Positions 1-64,000 of a stretch of DNA of 64,000 nt are shown here, piece by piece; positions within the stretch are counted from its first letter, which is position 1, and each line of letters starts with the position of its first letter. Location of the stretch: positions 62,001 to 126,000 of the forward strand of contig NZ_JAFKFW010000005.1 of the NCBI RefSeq assembly GCF_017308015.1. The letters run 5' to 3'. Below the pieces are notes generated by a model. It saw nothing but the letters and a program-made list of their open reading frames with translations. It searched no databases and had not been told where the DNA came from. The stretch is from Allobosea sp. (GTDB lineage Bacteria; Pseudomonadota; Alphaproteobacteria; Rhizobiales; Beijerinckiaceae). Made by a program: the position numbers and the translations under genes.

Positions 1-168
1 GATATATTCGTTGCCGTCGACATCACGAAGGCGAGCGCCGGAACCGCTGCGCATATAGGGCGGATAAGGGGCATAATTGGTCGGCCCGCGTGAAGCCGAG
101 CTCACCCCCTCCACCAGCACCTTCATGCCCCGCTCGAAGAGCTGACCCGAAGCCGTATTCCGCAGCAT
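1..168 (-). CDS. Class III aminotransferase (glutamate-1-semialdehyde aminotransferase-like), N-terminal part only
   Basis: Reading leftwards from an ATG at 168 gives 56 codons that stay open to the window edge. The peptide contains LFERG and the stretch SRGPTNYAPYPPYMRSGSG followed by DVDGNEYI. This is the usual start of class III PLP-dependent aminotransferases of the HemL type, where the substrate loop precedes a DxDGxxYID motif. A purine-rich AGGAAGG lies about seven bases before the ATG. The gene diverges from the deacetylase-like gene at 316 across 147 bp, so the two may share a control region. The PLP lysine lies outside the window, so the exact substrate cannot be judged. Confidence 0.8.
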   Translation of the reverse strand, partial: MLRNTASGQLFERGMKVLVEGVSSASRGPTNYAPYPPYMRSGSGARLRDVDGNEYI

Positions 169-315
169 GTCTCGCCTTCCTCACCTTGCAGCCGGCACCG
201 CGCCATCACGCGGTTCGCCTTGACCCTTGTTCTCTACTGTGCTCATTTGTTGACTATAGGAAACAAGCTGATTTGCGTTGTCAAGGCGCCGCGTCGACCG
301 AAAGCGAGAAACGGA

Positions 316-1332
316 ATGCAGGTTGTTTGGTCGGCTCAGCAATTGGTGCATCACGGCACGCGGTTCATTCGGTCAGGCCAGATCGTGTCCAGCCCTGAGA
401 CCGCCGAACGGGCGACCTTCATCCGCGACGCCGTGGTTCGGCGAGGGCATGAGCTGATCGGGCCGCGCGATCTCGGGCTCGCTCCGATCCTGGCCGTGCA
501 TGACGCGGATTTCGTCGCGTTCCTGCAAGCGGCACGCAACGACTGGACCGCGTTCGCGGGAGCGGAGGCTGCGGCCATGCCGAATGTGCACCCGCGCGGC
601 CCAACGGCGCGCCGCCCTTCCGGCCCTGTCGGGCAGCTCGGCTGGTACACCGGCGACATGGCCTGCGAGATTACCGACGGAACCTGGCCGGCCGCCTATG
701 CCGCCGCCCAGGGCGCGGCGACGGCGGCGCAGCTGGTGATCGAGGGCAATGCCACCGTCTACGCCCTGTGTCGGCCACCGGGCCACCATGCCGGCGGCGA
801 TCGTGCCATGGGCTTCTGCTATCTCAACAATGCGGCGGTCGCTGCCGAGGAGCTGCGCAGGCACTTCGCGCGCGTCGCCATCCTCGATGTCGACGTTCAT
901 CATGGCAACGGCACGCAGGAGATCTTCTACGAGCGTGGCGATGTCTATTTTGCCTCGATCCACGGCGATCCCGACCAATATTATCCGTTCTACTGGGGCT
1001 ATGCGGATCAGTGCGGCGAAGGCGGGGGCAAAGGCGCGACCCTCAACGTCCCCTTTCCCGTCGGATCGGGCGATGGACCCTTCCTCGAAGCTCTCGCGGC
1101 GGCGCTGGATGGCATCCAGGCTTTTGCCCCGCAGGCGCTCGTTCTCTCGCTCGGCGTCGATGCCTCGGTCCATGATCCGCATGGACGACACAAGGTCAGC
1201 GATGCCGGCTTCCGGCGCATGGCCGAGATGATCGCACGGCTGAATCTGCCGATGGCGATCGTGCAGGAAGGCGGCTACGCATCCGCCGCGCTCGGCGAGA
1301 CTGTTGCCGATATTCTCGACATCCTGGGGTGA
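316..1332 (+). CDS. Acetylpolyamine amidohydrolase / histone-deacetylase-family protein
   Basis: A 338-residue zinc hydrolase of the arginase/deacetylase fold, expected to remove acetyl groups from acetylated polyamines or similar amines in the cytoplasm. Visible family motifs are PPGHHAGG (tandem catalytic histidines), ILDVDVHHGNG (Asp-x-His metal ligands), SLGVDASVHDP (third metal Asp) and QEGGYA (transition-state Tyr). The segment SIHGDPDQYYPFYWG is typical of polyamine deacetylases rather than histone or acetoin types. Length matches the roughly 340-residue bacterial family. I chose the ATG at 316 because the upstream in-frame extension has no family character. Its stop overlaps the region of the next start, implying co-transcription with the Rossmann protein. 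Confidence 0.85.
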   Translation: MQVVWSAQQLVHHGTRFIRSGQIVSSPETAERATFIRDAVVRRGHELIGPRDLGLAPILAVHDADFVAFLQAARNDWTAFAGAEAAAMPNVHPRGPTARRPSGPVGQLGWYTGDMACEITDGTWPAAYAAAQGAATAAQLVIEGNATVYALCRPPGHHAGGDRAMGFCYLNNAAVAAEELRRHFARVAILDVDVHHGNGTQEIFYERGDVYFASIHGDPDQYYPFYWGYADQCGEGGGKGATLNVPFPVGSGDGPFLEALAAALDGIQAFAPQALVLSLGVDASVHDPHGRHKVSDAGFRRMAEMIARLNLPMAIVQEGGYASAALGETVADILDILG

Positions 1333-1334
1333 CC

Positions 1335-2423
1335 ATGTCTGCCACGCTTCTCATCGTCTCGCTCGGCGAGCTCGGCACCAATGTGCTCGAAGCGGCGGGA
1401 CGCAGCGGCCTGTTCGAGCGGATCGTGGTGGCGAGCCGCTCGGTCGAGAAGGCGCGCGCCCGCATCAACAACGCCCTGCTCGGCTGCGGCATCGACGGCT
1501 TCTTCCCGCGCTTCGAGGCCGTCGGCTTCGATTTCAACGAGCCGGCCAGCGTCGCGGCCTTGCGCAGCATCGCGCCGGACATCGTCTTCTGCGCGCCGAC
1601 GCTCCTGCCCTGGTGGAAAGTCGGGGGACTCGATGGCGCGGCGGAGACGCCCGCCGAGAAGGTGCCGTTCGGCGGCTATGTCAGCCTTCAGCTCGCACCG
1701 ATGGCGATGTTCCGCTCCCGCCTCGCCGAAGCCGGCATCGACACGCACTGGATCGCGGCCTCCTTCCCCGATGTCGTCAATCCCAGCCTCGCACGCAGCG
1801 GCCTCGGGCCGTGTTGCGGCATCGGCAATGTCCGCGAGCCCGTCGCCAAGATCCAGGCCCTGCTCGGCGGCAGGCTCGGCGTCGCGCCGGCGCAGGTCGA
1901 GGTCCGGCTGGTCGCGCAGCACGCTTTCGAATATGCCGTGTTCCAGGCTGAGCCGGCTGCTGAGTTGCCGCCCTATCTCCTGGAGGTCGTGGTCGACGGC
2001 AAGGATTGCACCGCGATGGGCCGCGAGGCCCTGCGCACGCCGTTCCCGTTTCCCTTCGATCTGCATTTCAACCGTATCACCGCCTCCGCAGCTATTGATG
2101 CCATGCGGGCATTGCTTCACCCGGCACCGGTGCGCACGCATCTTCCCGGTGTGCTCGGGCTGGTCGGCGGCTATCCCGTGCGCGTCGCGAACGGGCAGAT
2201 CGACCTCGATCTCGCCGCGCACTGGAGCAAGGCACAGGCCATCGCCATCAACGAGAGCTCGCTGCGCTGGGACGGCGTCGAGTGTATCGAAGCCGACGGG
2301 ACGATCGTCTTTACCGATGAGACGACCAGGGCGCTGCATATCCTGACAGGCGCCACTATCGCGCAGGTCCACCCCGACAACGCGGCGGAACAGGCGCGGT
2401 TCATCATGCGGTTCCTTGTCTGA
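1335..2423 (+). CDS. Rossmann-fold, saccharopine-dehydrogenase-like protein of unknown substrate
   Basis: A 362-residue protein opening with a beta strand and a glycine-rich turn (LLIVSLGELGTNVLEAAGR), then VVASRSVEKA, which looks like an NAD(P)-binding Rossmann unit. The rest matches no specific enzyme that I recognise. It follows the deacetylase with a 2-nt gap; a GTG at 1329 would give a GTGA overlap, but the ATG at 1335 has GGGG at a usual ribosome-binding distance. Pairing with a polyamine-deacetylase-like enzyme suggests an amine, amino acid or opine-like substrate. That is inference from position only. Confidence 0.65.
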   Translation: MSATLLIVSLGELGTNVLEAAGRSGLFERIVVASRSVEKARARINNALLGCGIDGFFPRFEAVGFDFNEPASVAALRSIAPDIVFCAPTLLPWWKVGGLDGAAETPAEKVPFGGYVSLQLAPMAMFRSRLAEAGIDTHWIAASFPDVVNPSLARSGLGPCCGIGNVREPVAKIQALLGGRLGVAPAQVEVRLVAQHAFEYAVFQAEPAAELPPYLLEVVVDGKDCTAMGREALRTPFPFPFDLHFNRITASAAIDAMRALLHPAPVRTHLPGVLGLVGGYPVRVANGQIDLDLAAHWSKAQAIAINESSLRWDGVECIEADGTIVFTDETTRALHILTGATIAQVHPDNAAEQARFIMRFLV

Positions 2424-2472
2424 GCGCCGGTGCCGGATCGCCTGATCCAGCCCGACCGCAGCAGAAACGAAG

Positions 2473-2494
2473 AAGCGGCCCGGAGGCCGCTTCG
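2473..2494. terminator. Bidirectional hairpin between convergent genes
   Basis: A perfect 9-bp inverted repeat, GAAGCGGCC / GGCCGCTTC, with a CGGA tetraloop. It sits in the 100-bp gap between the rightward gene ending at 2423 and the leftward gene ending at 2524. A stable GC-rich stem here fits a shared transcription terminator, although neither side has a long T tract. Confidence 0.7.
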
Positions 2495-2523
2495 TCATCT
2501 TTGCGAAAACGGGCAGGCCCGAG

Positions 2524-3834
2524 CTATGCCGCCCTGTCCGTCAGCCGATTCCAGCCGTCGCGGATCTTGTAGGCGTTGCCGACCACCGGAAGAAACCAGG
2601 GACGACCATCATAGGTCGGCAGGGTCCGGAATGGCACGCGGTCGAGCCCCTTGATCACCCCGGGCTGGCCCATAGCCCTGAGCGCTGCCGCATGGCCGAG
2701 ATAGCTCAACATCATCACGCCGCTGCCGTTGCAGCCGCAGGCATAGTGCACGCCCTCGTGCACGCCGACATGTGGCAGCCAGTCGAAGGCCAGCGCGAAA
2801 TTGCCGTACCAGGCATGGCTCAGCTTCGTCTTGGCCAACTCGGGAAAGACGTTCGTCATGAAGCCGTGCAGGCGCATCGCGGCCGTGCGGGCGCCATCGT
2901 CGCTGAAGCTGGCGCGGCCGCCGAACAGAATCCGCTGCCGGTCCGGCGAGGTGCGGAAGTAATATAGGATGCGCTTGGTGTCGGCGACGGGTCTCCCGCC
3001 CGGGATCAGGGCCTCGGCGAGGCCGGGCGCCAGAGGCTCGGTCGCGATCATGTAGCTGCGCGCCGGAATCAGACGGCGCCTGATCCAGGTCGCAGCCTGA
3101 TCGGTATAGCCGTTGGTGGCGAGGATGACCTGCCGCGCCCTGATATCCGCCCCCGGGAACCGGACGAGGAAGCCGGCGCCGTCACGGATGATCGCCTGCA
3201 CGGGCAGGCGCGAGAACAGTTTGGCCCCGGCGGAAACCGCGGCCCGGCGCAAGCCGGCATGATAGCGCGCCGGATGCAGTTGCCCGCCGTCGAAATAGAG
3301 ATAGCCGCCATGGTAGAGTGAGGTCTTCACTTCGCTCGCCAGTTCCGATGGCGGAACCACGGCTCCGATCACCCGGCCGGCGGCCTTGGCCTTCTCGTGC
3401 CGGAGCTGCTGGGCCAGATGGTCGCGCCGGGTATGAGCGCCAAAGAAGAAACCAGTCCATTGATAGTCGCAATCGATCCCCAGCGCGGCGATGCGTTCCG
3501 CAAGGAAAGTCCGGCCCGCGGTAAAATCAGCGAGAACCCCGCGTGCCACGTCTTCGCCGAAGCGCCTGCTGAGCTCGCTGGTCGCGACCTTGCTTTCCGC
3601 CCGGATCTGGCCGCCATTGCGGGTGCTCGCAGCCTCGCCGATCAGGCGCGCATCGACGACGGCCACATCGCAGCCGGCACCGGCCAGCGTGATCGCGGCG
3701 TTCAACCCTGTCAGACCGGCACCGATGACTAGGAAGTCGACATCCCGCAGCTCGGAATGCGGACGCCCCTCCTCCGGCGCCGCCGCCTCCCACCAATAGG
3801 GCGTCTCGACAAATCCATCACTGAAGACCGTCAT
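2524..3834 (-). CDS. FAD-dependent amine oxidoreductase (gamma-glutamylputrescine oxidase-like)
   Basis: A 436-residue member of the D-amino-acid-oxidase (DAO) superfamily. The FAD-binding Rossmann motif VIGAGLTGLNAA lies near residue 35, followed by STRNGGQI, characteristic of the PuuB/OrdL group that oxidises gamma-glutamylputrescine and other secondary amines. The conserved C-terminal region with CGCNGSGVMMLSYLG is present. I placed the start at MTVFSDGF (3834), since the longer frame adds an Arg-rich segment without family likeness. It is probably co-transcribed with the cupin and class V aminotransferase upstream, although a 224-bp gap could hold its own promoter. The substrate is likely an amine or amino acid; which one is not visible. 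Confidence 0.82.
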   Translation of the reverse strand: MTVFSDGFVETPYWWEAAAPEEGRPHSELRDVDFLVIGAGLTGLNAAITLAGAGCDVAVVDARLIGEAASTRNGGQIRAESKVATSELSRRFGEDVARGVLADFTAGRTFLAERIAALGIDCDYQWTGFFFGAHTRRDHLAQQLRHEKAKAAGRVIGAVVPPSELASEVKTSLYHGGYLYFDGGQLHPARYHAGLRRAAVSAGAKLFSRLPVQAIIRDGAGFLVRFPGADIRARQVILATNGYTDQAATWIRRRLIPARSYMIATEPLAPGLAEALIPGGRPVADTKRILYYFRTSPDRQRILFGGRASFSDDGARTAAMRLHGFMTNVFPELAKTKLSHAWYGNFALAFDWLPHVGVHEGVHYACGCNGSGVMMLSYLGHAAALRAMGQPGVIKGLDRVPFRTLPTYDGRPWFLPVVGNAYKIRDGWNRLTDRAA

Positions 3835-4058
3835 CCTTCGCCAGCCTCTCGCGAGGCCCTCCTGAAACGGCGCACCTCCGCGACGCCGCGGGAAGCGGCA
3901 ACGACCGAGGCGCAAGCCGGTGGCACGTGTAAGAAGATCGGATATCCCGTCGCGGCACCCGCATGAGAAAGGCTATCGAGCGCATGCGATGAGCGGCAAA
4001 TGATATTGTCTCATTCGATGGATGAGCACCCACGCCGGCATCTCGCGCAGCCCAAGAC

Positions 4059-4412
4059 TCAGGCCCGGTGGATCACGAAGGACTTGCGGGTGGTCTCGAC
4101 CACCTGCCAGAGCCCACTGAAGCCGGGGCGGATGATGAAAGCATCACCCGCCCGCACGGTACGCGCGGCACCGCCATCCTCGGTGACGACCGAGAGACCG
4201 GAGAGGATGGAGCAGAATTCCCATTTGTCGTAGGTGACGCGCCAGGTGCCCGGCGTCGCCTCCCAGACGCCGGAGGTAAGGCTGCCGCCCGCATGCCTTT
4301 CCATCATCCAGGCTCTCGCCTTCGGCGCGCCCTCGACGACGCGTTCCCTGGAGATCTCGATTGCAACCGGCTCAACGCCGGCAATGTCGATCGGCAAGAA
4401 CAAGGGCATCAT
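4059..4412 (-). CDS. Small cupin-domain protein (EutQ/DUF861-like)
   Basis: A 117-residue single-domain cupin. The pattern TPGTWRVTYDKWEFCSILSG followed by VRAGDAFIIRPGFSGLWQV fits the cupin_3 family, which often lies next to amine and amino-acid oxidases. A C-terminal SFVIHR strand closes the barrel. Some family members bind metal or ureidoglycolate-type ligands, but the usual first-motif histidines are poorly kept, so catalysis is uncertain. It lies 63 bp after the class V aminotransferase on the same strand. Confidence 0.75.
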   Translation of the reverse strand: MMPLFLPIDIAGVEPVAIEISRERVVEGAPKARAWMMERHAGGSLTSGVWEATPGTWRVTYDKWEFCSILSGLSVVTEDGGAARTVRAGDAFIIRPGFSGLWQVVETTRKSFVIHRA

Positions 4413-4475
4413 GTCGGTGATCTCCCGGTAAGGACGCCCCCTGCTTCGATGGCGTCTCCAGTGTTCGTCTGGCGA

Positions 4476-5702
4476 TCAGGCCGGCACCGCCACGGGCCTG
4501 GGGGTCTTCGGCGCCCCCGGCGGGCTGCCCGACGAGGCCAGGCTTTCAATCGCGGCCGGCAGGCCGTCCCGGCCGCAGCGCAAGCCGAGATCGCGCAAGG
4601 TCAGCTCGACCGCAGCTAGGCAGCCCAGGATCATCGGCTCGTTGAGATCGCCGAGATGGCCGATACGGAATGCACGGCCGGCGAGCGCACCGAGGCCGCC
4701 ACCCAACGCCACGCCGCGGCACTCCCTCGCGTGCTCGCGAATCCGTCCGCTGTCGAACCCGCTCGGCGTCAAGATCGTGGTGACTGAGGTCGAGCGCTCG
4801 TCCGGCCGGAGGGCGTTCACGCAGAGATCGCCCGCCACCCCCCAGGCCTCGACCGCGCGCCAGACGGCACGCGCGAGTCGGGCATGGCGATGCTGCACCG
4901 CGACAAGCCCCTCCTCGCGCAACATGTTCAGGGCGGCCTGCAAGGCGAACAGGCCATGCTCCGGCGCCGTACCGCAAAAGCGGCGATATCCTTCCACGCC
5001 CGCCCGATACTCCCAATCCCAATAATGACGTGGTCGAGAGACGCTCACGGCAGCCGCCCGCGCACGCGGATTGGCGGCGATGAAGGCCAGGCCTGGTGGC
5101 CCCATCAAGGCCTTCTGCGAAGCCCCGATCGCCACGTCGACGCCCCATTCGTCCATGCGGAACGGCGCAGCCCCCAGCGAAGCCACGACATCCGCCACGA
5201 GCAGGGCCGGGTGCCGCGCGGCATCGATAGCGGCCCGCAGGGCACGAATGTCGCTGGCGACGCCGGTCGCGGTGTCGGCGTGAACGACGAGAACGGCCTT
5301 GATCCGACCGGCACCGTCACCCCGCAACGTGGCTTCGAGCCGATCCGGATCGATGGCACGCCTGATATCGCCGGGCATGATCTGCGTATCGATGCCGAGC
5401 ATGCGGGCGTGAGAGGCCCAGCTTTCGGAGAAATATCCCGTCTCCGGGACAAGTGCAGTCTCTCCGGGCGCGAAGATGTTGCTCAACGCGGCTTCCCAGC
5501 CGCCATGTCCGTTGGCCGCATAGATGAACACGTCGCCGGCGGTAGCGAAAGCCAGCTTGAGATCGTCGAGGCAGGACTGGACGATCTCCGCGAGTTGCGG
5601 ATCGCTCAGATCGAGGGGTTGCCGGTGCATGGCATTCAGCACGCGGTCAGGAATTGCGCTCGGCCCCGGTGTATGCAGGAACTGCCGGCCTGGCTGATGC
5701 AT
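4476..5702 (-). CDS. Class V PLP-dependent aminotransferase (alanine/serine-glyoxylate type)
   Basis: A 408-residue fold-type I PLP enzyme. The HTPGPSAIPDRVL start, the AANGHGGWEAAL loop, VLVVHADTATGV and VADVVASLGAAPFRMDEWGVDVAIGASQKA place it with alanine-glyoxylate and serine-glyoxylate aminotransferases; the lysine of GASQKALMGPPG is the expected Schiff-base residue. It leads the leftward unit with the cupin and FAD oxidase. Upstream lies an AT-rich region carrying repeated GAATTCAT motifs. A role in nitrogen recovery from amines is likely; the amino donor is unknown. Confidence 0.82.
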   Translation of the reverse strand: MHQPGRQFLHTPGPSAIPDRVLNAMHRQPLDLSDPQLAEIVQSCLDDLKLAFATAGDVFIYAANGHGGWEAALSNIFAPGETALVPETGYFSESWASHARMLGIDTQIMPGDIRRAIDPDRLEATLRGDGAGRIKAVLVVHADTATGVASDIRALRAAIDAARHPALLVADVVASLGAAPFRMDEWGVDVAIGASQKALMGPPGLAFIAANPRARAAAVSVSRPRHYWDWEYRAGVEGYRRFCGTAPEHGLFALQAALNMLREEGLVAVQHRHARLARAVWRAVEAWGVAGDLCVNALRPDERSTSVTTILTPSGFDSGRIREHARECRGVALGGGLGALAGRAFRIGHLGDLNEPMILGCLAAVELTLRDLGLRCGRDGLPAAIESLASSGSPPGAPKTPRPVAVPA

Positions 5703-5740
5703 GACAAACTCGCGATCGAATGAATGCGTTTGGCGAGTTA

Positions 5741-5889
5741 GAATTCATCCGGACAGCGGCAACAAATTATATTTTCTCAGGCGTTGAATGAATTTATAGA
5801 ATTCATGAAATCTACGAAAGAATTCATCATAGATTCATCAATTACTTCAAAAATCATCTTCCATACGGCTTATCGTCAATGGAATTCAT
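5741..5889. promoter_or_regulatory. Repeated GAATTCAT motifs upstream of the class V aminotransferase
   Basis: Four exact GAATTCAT copies at 5741, 5799, 5820 and 5882, plus GATTCAT at 5832, occur within 150 bp of AT-rich DNA. Two copies are 21 bp apart, two helical turns. The 330-bp space 5703-6032 holds no convincing gene and ends at the stop of nagA, so the array most likely controls the leftward aminotransferase operon. The binding protein is unknown. Confidence 0.5.
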
Positions 5890-6032
5890 ATCTCTTGGTG
5901 ACGCGTCACTCTGCCCAGCGCGCCGGACGCGGTCAGGCCTACCGCTTGCGCCCTCGGCCAGAGGAGACCGGCCTTCGCAACATCGCGCGGCAAGCGGATG
6001 TGCGGCAGAATCGGCTATAGGGAGCTTGGCGG

Positions 6033-7157
6033 TTACGAGGGCAAGCGGAAGGCTGTCCGCAGCACGGAAAAGATGGCCTTCCGGCCCGGCGTGATCCGGC
6101 CATGACTGTCGGATAGGCCGAGATAAGCGGCCGGCACGGTGCTGGCCATCGCGAGCGCCTCAGCCAGGGTCGCGCCGCCATGACGATGCGCATTTAGGAT
6201 CGCCGTGTTCATGTCGAGATGAGCCCCCGCGAGCCGCCCCTCGGCATTGACCAGACGCCCTTCTCTAGCGCGGATGGTCTCGCCGAACAGCACGAAGGCG
6301 TCGCGCCTCGCGCCGATCGTCGCCATCGCATCGGTGACCAGCATCATCCGCTGCGGCCCGATAGCGCGGAAAGCCGCCTGAAAGGAGGGCCAGGCGACGT
6401 GGTGGCCATCGGCGATGATACCAGCAGACAACCCTGGATCGGACATCGCGGCGCCGACCATGCCCGGCTCGCGCGAGCCGAGCTGCGACATCGCGTTGAA
6501 CAGGTGAGTGACGCCCGAGAGGCCTTCGGCTCGGGCGCGCGTCATATCCTCGGCGCTCGCATTGCTGTGGCCCGCACAGACCCTGACGCCGCGCTCGACC
6601 AGCGCGCGGATGAAGCCGGGCGGAACGACTTCAGGAGCCAATGTCACCAGGGTCACGCCAGTCGGCCCGAGCGACGCCAGCAGATCGATATCCGCGGGTT
6701 CCGGACGCAGCAGATTGCCCAGCGGGTGCGCCCCGTTGCGCGCGGGATTGATGAAAGGACCTTCGATATGCACGCCGAGGACACCGGGCACGCCCTGCGC
6801 GATTGCCTCCCGCGCCGCAGCGATCGCCCGGGCGATATCGGCGCGGCTGGCACTGATCAGCGTCGGCAGCAGGAAGCGCGTGCCAAACCGGGCATGGGCA
6901 GCGCAGATCGTGGCGATGCCTTCGGCCGAGAGGCTGTCGTTCAGCATCACACCGCCACCACCATTGACCTGGATGTCGATGAAGCCGGGCGCCAGCACGG
7001 CATCGTCCGGCAGGTCCTCGACCGCGCAATCGGCTGTGGCATCGGCCGGAAGCATCGCGCTGACGACACCGTCCTCGGCGACGACGAGCCGATCGTTCAG
7101 GATTTCAGCGCCATCGAACAGGCGTTTCGCGCGCCAGGCTTGCCGGGCGGCCGCCAT
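6033..7157 (-). CDS. nagA: N-acetylglucosamine-6-phosphate deacetylase
   Basis: A 374-residue amidohydrolase that converts GlcNAc-6-phosphate to glucosamine-6-phosphate and acetate. The opening GFIDIQVNGGGGVMLND is typical of NagA. HIEGPF supplies the metal glutamate, CAGHSNA and GVTHLFNAM the metal histidines, and LVTDAMATIG the catalytic aspartate. Its ATG at 7157 overlaps the stop of the SIS gene by one base (TGATG), so translation is coupled. It is the last gene of the murQ-gntR-SIS-nagA operon, taking MurNAc- and GlcNAc-derived sugars towards fructose-6-phosphate. Confidence 0.95.
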   Translation of the reverse strand: MAAARQAWRAKRLFDGAEILNDRLVVAEDGVVSAMLPADATADCAVEDLPDDAVLAPGFIDIQVNGGGGVMLNDSLSAEGIATICAAHARFGTRFLLPTLISASRADIARAIAAAREAIAQGVPGVLGVHIEGPFINPARNGAHPLGNLLRPEPADIDLLASLGPTGVTLVTLAPEVVPPGFIRALVERGVRVCAGHSNASAEDMTRARAEGLSGVTHLFNAMSQLGSREPGMVGAAMSDPGLSAGIIADGHHVAWPSFQAAFRAIGPQRMMLVTDAMATIGARRDAFVLFGETIRAREGRLVNAEGRLAGAHLDMNTAILNAHRHGGATLAEALAMASTVPAAYLGLSDSHGRITPGRKAIFSVLRTAFRLPS

Positions 7158-8188
7158 CAGAGCGTCTCCGTAACCTTGAGCAGCCCTGGCGGGCGATCGA
7201 CGTCGCGGCCGAGCCGGGCCGCCTCCGCTTCCAGCGCGCGATAGACCGGCACCAAGAGCGCGATCGCGTCGAGCGCCGGTTCGCCCGGTCCGAGACCCCG
7301 CAGGCTCGGCTGTGGCCCGGAACCCGAGAAGACCGGGCTGCCTCCCTGGCCAAGCGTCCCCAGCGCCTCCTCGATGCTGTCGGACACCTCGCCCCCGGCA
7401 TTGAGGCCGAGCACCGGGTGCTCGGCGCGGATCGCCGCCCTGGGACCATGCAGCACTTCCGCGGAGCTATAGGCCAACACCGGCACGCCCAATACTTCCG
7501 CAGCCTTGAGCGCCGCCTCCCGGGCCGGGCCAAGACTGAGCCCGCGCCCGATCACGAAGCCGGCAGGCGCGCCGGACAGGCGTCGTGCCCAGGGCGACCA
7601 GTCGAGGGTAAGCGCCTGCGCCAGTCGCTCGGGCGCAGCTTCCGCCGCGGTGACGAGCGCCTGGTCTTCAGCAAGTGCCGCGACCAGCAGCAGACCTGCG
7701 AGCATGGTGTTCACCACCGTCTTCGTCGCCGCGACCGCGAGTTCCGGCCCTGCGGCGATCGGAATGACATGGCGGCAGGCACGAGCGGCGGGCGAAGCCG
7801 CATCGTTGACGATGGCGATGGTCTGCGCTCCGGCCGCGGTCGCCTGCTCGGCCGCAGCGACAAGGTCCGGGCTGCGGCCGGATTGCGAGATCAGGATGTA
7901 GAGCGCTCCCCCGAGGCGCGGACTTGCACCGTAACGGGTCACCACCGAGGGAGCCGCGGGCGCAGCACTCAGACCGAGGCGGGTTTCGATCAGGTAACGC
8001 AGATAGGTGCCGGCATGGCCGGAGCTGCCGCGGCCGCTGACCACCGCATGGCTGACGCTCGTCAGGTCGATCGCCGCTGCGACCTGCGCGATCGCCTGCC
8101 GTCCATCTCGCGACAGACGTGCCGCGGCCTGTGGAATCTCCGCCACCTCGGCCGACATGAGTGACACGGCGCGATCGGAATGGCTCAC
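7157..8188 (-). CDS. SIS-domain sugar-phosphate isomerase, probable glucosamine-6-phosphate deaminase (NagB-II/AgaS type)
   Basis: A 343-residue protein with two SIS domains. VVSGRGSSGHAGTYLRYLIE and LISQSGRSPDLVAA form the first; VIGRGLSLGPAREAALKAAEVLG and SSAEVLHGPRAA the second. These motifs belong to the NagB-II group, which resembles the isomerase half of GlmS and deaminates glucosamine-6-phosphate. A GTG start overlaps the gntR stop (GTGA), and nagA follows at once. This fits deamination of the product of NagA, completing entry into glycolysis. The alternative is a galactosamine-6-phosphate isomerase. Confidence 0.87.
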   Translation of the reverse strand: MSHSDRAVSLMSAEVAEIPQAAARLSRDGRQAIAQVAAAIDLTSVSHAVVSGRGSSGHAGTYLRYLIETRLGLSAAPAAPSVVTRYGASPRLGGALYILISQSGRSPDLVAAAEQATAAGAQTIAIVNDAASPAARACRHVIPIAAGPELAVAATKTVVNTMLAGLLLVAALAEDQALVTAAEAAPERLAQALTLDWSPWARRLSGAPAGFVIGRGLSLGPAREAALKAAEVLGVPVLAYSSAEVLHGPRAAIRAEHPVLGLNAGGEVSDSIEEALGTLGQGGSPVFSGSGPQPSLRGLGPGEPALDAIALLVPVYRALEAEAARLGRDVDRPPGLLKVTETL

Positions 8189-9018
8189 GATTGTGGTCCC
8201 ATGGCTTCGCCCTTGAGGGTCGCGACGAAATCATAGCGATCGCCGCGATAGGCGGAGACCGTGAACTCGACCGGCTTGCCATTGGCGAGGAAAGCGCGCC
8301 GCTCGATCCTGAGCAGGGCACTGCCGGCCGGGACACCGAGATGCCGGGCCTCCTCGACAGTGGCGAGGCCGGCATGGATGCGTTGGACACCGTGCGCCGG
8401 CACCGCACCACGCTGGGCGAGAGCCGCGTAGAGCGACATCTCGACCAGATCGGGAGACGGCAGGATGCTGGCGGGCACGACCGCGCATTCGATCGCGAGT
8501 GGCTCGCCATCGGCGGTCCTGACGCGGCTGAGGCGCACGACGCCATCGCCCGGGCCGAGACCGAGCGCCATCGATTCCTGCGGCTTGGGGCGAGTCAATT
8601 CGCGCGATAGCCAGATCGAACCGGGCCGGCCGCCGCGATTCTCGATATCGGTCGAGAAGCTCGCCAGAACCGAGAGCGGCTGCTCGATGCGCGAAGCGAC
8701 GAAAGTGCCCGAGCCGTGGCGGCGTGACAGGGCGCCGCTGCGGATGAGCTCGTCGATGGCGTTGCGCACGGTGACCCGTGCATAGCCGGTGAGTTGCGCC
8801 AGATCGCGCTCGGAGGGCACGGCATCGCCCGGCTGGAAGACATCGCTTTCGATCAGCCGCGCCAGCGCGCCGGCAAGCCTGAGATAGCGCGGTGTCGGGT
8901 CGTCACCGGCCAGCGCCTGCAGGATCGCCTGCTGCTTGGCCGGCATTGCCTCGGTCGCAGCCCCCGCCGCGGCCTCGCGCGGAGGCCGCGAGCCACGTCC
9001 GGGAGAGGCCTCGCTCAC
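8185..9018 (-). CDS. GntR-family repressor of the HutC subfamily (amino-sugar regulator)
   Basis: A 277-residue regulator with an N-terminal winged helix at about residues 40-110 (GDAVPSERDLAQLTGYARVTVRNAIDEL, RRHGSGTFVA) and a C-terminal UTRA sensor domain ending YRGDRYDFVA. This is the architecture of NagR and DasR, which bind glucosamine- or N-acetylglucosamine-6-phosphate. A GTG start overlaps the murQ stop. Its place between murQ and the SIS gene makes it the obvious candidate for the TGGWY-N6-TGGTC sites at 9961, 12100 and 24482; that link is inference. Confidence 0.88.
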   Translation of the reverse strand: MSEASPGRGSRPPREAAAGAATEAMPAKQQAILQALAGDDPTPRYLRLAGALARLIESDVFQPGDAVPSERDLAQLTGYARVTVRNAIDELIRSGALSRRHGSGTFVASRIEQPLSVLASFSTDIENRGGRPGSIWLSRELTRPKPQESMALGLGPGDGVVRLSRVRTADGEPLAIECAVVPASILPSPDLVEMSLYAALAQRGAVPAHGVQRIHAGLATVEEARHLGVPAGSALLRIERRAFLANGKPVEFTVSAYRGDRYDFVATLKGEAMGPQS

Positions 9019-9941
9019 GGCGCCGCCTTGGAAGCGGTCGTGGCCTTGCCCGTCGCCCCTGAGCCAAGCTCGACGAGGGCGTGCCGCAGATTGCCGTGAT
9101 GACGGCCGAGCAGGGTTTCGGCGAGAACGGCATCGGCGCCGCTGGCCAGCAGCACCGCGCGCTTGACGTCGCCACGGGCGCGGTCGAGGTGACGAGTCGC
9201 TGCTTCCATGCCGCAGCCTGTGATCATGTCGACCATCTCGGCAGCGCGGTGCCTGAGCTTGGCATTGGTCGCGCGCATGTGGACCATCAGCCCGCGATAG
9301 ACACGGCCCAACCGGATCATCAGCAGGGTTGAGAACAGGTTGAGCACGATCTTTTGCGCCGTGCCGGCCTTCATCCGCGTCGACCCGGCGACGACCTCCT
9401 CGCCGGTCTCGATGAGGATGCCGAGATCGGCGGTGCGCAGCAGCGCCGAGCCGCGGTTGTTGGCGACGCCGAGCGTCAGCGCACCGCGCGCCTTGGCCTC
9501 GCCGATCGCCGCGAGCGTATACGGCGTGCGGCCGCTGGCGGCGAGACCGATGACGACGTCATTTGCGCCGATATCGGCGCGGCGCATCGCCTCCGTGCCG
9601 TCATCGACCGAATCTTCGGCATTCTCGACCGCATGCAGGATCGCCTCGTCGCCACCGGCGATGGCGAAGCCCAGGCGCTCTTCCGGCCAGTCGAAGGTCG
9701 GGGTCAGTTCGGCGCCGTCCTGCACGCCGATGCGCCCGGAGGTGCCCGCGCCGGCATAGATCAGGCGCCCGCCGGCCTCGAGCCGCGGCACGGCTGCGGC
9801 GACGGCTTCCGCGATCGCCGGCAGCGAGGTCGCGATCGCGGCCACCGCCGCCAGCTGCCCCTCGTAGAGCGCCTTCAGAATATCGAGATCGCCCCAGGCA
9901 TCGAGATCCTGAAAGCGTGCGCTGACATCTTCCGTCGCCAT
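9015..9941 (-). CDS. murQ: N-acetylmuramic acid 6-phosphate etherase
   Basis: A 308-residue SIS-fold lyase that splits D-lactate from MurNAc-6-phosphate to give GlcNAc-6-phosphate. LIYAGAGTSGRIGVQDGAELTPTF is the signature sugar-phosphate loop, AGGDEAILHAVENAEDS carries the catalytic glutamate region, and EVVAGSTRMKAGTAQK is the conserved MurQ segment. A C-terminal helical part (ATRHLDRARGDVKRAVLL) matches the family. I used the ATG at 9941 because the longer frame runs through the promoter and operator. It heads the operon, directly fed by AnmK, whose gene lies 1 kb away. Confidence 0.95.
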   Translation of the reverse strand: MATEDVSARFQDLDAWGDLDILKALYEGQLAAVAAIATSLPAIAEAVAAAVPRLEAGGRLIYAGAGTSGRIGVQDGAELTPTFDWPEERLGFAIAGGDEAILHAVENAEDSVDDGTEAMRRADIGANDVVIGLAASGRTPYTLAAIGEAKARGALTLGVANNRGSALLRTADLGILIETGEEVVAGSTRMKAGTAQKIVLNLFSTLLMIRLGRVYRGLMVHMRATNAKLRHRAAEMVDMITGCGMEAATRHLDRARGDVKRAVLLASGADAVLAETLLGRHHGNLRHALVELGSGATGKATTASKAAP

Positions 9942-9960
9942 GAACCGCCTCTTGTGACCA

Positions 9961-9976
9961 GACCAAATTAAGTCCA
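9961..9976 (-). promoter_or_regulatory. TGGAC-N6-TGGTC direct-repeat operator, murQ promoter
   Basis: On the minus strand the sequence reads TGGACTTAATTTGGTC, two TGG(A/T)C half-sites 11 bp apart, immediately followed by a third TGGTC (plus-strand GACCA at 9956-9960). It lies 20 bases before murQ and 40 bases before the divergent DMT transporter, so it could control both. The spacing is shared with the sites at 12100 and 24482. Confidence 0.6.
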
Positions 9977-10015
9977 CTTTAGCCCAGTAGCAAGCCGGAA
10001 GCGGACAGGGAAGCC

Positions 10016-10915
10016 ATGTCGCAGCCAGAACCGCAGATTTCCCTCCCGGCCCGCGCCGCTCGCCTCACGGCCGCTGCCCCGCCCTTCCTGCTCGGTCTCG
10101 CCGGCATTGCCCTGCTGACGGCCATGGACGGCGTCGTGAAGGAACTTTCGCCGCGCTACAGCGCCCCGCATCTCACCTTCCTGCGCTTCGGCGTGACGGC
10201 GGCGCTGGGCGCCCTGCTGTTCCTTGCGCTGCGCGCGCCGCTGCCGGATCGCGGTGTCATCACCGGCAACCTGCTGCGTGGCGTCATGGTCGCGCTGTCG
10301 ACGCTCGGCTTCTTCTACGGGCTCGCCGTGCTGCCGCTGGCGGAGGTTTTCATCATCTCCTTCATCGCGCCGCTGCTGGTCGCACTGATCGCCATTCCGC
10401 TGCTTGGCGAACGGCCGAAGCCGATGGTCTATCTCGCCTTGGCGCTCGGCCTCGCCGGCGTGATGGTCACGGCCGGCGGCTTCAGCCTCAGGGCGATCGC
10501 ACCGGAGCGCGCGCTTGGGATCGCGGCCGTGCTCGGTTGCGCCGTGGCCTATGCGCTTTCCGTCGTGCTGCTGCGCCAGCGGGCCAAGCGCGGCGATCCG
10601 CCTTTGACGATTGCGCTGTTCCAGTCGGCGATCCCGGCTGCGATCCTCGCCTTGCCGGCGGCTTTATTCTGGGCGCCGGTCGCATCGGCCGATTGGCCGG
10701 CCTTCATCCTGATTGGCGCGCTGGGCCTCGCCGGCCATGTCGCGCTGGCGCTCGCCTTCGCCCGCGGCGAGGCGAGCCGGCTGGTCGCGGTCGAATATAC
10801 CGGGCTGATCTGGGCGATCCTGATTGGGCTCGTCTTCTTCGCAGAGATGCCGACGCCGCAGGCCATGCTCGGCGCCGCCTTGATCATCGGCGCCTGCTGG
10901 CTGCTCAGGCGTTAA
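10016..10915 (+). CDS. EamA/DMT-superfamily transporter
   Basis: A 299-residue inner-membrane protein with about ten hydrophobic helices in two five-helix repeats. FLLGLAGIALLTAMDGVVKEL, then SPRYSAPHLTFLRFG, is typical of the EamA family of metabolite exporters. It diverges from murQ across the 9961 operator and its stop overlaps the convergent anmK stop by four bases. Position suggests it exports or imports a product of amino-sugar metabolism; no substrate can be read from the sequence. Confidence 0.85.
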   Translation: MSQPEPQISLPARAARLTAAAPPFLLGLAGIALLTAMDGVVKELSPRYSAPHLTFLRFGVTAALGALLFLALRAPLPDRGVITGNLLRGVMVALSTLGFFYGLAVLPLAEVFIISFIAPLLVALIAIPLLGERPKPMVYLALALGLAGVMVTAGGFSLRAIAPERALGIAAVLGCAVAYALSVVLLRQRAKRGDPPLTIALFQSAIPAAILALPAALFWAPVASADWPAFILIGALGLAGHVALALAFARGEASRLVAVEYTGLIWAILIGLVFFAEMPTPQAMLGAALIIGACWLLRR

Positions 10916-12021
10916 GTCGGGAGATTGAGGCGTCCGCCGGTCAGCGGCTGCGGCACGCCGGTCGTGCCGGGCAGGCTAAGGGGCAGGCCTTTCACCGAGC
11001 GAATCGCGAGATAGCCGAAGGTCTGCGCCTCGATGACGTCGCCGGCCCAGTTCGCCGCCTCGACCGGCTCGACGGGCACGCCGAGACGCTCGCGCAGGCG
11101 GCGCATGAAATGACCGTTCAGGCGTCCGCCGCCGGTCACCAGCCAGCGCCGCGGCGCCTTCGGCACATGCCGGAGCGCATCGACCACGCTTTCCACCGTG
11201 AAGGCCGCGAGCGTCGCGGCTCCATCGGCATCGGAGAGCGCTTCGACCACCTGTGCGCGGCGGTGGAAATCGTTGCGGTCCAGCGACTTGGGCGCCGGAC
11301 GGTCGAAATAGGGGTTGACCATGAAGTCGGCGACGAGATCCTCACGGACCTTGCCGCTGGCCGCAAGCGTGCCGTCGGCGTCATAGGTCTTGCCGAGGCG
11401 GCGCAGGACGAAATCGTCGAGGATGGCGCTGGCCGGGCCGGTATCGAAGGCGATCACCTCGTCGCCGTCGATATAGGTGACATTGCCGACGCCGCCGAGA
11501 TTCAACACCATTACCGGCTGCTCCAGCCCCTGGGCCAGCGCGCGATGATAGAGCGGCGCGAAGGGCGCGCCTTCGCCGCCGGCCTCGACATCGGCATGGC
11601 GGAAGCGGTCGACCGTCGGGATGCCGAGCGCCTGTGCCACCGCTGGCCCGTCGATGAGCTGGCGCGTGAAGCGGATCTCGGGGCGGTGATAGACGGTCTG
11701 GCCGTGCAGGCCGACGAGATCGACGCTCTCCGGCTCGATGTTCTGCTCGGCCATGAAACGCTTGATTGCGTCGAGATGGGCGGCGGTAACGGCGGCTTCG
11801 AGTTCGACCAGCGGCTCGGTGACGGCGCGCTCGGCCTCGGCGACGAGCGCCTGCAACTGTCGGCGGGTCTCGGGCGGGTAGGGGTAGCCGGCACCGGCGC
11901 CGAAGCGGAGCTGTCCACGCCCGTCGCTTTCGACGATCGAGACGTCGATCGCGTCCATCGAGGTTCCGCTGATCACGCCGATCGCGGTCAATACGGGCTT
12001 GTCGAGGTCACGCATCGTCAT
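10912..12021 (-). CDS. anmK: Anhydro-N-acetylmuramic acid kinase
   Basis: A 369-residue kinase that opens the 1,6-anhydro ring of anhMurNAc and phosphorylates it to MurNAc-6-phosphate, the substrate of MurQ. GVISGTSMDAIDVSI is the N-terminal ATP loop, LVGLHGQTVYHRP and FRHADVEAGGEGAPFAPLYH form the substrate pocket with the catalytic Asp, and VLNLGGVGNVTYI, FDTGPASAILDD and WLVTGGGRLN follow in the usual order. It diverges from the oligopeptide importer at 12180, with the 12100 operator between them. Together with murQ and nagA it forms the peptidoglycan-recycling route. Confidence 0.95.
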   Translation of the reverse strand: MTMRDLDKPVLTAIGVISGTSMDAIDVSIVESDGRGQLRFGAGAGYPYPPETRRQLQALVAEAERAVTEPLVELEAAVTAAHLDAIKRFMAEQNIEPESVDLVGLHGQTVYHRPEIRFTRQLIDGPAVAQALGIPTVDRFRHADVEAGGEGAPFAPLYHRALAQGLEQPVMVLNLGGVGNVTYIDGDEVIAFDTGPASAILDDFVLRRLGKTYDADGTLAASGKVREDLVADFMVNPYFDRPAPKSLDRNDFHRRAQVVEALSDADGAATLAAFTVESVVDALRHVPKAPRRWLVTGGGRLNGHFMRRLRERLGVPVEPVEAANWAGDVIEAQTFGYLAIRSVKGLPLSLPGTTGVPQPLTGGRLNLPT

Positions 12022-12099
12022 TCCGCCCCTGCAAACCCCCGAAGTCGCTGCTTCGAGGCTTGCACCGGCTCTAGGCGATCGGCTAAGCCTTGTCCAGAT

Positions 12100-12115
12100 T
12101 GGTCCCTAAGTGGTC
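12100..12115 (+). promoter_or_regulatory. TGGTC-N6-TGGTC direct-repeat operator between anmK and the oligopeptide importer
   Basis: TGGTCCCTAAGTGGTC: two identical TGGTC half-sites 11 bp apart in the 158-bp divergent space. It starts 80 bases before the substrate-binding-protein ATG and 79 bases before anmK. The pattern matches the sites at 9961 and 24482. Confidence 0.6.
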
Positions 12116-12179
12116 CATATGCGATCCAATTCATGCGAGCGCCGGAACAGGCGCCGCTGTCACATCAGGAGGGGTTGTC

Positions 12180-13709
12180 ATGCTTCGTGTCGTGAAACAG
12201 GGTTCCAGGCTCCGCCGCAGCTTGCGCTGCAGCGTCGCCGCGGCTGCCTTCGCGCTGCTCGCGGGCACGGCTTCGGCGCAGGTGCTGGAGGTTGCCGTCG
12301 AAGCGTCGCCCGCCGGCCTCGACCCGCATATCGTCACGGCCTTCGCCTCCTCCCAGATCGTGCTCGGCCCGATCTACGAGGGCCTCACCGCGCTCGACAA
12401 GGACCTCAACATCATTCCGGGGCTCGCCCAGTCCTGGACCGCCTCGGCCGACGGCAAGACGGTGACCTTCAAGCTGCGTTCCGGCGTCACCTTCCATGAC
12501 GGCAAGCCGATGGAGGCGGAAGACGTCGCCTCGTCGCTGCGCCGTGTCCTGTCGAAGGATGTCGGCTCGCCGCTCGCCAGCCGCCTTTCCGCCATGGAAA
12601 GCGCGACCGCCGTCGATGCGACCACGCTGGAACTGAAGCTCAAGGAGCCCTCGGCGCCGCTGCTCGCCTCGCTCACCGGCATCGCCATCGTGCCGCGCGG
12701 CCTCGAGGGCAACAAGGACGCACTGCAGCGCGCGCCTGTCGGCACCGGCCCGTTCAAGTTCGAGGAATGGCAGCCGAACGGCTTCATCCGCCTGGCCAAG
12801 CATGCCGGCTACTGGAATGCCGCGGAGGTCAAGCTCGCGGGCGTGAAGTTCAATTTCGTGCCGGAAGCCGCAACGCGACAGGTCGGCATCGGCAACGGCC
12901 AGTTCGCGCTGCTGCCGCATATCGATGCGGCGACCGCGCTCCAGCTCAGGGGCAAGCCGAACATCGCGATGCAGGAGACGACCGAGCTCGCCTACACGCT
13001 GATCGGTATGAACACCTCGAAGCCGCCCTTCGACAATGTGAAGGTGCGCGAGGCGCTGAACTACGCGCTGAACCGCAAGGAGATCATCGACGCGGCGTTG
13101 TTCGGCAGCGGTACCCCGGCGGCGCCGCTCCCGGCCGTGCTGAAGGACTGGGCCGTCGATGTGAAGGACCTGCCCTGCTACGCTTATGATCCGGCCAAGG
13201 CGCAGGCGCTGCTGAAGGAGGCCGGCGTCGCGACCCCGGTCACGGTCAGCATGACCGTGCTGCCGCGCCAGGACATCCGCGACATCGCGCAGGTCGTGCA
13301 GCAGCAGCTCGGCAAGGCCGGCTTCAAGGTCGAGCTGAAGAATCCCGAGCTCGGCCAGTTCGTGCAGGACTGGCGCAACTCGAATTTCGACCTCTTCGCC
13401 TCGACCAATGCCGGCAGCATCGAGCCGGACGATTATTTCTACCGCGCCTTCCGCACCGGCGGCTCGACCAACGTGTTCAAGTACAGCAATCCCGAGCTCG
13501 ACACGCTGCTCGACAAGGGCCGCGCGACGCTGGACAAGCCGGCGCGCCAGGCCGCCTATCGCGACGCGCAGAAGATCCTGGGCTGCACCGGGCCGGCGGC
13601 GCACATCGCCTACCCCACGCTGTTCAGCGCGGTGCGCAGCAACCTGCAAGGCTACGACATCTACGCCAACCGCTCGCTGGTCTCTCTCGGCCGCGCCAGC
13701 CTGCGCTGA
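12180..13709 (+). CDS. Oligopeptide/muropeptide-type ABC transporter substrate-binding protein
   Basis: A 509-residue periplasmic binding protein of the DppA/OppA family (SBP_bac_5). A Sec signal peptide (Arg-rich start, AAAAFALLAGTASAQ) precedes the mature LEVAVEASPAGLDPHIV. Family motifs include TFKLRSGVTFHDGKPMEAEDV and APVGTGPFKFEEW. The ATG at 12180 is set by a strong AGGAGGGG at 12167-12174. It is first in an operon with two permeases, GNAT, MurA and a sugar kinase, and lies opposite anmK, which points to muropeptides or anhydro-muropeptides as cargo. No ATPase gene follows. Confidence 0.88.
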   Translation: MLRVVKQGSRLRRSLRCSVAAAAFALLAGTASAQVLEVAVEASPAGLDPHIVTAFASSQIVLGPIYEGLTALDKDLNIIPGLAQSWTASADGKTVTFKLRSGVTFHDGKPMEAEDVASSLRRVLSKDVGSPLASRLSAMESATAVDATTLELKLKEPSAPLLASLTGIAIVPRGLEGNKDALQRAPVGTGPFKFEEWQPNGFIRLAKHAGYWNAAEVKLAGVKFNFVPEAATRQVGIGNGQFALLPHIDAATALQLRGKPNIAMQETTELAYTLIGMNTSKPPFDNVKVREALNYALNRKEIIDAALFGSGTPAAPLPAVLKDWAVDVKDLPCYAYDPAKAQALLKEAGVATPVTVSMTVLPRQDIRDIAQVVQQQLGKAGFKVELKNPELGQFVQDWRNSNFDLFASTNAGSIEPDDYFYRAFRTGGSTNVFKYSNPELDTLLDKGRATLDKPARQAAYRDAQKILGCTGPAAHIAYPTLFSAVRSNLQGYDIYANRSLVSLGRASLR

Positions 13710-13727
13710 CCTGATAAAGGTCGAGGC

Positions 13728-14681
13728 ATGCTCCGTCACTTGCTGCAGCGCAGCCTCGACCTCCTGATCGTGCTGTTCGGGATCTCCGTGATCGTCTTCC
13801 TGATGATCCGGCTGATCCCGGGCGACGCGGTGGCGATCATGCTCGGCGCCAATACCGAGGTGACGCCGGAGCGCATCGCAGCGATGCGCGGCGCGCTCGG
13901 GCTCGACCGGCCCTTGCTGGAGCAATACTGGGTCTGGCTCAGCCATGCCCTGCGCGGCGATTTCGGGACGTCGATCTGGACCGGCCGTCCGGTGATGCAG
14001 GAGATCGCGGCGCAGATCTGGCCGACGTTTCAGCTGACCTTGTTCTCGCTCGTGCTCGGCGCCGGGCTTGCGATCCCGGTCGGCTGCCTGATGGCGCATT
14101 GGCGCGGCGGGCGGGCCGATCTCGTGCTGCGCGTCGGCGCCATCGCCGGGCTCACCATCCCCTCCTTCTGGCTCGGCATCGTCATGCTGATCACGGTCGC
14201 GACGCTGGCGCCGAGCTTCGCCTCGCTCGGCTATGTGCCCTTCAGCGAAGATCCGCTCGGCAATCTCCAGCGGCTCCTGCTGCCGGCGATCGCGCTGGCG
14301 CTGCCCATCCTGGCGAACCTCTCACGACTGGTGCGCACCGCGATGCTCGATGCGCTCGGCCAGGACTATATCCGCACCGCCCGCGCCAAGGGGCTGGGAG
14401 AACGGGCCGTGCTCTACCGGCATGCCCTGCGCAACGCGCTGATCCCCTTCGTCACCAGCGTTGGCATAATGACCGGCTATCTGCTCGGCGGCGCAATCGT
14501 GGTCGAGCAGGTCTTCTCGATCCCCGGCCTCGGCCGCCTGATCCTTGGCGCCATCGCCGAGCGCAACTATCCGCTGGTCCAGGCCACGATCCTCGTCGTC
14601 ACCGTCGGCTTCGTGCTGGTCAACGCGCTGGTCGATTTCGCCTATGCACTGATCGACCCAAGGCTCAGGACCGCGTCATGA
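13728..14681 (+). CDS. Oligopeptide-type ABC transporter permease (DppB-like)
   Basis: A 317-residue inner-membrane permease with six helices. It starts with the family signature MLRHLLQRSLDLLIVLFGISV and contains the EAA loop near RTARAKGLGERAVLYRHALRNALIP, which docks the ATPase. It follows the binding protein by 18 bases and its stop overlaps the next start (ATGA). It forms the channel with the product of the next gene. Confidence 0.93.
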   Translation: MLRHLLQRSLDLLIVLFGISVIVFLMIRLIPGDAVAIMLGANTEVTPERIAAMRGALGLDRPLLEQYWVWLSHALRGDFGTSIWTGRPVMQEIAAQIWPTFQLTLFSLVLGAGLAIPVGCLMAHWRGGRADLVLRVGAIAGLTIPSFWLGIVMLITVATLAPSFASLGYVPFSEDPLGNLQRLLLPAIALALPILANLSRLVRTAMLDALGQDYIRTARAKGLGERAVLYRHALRNALIPFVTSVGIMTGYLLGGAIVVEQVFSIPGLGRLILGAIAERNYPLVQATILVVTVGFVLVNALVDFAYALIDPRLRTAS

Positions 14682-15496
14682 GCCAGAGCCGCCGCATCGC
14701 CATCGTCGCCGGCATCTTCGTCGTCCTGCAGATCGCGCTCGCGCTAGGTGCGCCGCTGATCGCGCCCTATGACCCGCTGGCGCAGGACATCGTCGCCCGG
14801 ATGAAGGGTCCGAGCGTCGCGCATTGGCTCGGCACCGACCATCTCGGTCGCGATATCCTCTCGCGCATCCTCTACGGCTACCGCACGGCTTTGATCGCCT
14901 GCGGCATCGCGGTCGGGCTCGCGCTCGTGATCGGGGGCAGCCTCGGCCTGCTCGCCGCCTTCTATCGGGGCTGGTGGGACCGCATCATCATGCGGGCGAT
15001 GGACATCCTCTTCGCCTTTCCGGTGATGCTGCTGGCGATCGGTATCATCGCCGTGCTCGGCCCGCGCACGGAAAGCGCCGCGATCGCCATCGCCGTGGTC
15101 TATGTGCCGATCTTCGCGCGGCTGATCCGCGGACCCGCCATGGTGCTGGTCGAGAGCGATTTTGTCGCCGGCATCCGCTCGATCGGCGCGACCGATCTCA
15201 GGATCATGCTGCGCCATATCCTGCCCAATCTCGCCTCGGTCATCCTGGTGCAGAGCTCGCTCCTGCTCTCGGCCGCGATCCTGGTCGAGGCCTCGCTCTC
15301 CTTCCTCGGCCTCGGCACCCAGCCGCCGACGCCCTCGCTCGGCCTGATGCTGGCGGAAGGGCGCAATTTCGTGCTGCTCTCGCCCTGGAACGCGATTTTC
15401 GCCGGGCTCGGCATCCTCCTGCTCTCGCTCGGCTTCAACCTGCTCGGCGACGCCCTGCGCGACGAGCTCGACCCGCGGCTCCGGGGCCAGTCGTGA
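14678..15496 (+). CDS. Oligopeptide-type ABC transporter permease (DppC-like)
   Basis: A 272-residue permease. LGTDHLGRDILSRILYGYRTAL is the DppC hallmark, and AGIRSIGATDLRIMLRHILPN is the ATPase-docking loop. FLGLGTQPPTPSLGLML and LLGDALRDELDPRLRG close the protein as in the family. The ATG at 14678 overlaps the previous stop (ATGA), and the gene ends at a GTGA overlap with the GNAT gene. No DppD or DppF gene is next to it, so the ATPase must come from elsewhere, possibly the pair at 28852-30902 or an unlinked gene. Confidence 0.93.
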   Translation: MSQSRRIAIVAGIFVVLQIALALGAPLIAPYDPLAQDIVARMKGPSVAHWLGTDHLGRDILSRILYGYRTALIACGIAVGLALVIGGSLGLLAAFYRGWWDRIIMRAMDILFAFPVMLLAIGIIAVLGPRTESAAIAIAVVYVPIFARLIRGPAMVLVESDFVAGIRSIGATDLRIMLRHILPNLASVILVQSSLLLSAAILVEASLSFLGLGTQPPTPSLGLMLAEGRNFVLLSPWNAIFAGLGILLLSLGFNLLGDALRDELDPRLRGQS

Positions 15497-15942
15497 TCAT
15501 CCGCAGCGCGGTCGCGAACGATATCGCGCCGGCCGCCGCGCTGATGGCCCAGGCCTATGCCACGCATTTCCACCTGATCATCGGCGATGCCGCACTCGAT
15601 TTCGACCAGGCGCATTTCGAGGCGCGCTTTGCCCACGAGCTTGCGGAGCTGATCGTCCTCGACTCAGACGGCATCCGCGGCGTGCTGCTGGTCAAGGAAG
15701 GGCATATCGCCATGCTCTTCGCCGCCGAGACCGGTCAAGGCCATGGCGCCGCGCTGCTGGCCCATGCTGAGGCGAATGGCGCCCGTTCGCTCGAAGTCTT
15801 CGCCGCGAATGAAGGCGCGCGGCGCTTCTATGAGAGGACCGGCTGGCAGGTAGCTGATGACTACGAGCGCGAGTTCGCCGGCGCGCGGCATCGCTTCCTG
15901 CGCTATGAGAAGCCGATGATTCCGGCACGGAGACAGGGCTGA
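15493..15942 (+). CDS. GNAT-family N-acetyltransferase
   Basis: A 149-residue acetyltransferase. The acetyl-CoA loop [24 protein letters not shown] and the motif B region [15 protein letters not shown] are clear. It begins at a GTG overlapping the permease stop and ends in a TGATG overlap with murA, so it is translated as part of the importer operon. The acceptor is unknown; a muropeptide amine, an amino sugar or a peptide N-terminus would fit the context. Confidence 0.85.
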
Positions 15943-17201
15943 TGGACAAACTCCTGATCCGCGGCGGCCAGAGGCTGTCCGGCACGGTCGAGATCCGCGG
16001 TGCCAAGAATGCGGCCCTGCCGGCTTTCGCCGCGGCACTGCTCTCGGACAAGCCATTGACCCTGCGCAATCTGCCGGACGTCGTCGACGTCAGAACGATG
16101 CAGGCTTTGCTCGAAGGCTACGGCGTCGCCTTTTCTGGCCGGGGCGCCGATGCGCTGACGCTCGACGCCGCCAAGGCCGGGCCGCGCGAGACGAGCTACG
16201 ACATCGTCCGCAAGATGCGCGCGACAATCCTCGTGCTCGGGCCGCTGGTGGCACGCTTCGGCGAGGCGCGCGTCTCGCTGCCGGGCGGCTGCGCGATCGG
16301 CGCCCGGCCGGTCGACCTGCATATCAAGGCGCTCGAAACGCTCGGCGCCGAGATCAACGTGGCCGGCGGCTATATCGAAGCGAAGGCGCCGCGCGGCTTG
16401 AGCGGCGCGCGGATCGTCTTCCCGTTCTCCTCGGTCGGCGCGACCGAGACGGCGCTTCTGGCGGCGAGTCTCGCCAGGGGCGAGACCGAGATCGTCAACG
16501 CCGCCAAGGAGCCGGAGGTGCTTGACCTCGCGCGCTGCCTCACGGCGATGGGCGTCAGGATCGAGGGCATCGGCAGTCACCGCCTGCTGGTCCAGGGCGC
16601 GCAGAGCCTGTCGCCTGCGACCCATGAGATCGTCGCCGACCGGATCGAAGCCGGCACCTATGCGGTCGCTGCTGCGATCACGGGCGGCGAGCTCGAGCTG
16701 GTTGGCGCAAGGCTCGAACATCTCGCAGCGGTCGGCGAGGCGCTTGAAGCAGCCGGTGTCAGGCTCTGGCCGAGCGATCGCGGTCTGATGGTGACGCGCC
16801 CAGGCCGCCTCACCGGCATCGACATCATGACCCAGGCCTATCCGGGCTTCTCGACCGACCTGCAGGCACAGTTCATGGCGCTGATGAGCGTGGCGGACGG
16901 CACCTCGCTGATCCGCGAGACGGTGTTCGAGAACCGCTTCATGCATGTGCCGGAGCTGGTCCGGCTCGGCGCCGACATCACCTTGAAAGGCACCAGCGCG
17001 ACCGTGCTCCGCGTCGCCAGGCTAAAGGCGGCACCGGTGATGGCGACGGACCTGCGTGCCTCGGTCAGCCTCGTGCTGGCCGGGCTCGTCGCCGAGGGCG
17101 AGACCGTGGTCAGCCGCATCTACCATCTCGACCGAGGTTATGAGGCGCTCGACCGCAAGCTCAAGCGCTGCGGCGCCGATATCGAGCGGGTCCCGGCATG
17201 A
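15942..17201 (+). CDS. murA: UDP-N-acetylglucosamine 1-carboxyvinyltransferase family protein (MurA)
   Basis: A 419-residue EPSP-synthase-fold protein of normal MurA length. MurA adds enolpyruvate from PEP to UDP-GlcNAc in the first committed step of peptidoglycan synthesis. [11 protein letters not shown] holds the PEP-contacting lysine, [20 protein letters not shown] the catalytic cysteine, and [14 protein letters not shown] and [14 protein letters not shown] are conserved. All key residues look intact, so it is likely active. It is unusual for murA to sit inside an oligopeptide-importer operon, between a GNAT and a sugar kinase; this may be a second copy linked to muropeptide reuse. Confidence 0.9.
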
Positions 17202-18070
17202 GCGCGCCTGCCGATCTCTATCTCGGGGTCGATGGCGGCGGCACCGGCTGCCGCTGCCGCCTTGAGACGGCTGCCGGCGAGGTGCTGGGCTCCGGCATCG
17301 CCGGGCCGGCCTCGCTCCGGCTCGGGCTCGAAACCTCGCTTGCTGCCGTGATGCAGGCGGCCCGTGGCGCGATCACTGAGGCCGGCCTCACAGAGGCTGA
17401 TTTCGCGCGCGTCCATGCCGGTATCTGCCTCGCCGGCATCGGGCGCAAGGGCATGCAGGAGGCGCTCGCCGCCTGGAAAACTCCCTTCGCAAAAACGGTC
17501 TTCGAGAGCGACGGCCTGGCCGCCTGTCTCGGCGCTCATGGCGGCGAGGATGGCGGCATCGTCATCATCGGCACCGGCTCGATCGGGCTCGCCCGGGTGA
17601 ACGGCGAGGAACTTCGCATCGGCGGCTATGGCTTTCCGATCGGCGACGAGGGCAGCGGCGCCGATCTCGGCCTCGCCGCCATCCGCGTCTCGCTGCGCGC
17701 CTATGACGGGCGTGAGCCGGCAACGCGCTTCACCCAGGATGTGCTGGCGCGCTTCGAGGCCGATCCCTTCGAGGTCATCGCCTGGATGGACAAGGCCCAT
17801 GCCACCGAATACGCGACGCTGGCACCGCTGGTGCTGCGCCATGCCGATCTCGGCGATTCCCATGCCCGCATGATCATGCAGAACGCCGCCGCGATGATCG
17901 ACGCGATGGTGCGCACGCTGTTCGACCGGGCCGTGCCGCGCGTGGCCCTGATCGGCGGCCTGTCCACGGCGATGGAAGCCTGGCTTGCGCCCGATGTCCG
18001 GCGCCGACTGTCGCATGTGAAGAGCGACGCCATCACCGGGGCGCTGTCGCTGGTGCGGCCGAAGGTCTAG
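17198..18070 (+). CDS. BadF/BadG-type amino-sugar kinase (probable N-acetylglucosamine kinase)
   Basis: A 290-residue ASKHA-fold ATPase. [15 protein letters not shown] is the phosphate-1 loop, [14 protein letters not shown] the phosphate-2 loop, and [19 protein letters not shown] the conserved region shared with eukaryotic and bacterial GlcNAc kinases. ATGA overlap with murA and its place in the operon suggest phosphorylation of GlcNAc or MurNAc released from imported muropeptides. It converges on the histidine phosphatase gene with a four-base stop overlap. Confidence 0.85.
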
Positions 18071-18666
18071 GGCGCAGTGCCGGCCGCTTCAGGAACGATA
18101 TCGCGCCAGCCGTGATGCAGGGCGCGGCTCTCCATGTCGAAGGCAAAGTAGCAGCCTCCGCCCGCGATAGGCTGGCCGTGCCGGCGCGAGATCGCCTCGC
18201 CGCGAAGGTCACTGAGCAGCAATGTGCCGACACCGCCATGAGCGAAGATCACGAGGTCGCCCGTGCTGCGCCGTGCTGCCATGCAGGCCGCGACTCCGGC
18301 CTTGATCCGCGCCTGCGCAGCCCGCGCCGTCTCCCAGCCGAGAATACTGGTATCCGGCTGCCGGAAGAACTGGTCGACGATCTCCCAGAAGCGCGGCGGT
18401 GCGACATAGCCGGTGGCCGAACGGTCGTTCTCGCGTAGATCTTCGCGCGCCGTGAAAGGCAGACCGCGAGCGCGTTGCAAGGCTGCGGCGCAATCCTTTG
18501 CCTTGCGCTCGTCGCTGGTGAAGACGTCGGTCACGCCAGCCAGCTCCGGCCGCTGGCAGAAGGCTTCGATGCGCTCCCAGCCGATCGGCGACAGGCCCCA
18601 ATCCGGCACCGGGACCTGCGGGTCGACGACGACTTCCGGGTGGGTAACGAAATAGACGATCGGCAT
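18067..18666 (-). CDS. Histidine-phosphatase-superfamily protein with THP in place of RHG
   Basis: A 199-residue protein of the phosphoglycerate-mutase-like fold. The N-terminal strand reads IVYFVTHPEVVVDP: the catalytic His is kept but the usual preceding Arg of the RHG motif is Thr. Other elements are kept: TSDERKAKDCA, the acidic DLREND and the second catalytic His in FAHGGVGTLLL. ATG at 18666 has GGAG at proper spacing. It is the last gene of the PP2C-to-kinase operon. A sugar-phosphate or similar phosphomonoester is a likely substrate; this is inference. Confidence 0.8.
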   Translation of the reverse strand: MPIVYFVTHPEVVVDPQVPVPDWGLSPIGWERIEAFCQRPELAGVTDVFTSDERKAKDCAAALQRARGLPFTAREDLRENDRSATGYVAPPRFWEIVDQFFRQPDTSILGWETARAAQARIKAGVAACMAARRSTGDLVIFAHGGVGTLLLSDLRGEAISRRHGQPIAGGGCYFAFDMESRALHHGWRDIVPEAAGTAP

Positions 18667-18673
18667 GCTGCTC

Positions 18674-19612
18674 CTAAAATCGCTTCTCATTTGCGTTAGA
18701 AAGCTCGCAAGCTAGGTTTGCCGCGCAGCCGGGCACATCGACCTGCACCTCGTCCAGCGCGACCGGCGGCGTCACGAGCGCACCGAAACGCTGCGCGATC
18801 AGCGGCGAGAGCGTTGCAGCACGACCGCAGAGAGCTACCGGTTTGACCCCGACGCGCGCCCTCAAAGCCAAGGCGAGTCGTGCCAATTCCTCGCCGGCTT
18901 GCGTAAAAATCTCGGCTGCCACGACATCCCCTGCCTCCGCTGCCGCCGCAACCGATCGCGCCAGCAGGCCGAGGCTGCCGCGATCGCCGCCATAGACATG
19001 GGTGCGCACAGCATCCCATGAGGCCCCGCCCAGCGCCTGCGCGAGGGCATGACCGAGTACGCTGCCCCAACCGGAACCCGGAGCCTCGTCCTCGCGGCGC
19101 AACAAACCGCGCACGGCCCTAGCCGCGATCCAGGCGGCGGAACCGCCATCGTCGATGAGCACGCCGCGTCCGCCGGCACGGATGATCTCGCCATCGGCAC
19201 CAAGGTGGTAGCCGATCGAGCCCGTGCCGGAATAGACGATGATACCTTCGCCGGGCTGGAAGCGAGCGCGATAACCCAGCCACATGTCGTCGACGACGAG
19301 GATTTTGTCCTCGGGGCTCCCGAAGGCGGTCGCCAGGATTTCGGAAAAGACAGCCCGGACGGCACTTTCCGGCCCGAGGCCCGTGACACCCGCGACGATT
19401 GCCGCCGGCCGACCCATGCCATGAAGCTCGCTGGCCAATCGCGCGAAGATGCCCGCGACCCGCTCACGCTCGGCCTGCGTGAAGACGTGGCCGGTCATCG
19501 GCTCCATCTCGCCACGCGCCAGGATCGCGCCCGAGGGGGCGGACAGGCACCAGCGCGAGCCGGTGCCCCCTGTCTCGATGCCGAGGCCGAGCCCTTCGTC
19601 AGGCGCCGGCAT
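18674..19612 (-). CDS. BadF/BadG-type amino-sugar kinase (probable N-acetylglucosamine or N-acetylmannosamine kinase)
   Basis: A 312-residue ASKHA-fold kinase. GLGIETGGTGSRWCLS is the first phosphate loop, IIVYSGTGSIGYHLG the second, and GGRGVLIDDGGSAAWIAARAVRGLLR corresponds to the DEGS region of GlcNAc kinases. The start at 19612 overlaps the nanE stop region by 14 bases; a longer frame would run inside nanE. Next to the epimerase NanE it probably makes the 6-phosphate used by that enzyme. It is distinct from the BadF kinase at 17198. Confidence 0.85.
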   Translation of the reverse strand: MPAPDEGLGLGIETGGTGSRWCLSAPSGAILARGEMEPMTGHVFTQAERERVAGIFARLASELHGMGRPAAIVAGVTGLGPESAVRAVFSEILATAFGSPEDKILVVDDMWLGYRARFQPGEGIIVYSGTGSIGYHLGADGEIIRAGGRGVLIDDGGSAAWIAARAVRGLLRREDEAPGSGWGSVLGHALAQALGGASWDAVRTHVYGGDRGSLGLLARSVAAAAEAGDVVAAEIFTQAGEELARLALALRARVGVKPVALCGRAATLSPLIAQRFGALVTPPVALDEVQVDVPGCAANLACELSNANEKRF

Positions 19613-20282
19613 GGCGGGCGAAGCGGCGAGTGATCTCGCGGGGATTGGTGATCGCCGAGCCGACGACCACGGCATGCGCGCCGGCAGCGAAGGCCGTCTC
19701 CAGTTGCTCCGGCTGCTCGAAGCGTCCTTCAGCGATGATGGGCACGGAAACCGCCTTGGCGAGGGCCTCGATGAGGGCAATGTCGGGGCCGAGCGCCTTC
19801 CTTGCCTCGGTCTCGGGCGTATAGCCGGAGAGGGTCGTCGCGATGTAGTTCGCACCGAGGGCGGCGGCCCGGACGCCATCCTCCAGCGTCGCACAATCGG
19901 CGAAGACCGGCTTGCCCAGTTCGTCACGGATGCGCGCGATCAGGCGATCCAGCGGCTCGCCGTCGCGCGGCCGGTCGGTCGCGTCCAAGGCGATGATGTC
20001 GGCGCCGGCCTCGGCGATCGCTTCAGCGTTGGCGAAATCCGGCGTGATATAGACCGGGAAGCGATCGTCCCAGCGCTTGAGGATGCCGATGATCGGCAGG
20101 CGGGTGACGGCGCGGATCGCGGCGATATCGGCCGAGCCATTGGCCCGCAGCGCCAGCGCGCCGCCCTGCTCCGCCGCCCGCGCCATCGCCGCCATGAAGG
20201 CCGGTCCGTGCAGGGGGTTGTCCGCCCGCGCCTGGCAGGAGACAGCGAGGCTGCGATACGGGATCAGGGGCTCGGCTGTCAC
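19599..20282 (-). CDS. nanE: N-acylglucosamine-6-phosphate 2-epimerase
   Basis: A 227-residue TIM-barrel enzyme interconverting ManNAc-6-phosphate and GlcNAc-6-phosphate. LAVSCQARADNPLHG, ALRANGSADIAAIR, PIIGILKRWDDRFPVYITP, DCATLEDGVRAAALGANYIATTLSGYT and IIAEGRFEQPEQL are the NanE landmarks in order. Length matches the family. It overlaps the permease stop region upstream by four bases and the kinase downstream. With that kinase it would channel imported ManNAc to NagA at 6033. Confidence 0.93.
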   Translation of the reverse strand: MTAEPLIPYRSLAVSCQARADNPLHGPAFMAAMARAAEQGGALALRANGSADIAAIRAVTRLPIIGILKRWDDRFPVYITPDFANAEAIAEAGADIIALDATDRPRDGEPLDRLIARIRDELGKPVFADCATLEDGVRAAALGANYIATTLSGYTPETEARKALGPDIALIEALAKAVSVPIIAEGRFEQPEQLETAFAAGAHAVVVGSAITNPREITRRFARHAGA

Positions 20283-21136
20283 TTCACCGCTCCGGCGGTC
20301 ATGCCGCGGATGAACTGTCTGGACATCAGGATGTAGACGAGTGTCAGCGGCAGCGCCGCGATGGTGAGGCCGGCGAAGAGCATGCCCCAGTCGGTGGTGT
20401 ATTCGCCCATGAAGACCGAAAGACCCTGCGGCAGGGTCTTGCGGGCATCGGTCTGGATGAAGACCAGCGGGAAGAAGAAGTCGTTCCAGGTCGGCACCGC
20501 GTTCTGGATCGCGGCGATCACCATCGGTGGGATCGAGAGCGGCAGCATGATCGAAAGCATGATGCGCGGCTCCGAGGCGCCATCGATGCGGGCGGCCTCC
20601 TCCAGCTCGACCGGCAATGTGCGCAGGAAGCCGGTCATGATGAAGATCGTCGAGGGCAGGCCCATCGCGGTGTAGATCAGGATCAGGCCGAGCCGGGTGT
20701 CGAGCAAACCGAAATCGCGCATCTGCAGGAAGAGCGGGATGACCGCGAGCTTCAGCGGCAGCATCAACCCGGCGAGGAAGAACATGAAGATCGCCGAGTT
20801 CCCGGGGAATGAATAACGCGCGAGGCCATAGGCGCCCATCGTGCCCAGCATCAGCGTCAGCAGGATCGAGGTGCCGGTGATGACGACCGAGTTGACGAAA
20901 TAGCCAGGCAGGCTGGTCTCGCCCCAGATCCGTGCGAAATTCTCGACATAGGTGAAGTCCGGCAAGGCGAAGGGCGCGTCGAAGATCTCCGCCGTCGTCT
21001 TGAAGGCCGAGAAGACCATGATGACGATCGGGTAGAGCATAAGCACGGAATTGCCGATCAGGAGCGCGGCGGCGATCAGACTCCCAGCGCTGCTGCGCGG
21101 GAAGAGCGGATCGGCGGTTGCAGCGTGGGAGGTCAC
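20279..21136 (-). CDS. Carbohydrate ABC transporter permease (MalG type)
   Basis: A 285-residue inner-membrane permease. A GTG start at 21136 overlaps the stop of the partner permease (GTGA). VELEEAARIDGASEPRIMLSIMLPLS is the EAA loop that contacts the ATPase, and IQNAVPTWNDFFFPLVFIQ is typical of MalG-like subunits. With the MalF-type partner and the binding protein at 22180 it makes a sugar importer, here most likely for an amino sugar. No ATPase is encoded in the operon. Confidence 0.93.
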   Translation of the reverse strand: MTSHAATADPLFPRSSAGSLIAAALLIGNSVLMLYPIVIMVFSAFKTTAEIFDAPFALPDFTYVENFARIWGETSLPGYFVNSVVITGTSILLTLMLGTMGAYGLARYSFPGNSAIFMFFLAGLMLPLKLAVIPLFLQMRDFGLLDTRLGLILIYTAMGLPSTIFIMTGFLRTLPVELEEAARIDGASEPRIMLSIMLPLSIPPMVIAAIQNAVPTWNDFFFPLVFIQTDARKTLPQGLSVFMGEYTTDWGMLFAGLTIAALPLTLVYILMSRQFIRGMTAGAVK

Positions 21137-22065
21137 AGCGCGATCTCCCGCTTGCGCAGATACTGGGTGATGACAGTGGCGACCGCCGCGATGAATAGGA
21201 ACATCAGCACGGCCAGCGCATTGCCGTGGCCGAAATCCTGCAGGCCCGCAGTCTGGTTGCCGAAGGCGGTGCGGTAGAAATACAGCCCGAGGACGTCGGT
21301 CGAACCATAGGGCGAGCCGTCCAGCCCCGCCATGATGTAGGGCAGCTCGAACCAGTTGAAGGCCCCGATGAAGAGCAGAGTCAGCGTGATCGTGGTCGAG
21401 GGCGTGACCAGCGGCCAGACCACGCGGGTCAGCATCTGCCAGCCATTGCAGCCATCGAGCTTGGCAGCTTCGAGGATCTCGCGCGGGATGCGCTGCATGC
21501 CGGCGAGATAGACCAGCGCGGGAAAGCCGACCCAGTGCCAGGCATTGGCAAGCACGAGCGCCGGAAGCGCGGTCGTCTCCTGGCCGAGCCAGGGCTGGCG
21601 CAGTTGGCCGAGCCCGATCATCTCGAGCAGCTGGTTCACCAGCCCGAAATTCGGGTCGAGAAACAGCTTCCACAGGAAGCCGACCAGCACGGTCGAGAGG
21701 ATCACCGGCATGAAGATCGCGATGCGATGGAAGCGGAAGCCGAAGGGCTCGCGATAGATGAACCAGGCAAGCAGGAAGCCGACGCTGTTCTGCACCACGA
21801 AGAGCGCGAAGAAGACGAAGAGATTGTGACGGAAGGCGCGCCATGTCAGCGCCGCGAAGTGATCGCCGAACAGCACATCGGCGAAATTCTTGAGGCCCAC
21901 GAACTCGCCCTGCGCCATGCCTTCCCAACGATAGAAGGCGGCACTCAGGGCCGATAGCAGCGGCCAGACCACGAAGGTCAGCATGATTGCGAGCGGCGGC
22001 AGGATCAGGAAGGCGATCCACGCCGCGCGCCTGCGCCTCTCGCGGTTTCGATAGTCCGTCTGCAT
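21133..22065 (-). CDS. Carbohydrate ABC transporter permease (MalF/UgpA type)
   Basis: A 310-residue six-helix permease. An Arg-rich start (RNRERRRRAAWIAFLIL) precedes the first helix. IPREILEAAKLDGCNGWQM is the ATPase-docking EAA loop, and LLFIGAFNWFELPYIM is a conserved late helix. It lies 114 bp after the binding-protein gene, with a long hairpin in the gap, and is coupled to the next permease. Confidence 0.93.
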   Translation of the reverse strand: MQTDYRNRERRRRAAWIAFLILPPLAIMLTFVVWPLLSALSAAFYRWEGMAQGEFVGLKNFADVLFGDHFAALTWRAFRHNLFVFFALFVVQNSVGFLLAWFIYREPFGFRFHRIAIFMPVILSTVLVGFLWKLFLDPNFGLVNQLLEMIGLGQLRQPWLGQETTALPALVLANAWHWVGFPALVYLAGMQRIPREILEAAKLDGCNGWQMLTRVVWPLVTPSTTITLTLLFIGAFNWFELPYIMAGLDGSPYGSTDVLGLYFYRTAFGNQTAGLQDFGHGNALAVLMFLFIAAVATVITQYLRKREIAL

Positions 22066-22120
22066 CGGCTCCGGTCCTCGGGATGCGCCGGGGCGGCGAG
22101 CAGTGGCTGCACGAAGCCAG

Positions 22121-22153
22121 CGCTCACGGCCGCTGGCAGACCGGCCGTGAGCG
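22121..22153 (-). terminator. 12-bp hairpin between the sugar-binding-protein and permease genes
   Basis: Perfect inverted repeat CGCTCACGGCCG / CGGCCGTGAGCG with a 9-base loop, directly after the binding-protein gene. Such stem-loops after the first transport gene usually protect the upstream message or terminate part of the transcripts, giving excess binding protein over permease. Confidence 0.65.
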
Positions 22154-22179
22154 TCTGGCGAGCGCCGCCGCTGTCGCGC

Positions 22180-23451
22180 TTACTTCTTGAAGGGCGCGTA
22201 GTAGGTCGCGATTCCCTTGGTGATCTCGGCGCCGACCTCGGCCGGCGTCGCCTTGCCGGCGAGCATCTTCTGCACACCTGACTGCAACAGCACCGAGCCC
22301 GTCGGCTCCTGATAGCGGAAATTGACCAGCATGATGTAGGACATCGCGCTCTGGTTCAGGGTCGCGACCTCCTTGAGCAGCGGGTTTTCGAAGTTGACGC
22401 CCTTGATCGGCGAGATGTTCTGCAGATCGTTCGAGAAAGCCGTGCCGAATTCCGGCGTACCGATGAAGCGCAGGAACTTCAGGGCTGCCTCTCGCTTCTT
22501 CGACGCCGCATTGATCGCGTAGCCGCCATCGTAATAGAGCGCGACCAGCTTGGGATCACCCGCCTTGGCCACGGGCGACGGGAAGAGGCCGAGCTTCAAC
22601 TTGGGATTCTGGCGCAGGAAATTGGCGATCTCGAAGGAGCCGCCGGCGAACATCGCTGCCCGGCCTGCAGCGAAGAGCTGCTGCGACGCTGCATAATCGA
22701 CGCCTGAGAAATTCGGCGCGAAATAATCCTTGATCTCGTTGAGCCTGGTCAGCGCGCCGACGAAGCGGGCATCGGTGAAATCGGCTTTGCCGGCGAGCAC
22801 ATCCTGCTCGAACTGCGCTCCGATCTGGGAGGAGAGCAGTGCTCCCACGATGGTCTCGTTCTGCCAGGCCGTCGCCGTGCCGTTGCCGAAGGGATTGATC
22901 CCCTTCTCCTTCAGCGTCTTGGAGACGGTGACCAGTTCGTCCCAGGTGTTCGGCGGCGTCACGCCGGCTTTCTCGAACAGCTCCTTGTTGTAGATGATCA
23001 GCATGGTCTGCGAGGCCAACGGCACGGCATAGAGCTTGCCGTCGGCCCGCATCGTCTCGGCCGCAATCGCCGAATCCGGGAAATTGGCGAACTCGGGCAC
23101 CATCGTCTTGTCGAGTGGCACGAGATAGTCGGGCTTGCCGACGCCGAGCGTGCCATAGGCGCGCACCTGCACGACGTCAGGACCAGTGCCGCCGGCCAGC
23201 GCCGTTGACAGAACCGTGTTGTAGTTCGCCGCCTCGAAGGCCTCGAACTTTACGTTGATGTCGGGGTGGTGCTTGCGGAAGGCGGCGATGAGCTTGGCAT
23301 AGGCCGCCTTGTCCTCCTGGCGCCAGCTCCACATCGTGATGTCTTCCGCCTGCGCCGGAGCGGCAAGGGCCGTCGCGGCGACGAACATCGTCAACGCCAA
23401 TTTTCCGATTGTCCGCCTCACGATGGATTTGGTCATGTTTCCCGCCAACAT
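22180..23451 (-). CDS. Carbohydrate ABC transporter substrate-binding protein
   Basis: A 423-residue family 1 binding protein with a Sec signal peptide (GKLALTMFVAATALAAPAQAED) and mature start ITMWSWRQEDKAAYAKLIAAF. DVVQVRAYGTLGVGKPDYLVPLD and GKLYAVPLASQTMLIIYNKELFEKAG are typical of sugar-binding proteins that collect ligands in the periplasm. ATG at 23451 follows GGGAG at a good distance; a second ATG lies five codons inside. Neighbours nanE and two BadF-type kinases suggest GlcNAc, ManNAc or another amino sugar as ligand. Confidence 0.9.
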   Translation of the reverse strand: MLAGNMTKSIVRRTIGKLALTMFVAATALAAPAQAEDITMWSWRQEDKAAYAKLIAAFRKHHPDINVKFEAFEAANYNTVLSTALAGGTGPDVVQVRAYGTLGVGKPDYLVPLDKTMVPEFANFPDSAIAAETMRADGKLYAVPLASQTMLIIYNKELFEKAGVTPPNTWDELVTVSKTLKEKGINPFGNGTATAWQNETIVGALLSSQIGAQFEQDVLAGKADFTDARFVGALTRLNEIKDYFAPNFSGVDYAASQQLFAAGRAAMFAGGSFEIANFLRQNPKLKLGLFPSPVAKAGDPKLVALYYDGGYAINAASKKREAALKFLRFIGTPEFGTAFSNDLQNISPIKGVNFENPLLKEVATLNQSAMSYIMLVNFRYQEPTGSVLLQSGVQKMLAGKATPAEVGAEITKGIATYYAPFKK

Positions 23452-23480
23452 CTTCGTTCTCCCTGGTTGTTCTGGTCGTC

Positions 23481-24446
23481 TTATGAACGGTTTTCGACTT
23501 GATTGTCGCGCGGTTCCGGCGTCACCAGCAGCGCGGTGGCATCGTCATGGATCTTCACGCGCCTGAAGCGTTCGGCCAGCGGGTCCGCGCTTTCGAGCCG
23601 GCGTAGCTCGGCGATGGCACCTGCGGTACCGAGGCGCGCGACGGCATCCATCAGCCCGTCCTCGTCACAATGCGCGATCACGTCGACGAGACGCATGAAG
23701 CCGTCGGACGCGAGCAGGGCGATCGCTCCCGGCGAAACCGTGGCCGCGAACAGGCGCAGACCCGCCCGCCAGCTCAGTCCCGGATTGATTGCCCAGTAAC
23801 CGCCCTGCCGGTTGAGCGAGCGCCGGTTGCGCAGGATCTGCGCCATCGCCTTGGGGGAAATCACCTCGCCAGGAAGATGACCGTCCTCCGTCGCTGCCGC
23901 GATGGTCCGAGCCTCGAAGGGGTTGCTCGACGGGTCGGTCCAGCGCTCGATCCGGTCGCCGTTCCGAATCAGGATCGAGACGTCGCCGATCACCGCGCCT
24001 TCGATGCGGCAGGCATCTCCGTCGCGCCGCAGGCGAATGAGGCCGAGCACGGCGGAAGGCCCCTCGCCCGCCTCGCGCTCAGGATGGCCCTCGCCGAGCG
24101 CCGCGTAGTCCTGCCGCAACTGCCGCTCGAGTCCTTCGGCCCAGGTCGGGAAGGCCAGATCCTCAGGCGGGTTCGCGCGCAGGATCGCGTCGATTCGCCG
24201 GACGAGCCAGGCTCCCTCCGATTCCCCGATGGTCCGGGCGGCGCCGGAGAAGAATGCCGAGCCGTCGATGATCCAGGCACAGGAGCCGGCTGTACCCGAG
24301 ATGTCCTCGTTATGGGCGGCGCTCCCCTTCTCGCTGGCCTGCGAGATCACGCGCCAGCCCGGAACGGCCCCGCCGGCAGCCGGCGCGGAGCGGTCGATCG
24401 ACACCGAAACGAACCCCTCGCCTTGCACTGGCCCGGACGCTCCCAT
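23481..24446 (-). CDS. PP2C-like (PPM-fold) serine/threonine phosphatase domain protein
   Basis: A 321-residue cytoplasmic protein without membrane segments. The PPM metal-binding motifs can be followed in order: KGSAAHNED, AWIIDGSA, VIGDVSILI, ALLASDGFMRLVD and HDDATALLV, which keep the acidic metal ligands. It probably dephosphorylates a Ser/Thr phosphoprotein or, less usually, a small phosphate ester. As first gene of an amino-sugar import operon, 36 bases from the 24482 operator, it is an unusual member; its partner kinase is not visible here. Confidence 0.75.
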   Translation of the reverse strand: MGASGPVQGEGFVSVSIDRSAPAAGGAVPGWRVISQASEKGSAAHNEDISGTAGSCAWIIDGSAFFSGAARTIGESEGAWLVRRIDAILRANPPEDLAFPTWAEGLERQLRQDYAALGEGHPEREAGEGPSAVLGLIRLRRDGDACRIEGAVIGDVSILIRNGDRIERWTDPSSNPFEARTIAAATEDGHLPGEVISPKAMAQILRNRRSLNRQGGYWAINPGLSWRAGLRLFAATVSPGAIALLASDGFMRLVDVIAHCDEDGLMDAVARLGTAGAIAELRRLESADPLAERFRRVKIHDDATALLVTPEPRDNQVENRS

Positions 24447-24481
24447 CTGCCGCGCCTTACATGAGTCACGGTCGCAACATA

Positions 24482-24497
24482 GACCAATATAGAACCA
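24482..24497 (-). promoter_or_regulatory. TGGTT-N6-TGGTC direct-repeat operator before the PP2C/sugar importer operon
   Basis: On the minus strand TGGTTCTATATTGGTC, half-sites 11 bp apart, starting 36 bases before the first gene. Matches the 9961 and 12100 sites in half-site and spacing. The space 24447-24873 otherwise holds only this site and the promoter/operator described at 24769-24802. Confidence 0.6.
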
Positions 24498-24768
24498 GTT
24501 TTACCGACACAAGTCGAAATCTGGCACGCGACCCGGCCGATCTGTGTCGCTCAGGCGCTCCCCGCACCACTTGTCTGCAACGGGAGCGCCTCCGCGACGG
24601 CACCTGGATGTCAGGTCGGGGAAGATGCGGCTCTGCATCACCGGGAGGAAGGCGCAACGCCGCTCTCGATGCATCTGCGATACGCGCTCGCCTGGCCGCC
24701 TGGCTTCCGGGCAAGAGGCTCGTTCGCCAGTCGCCTGAATTCATGACGCGCGAGCCAGGAAGGATGTC

Positions 24769-24802
24769 TTGACACGAAATACGCCTGGTATACCGTTGGG
24801 AT
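24769..24802 (+). promoter_or_regulatory. Probable promoter with overlapping GntR-type operator
   Basis: TTGACA at 24769-24774 resembles a -35 box. Downstream, at 24788-24802, GTATACCGTTGGGAT differs at only two positions from the minus-strand reading of the 37012-37026 palindrome, and it lies where the -10 region should be. Binding of the FCD regulator encoded at 37163 would block this promoter, which reads into the glyoxalase gene and peptide-importer operon. Confidence 0.55.
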
Positions 24803-24873
24803 AACGACAGCGTTCCGGCGCGCCAACTTGCCAGGCGGCCGAGCGCGAAGAAGCGTAGCGAGGGATTCACGCG

Positions 24874-25266
24874 ATGAGCGCACCTGTGCGGCCGGTCCAT
24901 GCGGCGACTGAGAAGCTCATCACGTTCCTGTATTACCGCGACCTGCCGGCCGCGATGCGGTTCTACGAGGACGTTATCGGGCTCGCTCTGGAAATCGATC
25001 AGGGTTGGTCGAAGATCTACCGCGTCACACCCAACGGCTATGTCGGGCTGGTCGACGAGCGCCGCGGCAGCCACCGCGCCAACGACATCAAGCCGGTACA
25101 GATCTGCATGCGCGTCGCCGATGTCGATGCCTGGTACGCCTACATCCGCGAAATCGGTCCTGCCGGGCTGCGCGAGCCGCGGAGCAATGCCGAACTCAAG
25201 ATCCGCGCCTTCGTCTTCAACGACCCTGAAGGCTACCAGATCGAGATTCAATCGGCGCTCGACTGA
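24874..25266 (+). CDS. VOC-family (glyoxalase/bleomycin-resistance fold) protein
   Basis: A 130-residue single VOC domain. TFLYYRDLPAAMRFYEDVIGLALE starts the fold and FNDPEGYQIEIQSAL ends it, the Glu near the end being a usual metal ligand. VOC proteins serve as lyases, epimerases, dioxygenases or binding proteins, so the reaction cannot be stated. It is the first gene after the operator promoter and lies 47 bp before the peptide-binding protein, which suggests a role in processing the imported compound. Confidence 0.78.
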   Translation: MSAPVRPVHAATEKLITFLYYRDLPAAMRFYEDVIGLALEIDQGWSKIYRVTPNGYVGLVDERRGSHRANDIKPVQICMRVADVDAWYAYIREIGPAGLREPRSNAELKIRAFVFNDPEGYQIEIQSALD

Positions 25267-25313
25267 GCGCACGATCTTTGTTCACCGCCGGATCAGGCGC
25301 AGGGAGCGATCAG

Positions 25314-26885
25314 ATGATCAAAAACGGCCTCGCAAGCTTCTCGCGCCGTGGCGCGCTGGCGCTGGCACTATTGGGCGGCGCGGCACTTTCGGGCATTGCG
25401 CACGCGCAGGAAAAGTCCCTGACGGTCGCGCTGACGGCGGATGCGGTAATCCTGGATCCGCACGCAGCCAACGAGCTGACCGGCAACATCATGTTCTATC
25501 ACTTCTATGATGCGCTGGTCGCGCGCACGCCGGAACTGGGCTTCGAACCGGGTCTCGCGGAAAGTTGGCAGGTGGTCGACGACACGACCTGGATCTTCAA
25601 GCTCCGCAAAGGCGTGAAGTTCCACAACGGCGACGAACTCAAGGCTTCCGACGTCGTCTTTACCTTCGAGCGCCTGAAGAAGGCGCTGATGTCGAACCTC
25701 GTCGCCAACATCGCCTCTTCCCGCGCGATCGACGACTACACCGTCGAGATCAAAACCCCCAAGCCCTACGCCGTGCTGCATATGGCGCTGGCGGAGGTGC
25801 TGATCGTCAGCGAGAAGTACACCAAGGCCACCGGTGACGAGCAGATGGGCCTCAAGCCGATGGGCACGGGCCCTTACAAGCTCGCCGAATGGGTCAAGGA
25901 AGATCGCATCGTGATGGCGGCCCATGCCGATTACTGGCGCGGCAAGCCGAAGATCGACAAGGTCACCTTCAAGCCTATCACCAATCCGGCGACACGCACC
26001 GCGGCCCTGCTCACCGGCGGCGTCGACGTGATCCAGGATCTGTCGGTGCGGGACGTGGCCGGCGTCAAGGCGAACGCCGGCTTCGAGGTGATCACCCGGC
26101 CGAGCCTCCTGAACATGGTGATTGCGATCGACACGCGCGAAAAATCGCCGACCATCGACCTGCCGACCAATCCGATGCGCGACCGGCGCGTGCGCGAGGC
26201 GCTGGTGCGCGCCATCAATGTCGAGGCGATCAGGACCGTGGTGATGAACGGCTTCGCCACGCCGAGCGAGCAATACGTTCCGTCCTCGCATCTGGGCTAC
26301 GTGCCGGGGCTCGATTTTCGCAAGACATATTCCTTCGACCTGGAGAAGGCGCGGGCTCTGATGAAGGAGGCGGGCTTCGAGAAAGGGTTCGCCATGACCC
26401 TCGACACGACAAACAACCGCTACGTCAACGATGGTGCGATCGCGCAGGCGCTGGCCGGCATGTTCGCGCGTATCAATGTCAAGCTGAACCTGAACCTGAT
26501 GCCGCGTTCCAACTTCTTCGGCTACATCCGCGCGCCGTCCGACAAGTCGAGCTTCATCATGAGCGGCTGGGATACACCCTCCGGCGACGCCGGCAACATG
26601 TATTCGACGCTGCTGTACAGCCGCGGCAAGAAGCCGGGCTTCGGCCAGGCCAATCGCGGTGCGTTCAGTAACGAGGAATTCGACGGCTGGATCGACAAGG
26701 CCGACGCCACTGCGGACATCAAGCAGCGCCATGCCTTCCTGCAGGAGGCGACCAAGGTCGCGACTCGCGAGATTCCGATGATCCCGCTGCACTACGAGCA
26801 GGACATCTACGCGGCCAAGAAGGGCATCAAGGTGGTGCCGCGCATGGACAAGTTCATCTGGGCCTATGAGATGGACGTCAACTGA
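25314..26885 (+). CDS. Peptide/nickel-type ABC transporter substrate-binding protein
   Basis: A 523-residue SBP_bac_5 binding protein. The leader runs SRRGALALALLGGAALSGIAHAQ; the two arginines before the hydrophobic core could allow Tat export, but the motif is incomplete. Mature landmarks are VALTADAVILDPHAANELTGN, FKLRKGVKFHNGDELKASDVVFTFERL and PMGTGPYKLAEW. ATG at 25314 is supported by AGGGAG at 25301-25306. It belongs to a full Dpp-type set. The facing hydantoinase cluster suggests a peptide-like or cyclic-amide compound as ligand. Confidence 0.9.
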   Translation: MIKNGLASFSRRGALALALLGGAALSGIAHAQEKSLTVALTADAVILDPHAANELTGNIMFYHFYDALVARTPELGFEPGLAESWQVVDDTTWIFKLRKGVKFHNGDELKASDVVFTFERLKKALMSNLVANIASSRAIDDYTVEIKTPKPYAVLHMALAEVLIVSEKYTKATGDEQMGLKPMGTGPYKLAEWVKEDRIVMAAHADYWRGKPKIDKVTFKPITNPATRTAALLTGGVDVIQDLSVRDVAGVKANAGFEVITRPSLLNMVIAIDTREKSPTIDLPTNPMRDRRVREALVRAINVEAIRTVVMNGFATPSEQYVPSSHLGYVPGLDFRKTYSFDLEKARALMKEAGFEKGFAMTLDTTNNRYVNDGAIAQALAGMFARINVKLNLNLMPRSNFFGYIRAPSDKSSFIMSGWDTPSGDAGNMYSTLLYSRGKKPGFGQANRGAFSNEEFDGWIDKADATADIKQRHAFLQEATKVATREIPMIPLHYEQDIYAAKKGIKVVPRMDKFIWAYEMDVN

Positions 26886-26912
26886 CGTTCGCCAGCACCC
26901 GCTCCCGACATG

Positions 26913-26934
26913 CCGGCCGGCCCGCCACGGCCGG
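26913..26934 (+). other. Short hairpin after the binding-protein gene
   Basis: CCGGCC / GGCCGG, 6 bp with a 10-base loop, in the 100-bp gap between binding-protein and permease genes. It is weaker than the hairpins at 22121 and 61121 but in the same operon position, so it may lower readthrough into the permeases. Confidence 0.35.
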
Positions 26935-26985
26935 TCCCTCATGGCGGCCGCGCCCGTGGCTCGCCGCGCCTGAAGGTTCGCCCTC

Positions 26986-27951
26986 GTGCTAGGCTATCTG
27001 CTCAAGCGACTGATCCAGATGATCGTGGTCCTCTGGGCCGTGTCCGTGCTCGTGTTCGTGATGATGAGCTTCACGGGCGACCCGACCTACATGATGGTTC
27101 CGCTCGACGCGACCGAGGAGCAGATCGAGCAGGCGCGAAGGCTGCTCGGGCTCCACGACAGCCATCTCGTCCAGTACTGGCGCTTCCTGTCGAGCCTGGC
27201 GCAAGGCGATTTCGGCCGCTCCTTCGTATTTCGGCAACCTGCGATGCAGCTCATCCTCGAGCGCCTGCCGGCGACTCTCGAGATCGTCTCCCTCGCCATG
27301 GCGTTCGCTCTCGTGCTGGCGATCCCGCTCGGCGTCTACGCCGGCGCCAACCCGCAGCGCGCCGGCAGCCGCGCCGTGATGGCGGGCTCGCTCGTCGGTA
27401 TCTCGCTGCCGGGCTTCTGGCTCGGGATGGTACTGATCTTCGTCTTCGCAGTGAAGCTCCAGTTCTTCCCCTCGTCCGGGCGTGGACCGACGCAGGAATG
27501 GCTCGGCCTGCGGGTCAGCTTCCTCAGCTGGGAGGGCCTGCGCCATCTCATCCTGCCCGCGCTGACGCTTTCGGTCGGCACGCTCGCCATCCTGATGCGC
27601 ATTATCCGCGCGGAGATGATGGAGGTGATGAAGCAGGACTTCATCAAGTTCGCCCGCGCCAAGGGCACCGACAGGCGGGGCGTGCTCTTCAAGCACGGGC
27701 TCAAGAATGCCCTTATCCCGCTCATAACCGTATTCGGCCTGATGCTGGGCGATCTCATCGCCTTCGCGACGCTGACCGAGACGATCTTCGCCTGGCCCGG
27801 CATCGGAAAGCTCCTGGTCGACTCGATCTATCGCGGCGATCGGCCGGTGATCGTCGTCTATCTGATGTTCGTCGCCTTCATGTTCGTCGTCGTGAACTTC
27901 ATCGTCGACATGCTCTATGCGCTCGTCGATCCGCGCATCAAGATCAAGTGA
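26986..27951 (+). CDS. Peptide-type ABC transporter permease (DppB-like)
   Basis: A 321-residue permease starting at GTG (VLGYLLKRLIQMIVVLWAVSV, the family opening). The cytoplasmic docking loop KFARAKGTDRRGVLFKHGLKNALIP is clear, and the protein ends with the usual ALVDPRIKIK. Six helices are expected. It pairs with the permease that starts 10 bases after its stop. Confidence 0.92.
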   Translation: MLGYLLKRLIQMIVVLWAVSVLVFVMMSFTGDPTYMMVPLDATEEQIEQARRLLGLHDSHLVQYWRFLSSLAQGDFGRSFVFRQPAMQLILERLPATLEIVSLAMAFALVLAIPLGVYAGANPQRAGSRAVMAGSLVGISLPGFWLGMVLIFVFAVKLQFFPSSGRGPTQEWLGLRVSFLSWEGLRHLILPALTLSVGTLAILMRIIRAEMMEVMKQDFIKFARAKGTDRRGVLFKHGLKNALIPLITVFGLMLGDLIAFATLTETIFAWPGIGKLLVDSIYRGDRPVIVVYLMFVAFMFVVVNFIVDMLYALVDPRIKIK

Positions 27952-27961
27952 AGCCTCCCGG

Positions 27962-28855
27962 ATGAACGCGGTCTCATCTTCCGTCTCACGTTTCGCTGCC
28001 TCGGAATTCTTCCACAACTTCCGGCGCAACAGCTCCGCCATCCTGGGGAGCGTGATCGTTGCAATGTTCATGGCGATGATCACGATCGGCCCCTGGCTCG
28101 TCGCCCAGGACCCCTATGACGTCGCCCAGCTCGAGCTGATGGATTCGTTCAAACCGCCCGCCTGGCTCGACGGCGGAAGCTCGCAATACGTTCTGGGCAC
28201 GGACGGACAGGGGCGGGACGTTCTCGCCAGCATCGTCTACGGCAGCCGCATCTCGCTGTTCATCGGGCTCGCAGCAATGCTGGGCTCCTGCCTGCTCGGC
28301 ACCACCCTCGGACTTCTCGCGGGCTTCTACGGCGGCAGGCTCGACAGCCTCATCATGCGGATCGCCGATATCCAGCTCTCGTTTCCCTCGGTGCTCACTG
28401 CTCTCTTCCTGATGTCGGCCTTCGGCACCGGCGTCGACAAGGTGCTGATCGCGCTCATCTCGGTGGGCTGGGTCGTCTACGCACGGATCGTACGCGGCTC
28501 GACGCTCCGGGAAGCGCAGAAGGAATACGTCCAGGCCGCGCGGGTGTCGGGCTTGCCGAACCGCAAGATCATCCTGCGCCATGTCCTGCCCAATGTGCTG
28601 ACGCCGCTGATCGTGGTGGCGACGATCCAGGTCGGCACGTTCATCCTGATCGAGGCGTCGCTCTCCTTCCTCGGTGTGGGCGTGCCCATCACGGAGCCGT
28701 CGCTGGGGCTGCTCATCAAGAACGGGTTCGACGTGCTGTTCTCGGGACTCTGGTGGATTTCGGTATTTCCCGGGCTTTTCATCATGCTGATCGTCTTCGG
28801 TATCAATCTGCTCGGCGACTTCCTGCGCGACGAGCTCAACCCGCGCCTGAAATGA
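27962..28855 (+). CDS. Peptide-type ABC transporter permease (DppC-like)
   Basis: A 297-residue permease. LGTDGQGRDVLASIVYGSRIS is the DppC signature, YVQAARVSGLPNRKIILRHVLPN the docking loop, and [15 protein letters not shown] the closing motif. The ATG at 27962 was chosen because the longer frame runs through the end of the previous gene. Its stop overlaps the ATPase start (ATGA). Confidence 0.92.
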   Translation: MNAVSSSVSRFAASEFFHNFRRNSSAILGSVIVAMFMAMITIGPWLVAQDPYDVAQLELMDSFKPPAWLDGGSSQYVLGTDGQGRDVLASIVYGSRISLFIGLAAMLGSCLLGTTLGLLAGFYGGRLDSLIMRIADIQLSFPSVLTALFLMSAFGTGVDKVLIALISVGWVVYARIVRGSTLREAQKEYVQAARVSGLPNRKIILRHVLPNVLTPLIVVATIQVGTFILIEASLSFLGVGVPITEPSLGLLIKNGFDVLFSGLWWISVFPGLFIMLIVFGINLLGDFLRDELNPRLK

Positions 28856-29871
28856 CCCTGCCCCCGTCCCGCCCCGGCACCGCCCGAACCGACGCCCCCT
28901 CGCCGCTGCTTTCTGTCCGCGGGCTGAAGACGCATTTTCACACCTTCGGAGGGGTGGTGAAGGCGGTCGACGGAGTCGATTTCGACCTGGCACCGGGCGA
29001 GATCCTGGGTCTTGTCGGAGAATCCGGCGGCGGCAAGTCGATGATCGGCTTTTCGATCATGGGTCTGATCGACGCTCCGGGGCGGATCGAAGCCGGCGAA
29101 ATCCGCTTCGAGGGCCAGGATCTGCTGACGCTCGACGAAGCCGGCATGCGCAAGGTGCGCGGCAAGCGTATCGGCATGATCTTCCAGGACCCGATGACGG
29201 CGCTCAACCCGCTCTACACGATCGGCAACCAGCTCGAAGAGATGCTGCGCCTCCACACCGGCCTGCCGGCCGCCGCGCGCCGGGCGCGCTGCATAGAGAT
29301 GCTGCGCGACGTGGGTATCTCCCAGCCGGAGGAGCGGCTCGGCAACTACCCTCACCAGTTTTCGGGCGGGATGCGCCAGCGCGTCGTGATCGCGATCGCG
29401 ATGATCGCCGGCCCCCGCCTGCTGATCGCCGACGAGCCGACGACGGCGCTCGACGTGACCATCCAGGCCCAGCTGTTGCGGCTGATGAAGCGGCAGGTCG
29501 AGCAGACCCGCGCCTCGCTGATCCTCATCACCCACGATCTCGCCGCGGTTTCGCAGATGGCCGACAGGGTGGTCGTGCTCTATTGCGGCCGTATCGTCGA
29601 GCGGGGGCCGACATCACAGCTCATCCGCGGCCCGGCCCATCACTACACGCGCGGACTGCTCGACTCGATCCCCCACGAGGATCGCTCGCAACGTCGGCTG
29701 CACCAGATTCCCGGCTCTGTGCCGAACATCCGCAAGCTGCCCCCCGGCTGCGCGTTTGCGCCGCGCTGCCGCGCGGCTCAGCCGCTGTGCCGCGAGGTGG
29801 AGCCGGTGCTGACGGAGTTCGCGCCAGGCCAGGCCGCCGCCTGCCATTTCCCGCTGGAGGCGAAGCTCTGA
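28852..29871 (+). CDS. Peptide-type ABC transporter ATPase (DppD-like)
   Basis: A 339-residue ATPase. Walker A reads GESGGGKSM (Gly replaces the more common Ser-Gly), the signature is FSGGMRQRV, and Walker B is [12 protein letters not shown] followed by H in LILITHDL. The C-terminal [14 protein letters not shown] cysteine cluster is typical of oligopeptide ATPases. It forms a heterodimer with the next gene's product. Since the importer at 12180 lacks an ATPase, this pair could serve both; that is speculation. Confidence 0.93.
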
Positions 29872-30902
29872 TGGCGCCACTGCTGCAGGTTTCCGATCTC
29901 GAACAGCGCTTCGACGCGAGCGGCGGTTTCTTCGACCGCCTGCGCCTGCGCAACGGCCGGATCACGGCGCCGCGGCGCATCGTGCACGCGGTCAACGGCG
30001 TGAGTCTGACCATCGAACGCGGCGAAGTACTCGGCATCGTCGGCGAGAGCGGCTGCGGGAAGTCGACGCTCGCCAAGACGGTGATCAAGCTCCATGAGCC
30101 GACGGCGGGAGCCATCGTGCTCGACGGCGAGGACATCACCCGCCACGACTTCACCCGCATGCGGCCGATCCGCAGCAAGATGCAGATGATCTTCCAGGAT
30201 CCCTATGCCTCGCTGAACCCGCGCCAGCGCGTGGCGGACATCGTGATGGAGCCCTATCTCGAGAACGCGCCGGGCAGGACGCGCGACGTCCGTGAGCGGG
30301 CCCTCGCGCTGCTGGCCAAGGTCGGCCTCGGCCCCGAGCACGCCGACCGCTATCCGCATCAGTTCTCCGGTGGTCAGCGCCAGCGCATCGGGATCGCGCG
30401 TGCGCTGTCGGTCGAGCCACAGCTCATCATCGCCGATGAACCGGTTTCGGCGCTCGATGTCTCGATCCAGGCCCAGATCCTCAACCTGATGATGGATCTC
30501 AAGGACGAGATGGGTTTCTCCTATCTCTTCATCACCCATGACCTCTCGGTCGTGCGCCATATCAGCGATCGGATCGGCGTGATGTATCTCGGCTTCATGG
30601 TCGAGACCGGCCCCACCGAGGCGATATTCGAAAACCCGAAACATCCCTATACCCGCGCACTGCTGGCCGCGGCGCCGGTTCTTGGCGAGCCGCTCGCGGC
30701 CGCTGCCGAGGAGATCAAGGGAGAGGTGCCAAGCGCGCTCAACCTGCCCACGGGCTGCTGCTTTCGCACCCGCTGCCCCCTCGCCTTCGACCGCTGCGCG
30801 CTGGAACGGCCGATCCTGCGGTCGCAGGTGGGCGGGCAGTCCGTCGCCTGCCATCTCCACGACGCCACGGCGCTCGCCGCCTCCACGGATACCCATCCAT
30901 GA
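29871..30902 (+). CDS. Peptide-type ABC transporter ATPase (DppF-like)
   Basis: A 343-residue ATPase starting in a TGATG overlap. It has Walker A GESGCGKSTLAK, signature FSGGQRQRIGIARAL, Walker B LIIADEPVSALDVS, and the C-terminal CFRTRCPLAFDRC cluster. It completes the importer. Its stop overlaps the ATG of the next gene, an unusual leaderless binding-protein homologue. Confidence 0.93.
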   Translation: MAPLLQVSDLEQRFDASGGFFDRLRLRNGRITAPRRIVHAVNGVSLTIERGEVLGIVGESGCGKSTLAKTVIKLHEPTAGAIVLDGEDITRHDFTRMRPIRSKMQMIFQDPYASLNPRQRVADIVMEPYLENAPGRTRDVRERALALLAKVGLGPEHADRYPHQFSGGQRQRIGIARALSVEPQLIIADEPVSALDVSIQAQILNLMMDLKDEMGFSYLFITHDLSVVRHISDRIGVMYLGFMVETGPTEAIFENPKHPYTRALLAAAPVLGEPLAAAAEEIKGEVPSALNLPTGCCFRTRCPLAFDRCALERPILRSQVGGQSVACHLHDATALAASTDTHP

Positions 30903-32344
30903 CCACGGTCACGATCAGCCAGTCCCGGATCGCCCTCGACGATCCCCACGCCTGCACCGACGCCAACGACGTTCTGACCGTCTTCGGTGCCTTGTTCGAC
31001 ACGCTGGTGCGGCGCATGCCAGGGGGTGGTTACGGGCCGTCGCTGGCCACGCGCTGGTCGATGTCGGAGGATGCTCGGCGCTTCACGTTCCGCCTGCGCG
31101 AGGGCGTGACCTTCCACGATGGCGAGCCTTGCGATGCGAACGCGGTGCGTTATGCGCTGCTGAGGATGGCGCGGCCGGACATGGGCGCGACGCTCGGGGC
31201 GCCGGGCGTCTATGCGCAATATCTCGCCGGGATGACGGTCGAGGTGCTCGGGTGTCACGAGATCGCGCTGACGTTGGCTGAACCGCTCGCCGATCTGTTC
31301 GACATTCTCGCCTACGGGCACATCGTCTCTCCCGCCGCAATCGAGGCAGCCGGCGAGGATCTCGTAAAACGGGCAGTGGGAACCGGTCCCTACAGGCTCG
31401 AGCGCTACGTTCCCGGCGAGCGGATCGAAGCCGTCGCCAATCCGGATCATTTCGACGGCGCCCCCACTTTCAGGCGCATCGCCTGGGTCAAGGGCGAGAC
31501 GGCACCGGCCCGCGCCGAGGCGCTGCTGGACGGCTCTGCCGATATCGCCAACGGACTGCCCCACTCTGCGCAATCGGCGCTCTCCGCGCCCGCCTTCACG
31601 ATACAGGACTACCTGGCGCCGACGGCGCTGATCATGATGTTCAACGCCGCCGGGGGGCCTGCGAGCGATCCGCGCGTACGGCTGGCGCTCAATCTCGCAA
31701 TCGACCGGGAGGCGCTCGTTTCCGGCGTGCTCGGGGGAGCCGGTCAGTCATTGCACGGCTTCGTCAGCCCCGTGCATTACGGGGCCGACCCCGAGGCGCA
31801 GCCCTTCGCGCGCGACGTGGCAAGGGCGAGGCGGCTCCTGCGCGAGGCCGGCCACGGCGAGGGCTTCACGCTTCAGCTCTACTGCCCGACGCGGTTGCCG
31901 GACGAGGCAGAGGCGCTTGCCGGCGCGGTCGCGACGCAGCTTGCGGAGATCGGGGTGCGCTTCGAGCGCCACACGGAGCCCGACCGCGTCCACTACGCCA
32001 ATCAGGTCCGCCGGAAGGCCATCCACGACCTCTGCATCTTCGACTCGAGCCCGATGAGCGTCTTCCGCGTTCTGCACGAGAAGATCGATTCCCGTGTCCG
32101 TGGCTCATGGTGGGAAGGCTACGCCAACCCGGCCGTCGAACGCCTGATCGACCAGGCGCGCGCGACGGTGTCACCCGAAGCGCGTCAGGAGCTCTACCGG
32201 CAGTGTTACCGGCTGCTGCTGCAGGACCCGCCCTGGCTCTATCTCTACAACCATCGCCGGGTGATCGGCCTGCGCGGCGACCATCCTGGCTGGCGGATGC
32301 ACACCGACGGCGTGCTCGACGTTCGCACCCTTCCGCCGCTCTGA
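30899..32344 (+). CDS. SBP_bac_5-fold protein without a signal peptide
   Basis: A 481-residue homologue of oligopeptide-binding proteins: TFRLREGVTFHDGEPCDANAVRYAL and AVGTGPYRLERY are the usual motifs, and the fold continues to the C-terminus. Unlike normal members it begins directly with the domain (MTTVTISQSRIALDDP) and has no hydrophobic leader. The start cannot be moved upstream without entering the ATPase gene, to which it is coupled by ATGA. It should therefore stay in the cytoplasm, perhaps as a ligand sensor or carrier, unless exported by an unknown route. Confidence 0.85.
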   Translation: MTTVTISQSRIALDDPHACTDANDVLTVFGALFDTLVRRMPGGGYGPSLATRWSMSEDARRFTFRLREGVTFHDGEPCDANAVRYALLRMARPDMGATLGAPGVYAQYLAGMTVEVLGCHEIALTLAEPLADLFDILAYGHIVSPAAIEAAGEDLVKRAVGTGPYRLERYVPGERIEAVANPDHFDGAPTFRRIAWVKGETAPARAEALLDGSADIANGLPHSAQSALSAPAFTIQDYLAPTALIMMFNAAGGPASDPRVRLALNLAIDREALVSGVLGGAGQSLHGFVSPVHYGADPEAQPFARDVARARRLLREAGHGEGFTLQLYCPTRLPDEAEALAGAVATQLAEIGVRFERHTEPDRVHYANQVRRKAIHDLCIFDSSPMSVFRVLHEKIDSRVRGSWWEGYANPAVERLIDQARATVSPEARQELYRQCYRLLLQDPPWLYLYNHRRVIGLRGDHPGWRMHTDGVLDVRTLPPL

Positions 32345-32380
32345 GCCTGCGCCCGGAGCGGCGGAGCGGCACTCCCCGAT

Positions 32381-33310
32381 CTACGCGAGAGCCGCCAGGC
32401 GCCGCTCCTGGCGCACGATCAGCCGGTCGATGTCGGCGAGGTCTCCGGGCGAAAGCCTGCCAGCCGGCGCGCGCAGCGCCGCCGAGGCGATGACCCCGCG
32501 CCGTGCCAGAATGTGCTTCCTGATCTGCAGACCGAAGCCGGGCTGGAGTTCGTAGCGGGCCAGCGGCAGATAAGCGTCGAAGAGATCGTGCGCGCGCTCG
32601 ACATCGCCCGCCGCATGAGCCTTGCAGACATCGACCATCATCTCGGGATAGGCGAAGCCGGTCATGGCTCCGTCGGCCCCGCGGCTGAGTTCTTCAGGCA
32701 GGAAAACTCCGCCATTGCCGCACAGGATGGAAATACGGCGGCCTCCGTCACGATCGCTCGCCACGCGCAGGGCGCCGATCTTGTTGAGCCCCGGCCAGTC
32801 TTCGTGCTTGAGCATGACGCAGCTCGGCAAGGCTTTGACGATGCGCAGGATCAGCGAGGCCGAGATCTGCACGCCTGTCGCCAGCGGATAGTCTTGCAGC
32901 ACGAAGGGAGTATCGCCGAGCATCGCGGCGGCCGTCTCGAAATAGGCGTAGATCTGGTCGTCCGTCCTGAGGGCTGACGGGGGAGCGATCATGACTCCCG
33001 AGGCGCCGGCGTCCATGACCTGGTCGCTCAGCTCCTTCATCGGCGCAAAGCCCGGGGCGGAAACGCCGACCACGACCGGCACCCGGCCAGAAACCCGCGC
33101 CAGCACCTGCTTGACGACGGCAAGCGATTCGGCGGCGGTGAGCTTGGGCGCCTCGCCCATCATGCCGAGCAGCGTAAGACCCGCCGCGCCCTTGTCGAGA
33201 TAAAAATCGACCATTGAATCGAGGCTGGCGGAATCGATCGCGCCCTGGTCGGTGAACGGGGTGACCGCGATGACGTAGACGCCGGACGCGGCTTCATTGA
33301 TGAGTGCCAT
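32381..33310 (-). CDS. Dihydrodipicolinate-synthase-family (DapA/NAL) aldolase or lyase
   Basis: A 309-residue class I aldolase-like TIM barrel. GVYVIAVTPFTDQGAIDSAS starts the family; GLTLLGMMGEAPKLTAAE holds the substrate loop (normally GTTGE), FVLQDYPLATG the catalytic Tyr, and CVMLKHEDWPG the Schiff-base Lys. The altered GMMGE loop argues against true DapA and for a catabolic aldolase or hydrolyase. The ATG at 33310 lies 31 bp after the racemase stop. It ends the leftward hydantoinase operon. Confidence 0.85.
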   Translation of the reverse strand: MALINEAASGVYVIAVTPFTDQGAIDSASLDSMVDFYLDKGAAGLTLLGMMGEAPKLTAAESLAVVKQVLARVSGRVPVVVGVSAPGFAPMKELSDQVMDAGASGVMIAPPSALRTDDQIYAYFETAAAMLGDTPFVLQDYPLATGVQISASLILRIVKALPSCVMLKHEDWPGLNKIGALRVASDRDGGRRISILCGNGGVFLPEELSRGADGAMTGFAYPEMMVDVCKAHAAGDVERAHDLFDAYLPLARYELQPGFGLQIRKHILARRGVIASAALRAPAGRLSPGDLADIDRLIVRQERRLAALA

Positions 33311-33341
33311 GGAGGTGAGATCTTTCGGGTAGGGAGGAGTG

Positions 33342-34004
33342 TCAGAGATCGGCGAGCAGCACGCGGCCGAGCGCCATCGCGGTCGCGGCCTGGGTCGGCT
33401 CGACCACCGGGATGCCGAGTTCGCCCTGGAGGCGCCGGCGGTAGCGGGCCATGCCCGCGCAGCCCATGACGATGACGTCCGCACCATGGCCGTCCCGTAA
33501 CGACCGGCCGGTCGCGAGCATTCGCTCATAGGTTCGCGCCTCGTCGGCGAGTTCGGTCACGCCGAGGCCGATCGAGAGATCGCCCGCGAAGCGCGCCATC
33601 ACGCCCATCGCGCCGAAATAGCGCAGGTGGCGGGGAATCGAGGTCGGCAGGATCGCGATGACGCCGAAACGCTGGCCAAGGGTCAGCGCGGTCAGGACGC
33701 CCGCCTCCGCGATACCGAAGACCGGGCGCCGGCTCTGCTCGCGCAGGGCATGCAGGCCAGGATCACTGAAACACGCGACGACGAAGGCCGAAGCGTCTTC
33801 CTCGAGCTCCTTCGCCCGGCTCAGGAGAGGGCCGATGACCCCGTCGACATCGCGCTGGCTCTGTATGCCCGCAGGCCCCTCCGGCAGCGTCAGGCAGGCG
33901 ATCTGTGGCCCCTGCGCGGTGCGCAACGGCTCGACGGCCTGATTGATGGCCTCGGTTACCGACGTCGAGGAATTGGGATTTATGACAAAGATTGTGCGGC
34001 TCAT
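33342..34004 (-). CDS. Asp/Glu/hydantoin racemase family protein
   Basis: A 220-residue racemase of the HyuE type. The INPNSSTSVTEAI opening, the first catalytic cysteine in FVVACFSDPGL and the second in VIVMGCAGMARY are the two-cysteine machinery that removes and returns the alpha-proton without cofactor. EPTQAATAMA is conserved. The gene lies 17 bp after the hydantoinase, as in classic hydantoin-utilisation operons, so racemisation of a 5-substituted hydantoin or related ring is the likely role. Confidence 0.85.
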   Translation of the reverse strand: MSRTIFVINPNSSTSVTEAINQAVEPLRTAQGPQIACLTLPEGPAGIQSQRDVDGVIGPLLSRAKELEEDASAFVVACFSDPGLHALREQSRRPVFGIAEAGVLTALTLGQRFGVIAILPTSIPRHLRYFGAMGVMARFAGDLSIGLGVTELADEARTYERMLATGRSLRDGHGADVIVMGCAGMARYRRRLQGELGIPVVEPTQAATAMALGRVLLADL

Positions 34005-34021
34005 GCGGAACGCTCCCCGGC

Positions 34022-35485
34022 TCAGTAGAGATCCGCGCCGAAATTTCGGCTGGGATCGAACTCGGGAGAGAGCCGCCCGGTCGGCATCGTGGCTTCGCCG
34101 GCAGGGCGCAGGAGCAGCCGGCCGGTCCCCGGCCTGGCGGTGACCGCACCTTCACGGACGATGACCTCGCCGCGCCGGAGCACGGTTTCAGGCCAGCCGG
34201 TGACCGTGCGTCCCGCGAACGGATTGTAGCCGGCGTTGTCGTGGAGTTCTTCGGGCAGCTCGACGCAGCGTTCGGGATTCCAGATGGCGATGTCGGCATC
34301 CGCTCCGATCGCCAGCGACCCCTTGCCGGTCAGGTCGTAGATGCGGGCGGGGGCGGTCGCGGTGAGCTCGACGAATTTGGACAGCCCCATCCGGCCTTTA
34401 GAGACCATGGCGTCGAACAGCAGGGGAAGACGCATCTCGAGACCGGGCATGCCGTTGGCGATCAGCTTGAAACTGGGGTTGTCGCCGGCGCTCAGCTTGC
34501 CGCTGGCGTCGAACCGGTAGGGAGCATGATCGGATGACAGGATCTGAAGATCGCCGAGGGACAGCGCCCGCCAGAGAGCCTCCTGATCGGCCGGTGTCCG
34601 CTGCGGCGGCGAGCAGATCCATTTCGCGCCCTCCAGCCCCGGCCGGTCGAGGTCACCGGCCGTCATCAGCAGGTAGTGCGGACAGGTCTCGGCAAAGACC
34701 TTGACCCCGCGCCCGCGCGCTTCGCGGATCACGGCCGCGCCTTCCGCCGTCGAGACGTGGAAGATCACGATCGGCTGGTCGAGCAGCTCGGAAAACGCGA
34801 TCAGGCGGTGGAAGGCCTCGACCTCGGCAGCGCGCGGATGGCTGACCGCGTGGAATTTCGGCGCGACGTAACCGCGGCCGACGAGCCTCTCGCCCATCCA
34901 TTTCAGCAGCCCATGATTTTCGGCGTGGACACAGACCAGGGCGCCTTCCGCACGCGCGGCGGCCATCACGTCGAGCAGTTGCTCGTCGTTCACCTGCACG
35001 GCATCGTAGGTCATGAAGACCTTGACCGAGCGATGCCCGGCCCGGATCAGCGCCGGCAGGTCGCGCGAGATGGTCGCCTCGTCGGGATTGGCGACCATCA
35101 GGTGGAAGGCATAGTCGACCATCGCCCCTCGTCGGGCCAGTGCCGCATAGTCCTCGACCGTTGCCGCGAGATCGGCGCCGCGGTGCTGGGCAGCGAAGGA
35201 GACGACGGTGGTCGTACCGCCGAAGGCAGCCGAGCGCGTCGCGCTCTCGAAGGTGTCGGCGTTCATGAGGCCGCCGCCCGACAACTGCTCGATATGGCAA
35301 TGGGTATCGACACCGCCGGGCAGCACAAGCATGCCAGAGGCGTCGATCTCGCGCCCTCCTGCCGGCAAGCTATGGCCGATCGCCGCGATCTTTTCGCCCA
35401 CGATCGCCAGGTCTGCCGCGAAGACGTCGGTCGCGGTGGCGATCGTACCGTTGCGGATGACCGTGTCGTACTGGAAGGCTGCCAT
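34022..35485 (-). CDS. Dihydropyrimidinase / D-hydantoinase family cyclic amidohydrolase
   Basis: A 487-residue cytoplasmic amidohydrolase that opens six- or five-membered cyclic amides. Metal and catalytic residues are intact: GGVDTHCHIEQ, the carboxylated Lys in VKVFMTYDA, VHAENH, IFHVSTAEGA and SSDHAPY. These match D-hydantoinase and dihydropyrimidinase closely. The neighbouring racemase supports hydantoin use. No N-carbamoyl amino-acid hydrolase is present in the cluster, so the ring-opened product must be handled differently or by a distant gene. Confidence 0.9.
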   Translation of the reverse strand: MAAFQYDTVIRNGTIATATDVFAADLAIVGEKIAAIGHSLPAGGREIDASGMLVLPGGVDTHCHIEQLSGGGLMNADTFESATRSAAFGGTTTVVSFAAQHRGADLAATVEDYAALARRGAMVDYAFHLMVANPDEATISRDLPALIRAGHRSVKVFMTYDAVQVNDEQLLDVMAAARAEGALVCVHAENHGLLKWMGERLVGRGYVAPKFHAVSHPRAAEVEAFHRLIAFSELLDQPIVIFHVSTAEGAAVIREARGRGVKVFAETCPHYLLMTAGDLDRPGLEGAKWICSPPQRTPADQEALWRALSLGDLQILSSDHAPYRFDASGKLSAGDNPSFKLIANGMPGLEMRLPLLFDAMVSKGRMGLSKFVELTATAPARIYDLTGKGSLAIGADADIAIWNPERCVELPEELHDNAGYNPFAGRTVTGWPETVLRRGEVIVREGAVTARPGTGRLLLRPAGEATMPTGRLSPEFDPSRNFGADLY

Positions 35486-35506
35486 CGCTGTCTCCGGTAA
35501 TGAGCG

Positions 35507-36961
35507 TCAGTTGGCGTCGTTCGCGCGGGTGTGACCGAAGAAGTCTTCCGGCATCGCGAGCAGGTGGCTCAGCCCGGTGCGCTCCAGCATCAGCTCGCAT
35601 TCGTGCTGTGCCGCCTCGATCACCGCCTCCTCCGAGACGCTCAGCACATGGCGAGCCTGCATGAGCACGCGACCATCGACGATCACGGTGTCCACGTCGT
35701 TTCCGTTGGCGAAGCAGACGACGCGGAAAGCGGGCATGTTCATCGGCGCCAGATGCGGCCGGGCGAGGTCGACCAGGATGATATCGGCCCTCTTGCCGGC
35801 CTCGAGCGACCCGATCTCCGCTTCGAGCCCGAGCGCACGAGCCCCGTCGATCGTCGCCATCTCGAGTACGCGCCCCGCCGGAAGCACCGCGGGATCGCGG
35901 AAATGCGTGCGGTGATAGTGCATGCATTGTTGCATGTGGCGGAACATGTCGGCCGAGCGATCCGGGGCCGTCGCGTCCGAGCCGAGGCAGACGGTGACGC
36001 CCGCATCCAGAAGCTCCGTTGCCGGGCAGCGACCGAGGATCGAAGCAACCGCACTCGGATTATGCGCGATACGGGTATCCGTTTCCGCGCAGATCGCGAT
36101 CTCGCGCTCGGTCAGGTTCGTGGCATGCGACAACAGCGCATCAGGTCCCAGCAGACCCATCGCATGGGCGTAGGCGACACTGTTTCGCGTATGGCCGTCC
36201 TGGGTGAAAAGCGTTCCGGTGTCGCGAGACAGGGCGCGGGCGGCGAGCGTCTGGCGCCTTGCTTCTTCGAGCGTCGCGGAATCGAGGCCGTCGACATGTT
36301 CGTCGCGCAGCGTCGGCGTCAACATGGCTATGCGGATGCGGTTCCCGACGGCCCCGTGCCAGCGCGCGATCACATCCCGACAGGTCCGCATCTGACGGTC
36401 GAAGTCGACCTGAAGGTCTCTGCGCCGCTCGCCGTCCCAATGTGCATAGGTCCGCGGAAACGGCGGCCGCGTCGGGCCGATCGCGACGAGCGAGCGGGTC
36501 CCCACCGCGCCGACTCCCTCACAGTGAGCCGCCGCATAGCCCGGATCATCCGTGCGCATGATGCTGTCGCCGCCACCGAGCAGGGAAACGCCGGTCGTCA
36601 CTCCGAAGCGAAGCCGCTCGAGCGCGGCCAGTTGCGCCTCGGCATGCCAGAAGGCTTCGGACGAGCCCAGCGTGTAGGCCTTTTCACACGCGTCATACCA
36701 GAGGTCACCGCGGCCGCCGCCCATCGTCTTGATCAATCCGTGCCCGGCATGGGCGTGCCCGTCGACCAGGCCAGGCATGATCGCCTTTCGCCGGGCATCG
36801 ATCACATGCGGGGCACCGTGACGACGGGCGATCTCCTCGCTTGGACCGACATCGACGATCCGGTTGCCTGTGACCGCGACAGCCCCGTCTTCAAGGATGC
36901 GACGCGACGCATCCATGGTGATGACGGCGCCACCAGTGACGATAAGATCGGCCAAGCTCAT
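35507..36961 (-). CDS. Metal-dependent amidohydrolase of the chlorohydrolase/deaminase group
   Basis: A 484-residue subtype III amidohydrolase. PGLVDGHAHAGHG gives the first two metal histidines, TQDGHTRNS the third, LSHATNL the substrate His and VCLGSDATAPD the metal Asp. C-terminal IGSLEAGKRADIILVDL is the usual composite-domain motif. Relatives include guanine, cytosine and 8-oxoguanine deaminases and triazine hydrolases. As first gene of the operon it may deaminate or dechlorinate a ring that the hydantoinase then opens; substrate unknown. Confidence 0.87.
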   Translation of the reverse strand: MSLADLIVTGGAVITMDASRRILEDGAVAVTGNRIVDVGPSEEIARRHGAPHVIDARRKAIMPGLVDGHAHAGHGLIKTMGGGRGDLWYDACEKAYTLGSSEAFWHAEAQLAALERLRFGVTTGVSLLGGGDSIMRTDDPGYAAAHCEGVGAVGTRSLVAIGPTRPPFPRTYAHWDGERRRDLQVDFDRQMRTCRDVIARWHGAVGNRIRIAMLTPTLRDEHVDGLDSATLEEARRQTLAARALSRDTGTLFTQDGHTRNSVAYAHAMGLLGPDALLSHATNLTEREIAICAETDTRIAHNPSAVASILGRCPATELLDAGVTVCLGSDATAPDRSADMFRHMQQCMHYHRTHFRDPAVLPAGRVLEMATIDGARALGLEAEIGSLEAGKRADIILVDLARPHLAPMNMPAFRVVCFANGNDVDTVIVDGRVLMQARHVLSVSEEAVIEAAQHECELMLERTGLSHLLAMPEDFFGHTRANDAN

Positions 36962-37011
36962 CTCTCCTCTGGCATCGCCGGAGCATCGCCCGGGCGCCGC
37001 GTGACCTCAAC

Positions 37012-37026
37012 ATACCAATGGTATAC
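37012..37026 (-). promoter_or_regulatory. Palindromic GntR-type operator in the divergent promoter
   Basis: ATACCA-A-TGGTAT, a perfect inverted repeat with one central base, in the 201 bp between the leftward amidohydrolase operon and the rightward gntR gene. Read on the minus strand with two flanking bases (GTATACCATTGGTAT), it matches the site at 24788-24802 at 13 of 15 positions. Confidence 0.6.
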
Positions 37027-37162
37027 ACATGGAATGGCAGACCGTGAACCCTCAGAATTCAACGTCCGACGCAGGTCTGCCGACGATGCGTTGGGCGGGC
37101 ACCGTTGCGTCCGGAAGGGAAATGCTGCAGCTCCAAGCCGCACGAATGAAGGGACCCCTGCG

Positions 37163-37810
37163 TTGACCGCCGACCAAGCCTCGACACTCGGCCACTCCAC
37201 TTACGAGCGGCTACGCGACATGATCCTCAATGGCGAACTCCCCGCGGGCACCTCGCTGCAGGAGAAGAAACTCGCCGAGCGCCTCGGCGTCTCGCGGACA
37301 CCCGTGCGCGAAGCGACGATGCGCCTGATGATGGAAGGGCTGGTGCTTCGCACGGCGGGGCTGACCCCGGTGGTGCGCCGTCTGTCCACCGACGATTTCA
37401 TCGAGATTCTGCATATCAGGCGACTGCTCGAGGTCGAGGCCGCGGGACGCGCCGCCGAAACCGGCGGGTCGGCAGAGCTCCAGGCGGTCGCGGCCCGCAT
37501 CGCCGCATTTCGCGACGGGGTGGAGCCGACCGCGGAGGAGCATGTGACGGTCGACGACCGGCTCCACCAGATTATCGCCGGTCTCGCCGGATCTCGCTTG
37601 CTGGCGGAAATGATCGCCGATCTCCGGAAAAAAACGAAGATCTTCGACATGGGACGGTTGCCTGAGCGCTTCGAGCCAGGAGTGCGCGAGCACCTCGAGA
37701 TCATCGAAGCAATCACCGCGCGGGACGTGACGCGCGCCCAGAATGCGATGCGCACCCATATCGACAATGTCCGATCCAGCGTCATGGATCACTTGCGACG
37801 ACTGTTCTGA
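37163..37810 (+). CDS. GntR-family regulator, FCD subfamily (hydantoinase cluster)
   Basis: A 215-residue regulator. The winged helix covers STYERLRDMILNGELPAGTSLQEKKLAERLGVSRTPVREA in outline, followed by an FCD ligand domain with the metal-type residues in HQIIAGLAG and EHLEIIEAITARD. I place the start at a TTG (37163), eight bases after AAGGGA at 37149-37154. An ATG at 37034 would add 43 residues without family likeness and lacks a clear ribosome-binding site. It diverges from the amidohydrolase operon and very likely binds the palindrome at 37012. Confidence 0.85.
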   Translation: MTADQASTLGHSTYERLRDMILNGELPAGTSLQEKKLAERLGVSRTPVREATMRLMMEGLVLRTAGLTPVVRRLSTDDFIEILHIRRLLEVEAAGRAAETGGSAELQAVAARIAAFRDGVEPTAEEHVTVDDRLHQIIAGLAGSRLLAEMIADLRKKTKIFDMGRLPERFEPGVREHLEIIEAITARDVTRAQNAMRTHIDNVRSSVMDHLRRLF

Positions 37811-38277
37811 CCCGCGCCACGAGCCGGGATTCGAAAACCACCGGACAGGGGAAATTCACCTCTCCGCGCCAGGCAGCGAGATGTATCCGACATACCTGCC
37901 CGGAAACAGGCGGCGGCGCGCATATCGTGATGCATCTGCCCCTTGTCTGCTGCCTTCAGCCTGCCTTGCACCCGCGGCATCCGAAGCGGCTCGCACCACA
38001 TCGGATGCTTCCCACCCAGGCTCGGGACTCGTTGAGCCTTAGGATGAACCGGCGGCGATAGCGAAAACCGGCAAGAACATGTTGGCGCATTGCTCGTAGC
38101 ATGCAGCGATGCACCGCCAATCCCTCGGGCGGGCGGGCATGATCTCGAGGCAGATCCCGCAGCGCTGGAATATGCGGCGACGCGGCCGCATCGACGGGGC
38201 ACCCGAAAAGCGACGATCCTGACGCAGAAAGTACGGCGCACCGTGCTGATGTCGACACCGAGATATCACAACGAAAA
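37811..38277. other. Gene-free space before the gntR-pot operon
   Basis: Between the two gntR genes, 537 bp lack a convincing reading frame in either direction. The last part holds the palindrome described separately and a TTGACA at 38295-38300 that could be a -35 box. In 37811-38277 I see nothing that I can name. Confidence 0.5.
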
Positions 38278-38293
38278 ATCTGTGATCACAGAT
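38278..38293. promoter_or_regulatory. 16-bp perfect palindrome, probable GntR operator
   Basis: ATCTGTGATCACAGAT is a perfect 16-bp inverted repeat, 54 bases before the gntR start and two bases before a TTGACA. The form is typical of operators of FCD-type GntR proteins. It has no spacer between TGTGA and TCACA, so it is not a CRP site. Autoregulation of the whole 38348-50865 operon is the simplest reading. Confidence 0.6.
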
Positions 38294-38347
38294 ATTGACA
38301 TCTCAGTGACAGCGCCGCTTACTGCAGGGGTCAACGGATCGATGTGA

Positions 38348-39064
38348 ATGTCCCTCAACGACCTTGCCTTCCTCACGCCTGTCGCGCGGCGCAATCTCAA
38401 GGAGCTGGCCTATGAGCAGCTCCGTACGGGGCTCATCCGCGGCCGGTTTTCCCCGGGATACCCGCTGACGGTCCGCGGCGTCGCTGAGGCGCTCGGTATC
38501 AGCCCGATGCCGGTGCGCGCCGCGCTGGACAGGCTGGAGGCGGAGGGCGCTCTGGTCGCTCGCGACGGCAACCGCACACTGGCGGTGCCGGAACTGACGA
38601 TCGAGGCTTATCGCGAACTGCGCGAGATCCGCATCATGCTGGAAGGTCTAGCGGCCCAAAAGGCGGCCGAGGCCATCGTCCCTCATGAGCTCGAGGTGAT
38701 CGAGCAGGCGGTATCAGCCATGCAGGCCGCGGTGGATGCCGGCGATGTGGACGGCTATCTCAGCACGAACTGGCAGTTCCATTTCGGCGTTTACCGCTCC
38801 TCGCGCATGCCTGCGCTCGTCAGCATGATCGAAAGCCTGTGGCTGCGGGTCGGAGCCTATGTGCGCTGGATGATGCCTGATTCCGCAGCTCTTGAGCGCT
38901 CCATGCCCAATCACTGGCTCATCGCCGACGCACTGAAGCAGCGCGACGCCGTGGCGGCACGGCGCGCAATCGAGGCCGACATCCTGGAATCGTCCGATCA
39001 TCTGCTCAGCATGCTCGGTGCGAGTTCGACATCACGCGTGGCAGCGGAGGACATCCCGACATGA
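38348..39064 (+). CDS. GntR-family regulator, FCD subfamily (amino-alcohol operon)
   Basis: A 238-residue regulator. KELAYEQLRTGLIRGRFSPG and VAEALGISPMPVRAALDRLEAEG form the winged helix; YRELREIRIMLEGLAA begins the FCD domain, with NWQFHFGVYR and NHWLIADALKQRD carrying likely ligand or metal residues. It is first in the operon and overlaps the transporter ATPase gene (ATGA), so it is made together with the genes it presumably controls. Confidence 0.88.
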   Translation: MSLNDLAFLTPVARRNLKELAYEQLRTGLIRGRFSPGYPLTVRGVAEALGISPMPVRAALDRLEAEGALVARDGNRTLAVPELTIEAYRELREIRIMLEGLAAQKAAEAIVPHELEVIEQAVSAMQAAVDAGDVDGYLSTNWQFHFGVYRSSRMPALVSMIESLWLRVGAYVRWMMPDSAALERSMPNHWLIADALKQRDAVAARRAIEADILESSDHLLSMLGASSTSRVAAEDIPT

Positions 39065-40143
39065 GCGGCGCGGTTTCCTTTGTCGGCGTCCGGAAATTCT
39101 ACGGCACCGTGGAAGCGGTGAAAAACGTGGACTTGGCCATCAAGGCCGGAGAATTCGTTTCCCTGCTCGGCCCATCGGGTTCCGGAAAGTCCACGCTCCT
39201 GATGATGCTCGCGGGCCTGGAGCATCCCAGCGCCGGGGACCTGCTCGTCGATGGGCGCAGCATCGTCAAAGTGCCTGCCAACAAGCGCAATCTTGGCATG
39301 GTCTTCCAGAAATACACCTTGTTTCCGCATATGACGGTGGCGCAGAACATCGCCTTCCCGCTCACGGTCCGCGGGGTCAGTGTGCAGGAGCAGCGCCGCA
39401 AGATAGCCGATGCGCTGCGGGTGGTGCGCCTGCAGGATTTCGGGGATCGACTGCCTGGACAGCTATCCGGCGGCCAGCAGCAGCGCATCGCCCTTGCTCG
39501 CGCCCTCGTCTACGATCCGCCGGTCCTGCTCATGGACGAGCCCTTCGCCGCTCTGGATCGCAAGCTTCGTTTGGAGATGCAGGACGAAATCCGCCGCATC
39601 CAGCAAGAGCTGAATCTCACCATCGTCTTCGTCACCCACGACCAGGAAGAGGCGCTTCGCATTTCCCACCGCGTCGCGGTGCTGGCGGAAGGCAAGATGC
39701 AGCAGATCGGGACGCCGAAGGAAATCTACGAGGAGCCCGCCAACGGATTCGTCGCGCAGTTCATCGGCAACGTGAATTTCCTCTCAGCGCGTCTCGACGG
39801 ATGGGACGACAAGGTCCTCGTCGCCCTTTTGCCCGACGGGCGCCGCATCCGCGTCAACCCGCAGGCGCTCCGTCCTTCTGCCGCGCCGCCGGGTACGCCC
39901 CTGCGGATCGCGATACGGCCCGAGAACCTGGCCATCTGCGAAAACAGCGACAACGCCCTTGGCTCCGGCACCGTACTCGAATGCGTATACCTCGGTGAAA
40001 AGACGACCTGCGTCCTGCGCACTGCAACAGGCGCCGACGTGACGGTCGTTATCGGGGCCCATGACCCGAAACCCCAGCCGGGCAGCCATGTCGCCTTCGA
40101 TCTGAGGGTCGATACGGTCCCCGTTTTCGCCGAGGCGGCGTGA
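39061..40143 (+). CDS. Spermidine/putrescine-type ABC transporter ATPase (PotA-like)
   Basis: A 360-residue importer ATPase. Walker A LLGPSGSGKSTLL, signature LSGGQQQRIALARAL, Walker B LLMDEPFAALD and switch FVTHDQEEAL are intact, and a C-terminal TOBE-type domain (IAIRPENLAI) follows. The family imports polyamines, phosphonates, 2-aminoethylphosphonate, iron or other small cations and anions. The two permeases and binding protein follow in order. Confidence 0.92.
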   Translation: MSGAVSFVGVRKFYGTVEAVKNVDLAIKAGEFVSLLGPSGSGKSTLLMMLAGLEHPSAGDLLVDGRSIVKVPANKRNLGMVFQKYTLFPHMTVAQNIAFPLTVRGVSVQEQRRKIADALRVVRLQDFGDRLPGQLSGGQQQRIALARALVYDPPVLLMDEPFAALDRKLRLEMQDEIRRIQQELNLTIVFVTHDQEEALRISHRVAVLAEGKMQQIGTPKEIYEEPANGFVAQFIGNVNFLSARLDGWDDKVLVALLPDGRRIRVNPQALRPSAAPPGTPLRIAIRPENLAICENSDNALGSGTVLECVYLGEKTTCVLRTATGADVTVVIGAHDPKPQPGSHVAFDLRVDTVPVFAEAA

Positions 40144-41015
40144 TGGGCACGGTCCACCACCGGCCCGATATCGCGGCGGATTCCCCGCGTGATCTCAGCC
40201 GCCTGGTCGGGTTGCTGCTGATCCTGCCGGCGGTAGCGCTGATCGCGTCCCTATTCGTCGGGCCGGTGATCACCTTCCTCCTGCGCAGCTTCGAGGGCGA
40301 CGCATCGCCTTTCGAGCAATACACCCGGCTGTTCGGCAGCGATATCTATCTGCGGGTTCTGATCCGCACGCTCGTCATTTCGTTCCTGGTCACGCTGACC
40401 TGTCTGGTGCTGGGATACCCTGTCGCCTGGCTCCTGTCGCGCCTGCGCGGCTGGAAGCTCGCGCTCCTGGCCTTGTTCGTCCTGTTGCCGCTCTGGACCT
40501 CGGTACTCGTGCGCACCTATGCATGGACCGTGCTCCTGCAGCGCAACGGTATCGTCAATAGCGTGCTGACGGGCCTCGGTCTCACCGATGCGCCATTGCG
40601 GCTTCTCTACACCGACGGCGCTGTCGTCATCGCCATGGCGCATGTGCTCCTGCCGTTCCTCATCCTGCCGCTCTGGGGCAGCCTGCGGCAGATTCCGCCG
40701 GAGTTCCGCAGTGCCGCCCTCGTGCTCGGCGCGTCGGAATTCAGCATCTTCCGCCGCATCACCGCACCGCTGAGCGCAGCCGGAGTCGGCGCAGGCTGCC
40801 TCTTCGTCTTCCTGATCAGCCTCGGCTTTTTCGTGACGCCCGCTCTCGTCGGCGGCCCGCGCTCCATGATGATCGGCACACTGGTCTCGCAACAGGCGCT
40901 GGATGCGCTCAACTGGCCTTTCGCCGCGGCGCTCTCGGCCGTGATCACCGCCGTTGTCCTGATGGCAATGCCCTTTTGCCGGCGCCTCTTCCTCGTCACG
41001 CGAGCGGAGGGCTAG
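40143..41015 (+). CDS. Spermidine/putrescine-type ABC transporter permease (PotB-like)
   Basis: A 290-residue permease with about six helices. It starts in a TGATG overlap with the ATPase gene; a GTG one codon earlier is also possible. LPLWTSVLVRTYAWTVLLQ is the PotB hallmark, IPPEFRSAALVLGASEFSIFRRI the ATPase-docking loop. It ends two bases before the next start. Confidence 0.92.
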   Translation: MGTVHHRPDIAADSPRDLSRLVGLLLILPAVALIASLFVGPVITFLLRSFEGDASPFEQYTRLFGSDIYLRVLIRTLVISFLVTLTCLVLGYPVAWLLSRLRGWKLALLALFVLLPLWTSVLVRTYAWTVLLQRNGIVNSVLTGLGLTDAPLRLLYTDGAVVIAMAHVLLPFLILPLWGSLRQIPPEFRSAALVLGASEFSIFRRITAPLSAAGVGAGCLFVFLISLGFFVTPALVGGPRSMMIGTLVSQQALDALNWPFAAALSAVITAVVLMAMPFCRRLFLVTRAEG

Positions 41016-41017
41016 AG

Positions 41018-41818
41018 ATGGAGACGACCCCCGCTCGCATGCTGTCCGGCTTCGAATGGCTGATGCTGGCCCTTGCGATAGCCGTCGCAGCCTTCCTCAT
41101 CCTGCCCACGCTGATCATCGTGCCCATGTCCTTCGGCACAGACGGCTATCTCAACTTTCCGCCGCGCGGCTTCACCTTCCGCTGGTATGGCGAGTTCTTC
41201 AACGATGGCGACTGGCTGCGCGCCGCGTGGTTCAGCCTCAAGGTCGGCGTGCTGACCACGGTGGTCTCCGTCGTGCTGGGCACCGCGGCAGCCCTCGCTC
41301 TCACCCGTTCGCGGGTGCCCTTCGGGGGCCTGATGCAGCTCGTGATCATCATGCCGATGATCCTGCCGCAGATCGTCGTCGCCATCGCGCTGCTGCTCTT
41401 TTACCAGCAACTCGGCATGGTCGGCTCCATCGCCGCCTTCGTCGCGTCGCACGCCTGTCTCGCCATCCCCTTCGTTCTGTTCAGCGTCTCCGCCATCCTC
41501 AAGCGTTATGACGTCGATCTGGATGCCGCCGCCTATGTCTGCGGCGCGGACAGGTTCACGATCTTCCGCCGCATCACCCTGCCGATCATCTGGCCGGGCA
41601 TCGCGTCCGGAGCGCTGTTCTCCTTTCTGATTTCCTTCGACGAGGCCGTGATCTCGTTCTTCCTGTCGGGTGTCAGCGACAAGGCCATCGCCCGCAAGTT
41701 CTTCGAGGATGTCGAGCTCAATGTGACGCCGGTGCTCGCTGCCGTCGCCACCCTGCTGACCCTTGCGACCATCCTCGTGCTCGCCGCGACGGCGTTCCTC
41801 AAATCCGATCGCAAGTGA
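41018..41818 (+). CDS. Spermidine/putrescine-type ABC transporter permease (PotC-like)
   Basis: A 266-residue permease. LPTLIIVPMSFGTDGYLNFPP and RWYGEFFNDGDW are typical PotC features, DLDAAAYVCGADRFTIFRRITLP the docking loop, and ISFDEAVISFFLSG a conserved late segment. A 62-bp gap precedes the binding-protein gene. Confidence 0.92.
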   Translation: METTPARMLSGFEWLMLALAIAVAAFLILPTLIIVPMSFGTDGYLNFPPRGFTFRWYGEFFNDGDWLRAAWFSLKVGVLTTVVSVVLGTAAALALTRSRVPFGGLMQLVIIMPMILPQIVVAIALLLFYQQLGMVGSIAAFVASHACLAIPFVLFSVSAILKRYDVDLDAAAYVCGADRFTIFRRITLPIIWPGIASGALFSFLISFDEAVISFFLSGVSDKAIARKFFEDVELNVTPVLAAVATLLTLATILVLAATAFLKSDRK

Positions 41819-41880
41819 GCGCGAATTTTCACCGGCGAAGCCACGCCAACGTTCAACCAAGCAATAACAGAGGGAATGCC

Positions 41881-42936
41881 ATGAAATTTGCCACTGCCTC
41901 GTCTCTGATCTTCTCCTGCGCGCTTGCGCTGGCAGCCGGCTCCGCCGCCCGCGCTGCGGATCCGGAGGTCGTCATATCCTCGACCGGCGGTGCTTTCGCG
42001 AAGGCACTGCAGGAGAATTTCTACGAACCGTTCACTGCCGCGACGAAGATCAAGGTTGTACGGGTCGATACCGAGCTTCCGGCCCAGTTCGCCAGGCTGC
42101 AGGCGGAACTGAAGACCGGCTCCTCCGCATTCGACATCATCACCGCCGGCCCCGCCGATCTCATCGAGAAGCGCGATCTGCTTCAGCCGATCGATTGCGC
42201 CAAGCTGCCAAACCTCGCCAAGGAGGGGATCGAAGGCGCCTGCACCGGCTGGGGCATCATCCGCACGCTCGGCGGCATGGTCGTGACCTTCAACAAGGAA
42301 GCCTTCCCCAAGGAGAAACCCTCCAAATGGGCTGACTTCTGGGACGTGAAGACCTTCCCGGGCCCGCGCGGCCTGCCCGATACGGGCGACCGCGAATGGT
42401 GGGTGCCCACCATGGCGCTCCTTGCGGACGGCGTCCCCGCCGACAAGCTGTTCCCGCTCGATCTCGACCGCGCCTACAAGAAGCTCGATCAGCTCAAGCC
42501 GCATGTGGCGGTCTGGTACAAGAGCAACGATCAGGCCCAGCAGGCGCTGCGCAAGGGTGATGTCGTTCTCGCCATGGTCGTGTCCGGTCGCGCCGTCGGC
42601 GTGATGAAGGAAGGCCATCCCATCGATCTGAACTGGAACCAGTCGATCCGCGACGTCGGCCTGTGGGCGGTGGCGAAAGGCACCCGGCATCCTGAAGCCG
42701 CGATGAAGTTCCTCGACTTCTTCCTCGGCGGCGCCAAGGCTCACCTCGCCTTCGCGAATGTCGTCAACTACGACACCGGCAACCGGTCCTCGCTGGAACT
42801 CGTCCCCGAGGCCGAGCGCTCCCGCCGCATCGCCTATCCCGAAAACCTGAAGTCCCAGATCGTGCCGGACTACAAGTGGGTCGCCGAGAACCGCGACAAG
42901 CTGCGCGAGCGCTGGAACGAGTGGCTGTTGAAGTAA
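41881..42936 (+). CDS. Spermidine/putrescine-type ABC transporter substrate-binding protein (PotD-like)
   Basis: A 351-residue periplasmic protein with a Sec leader (SSLIFSCALALAAGSAARAAD). VVISSTGGAFAKALQENFYEPF and DIITAGPADLIEKRDLLQPID match the PotD/AfuA-like group. An AGAGGGA lies shortly before the ATG. The group binds small charged ligands; the downstream genes suggest an amide or amine bearing hydroxyl groups, which is inference. Confidence 0.9.
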   Translation: MKFATASSLIFSCALALAAGSAARAADPEVVISSTGGAFAKALQENFYEPFTAATKIKVVRVDTELPAQFARLQAELKTGSSAFDIITAGPADLIEKRDLLQPIDCAKLPNLAKEGIEGACTGWGIIRTLGGMVVTFNKEAFPKEKPSKWADFWDVKTFPGPRGLPDTGDREWWVPTMALLADGVPADKLFPLDLDRAYKKLDQLKPHVAVWYKSNDQAQQALRKGDVVLAMVVSGRAVGVMKEGHPIDLNWNQSIRDVGLWAVAKGTRHPEAAMKFLDFFLGGAKAHLAFANVVNYDTGNRSSLELVPEAERSRRIAYPENLKSQIVPDYKWVAENRDKLRERWNEWLLK

Positions 42937-42968
42937 GCCCTCACCATATCCGGCTAGGAGTTAAGACG

Positions 42969-44258
42969 ATGACCGATTGGGCGGGGCACCATCCCCTCGA
43001 CAATTCAAGGCGCCGGTTTCCGCCCGACGGGATCTCTCATCAAGAGATCATGGCAAAGCTCGACAAGGCCCAGGCTGCGGACGTGGATGTCCATGACCCC
43101 AGGAGCTTTCGCCCGAGCTATTTCGTCGGCCGCGAGGTGATCGATCTCATCTGCGAGGTGCAGACGCGGGTCGTGGAACAGAACGTGCTCTATGCCGGCT
43201 CCTCCTTTCCGAGTCTTCGAGAGATCGAGCGAGACGTCATCGACTTCTCCCTCGATCTGCTGAACGCCCCCTCCGGGGCCATCGGCACCGTCACGATCGG
43301 CGGGTCCGAAAGCAACTTCATGGCACTGAAGACGGCGCGGGATGCCGCGCGGGCGAAAGGCCGCGTCGCGGAGCCCTTCGATGTGGTGCTCGCACACACC
43401 GCCCATCCCTCGCTGGAAAAGGCGGCGCATATGCTCGGCATGCGCACCCGCCGTGCCACGAGCAGCATCGACTTCCAGGCGGACGTGTCCCAGATGGCCT
43501 CGCTCATCGGGCCGCAGACCATCATGATCGTCGGCTCCGCGCCGCCGGCCGCCTATGCCACCGTCGATCCCATTCCGGAGATCGGCGCGCTCGCCGAGAA
43601 GCATGATCTCTGGTTCCATGTGGACTGCTGCATGGGCGGCTTCTTCGTGCCTTTCGCGGAGGCGCTCGGCCAGGCCGTCCCCACCTTCGATTTCCGCGTG
43701 CCGAGCGTGCGCTCCATGTCCGCGGACCTGCACAAGTTCGGCTATGCGCCCAAGGGCGTCTCCGTCCTCCTGCTGCGCGAAGCCGCCCTGTTCGAGCATC
43801 AGGACTATCGCTTCGAGGATTGGCCGTTCGGGCACTATGCCACATCCGGGGTCGCCGGCTCGCGCCCGGCCGGTCCGCTGGTCGCTGCCTGGGCGGTGAT
43901 GCAGAAACTGGGCCGGCAAGGCTATCTCGATATCGCCCGCCGCGTCATCGCCCTGCGCCAGCGGCTGGAGCACGGCATCGCCGCGATCCCTGGCCTCAAG
44001 GTCATCGGCAGGCCGGCCGCCGCCCACCTCTTCCTTGCGTCCGACGAGATCGACGTCTTTGCCGTTGACGAGATGCTCGAAGCGAAGGGCTACAGCACCG
44101 CGCGGGCCTGGCATCCGGATTCGGTCCAGCTCTGGGTGAGCCTCAACCACGACGAGGCGGCTATCGACGCCCTTCTGACCGACCTGTCCCAGGCCGCCGA
44201 CGCGGCGCACCGGGACGCACTGCGCGCCCGGAACCGAGAGGCTGTGTATTCGCGATGA
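42969..44258 (+). CDS. Sphingosine-1-phosphate-lyase-like PLP enzyme
   Basis: A 429-residue group II fold-type I PLP enzyme. GSESNFMALKTARD, FHVDCCMGGFFVPFA (Asp219), SMSADLHKFGYAPKG (PLP Lys256) and ATSGVAGSRPAGPLVAAWAVM follow the sphingosine-1-phosphate lyase pattern, where ADTHKYGxAPKG and AGSRPG are diagnostic. That family cleaves the C2-C3 bond of a phosphorylated 2-amino-1,3-diol by retro-aldol reaction. The alternative is a decarboxylase of the glutamate or tyrosine type, which shares the fold. There is no membrane anchor, so it is soluble. It starts the catabolic part of the operon. Confidence 0.78.
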   Translation: MTDWAGHHPLDNSRRRFPPDGISHQEIMAKLDKAQAADVDVHDPRSFRPSYFVGREVIDLICEVQTRVVEQNVLYAGSSFPSLREIERDVIDFSLDLLNAPSGAIGTVTIGGSESNFMALKTARDAARAKGRVAEPFDVVLAHTAHPSLEKAAHMLGMRTRRATSSIDFQADVSQMASLIGPQTIMIVGSAPPAAYATVDPIPEIGALAEKHDLWFHVDCCMGGFFVPFAEALGQAVPTFDFRVPSVRSMSADLHKFGYAPKGVSVLLLREAALFEHQDYRFEDWPFGHYATSGVAGSRPAGPLVAAWAVMQKLGRQGYLDIARRVIALRQRLEHGIAAIPGLKVIGRPAAAHLFLASDEIDVFAVDEMLEAKGYSTARAWHPDSVQLWVSLNHDEAAIDALLTDLSQAADAAHRDALRARNREAVYSR

Positions 44259-44575
44259 CCATCAAATCCATCGATCCGGTCGCAGATCTTCCCTACGCCA
44301 AGGAATTCATGGAGATGCCGGTCGGCCGGCATAGCCCCAATCTGCAGCGCATCCTGCGTTTCATGCGGAGCGAGGCGGCCACGGAGAAGCCGTGCCTGCT
44401 CATCCTGGAGCCAGGCCGCAAATGGGCGCTGGTGCGCCTCGGCGGACCGGGCGAGGAGCACGTCGTCTCCATGAACAGGATCTATACCGACGAATTCGAG
44501 GCCGAGCGCGACGTCTTCGCACGCCGTTGGCTGAAGCTTACCGGCCAGGATCTGCACGAGGCGCTTTCCAAATGA
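44255..44575 (+). CDS. Dimethylformamidase-like small subunit
   Basis: A 106-residue protein overlapping its neighbours by four bases on both sides. The segment GRHSPNLQRILRFMR resembles the HPSPYLQR-type motif I recall from the small (alpha) subunit of N,N-dimethylformamidase, and the C-terminal EFEAERDVFARRWLKL matches the helical end of that subunit. Being directly before a large-subunit homologue supports the call. In known enzymes the small subunit packs against the large one without supplying the metal site. Confidence 0.65.
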   Translation: MTIKSIDPVADLPYAKEFMEMPVGRHSPNLQRILRFMRSEAATEKPCLLILEPGRKWALVRLGGPGEEHVVSMNRIYTDEFEAERDVFARRWLKLTGQDLHEALSK

Positions 44576-46836
44576 ACGAACTGCCCAAGCTCAACATCAT
44601 CGGATATGCCGACCATCAGTCGGTGGCCCCGGGCGATGTGGTGAAGTTCATGGTGAGCGAGGAGGGCAAGGCGCCCTCCTACCGTGCCCGCCTCTTGCGC
44701 ATGCACAGCATGGACAGCCATGCCGGCGGCTGCGGGCTCATCGAGGAAGCGGTGGCCGCAGATTTCGCAGGCGAATATCCCGCCCGTCACCAGAGCATCG
44801 TCACCGGCTCGTATATCCGCTTCCCTGCCGATCGGCAGCCGGAAGCGATCGGCAGCTTCACCGTACAGGCCTATATCTGGCCGACGCTTCCCGGCGAAGG
44901 CGGCCGCCAGACTCTGATGGCCTGCTGGAACGCGGCGGAGGATGCAGGCTTCCGCTTCGAGCTCGACGAGAAGGGCGCCCTTTCGCTGACCCTTGCGGGC
45001 GCGGGCGGCAAGCCCGTCACCGTTTCGACAGGCCGGCCGCTTCTGACGCGCGAATGGTACCTCGCTTCCGCAACCTTCGACCTTGAAACGGGGCAGGTGC
45101 GCGTGTCGCAGCAGCCCTTGCGGCCCTACCCCTTCATCAACGAGCCGGCGAGCGCGGACGGCTCGGTCTCCGTCCCGGGTCCCTGGACTGGCGGCACCCT
45201 GTCAATGGCCGCCCATGCGGCCGGCGGACCGGCCGAGCCCTATGCCGGCTTCTACAACGGGAAGATCGACCGGCCTCGTCTGGCGCGCCGCGCTCTCGAC
45301 GATGGCGAGATCGCGGTTCTCGCGGGTGATCGCCTGCCCGCGGAACTGTCCGCCGACGTGCTCGGCTGCTGGGACTTCTCGCTCGACCAGGGTACGACGA
45401 CGGTGCGCGACCTGTCCCTGTCGCTGCGCCACGGCGAGGCGGTAAACCTGCCCGCCCGCGCCATGACCGGCTTCAACTGGACGGGCGGCAACAACGACTT
45501 CAAGGTCGTGCCGCATGAATACGGCGCCATTCACTTCCATGACGACGATCTCTACGACGCCGAATGGGAAGCCGATTTCGAATGGACCGTGCCAGAGGAC
45601 ATGCCGAGCGGCTGCTATGCGGTGCAGCTCGATGACGGCGGCATGCCGGGCTACATCATGTTCTTCGTGCGCCCGCCCCGCCGCTTGCCGGGCCAGCCAG
45701 CTGGCAAGCGGCCGAAGATCGTGTTCATCGCGCCCACGGCCCACTATCTCGCCTATGCCAACTACCGGCTCACCGAGCGCGACCCCATGTCGGAAGCCTA
45801 TCGCGGCCGGCTGTGGCAGTTCGGTCCGGAAGACGTGCTGCTCGAGCAGCGCACCGATCTCGGCAACTCGCTCTACGAGCGCCACACGGACGGCAGCGGC
45901 GTCTGCTATTCGTCCTATCTGCGCCCTGTGCTCAACATGCGGCCCAATACGCGCCTGTCGAGCCTTGCCGGCGACGGCTATGTCCTCGCCTTCCTCCGCC
46001 ATCACGGCTTCGACTATGACGTGATCACCGACGAGGATCTCGATCGCGAGGGCCGCGATCTTCTCGATCCCTACAACGTCATCCTAACCGGCGGGCACCC
46101 GGAATATACCTCCGCCCGGATGTGGGACGGGCTCGTCGGCTTCCTGCAGCGTGGCGGACGGCTCATGTATCTCGGCGGCAACGGCTTCTATTGGCGCGTC
46201 GCCTTCCACGATACGCTCCCCGGCGTGCTCGAGGTGAGGCGCGGCGAAGACGGCACCCGCCCATGGGTCGCCGAGCCCGGCGAATACTACATGAGCTTCA
46301 CCGGCGAATATGGCGGCCTCTGGCGTCGCAACGGCCGCGCTCCGAACACGCTCGTCGGCGTCGGCTTCACGGCACAGGGCTTCGACATAGCAACCCACTA
46401 TCGCCGCAATGCCGATGCGAATGATCCACGGGCGAAGTTCATCTTCGACGGCGTCGACGACGAGATCATCGGTGATTTCGGTGTCGGCTTCGGCGGCGCC
46501 GCGGGGCAGGAGATCGACCGCTACGACCGCAATCTGGGCTCCCCGCCTCACGCGCTCGTGCTCGCCACCTCCGAGGGTCATACCGACAACATGCTTCTCG
46601 CCAACGAGGATCTCGATGCCACGCATCTGCGGGTCGGCGGCGTCGAGAACGAATTGGTTCGCGCCGACATGGTGTTCTTCGAGACGGGCCATGGCGGAGC
46701 AGTGTTCTCCTCCGGCTCCATCTCCTGGGTCGCGGCAATGCCCTGGCAGAACTTCGACAACAACGTCGCGCAGATCACGCTCAACGTCCTGAAGCGGTTC
46801 GTCGACGACGCGCCGTTCCCGAAGATCGGCGGCTAA
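44572..46836 (+). CDS. Dimethylformamidase-like large subunit (iron amidohydrolase)
   Basis: A 754-residue protein close to the 760-residue large (beta) subunit of N,N-dimethylformamidase. A LamG/concanavalin-like domain covers about residues 75-255 (SFTVQAYIWPT, YAGFYNGKIDRPRLARRAL), and a Rossmann-like catalytic domain follows from about 380. The Paracoccus enzyme is known to hold one iron with two tyrosines and one glutamate; candidates here are Tyr392 or Tyr395 (APTAHYLAYANY), Tyr446 (GSGVCYSSYLRP) and Glu511 (TGGHPEYTS). It probably hydrolyses an N-formyl, N-acyl or substituted amide; dimethylformamide itself is unlikely in this context. Confidence 0.8.
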   Translation: MNELPKLNIIGYADHQSVAPGDVVKFMVSEEGKAPSYRARLLRMHSMDSHAGGCGLIEEAVAADFAGEYPARHQSIVTGSYIRFPADRQPEAIGSFTVQAYIWPTLPGEGGRQTLMACWNAAEDAGFRFELDEKGALSLTLAGAGGKPVTVSTGRPLLTREWYLASATFDLETGQVRVSQQPLRPYPFINEPASADGSVSVPGPWTGGTLSMAAHAAGGPAEPYAGFYNGKIDRPRLARRALDDGEIAVLAGDRLPAELSADVLGCWDFSLDQGTTTVRDLSLSLRHGEAVNLPARAMTGFNWTGGNNDFKVVPHEYGAIHFHDDDLYDAEWEADFEWTVPEDMPSGCYAVQLDDGGMPGYIMFFVRPPRRLPGQPAGKRPKIVFIAPTAHYLAYANYRLTERDPMSEAYRGRLWQFGPEDVLLEQRTDLGNSLYERHTDGSGVCYSSYLRPVLNMRPNTRLSSLAGDGYVLAFLRHHGFDYDVITDEDLDREGRDLLDPYNVILTGGHPEYTSARMWDGLVGFLQRGGRLMYLGGNGFYWRVAFHDTLPGVLEVRRGEDGTRPWVAEPGEYYMSFTGEYGGLWRRNGRAPNTLVGVGFTAQGFDIATHYRRNADANDPRAKFIFDGVDDEIIGDFGVGFGGAAGQEIDRYDRNLGSPPHALVLATSEGHTDNMLLANEDLDATHLRVGGVENELVRADMVFFETGHGGAVFSSGSISWVAAMPWQNFDNNVAQITLNVLKRFVDDAPFPKIGG

Positions 46837-46860
46837 GCCGCCAACCTTGAGACGGGTATC

Positions 46861-47868
46861 ATGAAGAAGATCATCAATTCCTCCGTCGACTTCGTCGACG
46901 AGATGCTGGACGGTCTGTGCTCCGCCCATCCCGAATACTATGCCCAGCCGGAGCGTCGCGTGCTGGTGCGCTCGGTTCCGGCCCGGGATGGCAAGGTGGG
47001 CATCGTTACAGGCGGCGGCTCCGGCCATTTGCCGATTTTCGCCGGCTATGTCGGTCCCGGCCTGCTCGACGGCGCCGCCATCGGCGATGTCTTCGCCTCG
47101 CCCTCCTCGGACCAGATCCGCAAGGCGATCAAGCATGCGGAACGCGGCGCCGGTGTATTGTGCCTCTACGGCAATTATGGCGGCGACGTCATGAACTTCG
47201 ACATGGCCTGCGAGATGCTGGAGCTCGAAGGCCTGCGCACCGAAACGGTGCTCGTCGCGGACGACGTGGCATCCGCGCCGCTGGCCGAAGCCGCCAAACG
47301 CCGCGGCGTCGCCGGCATGGTCTATGCCTTCAAGATCGCAGGAGCCGCGGCCGACGCCGGCGGCGACCTCACTGCCGTCACCGCTGCCGCCCGCAAGGCG
47401 GCAGAGTCCTGCCGCTCCATCGGCGTCGCCCTCTCGCCCTGCATCGTACCGCAGGCGGGCAAGCCGAGTTTCACCCTCGGCGAGGACGAGATCGAGATGG
47501 GCATGGGTATCCACGGCGAACGCGGCATCTGGCGCAACCGCCTGCGTTCCGCCGACGAGATCGTCGACGAAATGGTAGCGCGCCTGCGCGAGGACATGCC
47601 TCTCGCTTCCGGTCAGCGCGTGTCGGTTCTCGTCAATTCCCTTGGCGCGACTCCGCCGGAAGAGCTCTACGTGGCCTTCCGCCGCGTGCGGCAGATCCTG
47701 GAAGCCGACGGCATCAGGATCGTGATGCCCCTCGTCGGACGCTACGCCACGTCCATGGAGATGGCGGGCATGTCGCTCACCGTCATGGCCCTCGACGACG
47801 AGCTGGAAACCTGGCTGAAGGCCCCCGCAGCCTGCGCCTTCTGGCAGGTAGCAGGGGATAGGGCATGA
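46861..47868 (+). CDS. dhaK: Dihydroxyacetone-kinase substrate-binding subunit (DhaK-like)
   Basis: A 335-residue DhaK. GIVTGGGSGHLPIFAGYVGPGLLDGAAIGDVFASPS is present in outline, and EIEMGMGIHGERG holds the histidine that binds the keto substrate covalently as a hemiaminal. The gene is coupled to dhaL by overlap. Known substrates of the family include dihydroxyacetone, erythrulose and other short ketoses, so it may phosphorylate a carbonyl product of the pathway. Confidence 0.9.
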   Translation: MKKIINSSVDFVDEMLDGLCSAHPEYYAQPERRVLVRSVPARDGKVGIVTGGGSGHLPIFAGYVGPGLLDGAAIGDVFASPSSDQIRKAIKHAERGAGVLCLYGNYGGDVMNFDMACEMLELEGLRTETVLVADDVASAPLAEAAKRRGVAGMVYAFKIAGAAADAGGDLTAVTAAARKAAESCRSIGVALSPCIVPQAGKPSFTLGEDEIEMGMGIHGERGIWRNRLRSADEIVDEMVARLREDMPLASGQRVSVLVNSLGATPPEELYVAFRRVRQILEADGIRIVMPLVGRYATSMEMAGMSLTVMALDDELETWLKAPAACAFWQVAGDRA

Positions 47869-48476
47869 TTGCCTCGTCCTTCACGGTCGACGAACTGATC
47901 CGCGCAGTCGACCGGCTCGCCGCCGCGGCACAGACTTTCGCAGCGGAGCTCAACGAGGCCGACGGTAGGCTCGGCGACGGCGACCTCGGCATCACCCTGT
48001 CCAACGGCTGGCGCACAGCGACCCAGAAGCTCGCCGGGGCGAGGCCCGCCGACATCGCCGGCGTCTTCCTCACCTGCGCCGTGGCGTTCCAGGAAAGCTC
48101 CGCCTCCTCCTTCGGCACGCTCACCGCGACGGGCCTCATGGCTGCGGCCAAGGCGTCCTCCGGCCGGACCGAGATGAAGCCTGCGGAGATTTCGGGCCTC
48201 CTGCGCGCCGCGATGGACGCCATGGCGCGGCGCGGCAAGGCCGAGCCCGGCGACAAGACGGTGCTCGATTCGCTCGCTGCCATGGCCGCTGCCACGGCGT
48301 CTGACGGCACTGCGGACGACCTGCGCAAGGTCTGTGTCCGCGCGGCTTCCGAAGCAGCCGAGCTGTTCCGCAGCAAGGCGAACCGCATCGGCCGGGCGCG
48401 CATGTTCGGTGAGGATTCCATCGGCATCGTCGATCCCGGTATGCTCGCCGCACTGCGCATGGCTGAGAGCGTCTGA
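47865..48476 (+). CDS. dhaL: Dihydroxyacetone-kinase nucleotide-binding subunit (DhaL-like)
   Basis: A 203-residue helical barrel. NEADGRLGDGDLGITLSNG carries the three aspartates that hold Mg-nucleotide (the usual GDGDHG has Leu for His), followed by SSFGTLTATGL, PGDKTVLDSLAAM and GEDSIGIVDPG. No DhaM or phosphotransferase gene is near, so ATP or unlinked phosphotransferase proteins must supply phosphate. It lies between dhaK and the hydroxylysine-kinase-like gene. Confidence 0.88.
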   Translation: MIASSFTVDELIRAVDRLAAAAQTFAAELNEADGRLGDGDLGITLSNGWRTATQKLAGARPADIAGVFLTCAVAFQESSASSFGTLTATGLMAAAKASSGRTEMKPAEISGLLRAAMDAMARRGKAEPGDKTVLDSLAAMAAATASDGTADDLRKVCVRAASEAAELFRSKANRIGRARMFGEDSIGIVDPGMLAALRMAESV

Positions 48477-48480
48477 CGAC

Positions 48481-49524
48481 ATGCAAGGGTCGACGCTGGC
48501 CATGATCTCGACGCTGGAATCGGCGCCCCCGCATCTGTCGGAAGCCGAGGCGCGGGATATCGCAGCCGCATATTTCGGGCTCGACGGCCAGGCCAGGCGG
48601 CTGGTGAGCGAGCGGGATGCCAATTTCCGCATCGAGCAGGCGGACGGGCAATGCTTCGTCCTCAAGGTGACCAACCCGGCCGAGCCGAGCAGCCTCACCG
48701 ATCTGCAGACCAAGGCCCTGCTGCATATCGAGGCGGCCGATCCCGGCCTTCCGGTACCGCGCCTCGTGCCGACGAGGGATGGCGACCACGAACTTGCTCT
48801 CGCCCTGGATGGGGCGACCTGCATCGCGCGCGTCCTCACCTATCTGCCAGGGCAACCGCTGCACCTTCTGGACGGCACGTCGCGCCAGCGCCGCAACATC
48901 GGCGCGTGCCTTGCCCGGCTCGGCCTGGCGTTGAAGGATTTTTCGCATCCGGAAGGGGACCACGATCTTCTCTGGGATATCAGGCACGCCTCGCGCCTGC
49001 GCCAGTTCACCACCTACATCGACGACACCTGCCGCCGAGCGCTGGTGGAGAGCTTCCTTGAGCGCTTCGCCACCGAAGTCGAGCCCCATTTTCCCGCGCT
49101 GCGTGCGCAGCTTGTGCACAACGACTTCAATCCGCACAATATTCTGATCGGGCACGATGAGGCTGTATCGGGCATCATAGACTTCGGCGACATGGTCCTG
49201 ACGCCCCTCGTCAACGACCTCGCCATCGCGACCGCCTATCACGTGTGCGCCGAGGGCCACCCGCTGGACGGCATCGCCGAAATGGTCGGCGCCTATAACG
49301 ATGTCACGCCGCTCCTTCCGCTGGAAATCGACCTGCTGTTCGACCTCATCGCCGCGCGCTTCGCGACCACGGTGGTCATCACCCATTGGCGTGCACAGTG
49401 CCACCCGGCGAACAGCGCCTACATCCTTCGCAACAATCCGCGCGCCTGGCTGGGCCTGGAGCGCTTTGCCAGGCTGTCCCGCGGCGAAGCCCGCGCGGTC
49501 TTCGCAGCCGCCTGCGCACTCTAG
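48481..49524 (+). CDS. Hydroxylysine-kinase-like APH/choline-kinase-fold enzyme
   Basis: A 347-residue kinase of the aminoglycoside phosphotransferase fold. SERDANFRIEQADGQCFVLKVTN is the nucleotide loop and is nearly diagnostic for the hydroxylysine kinase (HYKK/AGPHD1) group; LLWDIRHA, LVHNDFNPHNILIG (catalytic Asp) and GIIDFGDMVLTPLVNDLAIA follow. HYKK phosphorylates the hydroxyl of 5-hydroxylysine for a PLP phospholyase, which is exactly the gene that follows here. It most likely phosphorylates a hydroxylated amine. Confidence 0.85.
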   Translation: MQGSTLAMISTLESAPPHLSEAEARDIAAAYFGLDGQARRLVSERDANFRIEQADGQCFVLKVTNPAEPSSLTDLQTKALLHIEAADPGLPVPRLVPTRDGDHELALALDGATCIARVLTYLPGQPLHLLDGTSRQRRNIGACLARLGLALKDFSHPEGDHDLLWDIRHASRLRQFTTYIDDTCRRALVESFLERFATEVEPHFPALRAQLVHNDFNPHNILIGHDEAVSGIIDFGDMVLTPLVNDLAIATAYHVCAEGHPLDGIAEMVGAYNDVTPLLPLEIDLLFDLIAARFATTVVITHWRAQCHPANSAYILRNNPRAWLGLERFARLSRGEARAVFAAACAL

Positions 49525-49533
49525 GAGACGACG

Positions 49534-50865
49534 ATGATCGTGGACCGCTCCATGGTAAACGCCTTCGTTCCCGGCGCCGCCGTCCTTAGCGAGCATGAGA
49601 ACGCTCTCGTGTCGAGGCGCCAGCGTGTGCTGGGGCCCGCCTATCGCCTGTTCTACGAGCGGCCGGTGCATCTGGTGCGCGGGCAAGGCGTCTGGCTCTA
49701 CGACGAAGCGGGGCAGGCCTATCTCGACGTCTACAACAACGTCGCCTCGCTCGGCCACTGCCATCCGAAGGTGGTCGAGGCGATTTCGCGCCAGGCGGGC
49801 CTCCTCGCCACCCACACCCGCTACCTGCACGAAGACATTCTCGCCTACGCGGAACGTCTCCTCGCGACCCTGCCCGACAGCATCGGGCAGATGATGTTCA
49901 CCTGCACCGGCAGTGAAGCGAACGATCTCGCCCTTCGCATCGCGCGCGGCGTCACAGGCGGAGAGGGCGTCATCGTGACGGCCTGCGCCTACCACGGAGT
50001 GACGGGTACGGTAGCCGCGATCTCGCCCTCCCTGGGTGAGCATGTACCGCTCGCGCGCACGACCCGCACCGTGGCGGCGCCGGACGCCTACCGGACCGGC
50101 GAAGCGGATGTCGGCGCCGCCTTCGAGGCAGACGTGCGCCGTGCCATCGCGGACATGCGCCGGCACGGCATCCGTCCGGCCGCGCTCATTGCGGATTCCG
50201 TTTTCTCGAGCGACGGCATCTACCCCCATCCGGCTGGCGTCTTGCAGGGCGCAGCGGCCGCGATCCGCGAGGCTGGCGGCCTCTTCATCGCCGACGAGGT
50301 TCAGTCCGGCTTCGGGCGCACCGGTGAGAACATGTGGGGCTTTGCGCGCCACGGCGTGCTGCCGGATCTCGTCACTTTCGGCAAACCCATGGGCAACGGC
50401 TACCCCGTAGCAGGCCTCGCCGCAAATCCGCAGACGCTTCGGGAATTCGGCGAGCGGTCACGCTATTTCAACACCTTCGGCGGCAACGCCGTCGGCATCG
50501 CTGCGGCAACCGCAGTCCTCGACGTCATCGAGGAGGAGGGTCTCCTCGAAAACGCACACAAAACCGGAGCTTACTTCCGGGAGAGGCTGGAAGCGCTCGC
50601 CGCATCCTGCGAAGCCATCGGCGATGTGCGTCAGGTCGGGCTTTTTATCGGTGTCGAGATCGTCAAGGACCGAACCGGCAGGGAGCCGGACGCCGCTCTT
50701 ACCACCACCATCGTCAATGGCCTGCGCGAGCGTGGCGTGCTCATCAGCGCGACCGGACCGCGGGCCAATGTCCTGAAAATCCGCCCACCGCTGAATTTCG
50801 AAACATCCCACGTCGACTTTTTCATGGAGCGCATGAGCGAAGTACTATCGCTCCAAAAAACTTGA
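49534..50865 (+). CDS. Class III aminotransferase-family phospholyase (ethanolamine-phosphate / phosphohydroxylysine phospholyase-like)
   Basis: A 443-residue fold-type I PLP enzyme. YLDVYNNVASLGHCHPKVVEAI, TRYLHEDILAYAERLLATLP and FTCTGSEANDLALRIAR match the AGXT2L group, whose members eliminate phosphate and ammonia from phosphoethanolamine or phosphohydroxylysine to leave an aldehyde. IADEVQSGFGRTG and TFGKPMGNGYP (PLP Lys) are intact. Lying 9 bp after the HYKK-like kinase, it should act on the phosphorylated amine. An ordinary omega-aminotransferase is the main alternative. Confidence 0.83.
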   Translation: MIVDRSMVNAFVPGAAVLSEHENALVSRRQRVLGPAYRLFYERPVHLVRGQGVWLYDEAGQAYLDVYNNVASLGHCHPKVVEAISRQAGLLATHTRYLHEDILAYAERLLATLPDSIGQMMFTCTGSEANDLALRIARGVTGGEGVIVTACAYHGVTGTVAAISPSLGEHVPLARTTRTVAAPDAYRTGEADVGAAFEADVRRAIADMRRHGIRPAALIADSVFSSDGIYPHPAGVLQGAAAAIREAGGLFIADEVQSGFGRTGENMWGFARHGVLPDLVTFGKPMGNGYPVAGLAANPQTLREFGERSRYFNTFGGNAVGIAAATAVLDVIEEEGLLENAHKTGAYFRERLEALAASCEAIGDVRQVGLFIGVEIVKDRTGREPDAALTTTIVNGLRERGVLISATGPRANVLKIRPPLNFETSHVDFFMERMSEVLSLQKT

Positions 50866-51065
50866 TCTAACACGCATTACTGAAAATTGGATTTCGCCAA
50901 ATAACACGGGTATAAAATTAAATTCCACATGCAAACTACTTAGATTTAACTTAAATTATTCCGCGCTGAAATTCATCTGCGTGTGAATTTTCCCGGCTGG
51001 TAGGCACGATAGACTAGAGGCGCGAAGTCATATGTCGTGCCTCCGCTTCGATGTCTGCTGCCGGC

Positions 51066-51509
51066 TCAGATCCGCTGAGCTAAACCGCAGCCGTTGTCTC
51101 GCGCGGTCAGGCTGGCAGCTCGACGACTGACGTTGAGGAGGCGGATCACACGCGGCTTCCCACGCGGGTCGAGCCAGCTGATGGCCTGGCCTTCCGACAG
51201 ACCGATGAGCGCGGTACCCAGTCGGCTGAGCACCGAGACCAGCCCGACGGAAGCACGTCCCCGGCCCGGGACCAGAACCACGTCGCGCACCGCGCCGCTG
51301 CGTTCTTCCAGGTAGCGCCCCTCCAGATGCAGGGTGAGACAGCCTTCAGGAGCGTGCGCTGTCGGCACGATTCGCGCCCGGTGCAGTTCGTTGCCCAAGC
51401 GGGACGCGACCGCGTAGCGGCCTTCCGCGACGGCCTCCCGCATGACACGCGTCAGGACATCGAGATCCTCATGGGTGATCGTGATCTCCGGCAGTTCCAC
51501 TTTCGGCAT
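51066..51509 (-). CDS. Rnk/GreA-C-terminal-domain transcription regulator (nucleoside diphosphate kinase regulator-like)
   Basis: A 147-residue protein with the Rnk layout: a short N-terminal helical part (ITHEDLDVLTRVMREA, ASRLGNELHRARIV) followed by a GreA/GreB C-terminal domain (VVLVPGRGRASVGLVSVLSRLGTALIGLSEGQAISWLDPRG). Rnk binds RNA polymerase near the secondary channel and competes with Gre factors. The ATG at 51509 was chosen over a much longer frame that is low-complexity upstream. It stands alone. Confidence 0.83.
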   Translation of the reverse strand: MPKVELPEITITHEDLDVLTRVMREAVAEGRYAVASRLGNELHRARIVPTAHAPEGCLTLHLEGRYLEERSGAVRDVVLVPGRGRASVGLVSVLSRLGTALIGLSEGQAISWLDPRGKPRVIRLLNVSRRAASLTARDNGCGLAQRI

Positions 51510-51598
51510 TCCGTCCGGCTCGGGGCGCGAATAATCTTCAGGATGTCGCTGGCGGGCGCCAGCCCGCCAGCCTGTCTCAGGGGCTCCCGGGCCCGCTG

Positions 51599-51733
51599 CT
51601 ATTTCCCGTCTTTCTTCTTCGGTGTGTTCTGCAGCTTGCTGAGTTCGGCGATGGAGGTCGCAGTCTGCATCGGGAGCTTGGGCTTCTTCGGCTTCTTCGG
51701 CTCTCGATTTCCGTTGCGGTTCTTCTTGCCCAT
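51599..51733 (-). CDS. 44-residue Lys/Pro-rich small protein
   Basis: A 44-residue basic peptide starting MGKKNRNGNREPKKPKKPK and ending in NTPKKKDGK. I recall short proteins with a KKNRGNREAKKPKK-like start from many Hyphomicrobiales, so I take it as real despite a weak ribosome-binding site. It has no predicted membrane or metal motif and may bind nucleic acid. It lies 89 bp upstream of the Rnk-like gene on the same strand. Confidence 0.6.
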   Translation of the reverse strand: MGKKNRNGNREPKKPKKPKLPMQTATSIAELSKLQNTPKKKDGK

Positions 51734-52307
51734 GGTCAGGTCTTTCAGATGCGAAGCCGCTGATATGCCGCATATTTCCGCGCGCCAGGGCTCATGGCCC
51801 CAGCTTTCGAGCAGCTTCCAATCGACTTGAACGCCCCGGCTCTCCTGCGCTCGCGAAACAAGTTCGCGAGAAGCACGGTGCATCGCGTCACGAGAATGCT
51901 GGGGCAGCGAGTTTACCCTGGCTCGAACGCGTCGGATGCCTTCAGGCGGCGTCGAACCAGGGCTACTGCCGTGCGAGCTGGCAGGCGGTGCAGAGAACAC
52001 CGGCCGGAAGAAGAACTCCAGTCATAACGTAGGCATCTTCGGACACAGGAAAAATAAAGTCAAATTACCGTCCGACCAAATAAAGTTATTTTTCTCCGAC
52101 AGATTGAATATCCGCATGCTGGATTTATGTACGGAATATGCCCAGGCAAATTCAAAATATAGAGTCGAAAGCGACCCGGAAAGCAGATGTCTTTACCCGG
52201 AGAGGTCTCGCGGCATTCTGAAAATGCTGCCTTCGATCCTTTCCGGGCCCTGACCAAGATCAGATCGTAGGGTTCGCGCCATCCGCCGGCGCAGAGGAGT
52301 TGGAGCC
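51734..52307. other. Space with no convincing gene; AT-rich in its second half
   Basis: About 570 bp between the small Lys-rich protein and the zinc-ribbon candidate. Frames in this stretch lack family motifs. From about 52035 to 52160 the base composition is clearly richer in A and T, with AAATAAAGT twice (52052 and 52078). It could hold a promoter for the rightward small gene, but I cannot name a site. Confidence 0.4.
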
Positions 52308-52508
52308 GTGACTTTTCGTTCCAGATTGGTCTGTGCGAGTTGCAATCGCAGCGTTCCGCGGGCAGCCGCCCGCTGTCCGTGGTGTTCGAGTCCCGTCGAT
52401 CCGTTCGGGCATGGCGGGCTCGCCGGGGGACAGCGCCCCGTCGGGGACAACGGCGACATCCAGCCATCAGCCGCCACGCCGGAGAGACGGCAGCCTGAGC
52501 GCTCATGA
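52308..52508 (+). CDS. Small zinc-ribbon candidate protein
   Basis: A 66-residue frame with a GTG start and GAGGAG at 52293-52298, nine bases before it. CASC at residues 9-12 and CPWC at 23-26 form a C-x2-C-x10-C-x2-C zinc knuckle; the rest is Gly/Pro-rich and probably disordered. The cysteines and ribosome-binding site favour a real gene, but without homologues in view I cannot assign a function. Confidence 0.4.
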   Translation: MTFRSRLVCASCNRSVPRAAARCPWCSSPVDPFGHGGLAGGQRPVGDNGDIQPSAATPERRQPERS

Positions 52509-52589
52509 GGCAGCGCTGCCGGGCCGCCAACGCCGCCCGGCAGCTTCACAAGGCGACGAGCTATTCCACGCTGACCTGACACACGGGTA

Positions 52590-52616
52590 CCGGGGCCGCC
52601 TTCTCGACGGCCCCGG
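52590..52616 (-). terminator. Hairpin after the carboxynorspermidine dehydrogenase gene
   Basis: Perfect 9-bp inverted repeat CCGGGGCCG / CGGCCCCGG with a 9-base loop, 27 bases after the stop of the leftward gene. No T tract follows, so termination may be partial or Rho-assisted. Confidence 0.55.
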
Positions 52617-52642
52617 GCTCGCAGTGTGTCTGCCGGTTGCGC

Positions 52643-53941
52643 TCAGGCGGCCGGCGCCGGAACCGGCGCCTCGGAGCGCCTCGGAGCGCGGACGGGCTCC
52701 GCGCCGAAGCTCAAGGGCCGATCACCATCGGCGTCCCTGATGCGGGCGGGCAGGCCCATGCGGTCGAGCAGCGCGAGGAAAGGCCTCGGCGCCAGCTCCT
52801 CGACATTGACCATCTTCCGCACGTCCCAATCACCCTTGGCGATGAGCAGCGCCGCCGCAGCAGCCGGAACGCCCGCCGTATAGGAGATCGCCTGGCTGCC
52901 GACTTCCGCAAAGGCTTCGGCATGGTCGGCGACGTTGTAGATGAACACCTCCCGCGGCTTGCCGTCTTTCATGCCCTTCACCACGTCGCCGATGCAGGTC
53001 TTGCCCGCATAGTCCGGTGCGAGCGAGGACGGGTCCGGCAGAACGGCCTTGACCACCTTGAGCGGAATCACCTCCTGGCCCTCCGCGGTCCTGACCGGCT
53101 GTTCGGAGAGCAGACCGAGATTCTTCAGGACGTTGAACACCGTGATGTAGCGCTCGCCGAAACCCATCCAGAACCGGACATTGGGCACGCCGAGATGCTT
53201 CGACAGCGAGTGGATCTCGTCATGTCCGGTCAGATAGGCGGTGCGCCTGCCGACGACCGGCAGATCCCATTCCTTGCTGACCTCGAACATCCTGTTCGAT
53301 GTCCACCGGCCTTGCTGCCAGGACCAGACCTGCCCGGTGAATTCGCGGAAATTGATCTCGGGATCGAAATTGGTCGCGAAATAGCGCCCGTGGTCGCCGG
53401 CATTGATGTCGACGATGTCGATCGAGTCGATCCTGTCGAAATACTCGTCCTGCGCCAGCCGGGCATAGGCGTTAACGACGCCCGGGTCGAAACCGGCGCC
53501 GAGGATGGCGGTGACGCCGGCACCTGCGCATTCGGCCAGCCGCTTCCATTCATAGTTGCCGTACCACGGCGGCGTCTCGCAGACCTTGCGGGGGTCCTCG
53601 TGGATCGCCGTGTCGATATAGGCGGCGCCGGTCGCGAGGCAGGCCGAGAGCACCGCCATGTTGAGGAAGGCCGAGCCGACATTGATGACGATCGCGCTGT
53701 TGGTCTGCCTGATGAGGTTGGCCGTCTGCTCGATGTCGAGGGCGTCGAGCTCATGCGCAAGTAGCCTCCCGCCCGTCTTCAGACTGCCCTTCGCGTGAAC
53801 CGACGCGATGATGGCCTCGCCTTTGGCCTTCGTCCGCGACGCGATGTGAATATCGCCCAGGACATCGTTGTTCTGAGCGCATTTGTGGGCAACGACGTGG
53901 CCTACGCCGCCGGCACCGATGATCAGGATGTTTCTCTTCAT
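52643..53941 (-). CDS. Carboxynorspermidine/carboxyspermidine dehydrogenase (saccharopine dehydrogenase family)
   Basis: A 432-residue NADPH enzyme that condenses putrescine or diaminopropane with aspartate semialdehyde to form carboxy(nor)spermidine. ILIIGAGGVGHVVAHKCAQN is the NADP loop; IASRTKAKGEAI, HELDALD and VINVGSAFLNMAVLSACLATGAAYIDTA follow, then ILGAGFDPGVVNAYAR. The partner decarboxylase gene lies 46 bp upstream on the same strand, which fixes the assignment and points to the aspartate-semialdehyde route to spermidine. Confidence 0.92.
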   Translation of the reverse strand: MKRNILIIGAGGVGHVVAHKCAQNNDVLGDIHIASRTKAKGEAIIASVHAKGSLKTGGRLLAHELDALDIEQTANLIRQTNSAIVINVGSAFLNMAVLSACLATGAAYIDTAIHEDPRKVCETPPWYGNYEWKRLAECAGAGVTAILGAGFDPGVVNAYARLAQDEYFDRIDSIDIVDINAGDHGRYFATNFDPEINFREFTGQVWSWQQGRWTSNRMFEVSKEWDLPVVGRRTAYLTGHDEIHSLSKHLGVPNVRFWMGFGERYITVFNVLKNLGLLSEQPVRTAEGQEVIPLKVVKAVLPDPSSLAPDYAGKTCIGDVVKGMKDGKPREVFIYNVADHAEAFAEVGSQAISYTAGVPAAAAALLIAKGDWDVRKMVNVEELAPRPFLALLDRMGLPARIRDADGDRPLSFGAEPVRAPRRSEAPVPAPAA

Positions 53942-53987
53942 TTTGGCTGGGGCCTCCTTTCAGTTTTCGGATGCTTCGGGGAAAGTC

Positions 53988-55085
53988 TCAGGACAGACTC
54001 GAGCGGTAGTCCTGATATGAGAAGGCACGGACGAGACGCTGGCTGCCGTCGAGTTCGCGCAGGACGATCGAAGGCATCTGCACGCCGTTGAACCAGTTCT
54101 TCTTCACCATCGTGTAGCCCGCCGCGTCCTGTATCGAGATGCGGTCCCCGGGCGCCAGTTCGCGGTCGAAGGCGAACTCACCGAAAATATCGCCGGCGAG
54201 GCACGACTTGCCGCAGATCATGTAGTGATGTTCGCCGCTGTCGGGTGCGATCTTCGCGCTCTGCCGGTAGATCAGCAGATCCAGCATATGAGCTTCGACC
54301 GAGCTGTCGACGATGGCGAGATGCTTGCCGTTGAAGAGCGTATCGAGCACCGTGACTTCGAGCGTCGTGCTCCTTGTGATCGCGGCTTCGCCAGGCTCGA
54401 GATAGACTTGCACGCCGTGGCGCTGCGAGAATGCCTTGAGCCGCTCGCAGAACGCCTCGAGCGGATAGCCGTCTCCGGTGAAGTGGATGCCGCCGCCCAG
54501 GCTGATCCACCCGACCTTCGGGAACAGCGCTCCGAACCTCTCTTCGACCTGGTCGAGCATACGCTCGAACAGGCTGAAGTCGGCGTTCTCGCAGTTGTTG
54601 TGGATCATGAAGCCGTCGACCCGGTCGACGACATCGGCGATACGTGCTGCGTCCCACTCGCCGAGGCGGCTGAAGGGTCGGGCGGGATCCGCAAGATCGA
54701 AACTCGACGAACTGATACCGGGATTGAGGCGCAGGCCCCGGCTCAGCGACCCGGTCCGGTCGGCGAAGCGGTCGAGCTGGCGAATCGAATTGAAGATGAT
54801 CTTGTCAGCATTGGCCACGACCTCGTCGATCTCATGATCTGCGAAGGCCACGCTATAGGCATGCGTCTCGCCGCCGAATTCCTCACGGCCGAGCTTGACC
54901 TCGTAGAGCGACGACGATGTCGTGCCATCGATGGAGCCGCGCATGAGATCGAAGACGGCCCAGGTCGCGAAGCACTTCAGCGCCAGCACGACCTTTGCCC
55001 CGGAATGCTTCCGGATATACTCGATCGTCTGCAGGTTGCGCAGCAGCTTGCTCTTGTCGATCAGGTAGTAGGGGGTCTCGATCAT
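53988..55085 (-). CDS. nspC: Carboxynorspermidine decarboxylase
   Basis: A 365-residue alanine-racemase-fold PLP decarboxylase. ETPYYLIDKSKLLRNLQTI begins the family, VLALKCFATWAVFDLM holds the PLP Lys, and IHNNCENADF, WISLGGGIHFTGDGY, YLEPGEAAI and CGKSCLAGDIFGEF form the cofactor and substrate site. It decarboxylates carboxyspermidine to spermidine. It precedes the dehydrogenase in one leftward operon. Confidence 0.93.
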   Translation of the reverse strand: MIETPYYLIDKSKLLRNLQTIEYIRKHSGAKVVLALKCFATWAVFDLMRGSIDGTTSSSLYEVKLGREEFGGETHAYSVAFADHEIDEVVANADKIIFNSIRQLDRFADRTGSLSRGLRLNPGISSSSFDLADPARPFSRLGEWDAARIADVVDRVDGFMIHNNCENADFSLFERMLDQVEERFGALFPKVGWISLGGGIHFTGDGYPLEAFCERLKAFSQRHGVQVYLEPGEAAITRSTTLEVTVLDTLFNGKHLAIVDSSVEAHMLDLLIYRQSAKIAPDSGEHHYMICGKSCLAGDIFGEFAFDRELAPGDRISIQDAAGYTMVKKNWFNGVQMPSIVLRELDGSQRLVRAFSYQDYRSSLS

Positions 55086-55241
55086 CGGAACCTTGTGCCG
55101 TACGCGGGAATGATTGCGACTGCCGTCCCAGGGGGGCGAGCGTGCCGAACGACGTTGCGGATGAGCATGCCGGGCGGTGCTTCAGCAGCCGGCGTGCCTG
55201 GACGGGAGGTATAGGGGGGCGCCGCCGGCGAGGCGGTTGGC

Positions 55242-55490
55242 TCAGGCTACGGGGCGAAGGATTCTTGTCGCCTCGCGGAGTGCGAGCGCTTTCGCGCTGT
55301 TTCCCCTCCGCATAATCCGCCAGCGAAACCCATTGGCGGGCGCGCACAGCAACGCGCGCCGGCTCAAGCTGTCCCTGGCGATGGCCTCCGCGCGCTGGTT
55401 CAGCGTGCGCGCAACAAAAGTTTCTTCCGTTTGGGAGGCATTCAGTAGAACTGAGCCCATCCCCAATTGGAAGAGGGCGTCGTGAGACAT
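55242..55490 (-). CDS. 82-residue small protein of unknown function
   Basis: A frame with ATG at 55490 and GGGGAGG five bases before it, the best ribosome-binding site in this part. The start reads ALFQLGMGSVLLNASQTEE; I have a vague memory of similar N-termini in SpeD-like proteins of related bacteria, but the SpeD catalytic segments are absent. It may be a truncated relative or an independent protein. It lies 156 bp upstream of nspC on the same strand. The flanking gaps 55086-55241 and 55491-55735 show nothing that I can name. Confidence 0.42.
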   Translation of the reverse strand: MSHDALFQLGMGSVLLNASQTEETFVARTLNQRAEAIARDSLSRRALLCAPANGFRWRIMRRGNSAKALALREATRILRPVA

Positions 55491-55735
55491 GCCGTCCTCC
55501 CCAACCAGCAGATGTAGCCTGCATCAGGCGATAAGGTTGTTCATAACATCAAGCGATCTGAATTTCAATCGGCGATGCCAGAACGCGAGATTATCGCAAA
55601 TCTGCAACCTGATATTTCACAACAAGTTCGTGCATTTGGAATTCTACGATCGAATCCACTTCGCTCGAAAATGCTCTAGCCGTTACCGGCAACCGGATAT
55701 TCGCGGGCCGTGCCTTCCCGCCAGCCCCGTTACGA

Positions 55736-57082
55736 TTAGCGTTCGCGAAAGACGCGTTCGGCATGATCCATGAGCGGCTTGAGGAGATAGGACAGCGCGG
55801 TCCGGTCTTCGGTGGCGATGAAGACCTCGACGGGCATGCCCGGCAGCAGGCGGCGGACGCCGAGGGCGATCTCCGCATCCTCGACCTGGACTTCCCCGAC
55901 ATAGAAGCTCTGGCCGTTCACCGGATCCTTTGTCGTTGCCGGCGAGATATGGGCAAGCTTGCCGGAGACCTCCGGGGTGGTATTGCGATTAAAGGCGGAG
56001 AAGCGCATCCGCGCGGTCTGTCCGACATGAACCTGGTCGATATCGTTGGGCGCGATACGAACTTCCACCGTCAGTCTCGCACTCTGCGGCACGATCGTCG
56101 CCAGCCGCGCCGCCGGAGTAATCACGCCGCCGACGGTAAAGATCATCAATTCATTGATCGTGCCGGCGATCGGGGCCCGGATATCCATCCGCGCCAACCG
56201 ATCCTCATTGGCGATGCGACGGTCGCTCAGCTCGGACAGCTTGGCTTCGACCTGACGCAGCTCGCGCTGCGCTTCAGTGCGGGCCGTCTCGTCGATCGCG
56301 ATAATCTGGAGGCGAGCATCGCTGATGCGCAGCTTGGCACGGGCAAGCGTCGCATCGATCTCGCCCCGCTCGCCCAGGAGCCTCGCCCATTCGCGGTTGA
56401 TGTTGAAGACCTTGACGCCGTCGATGAAGCCTTTCTCGAAGAGGTTGAGATACTTGCCGCGCTCCAGCTCGACGAGCCTGACTTCCTCGATCTTCGCGAC
56501 CTGCCGCGCCTCGAGACCGCGGATCTCCTCGCCGGACTGAACGATCGAGATCTCCAACTGCTCCTTGCGGCTGTCGCGATTGGCCTTGTTGCCGGTGAAG
56601 AGACGGGTCTCGCCCTCACGGATATGATCGGCATCGTCTGAAAGCGCCGCAATCTCCGGCGGATAACTGACGACCGGCAGATTGTCGCGCTCGGCAACGA
56701 GCCTTGCCTTGCGGCCCAGATTCTCCGCGAGCTGGGACCGGATGATCGACAGCTCGGTTCGGGTCTGGACATCATCGAGCCGGAAGAGAACCTGATCTTG
56801 CTCGACACGGTCGCCCTGTCGAACCGCGATCGACTGGACGATGCCGCCGTCCCGGTGCTGCACTTCCTTGAGGTTCTGGTCGATCTTGACCGCGCCCTGC
56901 GTGACGACGGCGCCATTCAGCGCGGCGCTAGCGGCCCAGCCGCCGCAACCCAGAACAAGCAGCAGCGCAAGCGCCGAGCCGACGATGACATGGCCGCGCA
57001 GCCCGAAGCTCTGGCGACCGGCCCGCTGCCTCTCGCCGGTTCGCGCGGAGGCTGCGCCAAAATCATGATTAAGGGCGTTCAT
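55736..57082 (-). CDS. HlyD-family periplasmic adaptor of type I secretion
   Basis: A 448-residue membrane fusion protein. One N-terminal transmembrane segment (HVIVGSALALLLVLGCGGWAASAAL) precedes the lipoyl half VKIDQNLKEVQHRDGGIVQSIAVRQGDRVEQDQVL, a long coiled-coil hairpin (about residues 120-300) and the closing half MDIRAPIAGTINELMIFTVGGVI with PGMPVEVFI. It bridges the inner-membrane exporter and an outer-membrane TolC protein. I used the ATG at 57082, eight bases after AGGGG; another lies two codons earlier. No TolC gene is in view. Confidence 0.92.
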   Translation of the reverse strand: MNALNHDFGAASARTGERQRAGRQSFGLRGHVIVGSALALLLVLGCGGWAASAALNGAVVTQGAVKIDQNLKEVQHRDGGIVQSIAVRQGDRVEQDQVLFRLDDVQTRTELSIIRSQLAENLGRKARLVAERDNLPVVSYPPEIAALSDDADHIREGETRLFTGNKANRDSRKEQLEISIVQSGEEIRGLEARQVAKIEEVRLVELERGKYLNLFEKGFIDGVKVFNINREWARLLGERGEIDATLARAKLRISDARLQIIAIDETARTEAQRELRQVEAKLSELSDRRIANEDRLARMDIRAPIAGTINELMIFTVGGVITPAARLATIVPQSARLTVEVRIAPNDIDQVHVGQTARMRFSAFNRNTTPEVSGKLAHISPATTKDPVNGQSFYVGEVQVEDAEIALGVRRLLPGMPVEVFIATEDRTALSYLLKPLMDHAERVFRER

Positions 57083-57125
57083 CGGCATTTCCCCTTGCCG
57101 GCCGTCGGGGCGGCCGGTCCTGGCC

Positions 57126-59249
57126 TCAGACGTAGTAGAGCTTGTGGTTGCCGTAGATCTCGATCGAGAAGTCCTTGGCGTCGCTCTCCCCGACATAGAC
57201 GTCGACATAGGTGCGCTCGTTCTCGCCGATCTTCTCGATGCGGAAGCGGAAGGGGCGATCGTCCCCGCCATCGCCATAGGCCTGATCGAAGCGGTCGCCG
57301 TCTCGATCGGGCGTATCGTCTTCGTCATCGCCGCCCGAGCCGAGCTGGTACTGCTTGATCACGATGCGGTCTCCGGCCTCGAGATCGAGAATCTGGTGCA
57401 CGAGGTTGTCGCTCCGGGGCGCGTCATCGCCCACCGCGAAGACGAAGCGGTCATCACCATCTCCGCCGGCAAGCGTCGTGGCCTTCTCTGCGACGATGAG
57501 GCAGTCATCGCCGCTGCCGCCGACGATGGCTTCGAAATCGATCACCGTGTCCCTACCGATCTCGACGCCGATGGCCGTGCCGCGCTTCAGGTCGACGATG
57601 ACGCCCTTTCCGGTCGCCGAAAGGTCGAGCGTGTCCTTTCCTTCGCCGCCCTCGTAGCAGTCATCCGCGGCATCGCTCGTCGCCACGATCCAGTCGTTGC
57701 CGTCTCCGCCAAGGACGCGATCGCTGTCGGCACCGCCGTCGAGCACGTCGTCGCCGGCCTCGCCGTACAGATCGTCGCAGCCCGCACCGCCGAAGACACG
57801 ATCGGCTCCCGCGCCGGCCTTGACTTGGTCATTGCCTTCTCCGGCGTGGACGACATCGTTGCCTGCGCCCAACCTCACATGGTCGTTGCCATAGCCAGCG
57901 AACACGATGTTGTTGCCGTCACCGGCCGTCACGACATCATTGCCGGCGCCGGAATCGATGATGTTGTCGCCGCTGCCACCATCGACGATGTCGTCGCCCG
58001 TGCTGGCGTCGATCACGTCATTGCCAGCCTCGCCCGCGATCACATCGTCCCCAGCGCCGCCATAAATAATGTCGTCGCCGTCGCCGCCATACAATCTGTC
58101 ATGACCTGCGCCGCCGCGAATGACGTCGTTGTCGGCTCCGCCGAAGACGATATCGTTGCCCGCACCGGCGTCGATCTGATCGTTGCCGGCGCCGCCGACG
58201 ATGTGATCCGCCCCGTCCCCCGTCACAACGATGTCGTGGCCACCGCGCGCATCGATCACATCGTCGCCGCCGAGGCCGGTGACCCGATCGGCGCATTCAC
58301 TGCCGAGCAGAATATCGTCGCCGGGAGTGCCGGTCACATCGAGAAATTCCAGCACGCGCAGCGTCGCCGTCTGGCGCACGAGAGCATCGCCATCGCTAAT
58401 CCAGTACGTCAGGGCCACCGTGCCGTACCAGCCGCTCGGCGGCTTGAAGACCCAACCACCCTCGGTCGCGTTGAGTTGGCCATGGGATGCGTGAATCCCG
58501 ACGATGGAGAGCGGGTCGGCATCGGCATCCGTCGCTCCGGCGAGCAAGGCGAGGCTCGCGATCATCAACGTCTGGCAACCGCCGATGTCGGTGAGCTGGA
58601 CCGGACCGGAGACGCGCGGGGCGCGGTTGCGCGCCTCTTGCGGCGTCTCCTCGTCGCCGGGCTCGGGATCCTCAGCGTCCCCGGGAGCGGGATTGGAGCG
58701 GGTTGGCTGGCCCCCACCCTCGCCTCCCCCGCCCTGGATCGCCGTAAACGCAAAGCCGCGGCCACCATTGTCGTTATTGGCCGAGAAGCCCGACCCGGCC
58801 TCGAAGATCGGCGACGGATAGCGCGGTAACGGCAATTGATCGTAATCGATCAGCCGCGAGTCGATGTTGAGGAAATCCGGCAGTCCCGGCACGCCGGGGC
58901 CGGCCCCTCCCGAGCCAAGCGTCTTGGCCGCCGACTCCCTGTTCACCGAACCGGTTTCGTCGACATCCTTCTCAGCCTCCGGGCGTTGCTCCTCGCCTTC
59001 GGCAAGGCTCGACTTGCGGTGTGCTTCCCCGGACCTGGCGGTTTCCTCCGCGGCGGGGGGCGCCGACGCATCGGTATTCGCCTGGCCGGGGAACAGGCTT
59101 TTGAGATAGATCACCACCGCCGTGACAACGAGTGCGAACACGCCCGGCCAACGTGGCGTCGAGGCGGGTTGGTCCTGCGCCTTCCGATAGATCTGGGTGG
59201 CATCGGGGAGCTGCGGCTCGGCAGGTTTGGCTGCCTTGATCGTGATCAT
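57126..59249 (-). CDS. Membrane-anchored RTX calcium-binding protein
   Basis: A 707-residue protein. A hydrophobic segment at about residues 36-49 (GVFALVVTAVVIYL) follows a short cytoplasmic part, then an acidic low-complexity region, a cadherin-like fold (PLSIVGIHASHGQLNATEGGWVFKPP) and about 25 GGxGxDxxx-type calcium repeats (nt 57600-58316). The C-terminus DFSIEIYGNHKLYYV resembles RTX secretion signals. It begins in an ATGA overlap with the exporter gene and precedes the HlyD gene. An N-terminal anchor together with a secretion-like end is unusual; it may be a surface or exporter-linked protein. Confidence 0.82.
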   Translation of the reverse strand: MITIKAAKPAEPQLPDATQIYRKAQDQPASTPRWPGVFALVVTAVVIYLKSLFPGQANTDASAPPAAEETARSGEAHRKSSLAEGEEQRPEAEKDVDETGSVNRESAAKTLGSGGAGPGVPGLPDFLNIDSRLIDYDQLPLPRYPSPIFEAGSGFSANNDNGGRGFAFTAIQGGGGEGGGQPTRSNPAPGDAEDPEPGDEETPQEARNRAPRVSGPVQLTDIGGCQTLMIASLALLAGATDADADPLSIVGIHASHGQLNATEGGWVFKPPSGWYGTVALTYWISDGDALVRQTATLRVLEFLDVTGTPGDDILLGSECADRVTGLGGDDVIDARGGHDIVVTGDGADHIVGGAGNDQIDAGAGNDIVFGGADNDVIRGGAGHDRLYGGDGDDIIYGGAGDDVIAGEAGNDVIDASTGDDIVDGGSGDNIIDSGAGNDVVTAGDGNNIVFAGYGNDHVRLGAGNDVVHAGEGNDQVKAGAGADRVFGGAGCDDLYGEAGDDVLDGGADSDRVLGGDGNDWIVATSDAADDCYEGGEGKDTLDLSATGKGVIVDLKRGTAIGVEIGRDTVIDFEAIVGGSGDDCLIVAEKATTLAGGDGDDRFVFAVGDDAPRSDNLVHQILDLEAGDRIVIKQYQLGSGGDDEDDTPDRDGDRFDQAYGDGGDDRPFRFRIEKIGENERTYVDVYVGESDAKDFSIEIYGNHKLYYV

Positions 59250-61084
59250 GCCGGCACCCTTCCGTGAAGCGCGCTCGGAGGCTCGCCGAGCCCGATCGCC
59301 CGCGGCATGGAAACGCCGCGTTCGCCCCTGGGGGATGGCGAAGCCGCGGCCCGGGCCGCTGTATCGGGCTCAGCCGGGGTCCCGCCGCGCTGCTGGACCG
59401 GCGCAAGGATCTTGTCGCGCGGACCGAAGGCGACGAGCTTGCCGCCCTGGACCAGCCCGACATCATCGACCGCCTGCAGCGCGCTGGGGCGATGTGCGAC
59501 GATGAGCACGATGCCGCCGCGTGCCTTGACCTGCTCGATCGCGGCCGTGAGCGCGGCCTCTCCCTCGCCGTCGAGATTGGAGTTCGGTTCGTCCATGACG
59601 AGGAGGAACGGATTGTCGTAGAGCGCCCGTGCCAGCCCGATCCGCTGGCGCTGGCCGGCGGAAAGGGCCGTCCCCTGCGGGCCGAGCTGGGTCTTGTAGC
59701 CCAGCGGCAGGCGCAGGATCATCTCGTGAATGCCGGCGGCGGTGGCCGCCTCGACGACCTTGGCGGGGGCAGCCGTCTCGGTCAGGCGGGAGATGTTCTC
59801 CTCGACGGTGGCGTCGAGCAGCGCGACCTCCTGTGGCAGATAGCCGAGATGGCGGCCGATCGTCTCCTCCGGCCATTGCTCCAGCTCCGCGCCATCGAGC
59901 CGCACGGCGCCCCGCAGGATCGGCCAGATGCCGGTAATAGCCCGGACGAGTGTCGTCTTGCCGCCGCCGCTCGGCCCGATGATGCCGACCGCCCTACCCG
60001 CCAGGACATCGAAACTCGCATCGCTCAGCAGCACCTGGCCGCTGCCCGGCGCGGCGACGGTGATCTTGTCGATCTTCAGCGACTGGCGCGGCGCCGGCAG
60101 TTCCATCGGCTCGACCGCCTTGCTCAGCGCCGTCATCGTCTCGCGCAGCCGCTGGAAGGCCATGCGCGCCGCGACGAAGGGCTTCCAGTTGGCAATAGCC
60201 TGATCGACCGGCGCCAGCGCACGGGAAGAGGCTACGGAAGCCGCGATGATCGCTCCGGCGGAGAGCTCGCCCTTGATGGTGAGATAGGCACCGAGCCCCA
60301 GGGTCGCCGATTGCAGGACCATGCGCAGCACGCGCGAGATCGCGCCGAAGGTGCCGCCGAGATCGCTCGACCGCGTCTGAAGGGTAAGGTGCTCGCGATT
60401 GACCTCGTCGAAGCGCGCGACGGCCCGCGGCGCGAACCCCATCGCCTTCAATACTTCGGCGTTGCGGGCGTTGCTGTCGGCGATGGCACCGCGCGCAACC
60501 GCCGCCTGCCGCGTCTCGCTGTTGATGCGGCGGGTCAGGACCTCGCTGAGCAGCGTCAGCAGGGTCAGGACGACTGCGCCGGCGAGCGTCAACCCGCCGA
60601 GCCACGGATGCAGGAAGTAGACGAAGGCGAGATAGAGCGGAATCCAGGGCAGGTCGAACAGCGCACCAGGCCCCTGGCCGCCGAGGAAGCTCCGAACTGT
60701 GTCGACGTCGCGGCCGCGTTCCATCGCCTCCGCCGTCGAAAACCCCAAGCGCGGCATGTCGATGGTGACGCGATGCGCGATCGGCGCGATCTCGTTGTCG
60801 AAGCGAGCGCCCACACGCACCAGCACCTGCGAGCGGATGACATCGAAGCAACCCTGGAAGAGATAGAGACCGATGGCGAGCGTAGAGAGCGCCGCCAGCG
60901 TCTGGATGCTGCCGCTCGTCAGCGCCCGATCATAGACCTGCATCATATAGAAGGAGCCGGTCAGGGCGAGCAGGTTGATCAGGCCGGAAACAGCGAACAG
61001 GAAGATGGCGATGCCGCGCAAGCCGCGCGTCAGCCGGGCGGCGTCGCGCTTGCGGACGGATGAGAGCGTCTTGGACGGTGCCAT
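59246..61084 (-). CDS. Type I secretion ABC exporter (PrtD-like)
   Basis: A 612-residue half-transporter with the N-terminal membrane domain (IAIFLFAVSGLINLLALTGSFYMMQVYDRALTS in outline, a PrtD-type start without peptidase domain) and an ATPase domain: Walker A GIIGPSGGGKTTLVR, signature LSAGQRQRIGLARAL, Walker B LLVMDEPNSNLDGEG, and His in VLIVAHRPS. A C-terminal extension of about 45 residues exceeds the usual 575-residue length. It is expected to export the RTX peroxidase encoded upstream. Confidence 0.93.
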   Translation of the reverse strand: MAPSKTLSSVRKRDAARLTRGLRGIAIFLFAVSGLINLLALTGSFYMMQVYDRALTSGSIQTLAALSTLAIGLYLFQGCFDVIRSQVLVRVGARFDNEIAPIAHRVTIDMPRLGFSTAEAMERGRDVDTVRSFLGGQGPGALFDLPWIPLYLAFVYFLHPWLGGLTLAGAVVLTLLTLLSEVLTRRINSETRQAAVARGAIADSNARNAEVLKAMGFAPRAVARFDEVNREHLTLQTRSSDLGGTFGAISRVLRMVLQSATLGLGAYLTIKGELSAGAIIAASVASSRALAPVDQAIANWKPFVAARMAFQRLRETMTALSKAVEPMELPAPRQSLKIDKITVAAPGSGQVLLSDASFDVLAGRAVGIIGPSGGGKTTLVRAITGIWPILRGAVRLDGAELEQWPEETIGRHLGYLPQEVALLDATVEENISRLTETAAPAKVVEAATAAGIHEMILRLPLGYKTQLGPQGTALSAGQRQRIGLARALYDNPFLLVMDEPNSNLDGEGEAALTAAIEQVKARGGIVLIVAHRPSALQAVDDVGLVQGGKLVAFGPRDKILAPVQQRGGTPAEPDTAARAAASPSPRGERGVSMPRAIGLGEPPSALHGRVPA

Positions 61085-61120
61085 TCTGGCCCCCGTGAAA
61101 TGCTGGTGATGAAGATGGAT

Positions 61121-61152
61121 CGGGTGGGCGGCCCCCTCGGTCCGCCCACCCG
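61121..61152 (-). terminator. 11-bp hairpin between the peroxidase and exporter genes
   Basis: Perfect inverted repeat CGGGTGGGCGG / CCGCCCACCCG with a 10-base loop in the 80-bp gap, followed on the minus strand by ATCCATCTTC. It probably terminates part of the transcripts so that secreted peroxidase exceeds exporter. Confidence 0.7.
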
Positions 61153-61164
61153 CCGCCGGTTCGA

Positions 61165-64000
61165 TCAGACGATGAAGCTGCTGGCCGTCAGGTTGTGACT
61201 GCCCTTCAGGTTGATCTGGAACTCGGCGTCCGTCGCAGCGTCGACGTTGCCCTTGACGATGGTGTACTCGCCATCCGCCCGGGTCTCGTAGGTGACCGTG
61301 AGCTGGCCCGCCGTGGTGAAGCTTCCGCCATTGGCCAGGGTGAAGCTCTGGTTCCCAGCCTGGCCGGCGTCCGCGTCGATGGCGCTGAGATCGAGGCGAT
61401 CGCCCGGCTGGAAGTCGAGGATGGTGTCGCCATCCGCTCCAACGGCACTCAGGAAGCGGAAGGTATCGTTGCCGGTACCGCCTTCCATCACGTTCACCGC
61501 GTCGCTCGCCGTGATCACGTCGCTGCCGGAGCCGGTCGCGACATTCTCGATGCTCCACAACGTGTCGCTGCCGCTTTGGCTGCTCGCCGCGCTGCCACGC
61601 CCGCCGAGGCCGTTGCCGAGGTCGACGGTGAGGTTCGCCGTGATCGCTGAGAAATCGAGCGTATCGATGCCGTTACCGCCGTCGATCTCGTCACCGAAAT
61701 AGGTGTCGTCACCGTCGCCGACCGCCGCGACGATGAGATCGTCGCCGCCACCCGCCACCACCGTGTCGTTGCCGGTGCCGGCATCGATCAGATCGTTGCC
61801 CGCCCCGCCGAATATCCGGTCGTTGCCGGCCTCGCCATAGAGCATGTCGGCACCGCCGCCGCCGAAGACCTGGTCGTCGCCCGCTCCGGCGAAGACGACG
61901 TCGCGCCCGTCGCCGGCATCGATGAAGTCTGCTCCCTCACCCGCCGAGATCGCGTCGGCACCGGCACCGCCGATCAGCGTGTCGTCGCCGGCCAGGCCGA
62001 TGAGATTGTCGGCATTGGCCGTGCCGATCAGGACATCCGCCGCCGCCGTGCCGTTGCGCAGGGCACCACCGGTCGATGGGTTCGGATTGGGCGCGGGCGT
62101 GCCCGGGCCGTCATCGTCGTCGCAACCGCAGGACGGATCATCATCGTCCTCGTCCTCGTCATCATCCTCGTCTTCGTCGTCATCGCCGGGATTGGTCGGC
62201 GTGTCGTCGTCATCCTCGTCGTCCTCATCGTCATCCTCGCCGCCGTTGCCGGCGTCATCCTCGTCATCCACCTCGAAGATGTGCTCGGCCAGATCGGTCA
62301 GGCCGGTATTGCGGGCGACGATGTCGGAGAACTCCTGGCCGTCGATGAAGGCGTCGTAGAAGTCGAAGGCTTCGAGACGATCCTTGTAGTAGAAGCGATC
62401 GGCTTCCTGCAGGCGGTCGAACTGCTCGTGCAGGACGACCCAGAAAGTCTGGCCCACGATGCCGCCATTGACGTGCTTCTCGGCGAGGCCGCCCAGCCAG
62501 AAATCGACCCGGTCGATGCCCTTCACGGTGTTGCCGTTGACGAGCTGGATGTCGGGGTTCGCGGCGACGAAGGCCGCGAGCTTCGCCGGCGTGTCGAGCA
62601 CGAGGTCGGGATAGGCCTGCTTGAACTGCGCGATCACCGCGTCGCTCAGGCCGTTGCGTTGCTGGAAGTCTTCCCAGGACTGATAGGCAGACATGTTGCC
62701 GGCGAACCCGACCGCTTCCCTGACATAGGAATTCGTCGAGGCCGCGAGATCGTTGCGGATCTGGTTCAGCGTTCCCAGGCCGACATCGCGGCCGCGAGCC
62801 AGGTTGAAGGAGAACAGGTCCGCCTGGATGCGGACGAGGTCGTTGCGGACCGCGTCGACGATGTTGAAATCGACATTCTCGGCCGGCTGCGCCGCGACAC
62901 CCTGCAGGATCGCCCCGACACCATACTGCGCGTAGCCGGGCTGCGGGACGTAGCCGGGAGGCAGCGGGTTCGGGAAGGCCGAGGCGTCGTTGGTCGGGTT
63001 CAGGAAGACGTCGACGAGGCTGACCTGCTTGGGCTGGCCGTTCGCGTCGATCACCGTCACGGTCTGCCCGATCAGCGAGTGGCCGAAGCGGAAGGCCGCC
63101 GCCGCGAACTCGTGGCTGACGCCGGCATCGGCTGCGGCATTGTAGCCGTCATGGCCGTGGTCGCCGCCGCTGCCGTCGCGGGAGCGTAATCCGCCGAGCA
63201 GGGTGTCGGCGTATTCGTTGAACACCACGCGCTGGTACTCGGCCTCGTTGATGATCTTGGCCGCGTCGAACAGCTCCTGCTCGGTGCCGACAAAGCCCGC
63301 AGCCTCGAGCTGGTCGGCATGGAAATTGTGGTTCCGTGCCCAGATCGTATGCATCGAGGTCAGCGCGAAGTTCTCGTTGGTACGGCCGTCGCCGGCGACG
63401 TAGTGGTCGAGCAGGCTGATGAACGGATTGCTGTCGAGCAGCAGGGCCTGGCCTGAGCCCATGAAATTATTGGCAAGCTTCGAATAGACCTGCGGATCGA
63501 ACCCGCCGGTCGCATCGACCAGATCGCCGGTGACGCCTTCCGAGACCGGATAGTTGCTGTAGTAGTCGCGGAATGCGATCTGGCCGCCGGGCAGCGACGG
63601 GTCGTGGAAGACCGTGTTGTTCGCCCAGTGATGCTGGATCGCCTCGCGCAGCGTCGGCAGCAGGTTGAAGGACGGGTTCGACGGATCCGACGCTCCCTTC
63701 AGCAGGTGGGAGGTCAGACCGCCAAGACCATCGCCTTCGCGCAGGAACTGCGTGACAAGGTTGTGCGAGCCATAGGCCTGATTCTGGTCGACATAGGCCG
63801 AGGTCTTGTTGAGGTGCTGCGGGATGCCATCCCGCATGGCATGCACCTCGCCGCGGGTCAGATCGGCGGGGTTGCCCTGACCGGGAGCCCCGGTGCCGGG
63901 CGCGCCGATCTGCACCGTGCCGTTGACGGCGTTCTTCGGCAGGAAATCGAGACCATGGTCGACATATTGGCCGAAGGCCATGAAGAAGATGTTCGCGTCG
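61165..64000 (-). CDS. Secreted haem peroxidase with C-terminal RTX repeats (peroxicin type), N-terminus outside the window
   Basis: The frame is open through the right edge (codons before the first visible Met read DANIFF). FMAFGQYVDHG carries the distal His of animal-type haem peroxidases, SMHTIWARNHN (about 63330) the catalytic Arg, and FRFGHSL (about 63085) the proximal haem His. A run of Asp and Glu (about 62110-62275) links the catalytic part to eight or more GGxGxD calcium repeats (61560-62050). The protein ends GSHNLTASSFIV, a type I secretion signal. Such bacterial enzymes oxidise halides or phenols extracellularly. Confidence 0.9.
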   Translation of the reverse strand, partial: DANIFFMAFGQYVDHGLDFLPKNAVNGTVQIGAPGTGAPGQGNPADLTRGEVHAMRDGIPQHLNKTSAYVDQNQAYGSHNLVTQFLREGDGLGGLTSHLLKGASDPSNPSFNLLPTLREAIQHHWANNTVFHDPSLPGGQIAFRDYYSNYPVSEGVTGDLVDATGGFDPQVYSKLANNFMGSGQALLLDSNPFISLLDHYVAGDGRTNENFALTSMHTIWARNHNFHADQLEAAGFVGTEQELFDAAKIINEAEYQRVVFNEYADTLLGGLRSRDGSGGDHGHDGYNAAADAGVSHEFAAAAFRFGHSLIGQTVTVIDANGQPKQVSLVDVFLNPTNDASAFPNPLPPGYVPQPGYAQYGVGAILQGVAAQPAENVDFNIVDAVRNDLVRIQADLFSFNLARGRDVGLGTLNQIRNDLAASTNSYVREAVGFAGNMSAYQSWEDFQQRNGLSDAVIAQFKQAYPDLVLDTPAKLAAFVAANPDIQLVNGNTVKGIDRVDFWLGGLAEKHVNGGIVGQTFWVVLHEQFDRLQEADRFYYKDRLEAFDFYDAFIDGQEFSDIVARNTGLTDLAEHIFEVDDEDDAGNGGEDDDEDDEDDDDTPTNPGDDDEDEDDDEDEDDDDPSCGCDDDDGPGTPAPNPNPSTGGALRNGTAAADVLIGTANADNLIGLAGDDTLIGGAGADAISAGEGADFIDAGDGRDVVFAGAGDDQVFGGGGADMLYGEAGNDRIFGGAGNDLIDAGTGNDTVVAGGGDDLIVAAVGDGDDTYFGDEIDGGNGIDTLDFSAITANLTVDLGNGLGGRGSAASSQSGSDTLWSIENVATGSGSDVITASDAVNVMEGGTGNDTFRFLSAVGADGDTILDFQPGDRLDLSAIDADAGQAGNQSFTLANGGSFTTAGQLTVTYETRADGEYTIVKGNVDAATDAEFQINLKGSHNLTASSFIV
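62108..62275 (-). repeat. Low-complexity acidic linker coding repeat
   Basis: About 165 bp made mainly of the triplets GAC, GAT, GAA and GAG on the coding (minus) strand, coding a Asp/Glu run broken by TPTNPG and a CGC cysteine pair. It separates the peroxidase domain from the RTX repeats and may bind calcium or keep the chain unfolded in the exporter. Prone to slippage. Confidence 0.7.

What the first reader, a model, noticed from the sequence alone, without database searches (positions are those of the whole stretch)
38348..50865. Twelve-gene operon that reads as a complete route for an N-acylated amino alcohol
Seen: a GntR gene, a PotABCD importer, a sphingosine-1-phosphate-lyase-like PLP enzyme, both dimethylformamidase-like subunits, DhaK, DhaL, a hydroxylysine-kinase-like enzyme and an AGXT2L-like phospholyase, all on one strand with gaps of 62 bp or less. 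Known: S1P lyase splits a phosphorylated 2-amino-1,3-diol into phosphoethanolamine plus aldehyde; AGXT2L1 turns phosphoethanolamine into acetaldehyde, ammonia and phosphate; HYKK feeds such phospholyases. Inferred: import of a polar amide, amide hydrolysis by the iron enzyme, phosphorylation, retro-aldol cleavage, then phospholyase; DhaKL would phosphorylate a keto or polyol fragment. A small, soluble parallel to sphingolipid breakdown has not, to my knowledge, been described.
Basis: partly seen in the sequence, partly recalled or inferred. Interest (0 to 1): 0.87.

Follow-up and report, generated by a model that had tools for sequence, protein, structure and literature searches.

The report
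Bacterial operon degrading an amino-alcohol amide
A twelve-gene bacterial operon looks able to import a small amide, split it, and break its amino-alcohol part down in steps that resemble the last stages of sphingolipid breakdown, but the whole set was seen in only one genome and its real substrate is unknown.

Summary
The PLP enzyme falls with sphingosine-1-phosphate (S1P) lyases, not decarboxylases; the class III enzyme falls with phosphoethanolamine phospholyases. Both dimethylformamidase (DMFase)-type subunits are present with all iron-site residues. DhaKL is probably ATP-driven (no DhaM found). Modules recur instead: kinase + phospholyase; GntR-PotABCD + DMFase (with a tetronate-type downstream in six same-genus genomes); S1P-lyase-like gene + amide hydrolase; DhaKL + C-C lyase. 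The closest S1P-lyase-like relative (59%) also sits beside a DMFase-like gene, but its genome shows no phospholyase at the cut-off used and the two DMFase-like proteins are not close kin. Most likely chain: import, amide hydrolysis, phosphorylation, retro-aldol cleavage to phosphoethanolamine plus a triose-like aldehyde, phospholyase, triose kinase. Order and substrate are inferred. Known enzyme kinds, in a combination my paper searches did not find.

The parts
38348..39064 (+). GntR/FCD-family regulator
   Evidence: Pfam GntR and FCD above cut-off
39061..40143 (+). ABC importer ATPase, PotA type
   Evidence: Pfam ABC_tran, TOBE_2; PotA models 351-354 bits, below their cut-offs of 356 and 482
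40143..41015 (+). ABC importer permease, PotB type
   Evidence: ORF; tblastn to PotABCD clusters, 34-59%; not scanned with Pfam itself
41018..41818 (+). ABC importer permease, PotC type
   Evidence: ORF; tblastn to PotABCD clusters, 31-52%; not scanned with Pfam itself
41881..42936 (+). Solute-binding protein, PotD/mannopine/GABA-binding group
   Evidence: Pfam SBP_bac_8; best PDB match is a mannopine-binding protein, 5l9s, 164 bits
42969..44258 (+). PLP enzyme, S1P-lyase-like
   Evidence: PDB: S1P lyases 271-138 bits, decarboxylases 77 bits or less; tree
44255..44575 (+). DMFase-type small subunit
   Evidence: Homologue upstream of the large subunit (within 258 bp) in 17 of 22 loci; profile match to Paracoccus dmfA1
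44572..46836 (+). DMFase-type large subunit (Fe amidohydrolase family)
   Evidence: Pfam DMFA2_C 320 bits; PDB DMFase 484 bits, N-acetyl-(R)-beta-Phe acylase 447 bits; Fe-site residues in 25 of 25 rows
46861..47868 (+). DhaK, dihydroxyacetone-kinase substrate subunit
   Evidence: Pfam Dak1 405 bits; PDB 3ct4 277 bits
47865..48476 (+). DhaL, dihydroxyacetone-kinase ATP subunit
   Evidence: Pfam Dak2 113 bits
48481..49524 (+). APH-fold kinase, HYKK-like
   Evidence: Pfam APH; kinase part of PRK06148; partner of the phospholyase in 20 of 20 regions and in L287, L288
49534..50865 (+). Class III PLP phospholyase, AGXT2L/ETNPPL-like
   Evidence: PDB: phospholyases 379 and 348 bits, next best 177; tree

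Best explanation
A catabolic operon for a small hydrophilic amide of an amino polyol or amino diol. (1) PotABCD imports it. (2) The two-subunit DMFase-type iron amidohydrolase cuts the amide and frees the amine. (3) The HYKK-like kinase phosphorylates its primary hydroxyl. (4) The S1P-lyase-like PLP enzyme splits the C2-C3 bond by retro-aldol, giving O-phosphoethanolamine and a short hydroxy-aldehyde. (5) The phospholyase turns phosphoethanolamine into acetaldehyde, ammonia and phosphate. (6) ATP-type DhaKL phosphorylates the hydroxy-aldehyde (triose). Shown: the families, the conserved catalytic residues checked and the operon layout. Inferred: the substrate, the order of steps, and that one molecule passes through all of them.
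For: PLP enzyme in the S1P-lyase clade with StSPL (SH-aLRT 98), decarboxylase-type rows outside; Lys/Arg six residues after the PLP lysine in 28 of 28 clade rows and 0 of 6 outside rows. Phospholyase clade support 100, with Arthrobacter 5g4i and human ETNPPL. Kinase beside phospholyase in 20 of 20 regions and in L287, L288, which were picked by a DNA match spanning both. DMFase Fe ligands and two other residues conserved in 25 of 25 rows (residues from passages of PMC7686228); small subunit homologous to dmfA1. DhaKL kin near a C-C lyase gene in 7 of 7 annotated regions read; no DhaM in the genome. Window and L011 pair the closest PLP genes (59%) with DMFase-like genes. Six of 66 same-genus genomes pair a similar importer and DMFase with a 3-oxo-tetronate-kinase-type gene and class II aldolase, which fits a polyhydroxylated substrate. 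The PLP gene is the only PF00282 match in this genome. Five of seven genomes with PLP relatives hold a phospholyase elsewhere.
Against: The full gene set was seen only here. Two of those seven genomes, L011's (7.2 Mb MAG) and L022's (6.0 Mb MAG), have no phospholyase at E<=1e-90, and in the other five it is 43-52% identical and was not seen beside the PLP gene, so this PLP family need not make phosphoethanolamine. StSPL His129 (role recalled) is Tyr in the window and is His in only 3 of 96 rows. No PLP-relative locus read has an HYKK or DhaKL match; class III matches there are 34% or less, and those put in a tree (from 8 loci) fell outside the phospholyase clade. The DMFase-like proteins of the window and L011 are not close kin (38%, apart in the tree). 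The genome holds two further kinase-phospholyase pairs with no PLP neighbour. No substrate has been tested.
Confidence: 0.42

Rival explanations
1. Lyase before kinase. The PLP enzyme cleaves the unphosphorylated amino diol freed by the amidase and gives ethanolamine (or another simple amino alcohol). The kinase then phosphorylates that, and the phospholyase finishes. Each module keeps the job it has when it stands alone.
For: PLP relatives occur with amide hydrolases, some also with importers, but without kinase or phospholyase neighbours (L011, L013, L022, L045). Kinase-phospholyase pairs stand alone, 8 of 20 with PotABCD in the stretch read. A Burkholderia S1P lyase cleaves non-phosphorylated sphingosine at about 8% of its S1P rate (passage of PMC5234717). 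The His recalled as phosphate-binding is lost.
Against: The Lys/Arg recalled as phosphate-binding (StSPL K317) is kept in 95 of 96 rows. No ethanolamine ammonia-lyase (EutB) was found in any of 7 genomes searched, so kinase-less genomes have no obvious use for ethanolamine by that route.
Confidence: 0.28
2. Parallel use of two halves. The amidase splits an amide into a hydroxy-acid/polyol half, which feeds DhaKL, and an amino-alcohol half, which goes to kinase and phospholyase; the PLP enzyme acts on something else in the same nutrient. There is no single linear chain.
For: Six same-genus genomes have a similar importer-amidase block with a wholly different set of flanking genes: aminotransferase, AroE-like, split transketolase, 3-oxo-tetronate kinase, class II aldolase, SDR. 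The modules recur separately.
Against: S1P lyase's known product is the phospholyase's known substrate, and the PLP gene is the genome's only PF00282 match; chance placement in one operon is unlikely but not excluded.
Confidence: 0.18
3. The PLP enzyme decarboxylates, or aldol-cleaves, a beta-hydroxy amino acid freed by the amidase (for example an N-acyl serine-like compound), giving an amino alcohol or glycine; kinase and phospholyase use the amino alcohol.
For: Amino-acid importers, M20 hydrolases or racemases near several PLP relatives on plasmids; a threonine-aldolase-type (PF01212) gene near L011's copy; NCBIfam's best model is MfnA tyrosine decarboxylase (198 bits, below its cut-off of 299).
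Against: Tree and the +6 Lys/Arg place it outside the decarboxylase-type rows; PDB bit scores 271 vs 77. DhaKL unexplained.
Confidence: 0.1

Closest known systems
Eukaryotic sphingolipid end-stage catabolism (sphingosine kinase, S1P lyase SGPL1, ETNPPL) - recalled
   Same: Same order of enzyme kinds is possible: kinase, S1P-lyase-type cleavage, phosphoethanolamine phospholyase.
   Different: Different kinase family (APH), ABC importer for a soluble compound instead of lipids, DMFase-type amidase instead of ceramidase, added triose kinase; substrate unknown.
Bacterial kinase + class III phospholyase pairs and PRK06148-type fusions
   Same: HYKK-like kinase beside an AGXT2L-like enzyme of 56-67% identity, 8 of 20 with PotABCD in the stretch read.
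   Different: None of the 22 regions read has an S1P-lyase-like, DMFase or DhaKL match in its stretch of 15-25 kb.
Paracoccus N,N-dimethylformamidase and Burkholderia N-acetyl-(R)-beta-phenylalanine acylase
   Same: Large subunit 484 and 447 bits; Fe ligands conserved against the Paracoccus enzyme; small subunit homologous to dmfA1.
   Different: 38% identical to the Paracoccus aminophilus DMFase; the residue at Ser395 is His here; substrate unknown.
Symbiobacterium S1P lyase (StSPL)
   Same: 271 bits over 402 residues, PLP lysine and +6 Lys kept.
   Different: In a separate clade; His129 is Tyr; no sphingolipid gene recognised in the operon.
Same-genus sister clusters L280-L284, L300
   Same: GntR, PotABCD, both DMFase subunits (PotD 50-54%, large subunit 40-41%).
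   Different: Neighbouring genes are tetronate-type, not S1P-lyase/phospholyase.

Membership tests
S1P lyase family (PLP, group II) | Groups with a proven S1P lyase, apart from decarboxylases | tested here: met
   Tree, SH-aLRT 98 (quick method; long outgroup branches warned of); PDB ranks
S1P lyase family (PLP, group II) | PLP-binding Lys (StSPL K311) | tested here: met
   96 of 96 rows; role from passages of PMC3148216. The printed chain numbers one higher; I assumed that offset
S1P lyase family (PLP, group II) | Substrate-phosphate residues Tyr105, His129, Lys317 (roles recalled) | tested here: inconclusive
   Tyr and Lys kept, His replaced by Tyr; therefore called S1P-lyase-like only
S1P lyase family (PLP, group II) | Cleaves a phosphorylated 2-amino-1,3-diol to phosphoethanolamine | not testable with these tools
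   Needs enzyme assay
AGXT2L/ETNPPL phospholyases | Groups with proven phospholyases, apart from transaminases | tested here: met
   29-row clade, support 100, with 5g4i and 6tor pieces; matches under 300 residues were left out
AGXT2L/ETNPPL phospholyases | Ammonia and phosphate release from phosphoethanolamine or 5-phosphohydroxylysine | not testable with these tools
   Needs enzyme assay
DMFase-type amidohydrolase | Fe ligands Tyr399, Tyr440, Glu521 with His519 and Asn547 | tested here: met
   Window Tyr395, Tyr435, Glu511, His509, Asn537; 25 of 25 rows; Paracoccus residues from PMC7686228 passages
DMFase-type amidohydrolase | Small subunit encoded next to the large one | tested here: met
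   Profile match to dmfA1
ATP-type dihydroxyacetone kinase DhaKL | DhaK and DhaL domains, no PTS subunit DhaM | tested here: met
   Pfam Dak1, Dak2; TIGR02364 0 of 1 in own genome, rings in 3 of 14 controls
Hydroxylysine kinase | Match to a proven HYKK or activity on 5-hydroxylysine | tested here: inconclusive
   Only APH fold and PRK06148 kinase part
Complete conserved pathway cluster | Same enzyme set in other genomes | tested here: not met

The most novel reading that the evidence does not exclude
A bacterial, water-soluble counterpart of sphingolipid end-catabolism: an imported N-acyl amino polyol is deacylated by an iron amidase, phosphorylated, cleaved by an S1P-lyase relative into phosphoethanolamine and a triose, and both halves are drained by a phospholyase and a triose kinase. 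It would put an S1P-lyase relative outside lipid metabolism and point to an unrecognised class of amino-polyol amide nutrients.
Probability: 0.33. Interest if true: 0.75.

Novelty: new variant of a known kind. Interest (0 to 1): 0.5.

Why it matters
This operon places one beside enzymes with sharply limited chemistry, so a small set of possible substrates can be tested. It would also give DMFase-type iron amidases, a large family with two named activities among solved structures, a physiological role.

Tried and rejected
Rejected: PLP enzyme as an ordinary decarboxylase; class III enzyme as an ordinary omega-aminotransferase; PTS-type DhaKLM; a conserved twelve-gene cluster; ethanolamine ammonia-lyase as an alternative sink.

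Led nowhere: PDB search with the small subunit (best E 1.2); direct BLASTP of the small subunit to dmfA1 (E 0.002 over 37 residues), replaced by a profile; promoter and terminator scan, near chance; paper searches for the combination; DNA search to name the organism, which gave only short or distant plasmid matches, so the genus is not named.

Not read: 2 of the 17 phospholyase places and most of the 385 plasmid records; most DMFase places (20 read); 8 of the 15 DhaK plasmid records of 60-80% identity; the neighbours of five further DhaK regions fetched (L285, L286, L289-L291) were not annotated. Rows dropped: PLP pieces under 330 residues (L105 is absent), class III matches under 300 residues.

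Considered, not tested: ligand of the binding protein; substrate pocket of the PLP enzyme (no structure prediction was obtained).
Full report
What is there. Twelve + strand genes run from 38348 to 50865 with gaps of 62 bp or less. The order is GntR/FCD regulator, PotA, PotB, PotC, PotD, PLP enzyme, DMFase small subunit, DMFase large subunit, DhaK, DhaL, APH-fold kinase, class III PLP enzyme (PotB and PotC by similarity to importer clusters; small subunit). GC content is within the range of the window and no tRNA was found. Terminator-like sites are not above chance. A single transcript is plausible but not shown.

PLP enzyme. Among solved structures the S1P lyases lead with 271 to 138 bits; decarboxylases score 77 or less. 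In a 34-row tree the window protein falls in a 28-row S1P-lyase clade with StSPL (SH-aLRT 98). E. coli GadB, a Lokiarchaeal group II protein (which I labelled MfnA-like by eye) and four Archangium group II proteins fall outside; the tree was a quick one and warned of long branches among these. All 28 clade rows (two are the same gene) have Lys or Arg six residues after the PLP lysine; none of the six outside rows has it. I recall this residue as StSPL Lys317, a substrate-phosphate contact; no call shows its role. His129 of StSPL, recalled as another contact, is Tyr in the window. In a set of 96 rows, picked for likeness to the window and including it, that position is His in 3 and Tyr in 12, and the +6 residue is Lys/Arg in 95. 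I therefore call the enzyme S1P-lyase-like and do not file it as an S1P lyase.

Phospholyase and kinase. The class III enzyme matches the Arthrobacter phospholyase 5g4i (379 bits) and human ETNPPL (348 bits) far above the next class III enzyme (177 bits), and its clade with them has support 100. In one search I read 20 regions: 14 of the 17 phospholyase places (the window is one of the three left out) and six plasmid regions, three picked by phospholyase and three by kinase. All 20 have both genes side by side (divergent in L098). Two more same-genus regions, L287 and L288, also do, but were picked by a DNA match spanning both. PotABCD lies in the stretch read in 8 of the 20: all six plasmid regions (about 10 kb away in L094) and L160 and L165. 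None of the 22 stretches has a PLP, DMFase or DhaKL match. The window's own genome has two more such pairs. NCBIfam's PRK06148 model joins both enzymes in one chain. The pair is thus a recurring module.

Amidase. The large subunit matches Paracoccus DMFase (484 bits) and N-acetyl-(R)-beta-phenylalanine acylase (447 bits). The Fe ligands and two further residues named in passages of PMC7686228 are conserved in 25 of 25 rows. The small subunit, without a significant match in Pfam, NCBIfam or the PDB, has a homologue just upstream of the large one in 17 of 22 loci and matches Paracoccus dmfA1 by profile.

DhaKL. No DhaM was found in the genome, so an ATP-type kinase is likely. Seven annotated regions with 61-66% identical DhaK were read: five have a DapA- or citrate-lyase-type aldolase within two genes and two have an acetolactate-synthase-type ThDP enzyme next door. 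No background rate was taken. The operon itself has no such gene except the PLP enzyme, which fits a role in making the DhaKL substrate.

Conservation. Not counting the window's genome, the PLP enzyme has relatives at E 1e-60 in 2 of 149 nearest genomes and 6 of 396 genomes of the order (41% or less), and at E 1e-80 in 40 of 384 of the class (44% or less but for one partial 48% match). L011 has a DMFase-like gene beside the PLP gene, with an ABC importer, a Gfo/Idh/MocA oxidoreductase and a threonine-aldolase-type enzyme. Of the 90 loci then held only L011 and the window's own L001 had a DMFase match near the PLP gene, and none had a kinase or DhaKL match (L001 is cut short of them). A further 20 PLP regions gave one with a lone small-subunit homologue (L236) and none with kinase or DhaKL.

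Neighbours of PLP relatives. L022 and L045 pair PLP genes of 40-41% with GntR and PotABCD and with an amidase plus hydantoinase or an M20 hydrolase; L013 has a hydantoinase B and an isochorismatase-family gene within 10 kb. L004, L005, L006 and L009 have an M20 hydrolase nearby; L007 and L008 show no amide hydrolase next to the gene. Other loci were not annotated, so this is a tendency, not a rate. Seven genomes with PLP relatives were searched for the phospholyase at E 1e-90: five have one (43-52%, in the phospholyase clade), while those of L011 and L022 have none; their completeness is not given. EutB was not found in six of these genomes or in the window's own.

A sister cluster. Six of 66 same-genus genomes (G001, G008, G012, G019, G032, G041) carry a divergent GntR gene, PotABCD and both DMFase subunits (PotD 50-54% to the window, large subunit 40-41%). 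Flanking them in all six are a glutamate-semialdehyde-aminomutase-like enzyme, an AroE-like enzyme, a split transketolase, a 3-oxo-tetronate kinase, a class II aldolase and an SDR. The family names were checked on L281 alone, where the kinase passes its NCBIfam cut-off (369 vs 350 bits) and the other NCBIfam matches shown do not. The window's large subunit is closest not to theirs but to those of G640 and G591, which suggests that modules have been exchanged. The sister cluster hints that this importer-amidase block serves polyhydroxylated amides.

Mechanism. The best single account is import, amide hydrolysis, phosphorylation, retro-aldol cleavage to phosphoethanolamine and a hydroxy-aldehyde, phospholyase, triose kinase. 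It explains why S1P-lyase-like, phospholyase and triose-kinase genes share one operon. The main alternative puts the cleavage before the kinase. It explains better why the PLP group and the kinase pair live apart elsewhere, and a Burkholderia S1P lyase does cleave non-phosphorylated sphingosine at about 8% of its S1P rate (passage of PMC5234717). Sequence alone cannot decide.

Known or new. Papers: passages only of PMC7686228, PMC5234717, PMC3148216, PMC8154272 and PMC12138971; the rest were search listings. Searches for the combination or its parts found no paper describing it in the open-licence library held; subscription journals are mostly missing from it. Kinase-phospholyase degradation of simple amino alcohols is, from memory, older knowledge. 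Each enzyme kind is known; the combination appears undescribed and was found complete in one genome only.

Noticed in passing
L280-L284, L300 (G041, G012, G008, G019, G001, G032): Same-genus cluster: PotABCD and DMFase with aminotransferase, AroE-like, split transketolase, 3-oxo-tetronate kinase, class II aldolase and SDR; looks like its own route for a sugar-acid-like amide.
   Followed up: partly
L236: 8508-10778: Lone DMFase small-subunit homologue, then an ABC ATPase that reads as LivF type, then an S1P-lyase-like gene, with no large-subunit match in the 17 kb read.
   Followed up: partly
G000:C5:143457-144764 and G000:C54:146026-147288: Two further phospholyase genes with kinase neighbours in the window's own genome.
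   Followed up: partly
L188 and L216: DhaKL next to three CoA-transferase genes and an acetolactate-synthase-type enzyme in Azospirillum and Shinella; looks like a separate pathway.
   Followed up: no
window 34022-37810: Hydantoinase-like and amidohydrolase genes on the - strand with a second GntR gene just upstream of the operon (recognised by eye only).
   Followed up: no
window 6033-18070: Region that reads by eye as amino-sugar / cell-wall recycling (deacetylase, SIS isomerase, AnmK-like, MurA, BadF-type kinase).
   Followed up: no
window 52643-55085: Saccharopine-dehydrogenase-like and decarboxylase-like genes, by eye a carboxynorspermidine pair.
   Followed up: no
L088, L201, L203 (genome G859): A Lokiarchaeota MAG holds two S1P-lyase-like genes (L088 and L203 are one of them) and a further group II gene, L197.
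   Followed up: no
class-wide search: DMFase-like large subunits reach E 1e-150 in 47 of 384 genomes of the class besides the window's own; 22 of these show two places, the most that were scored per genome.
   Followed up: no
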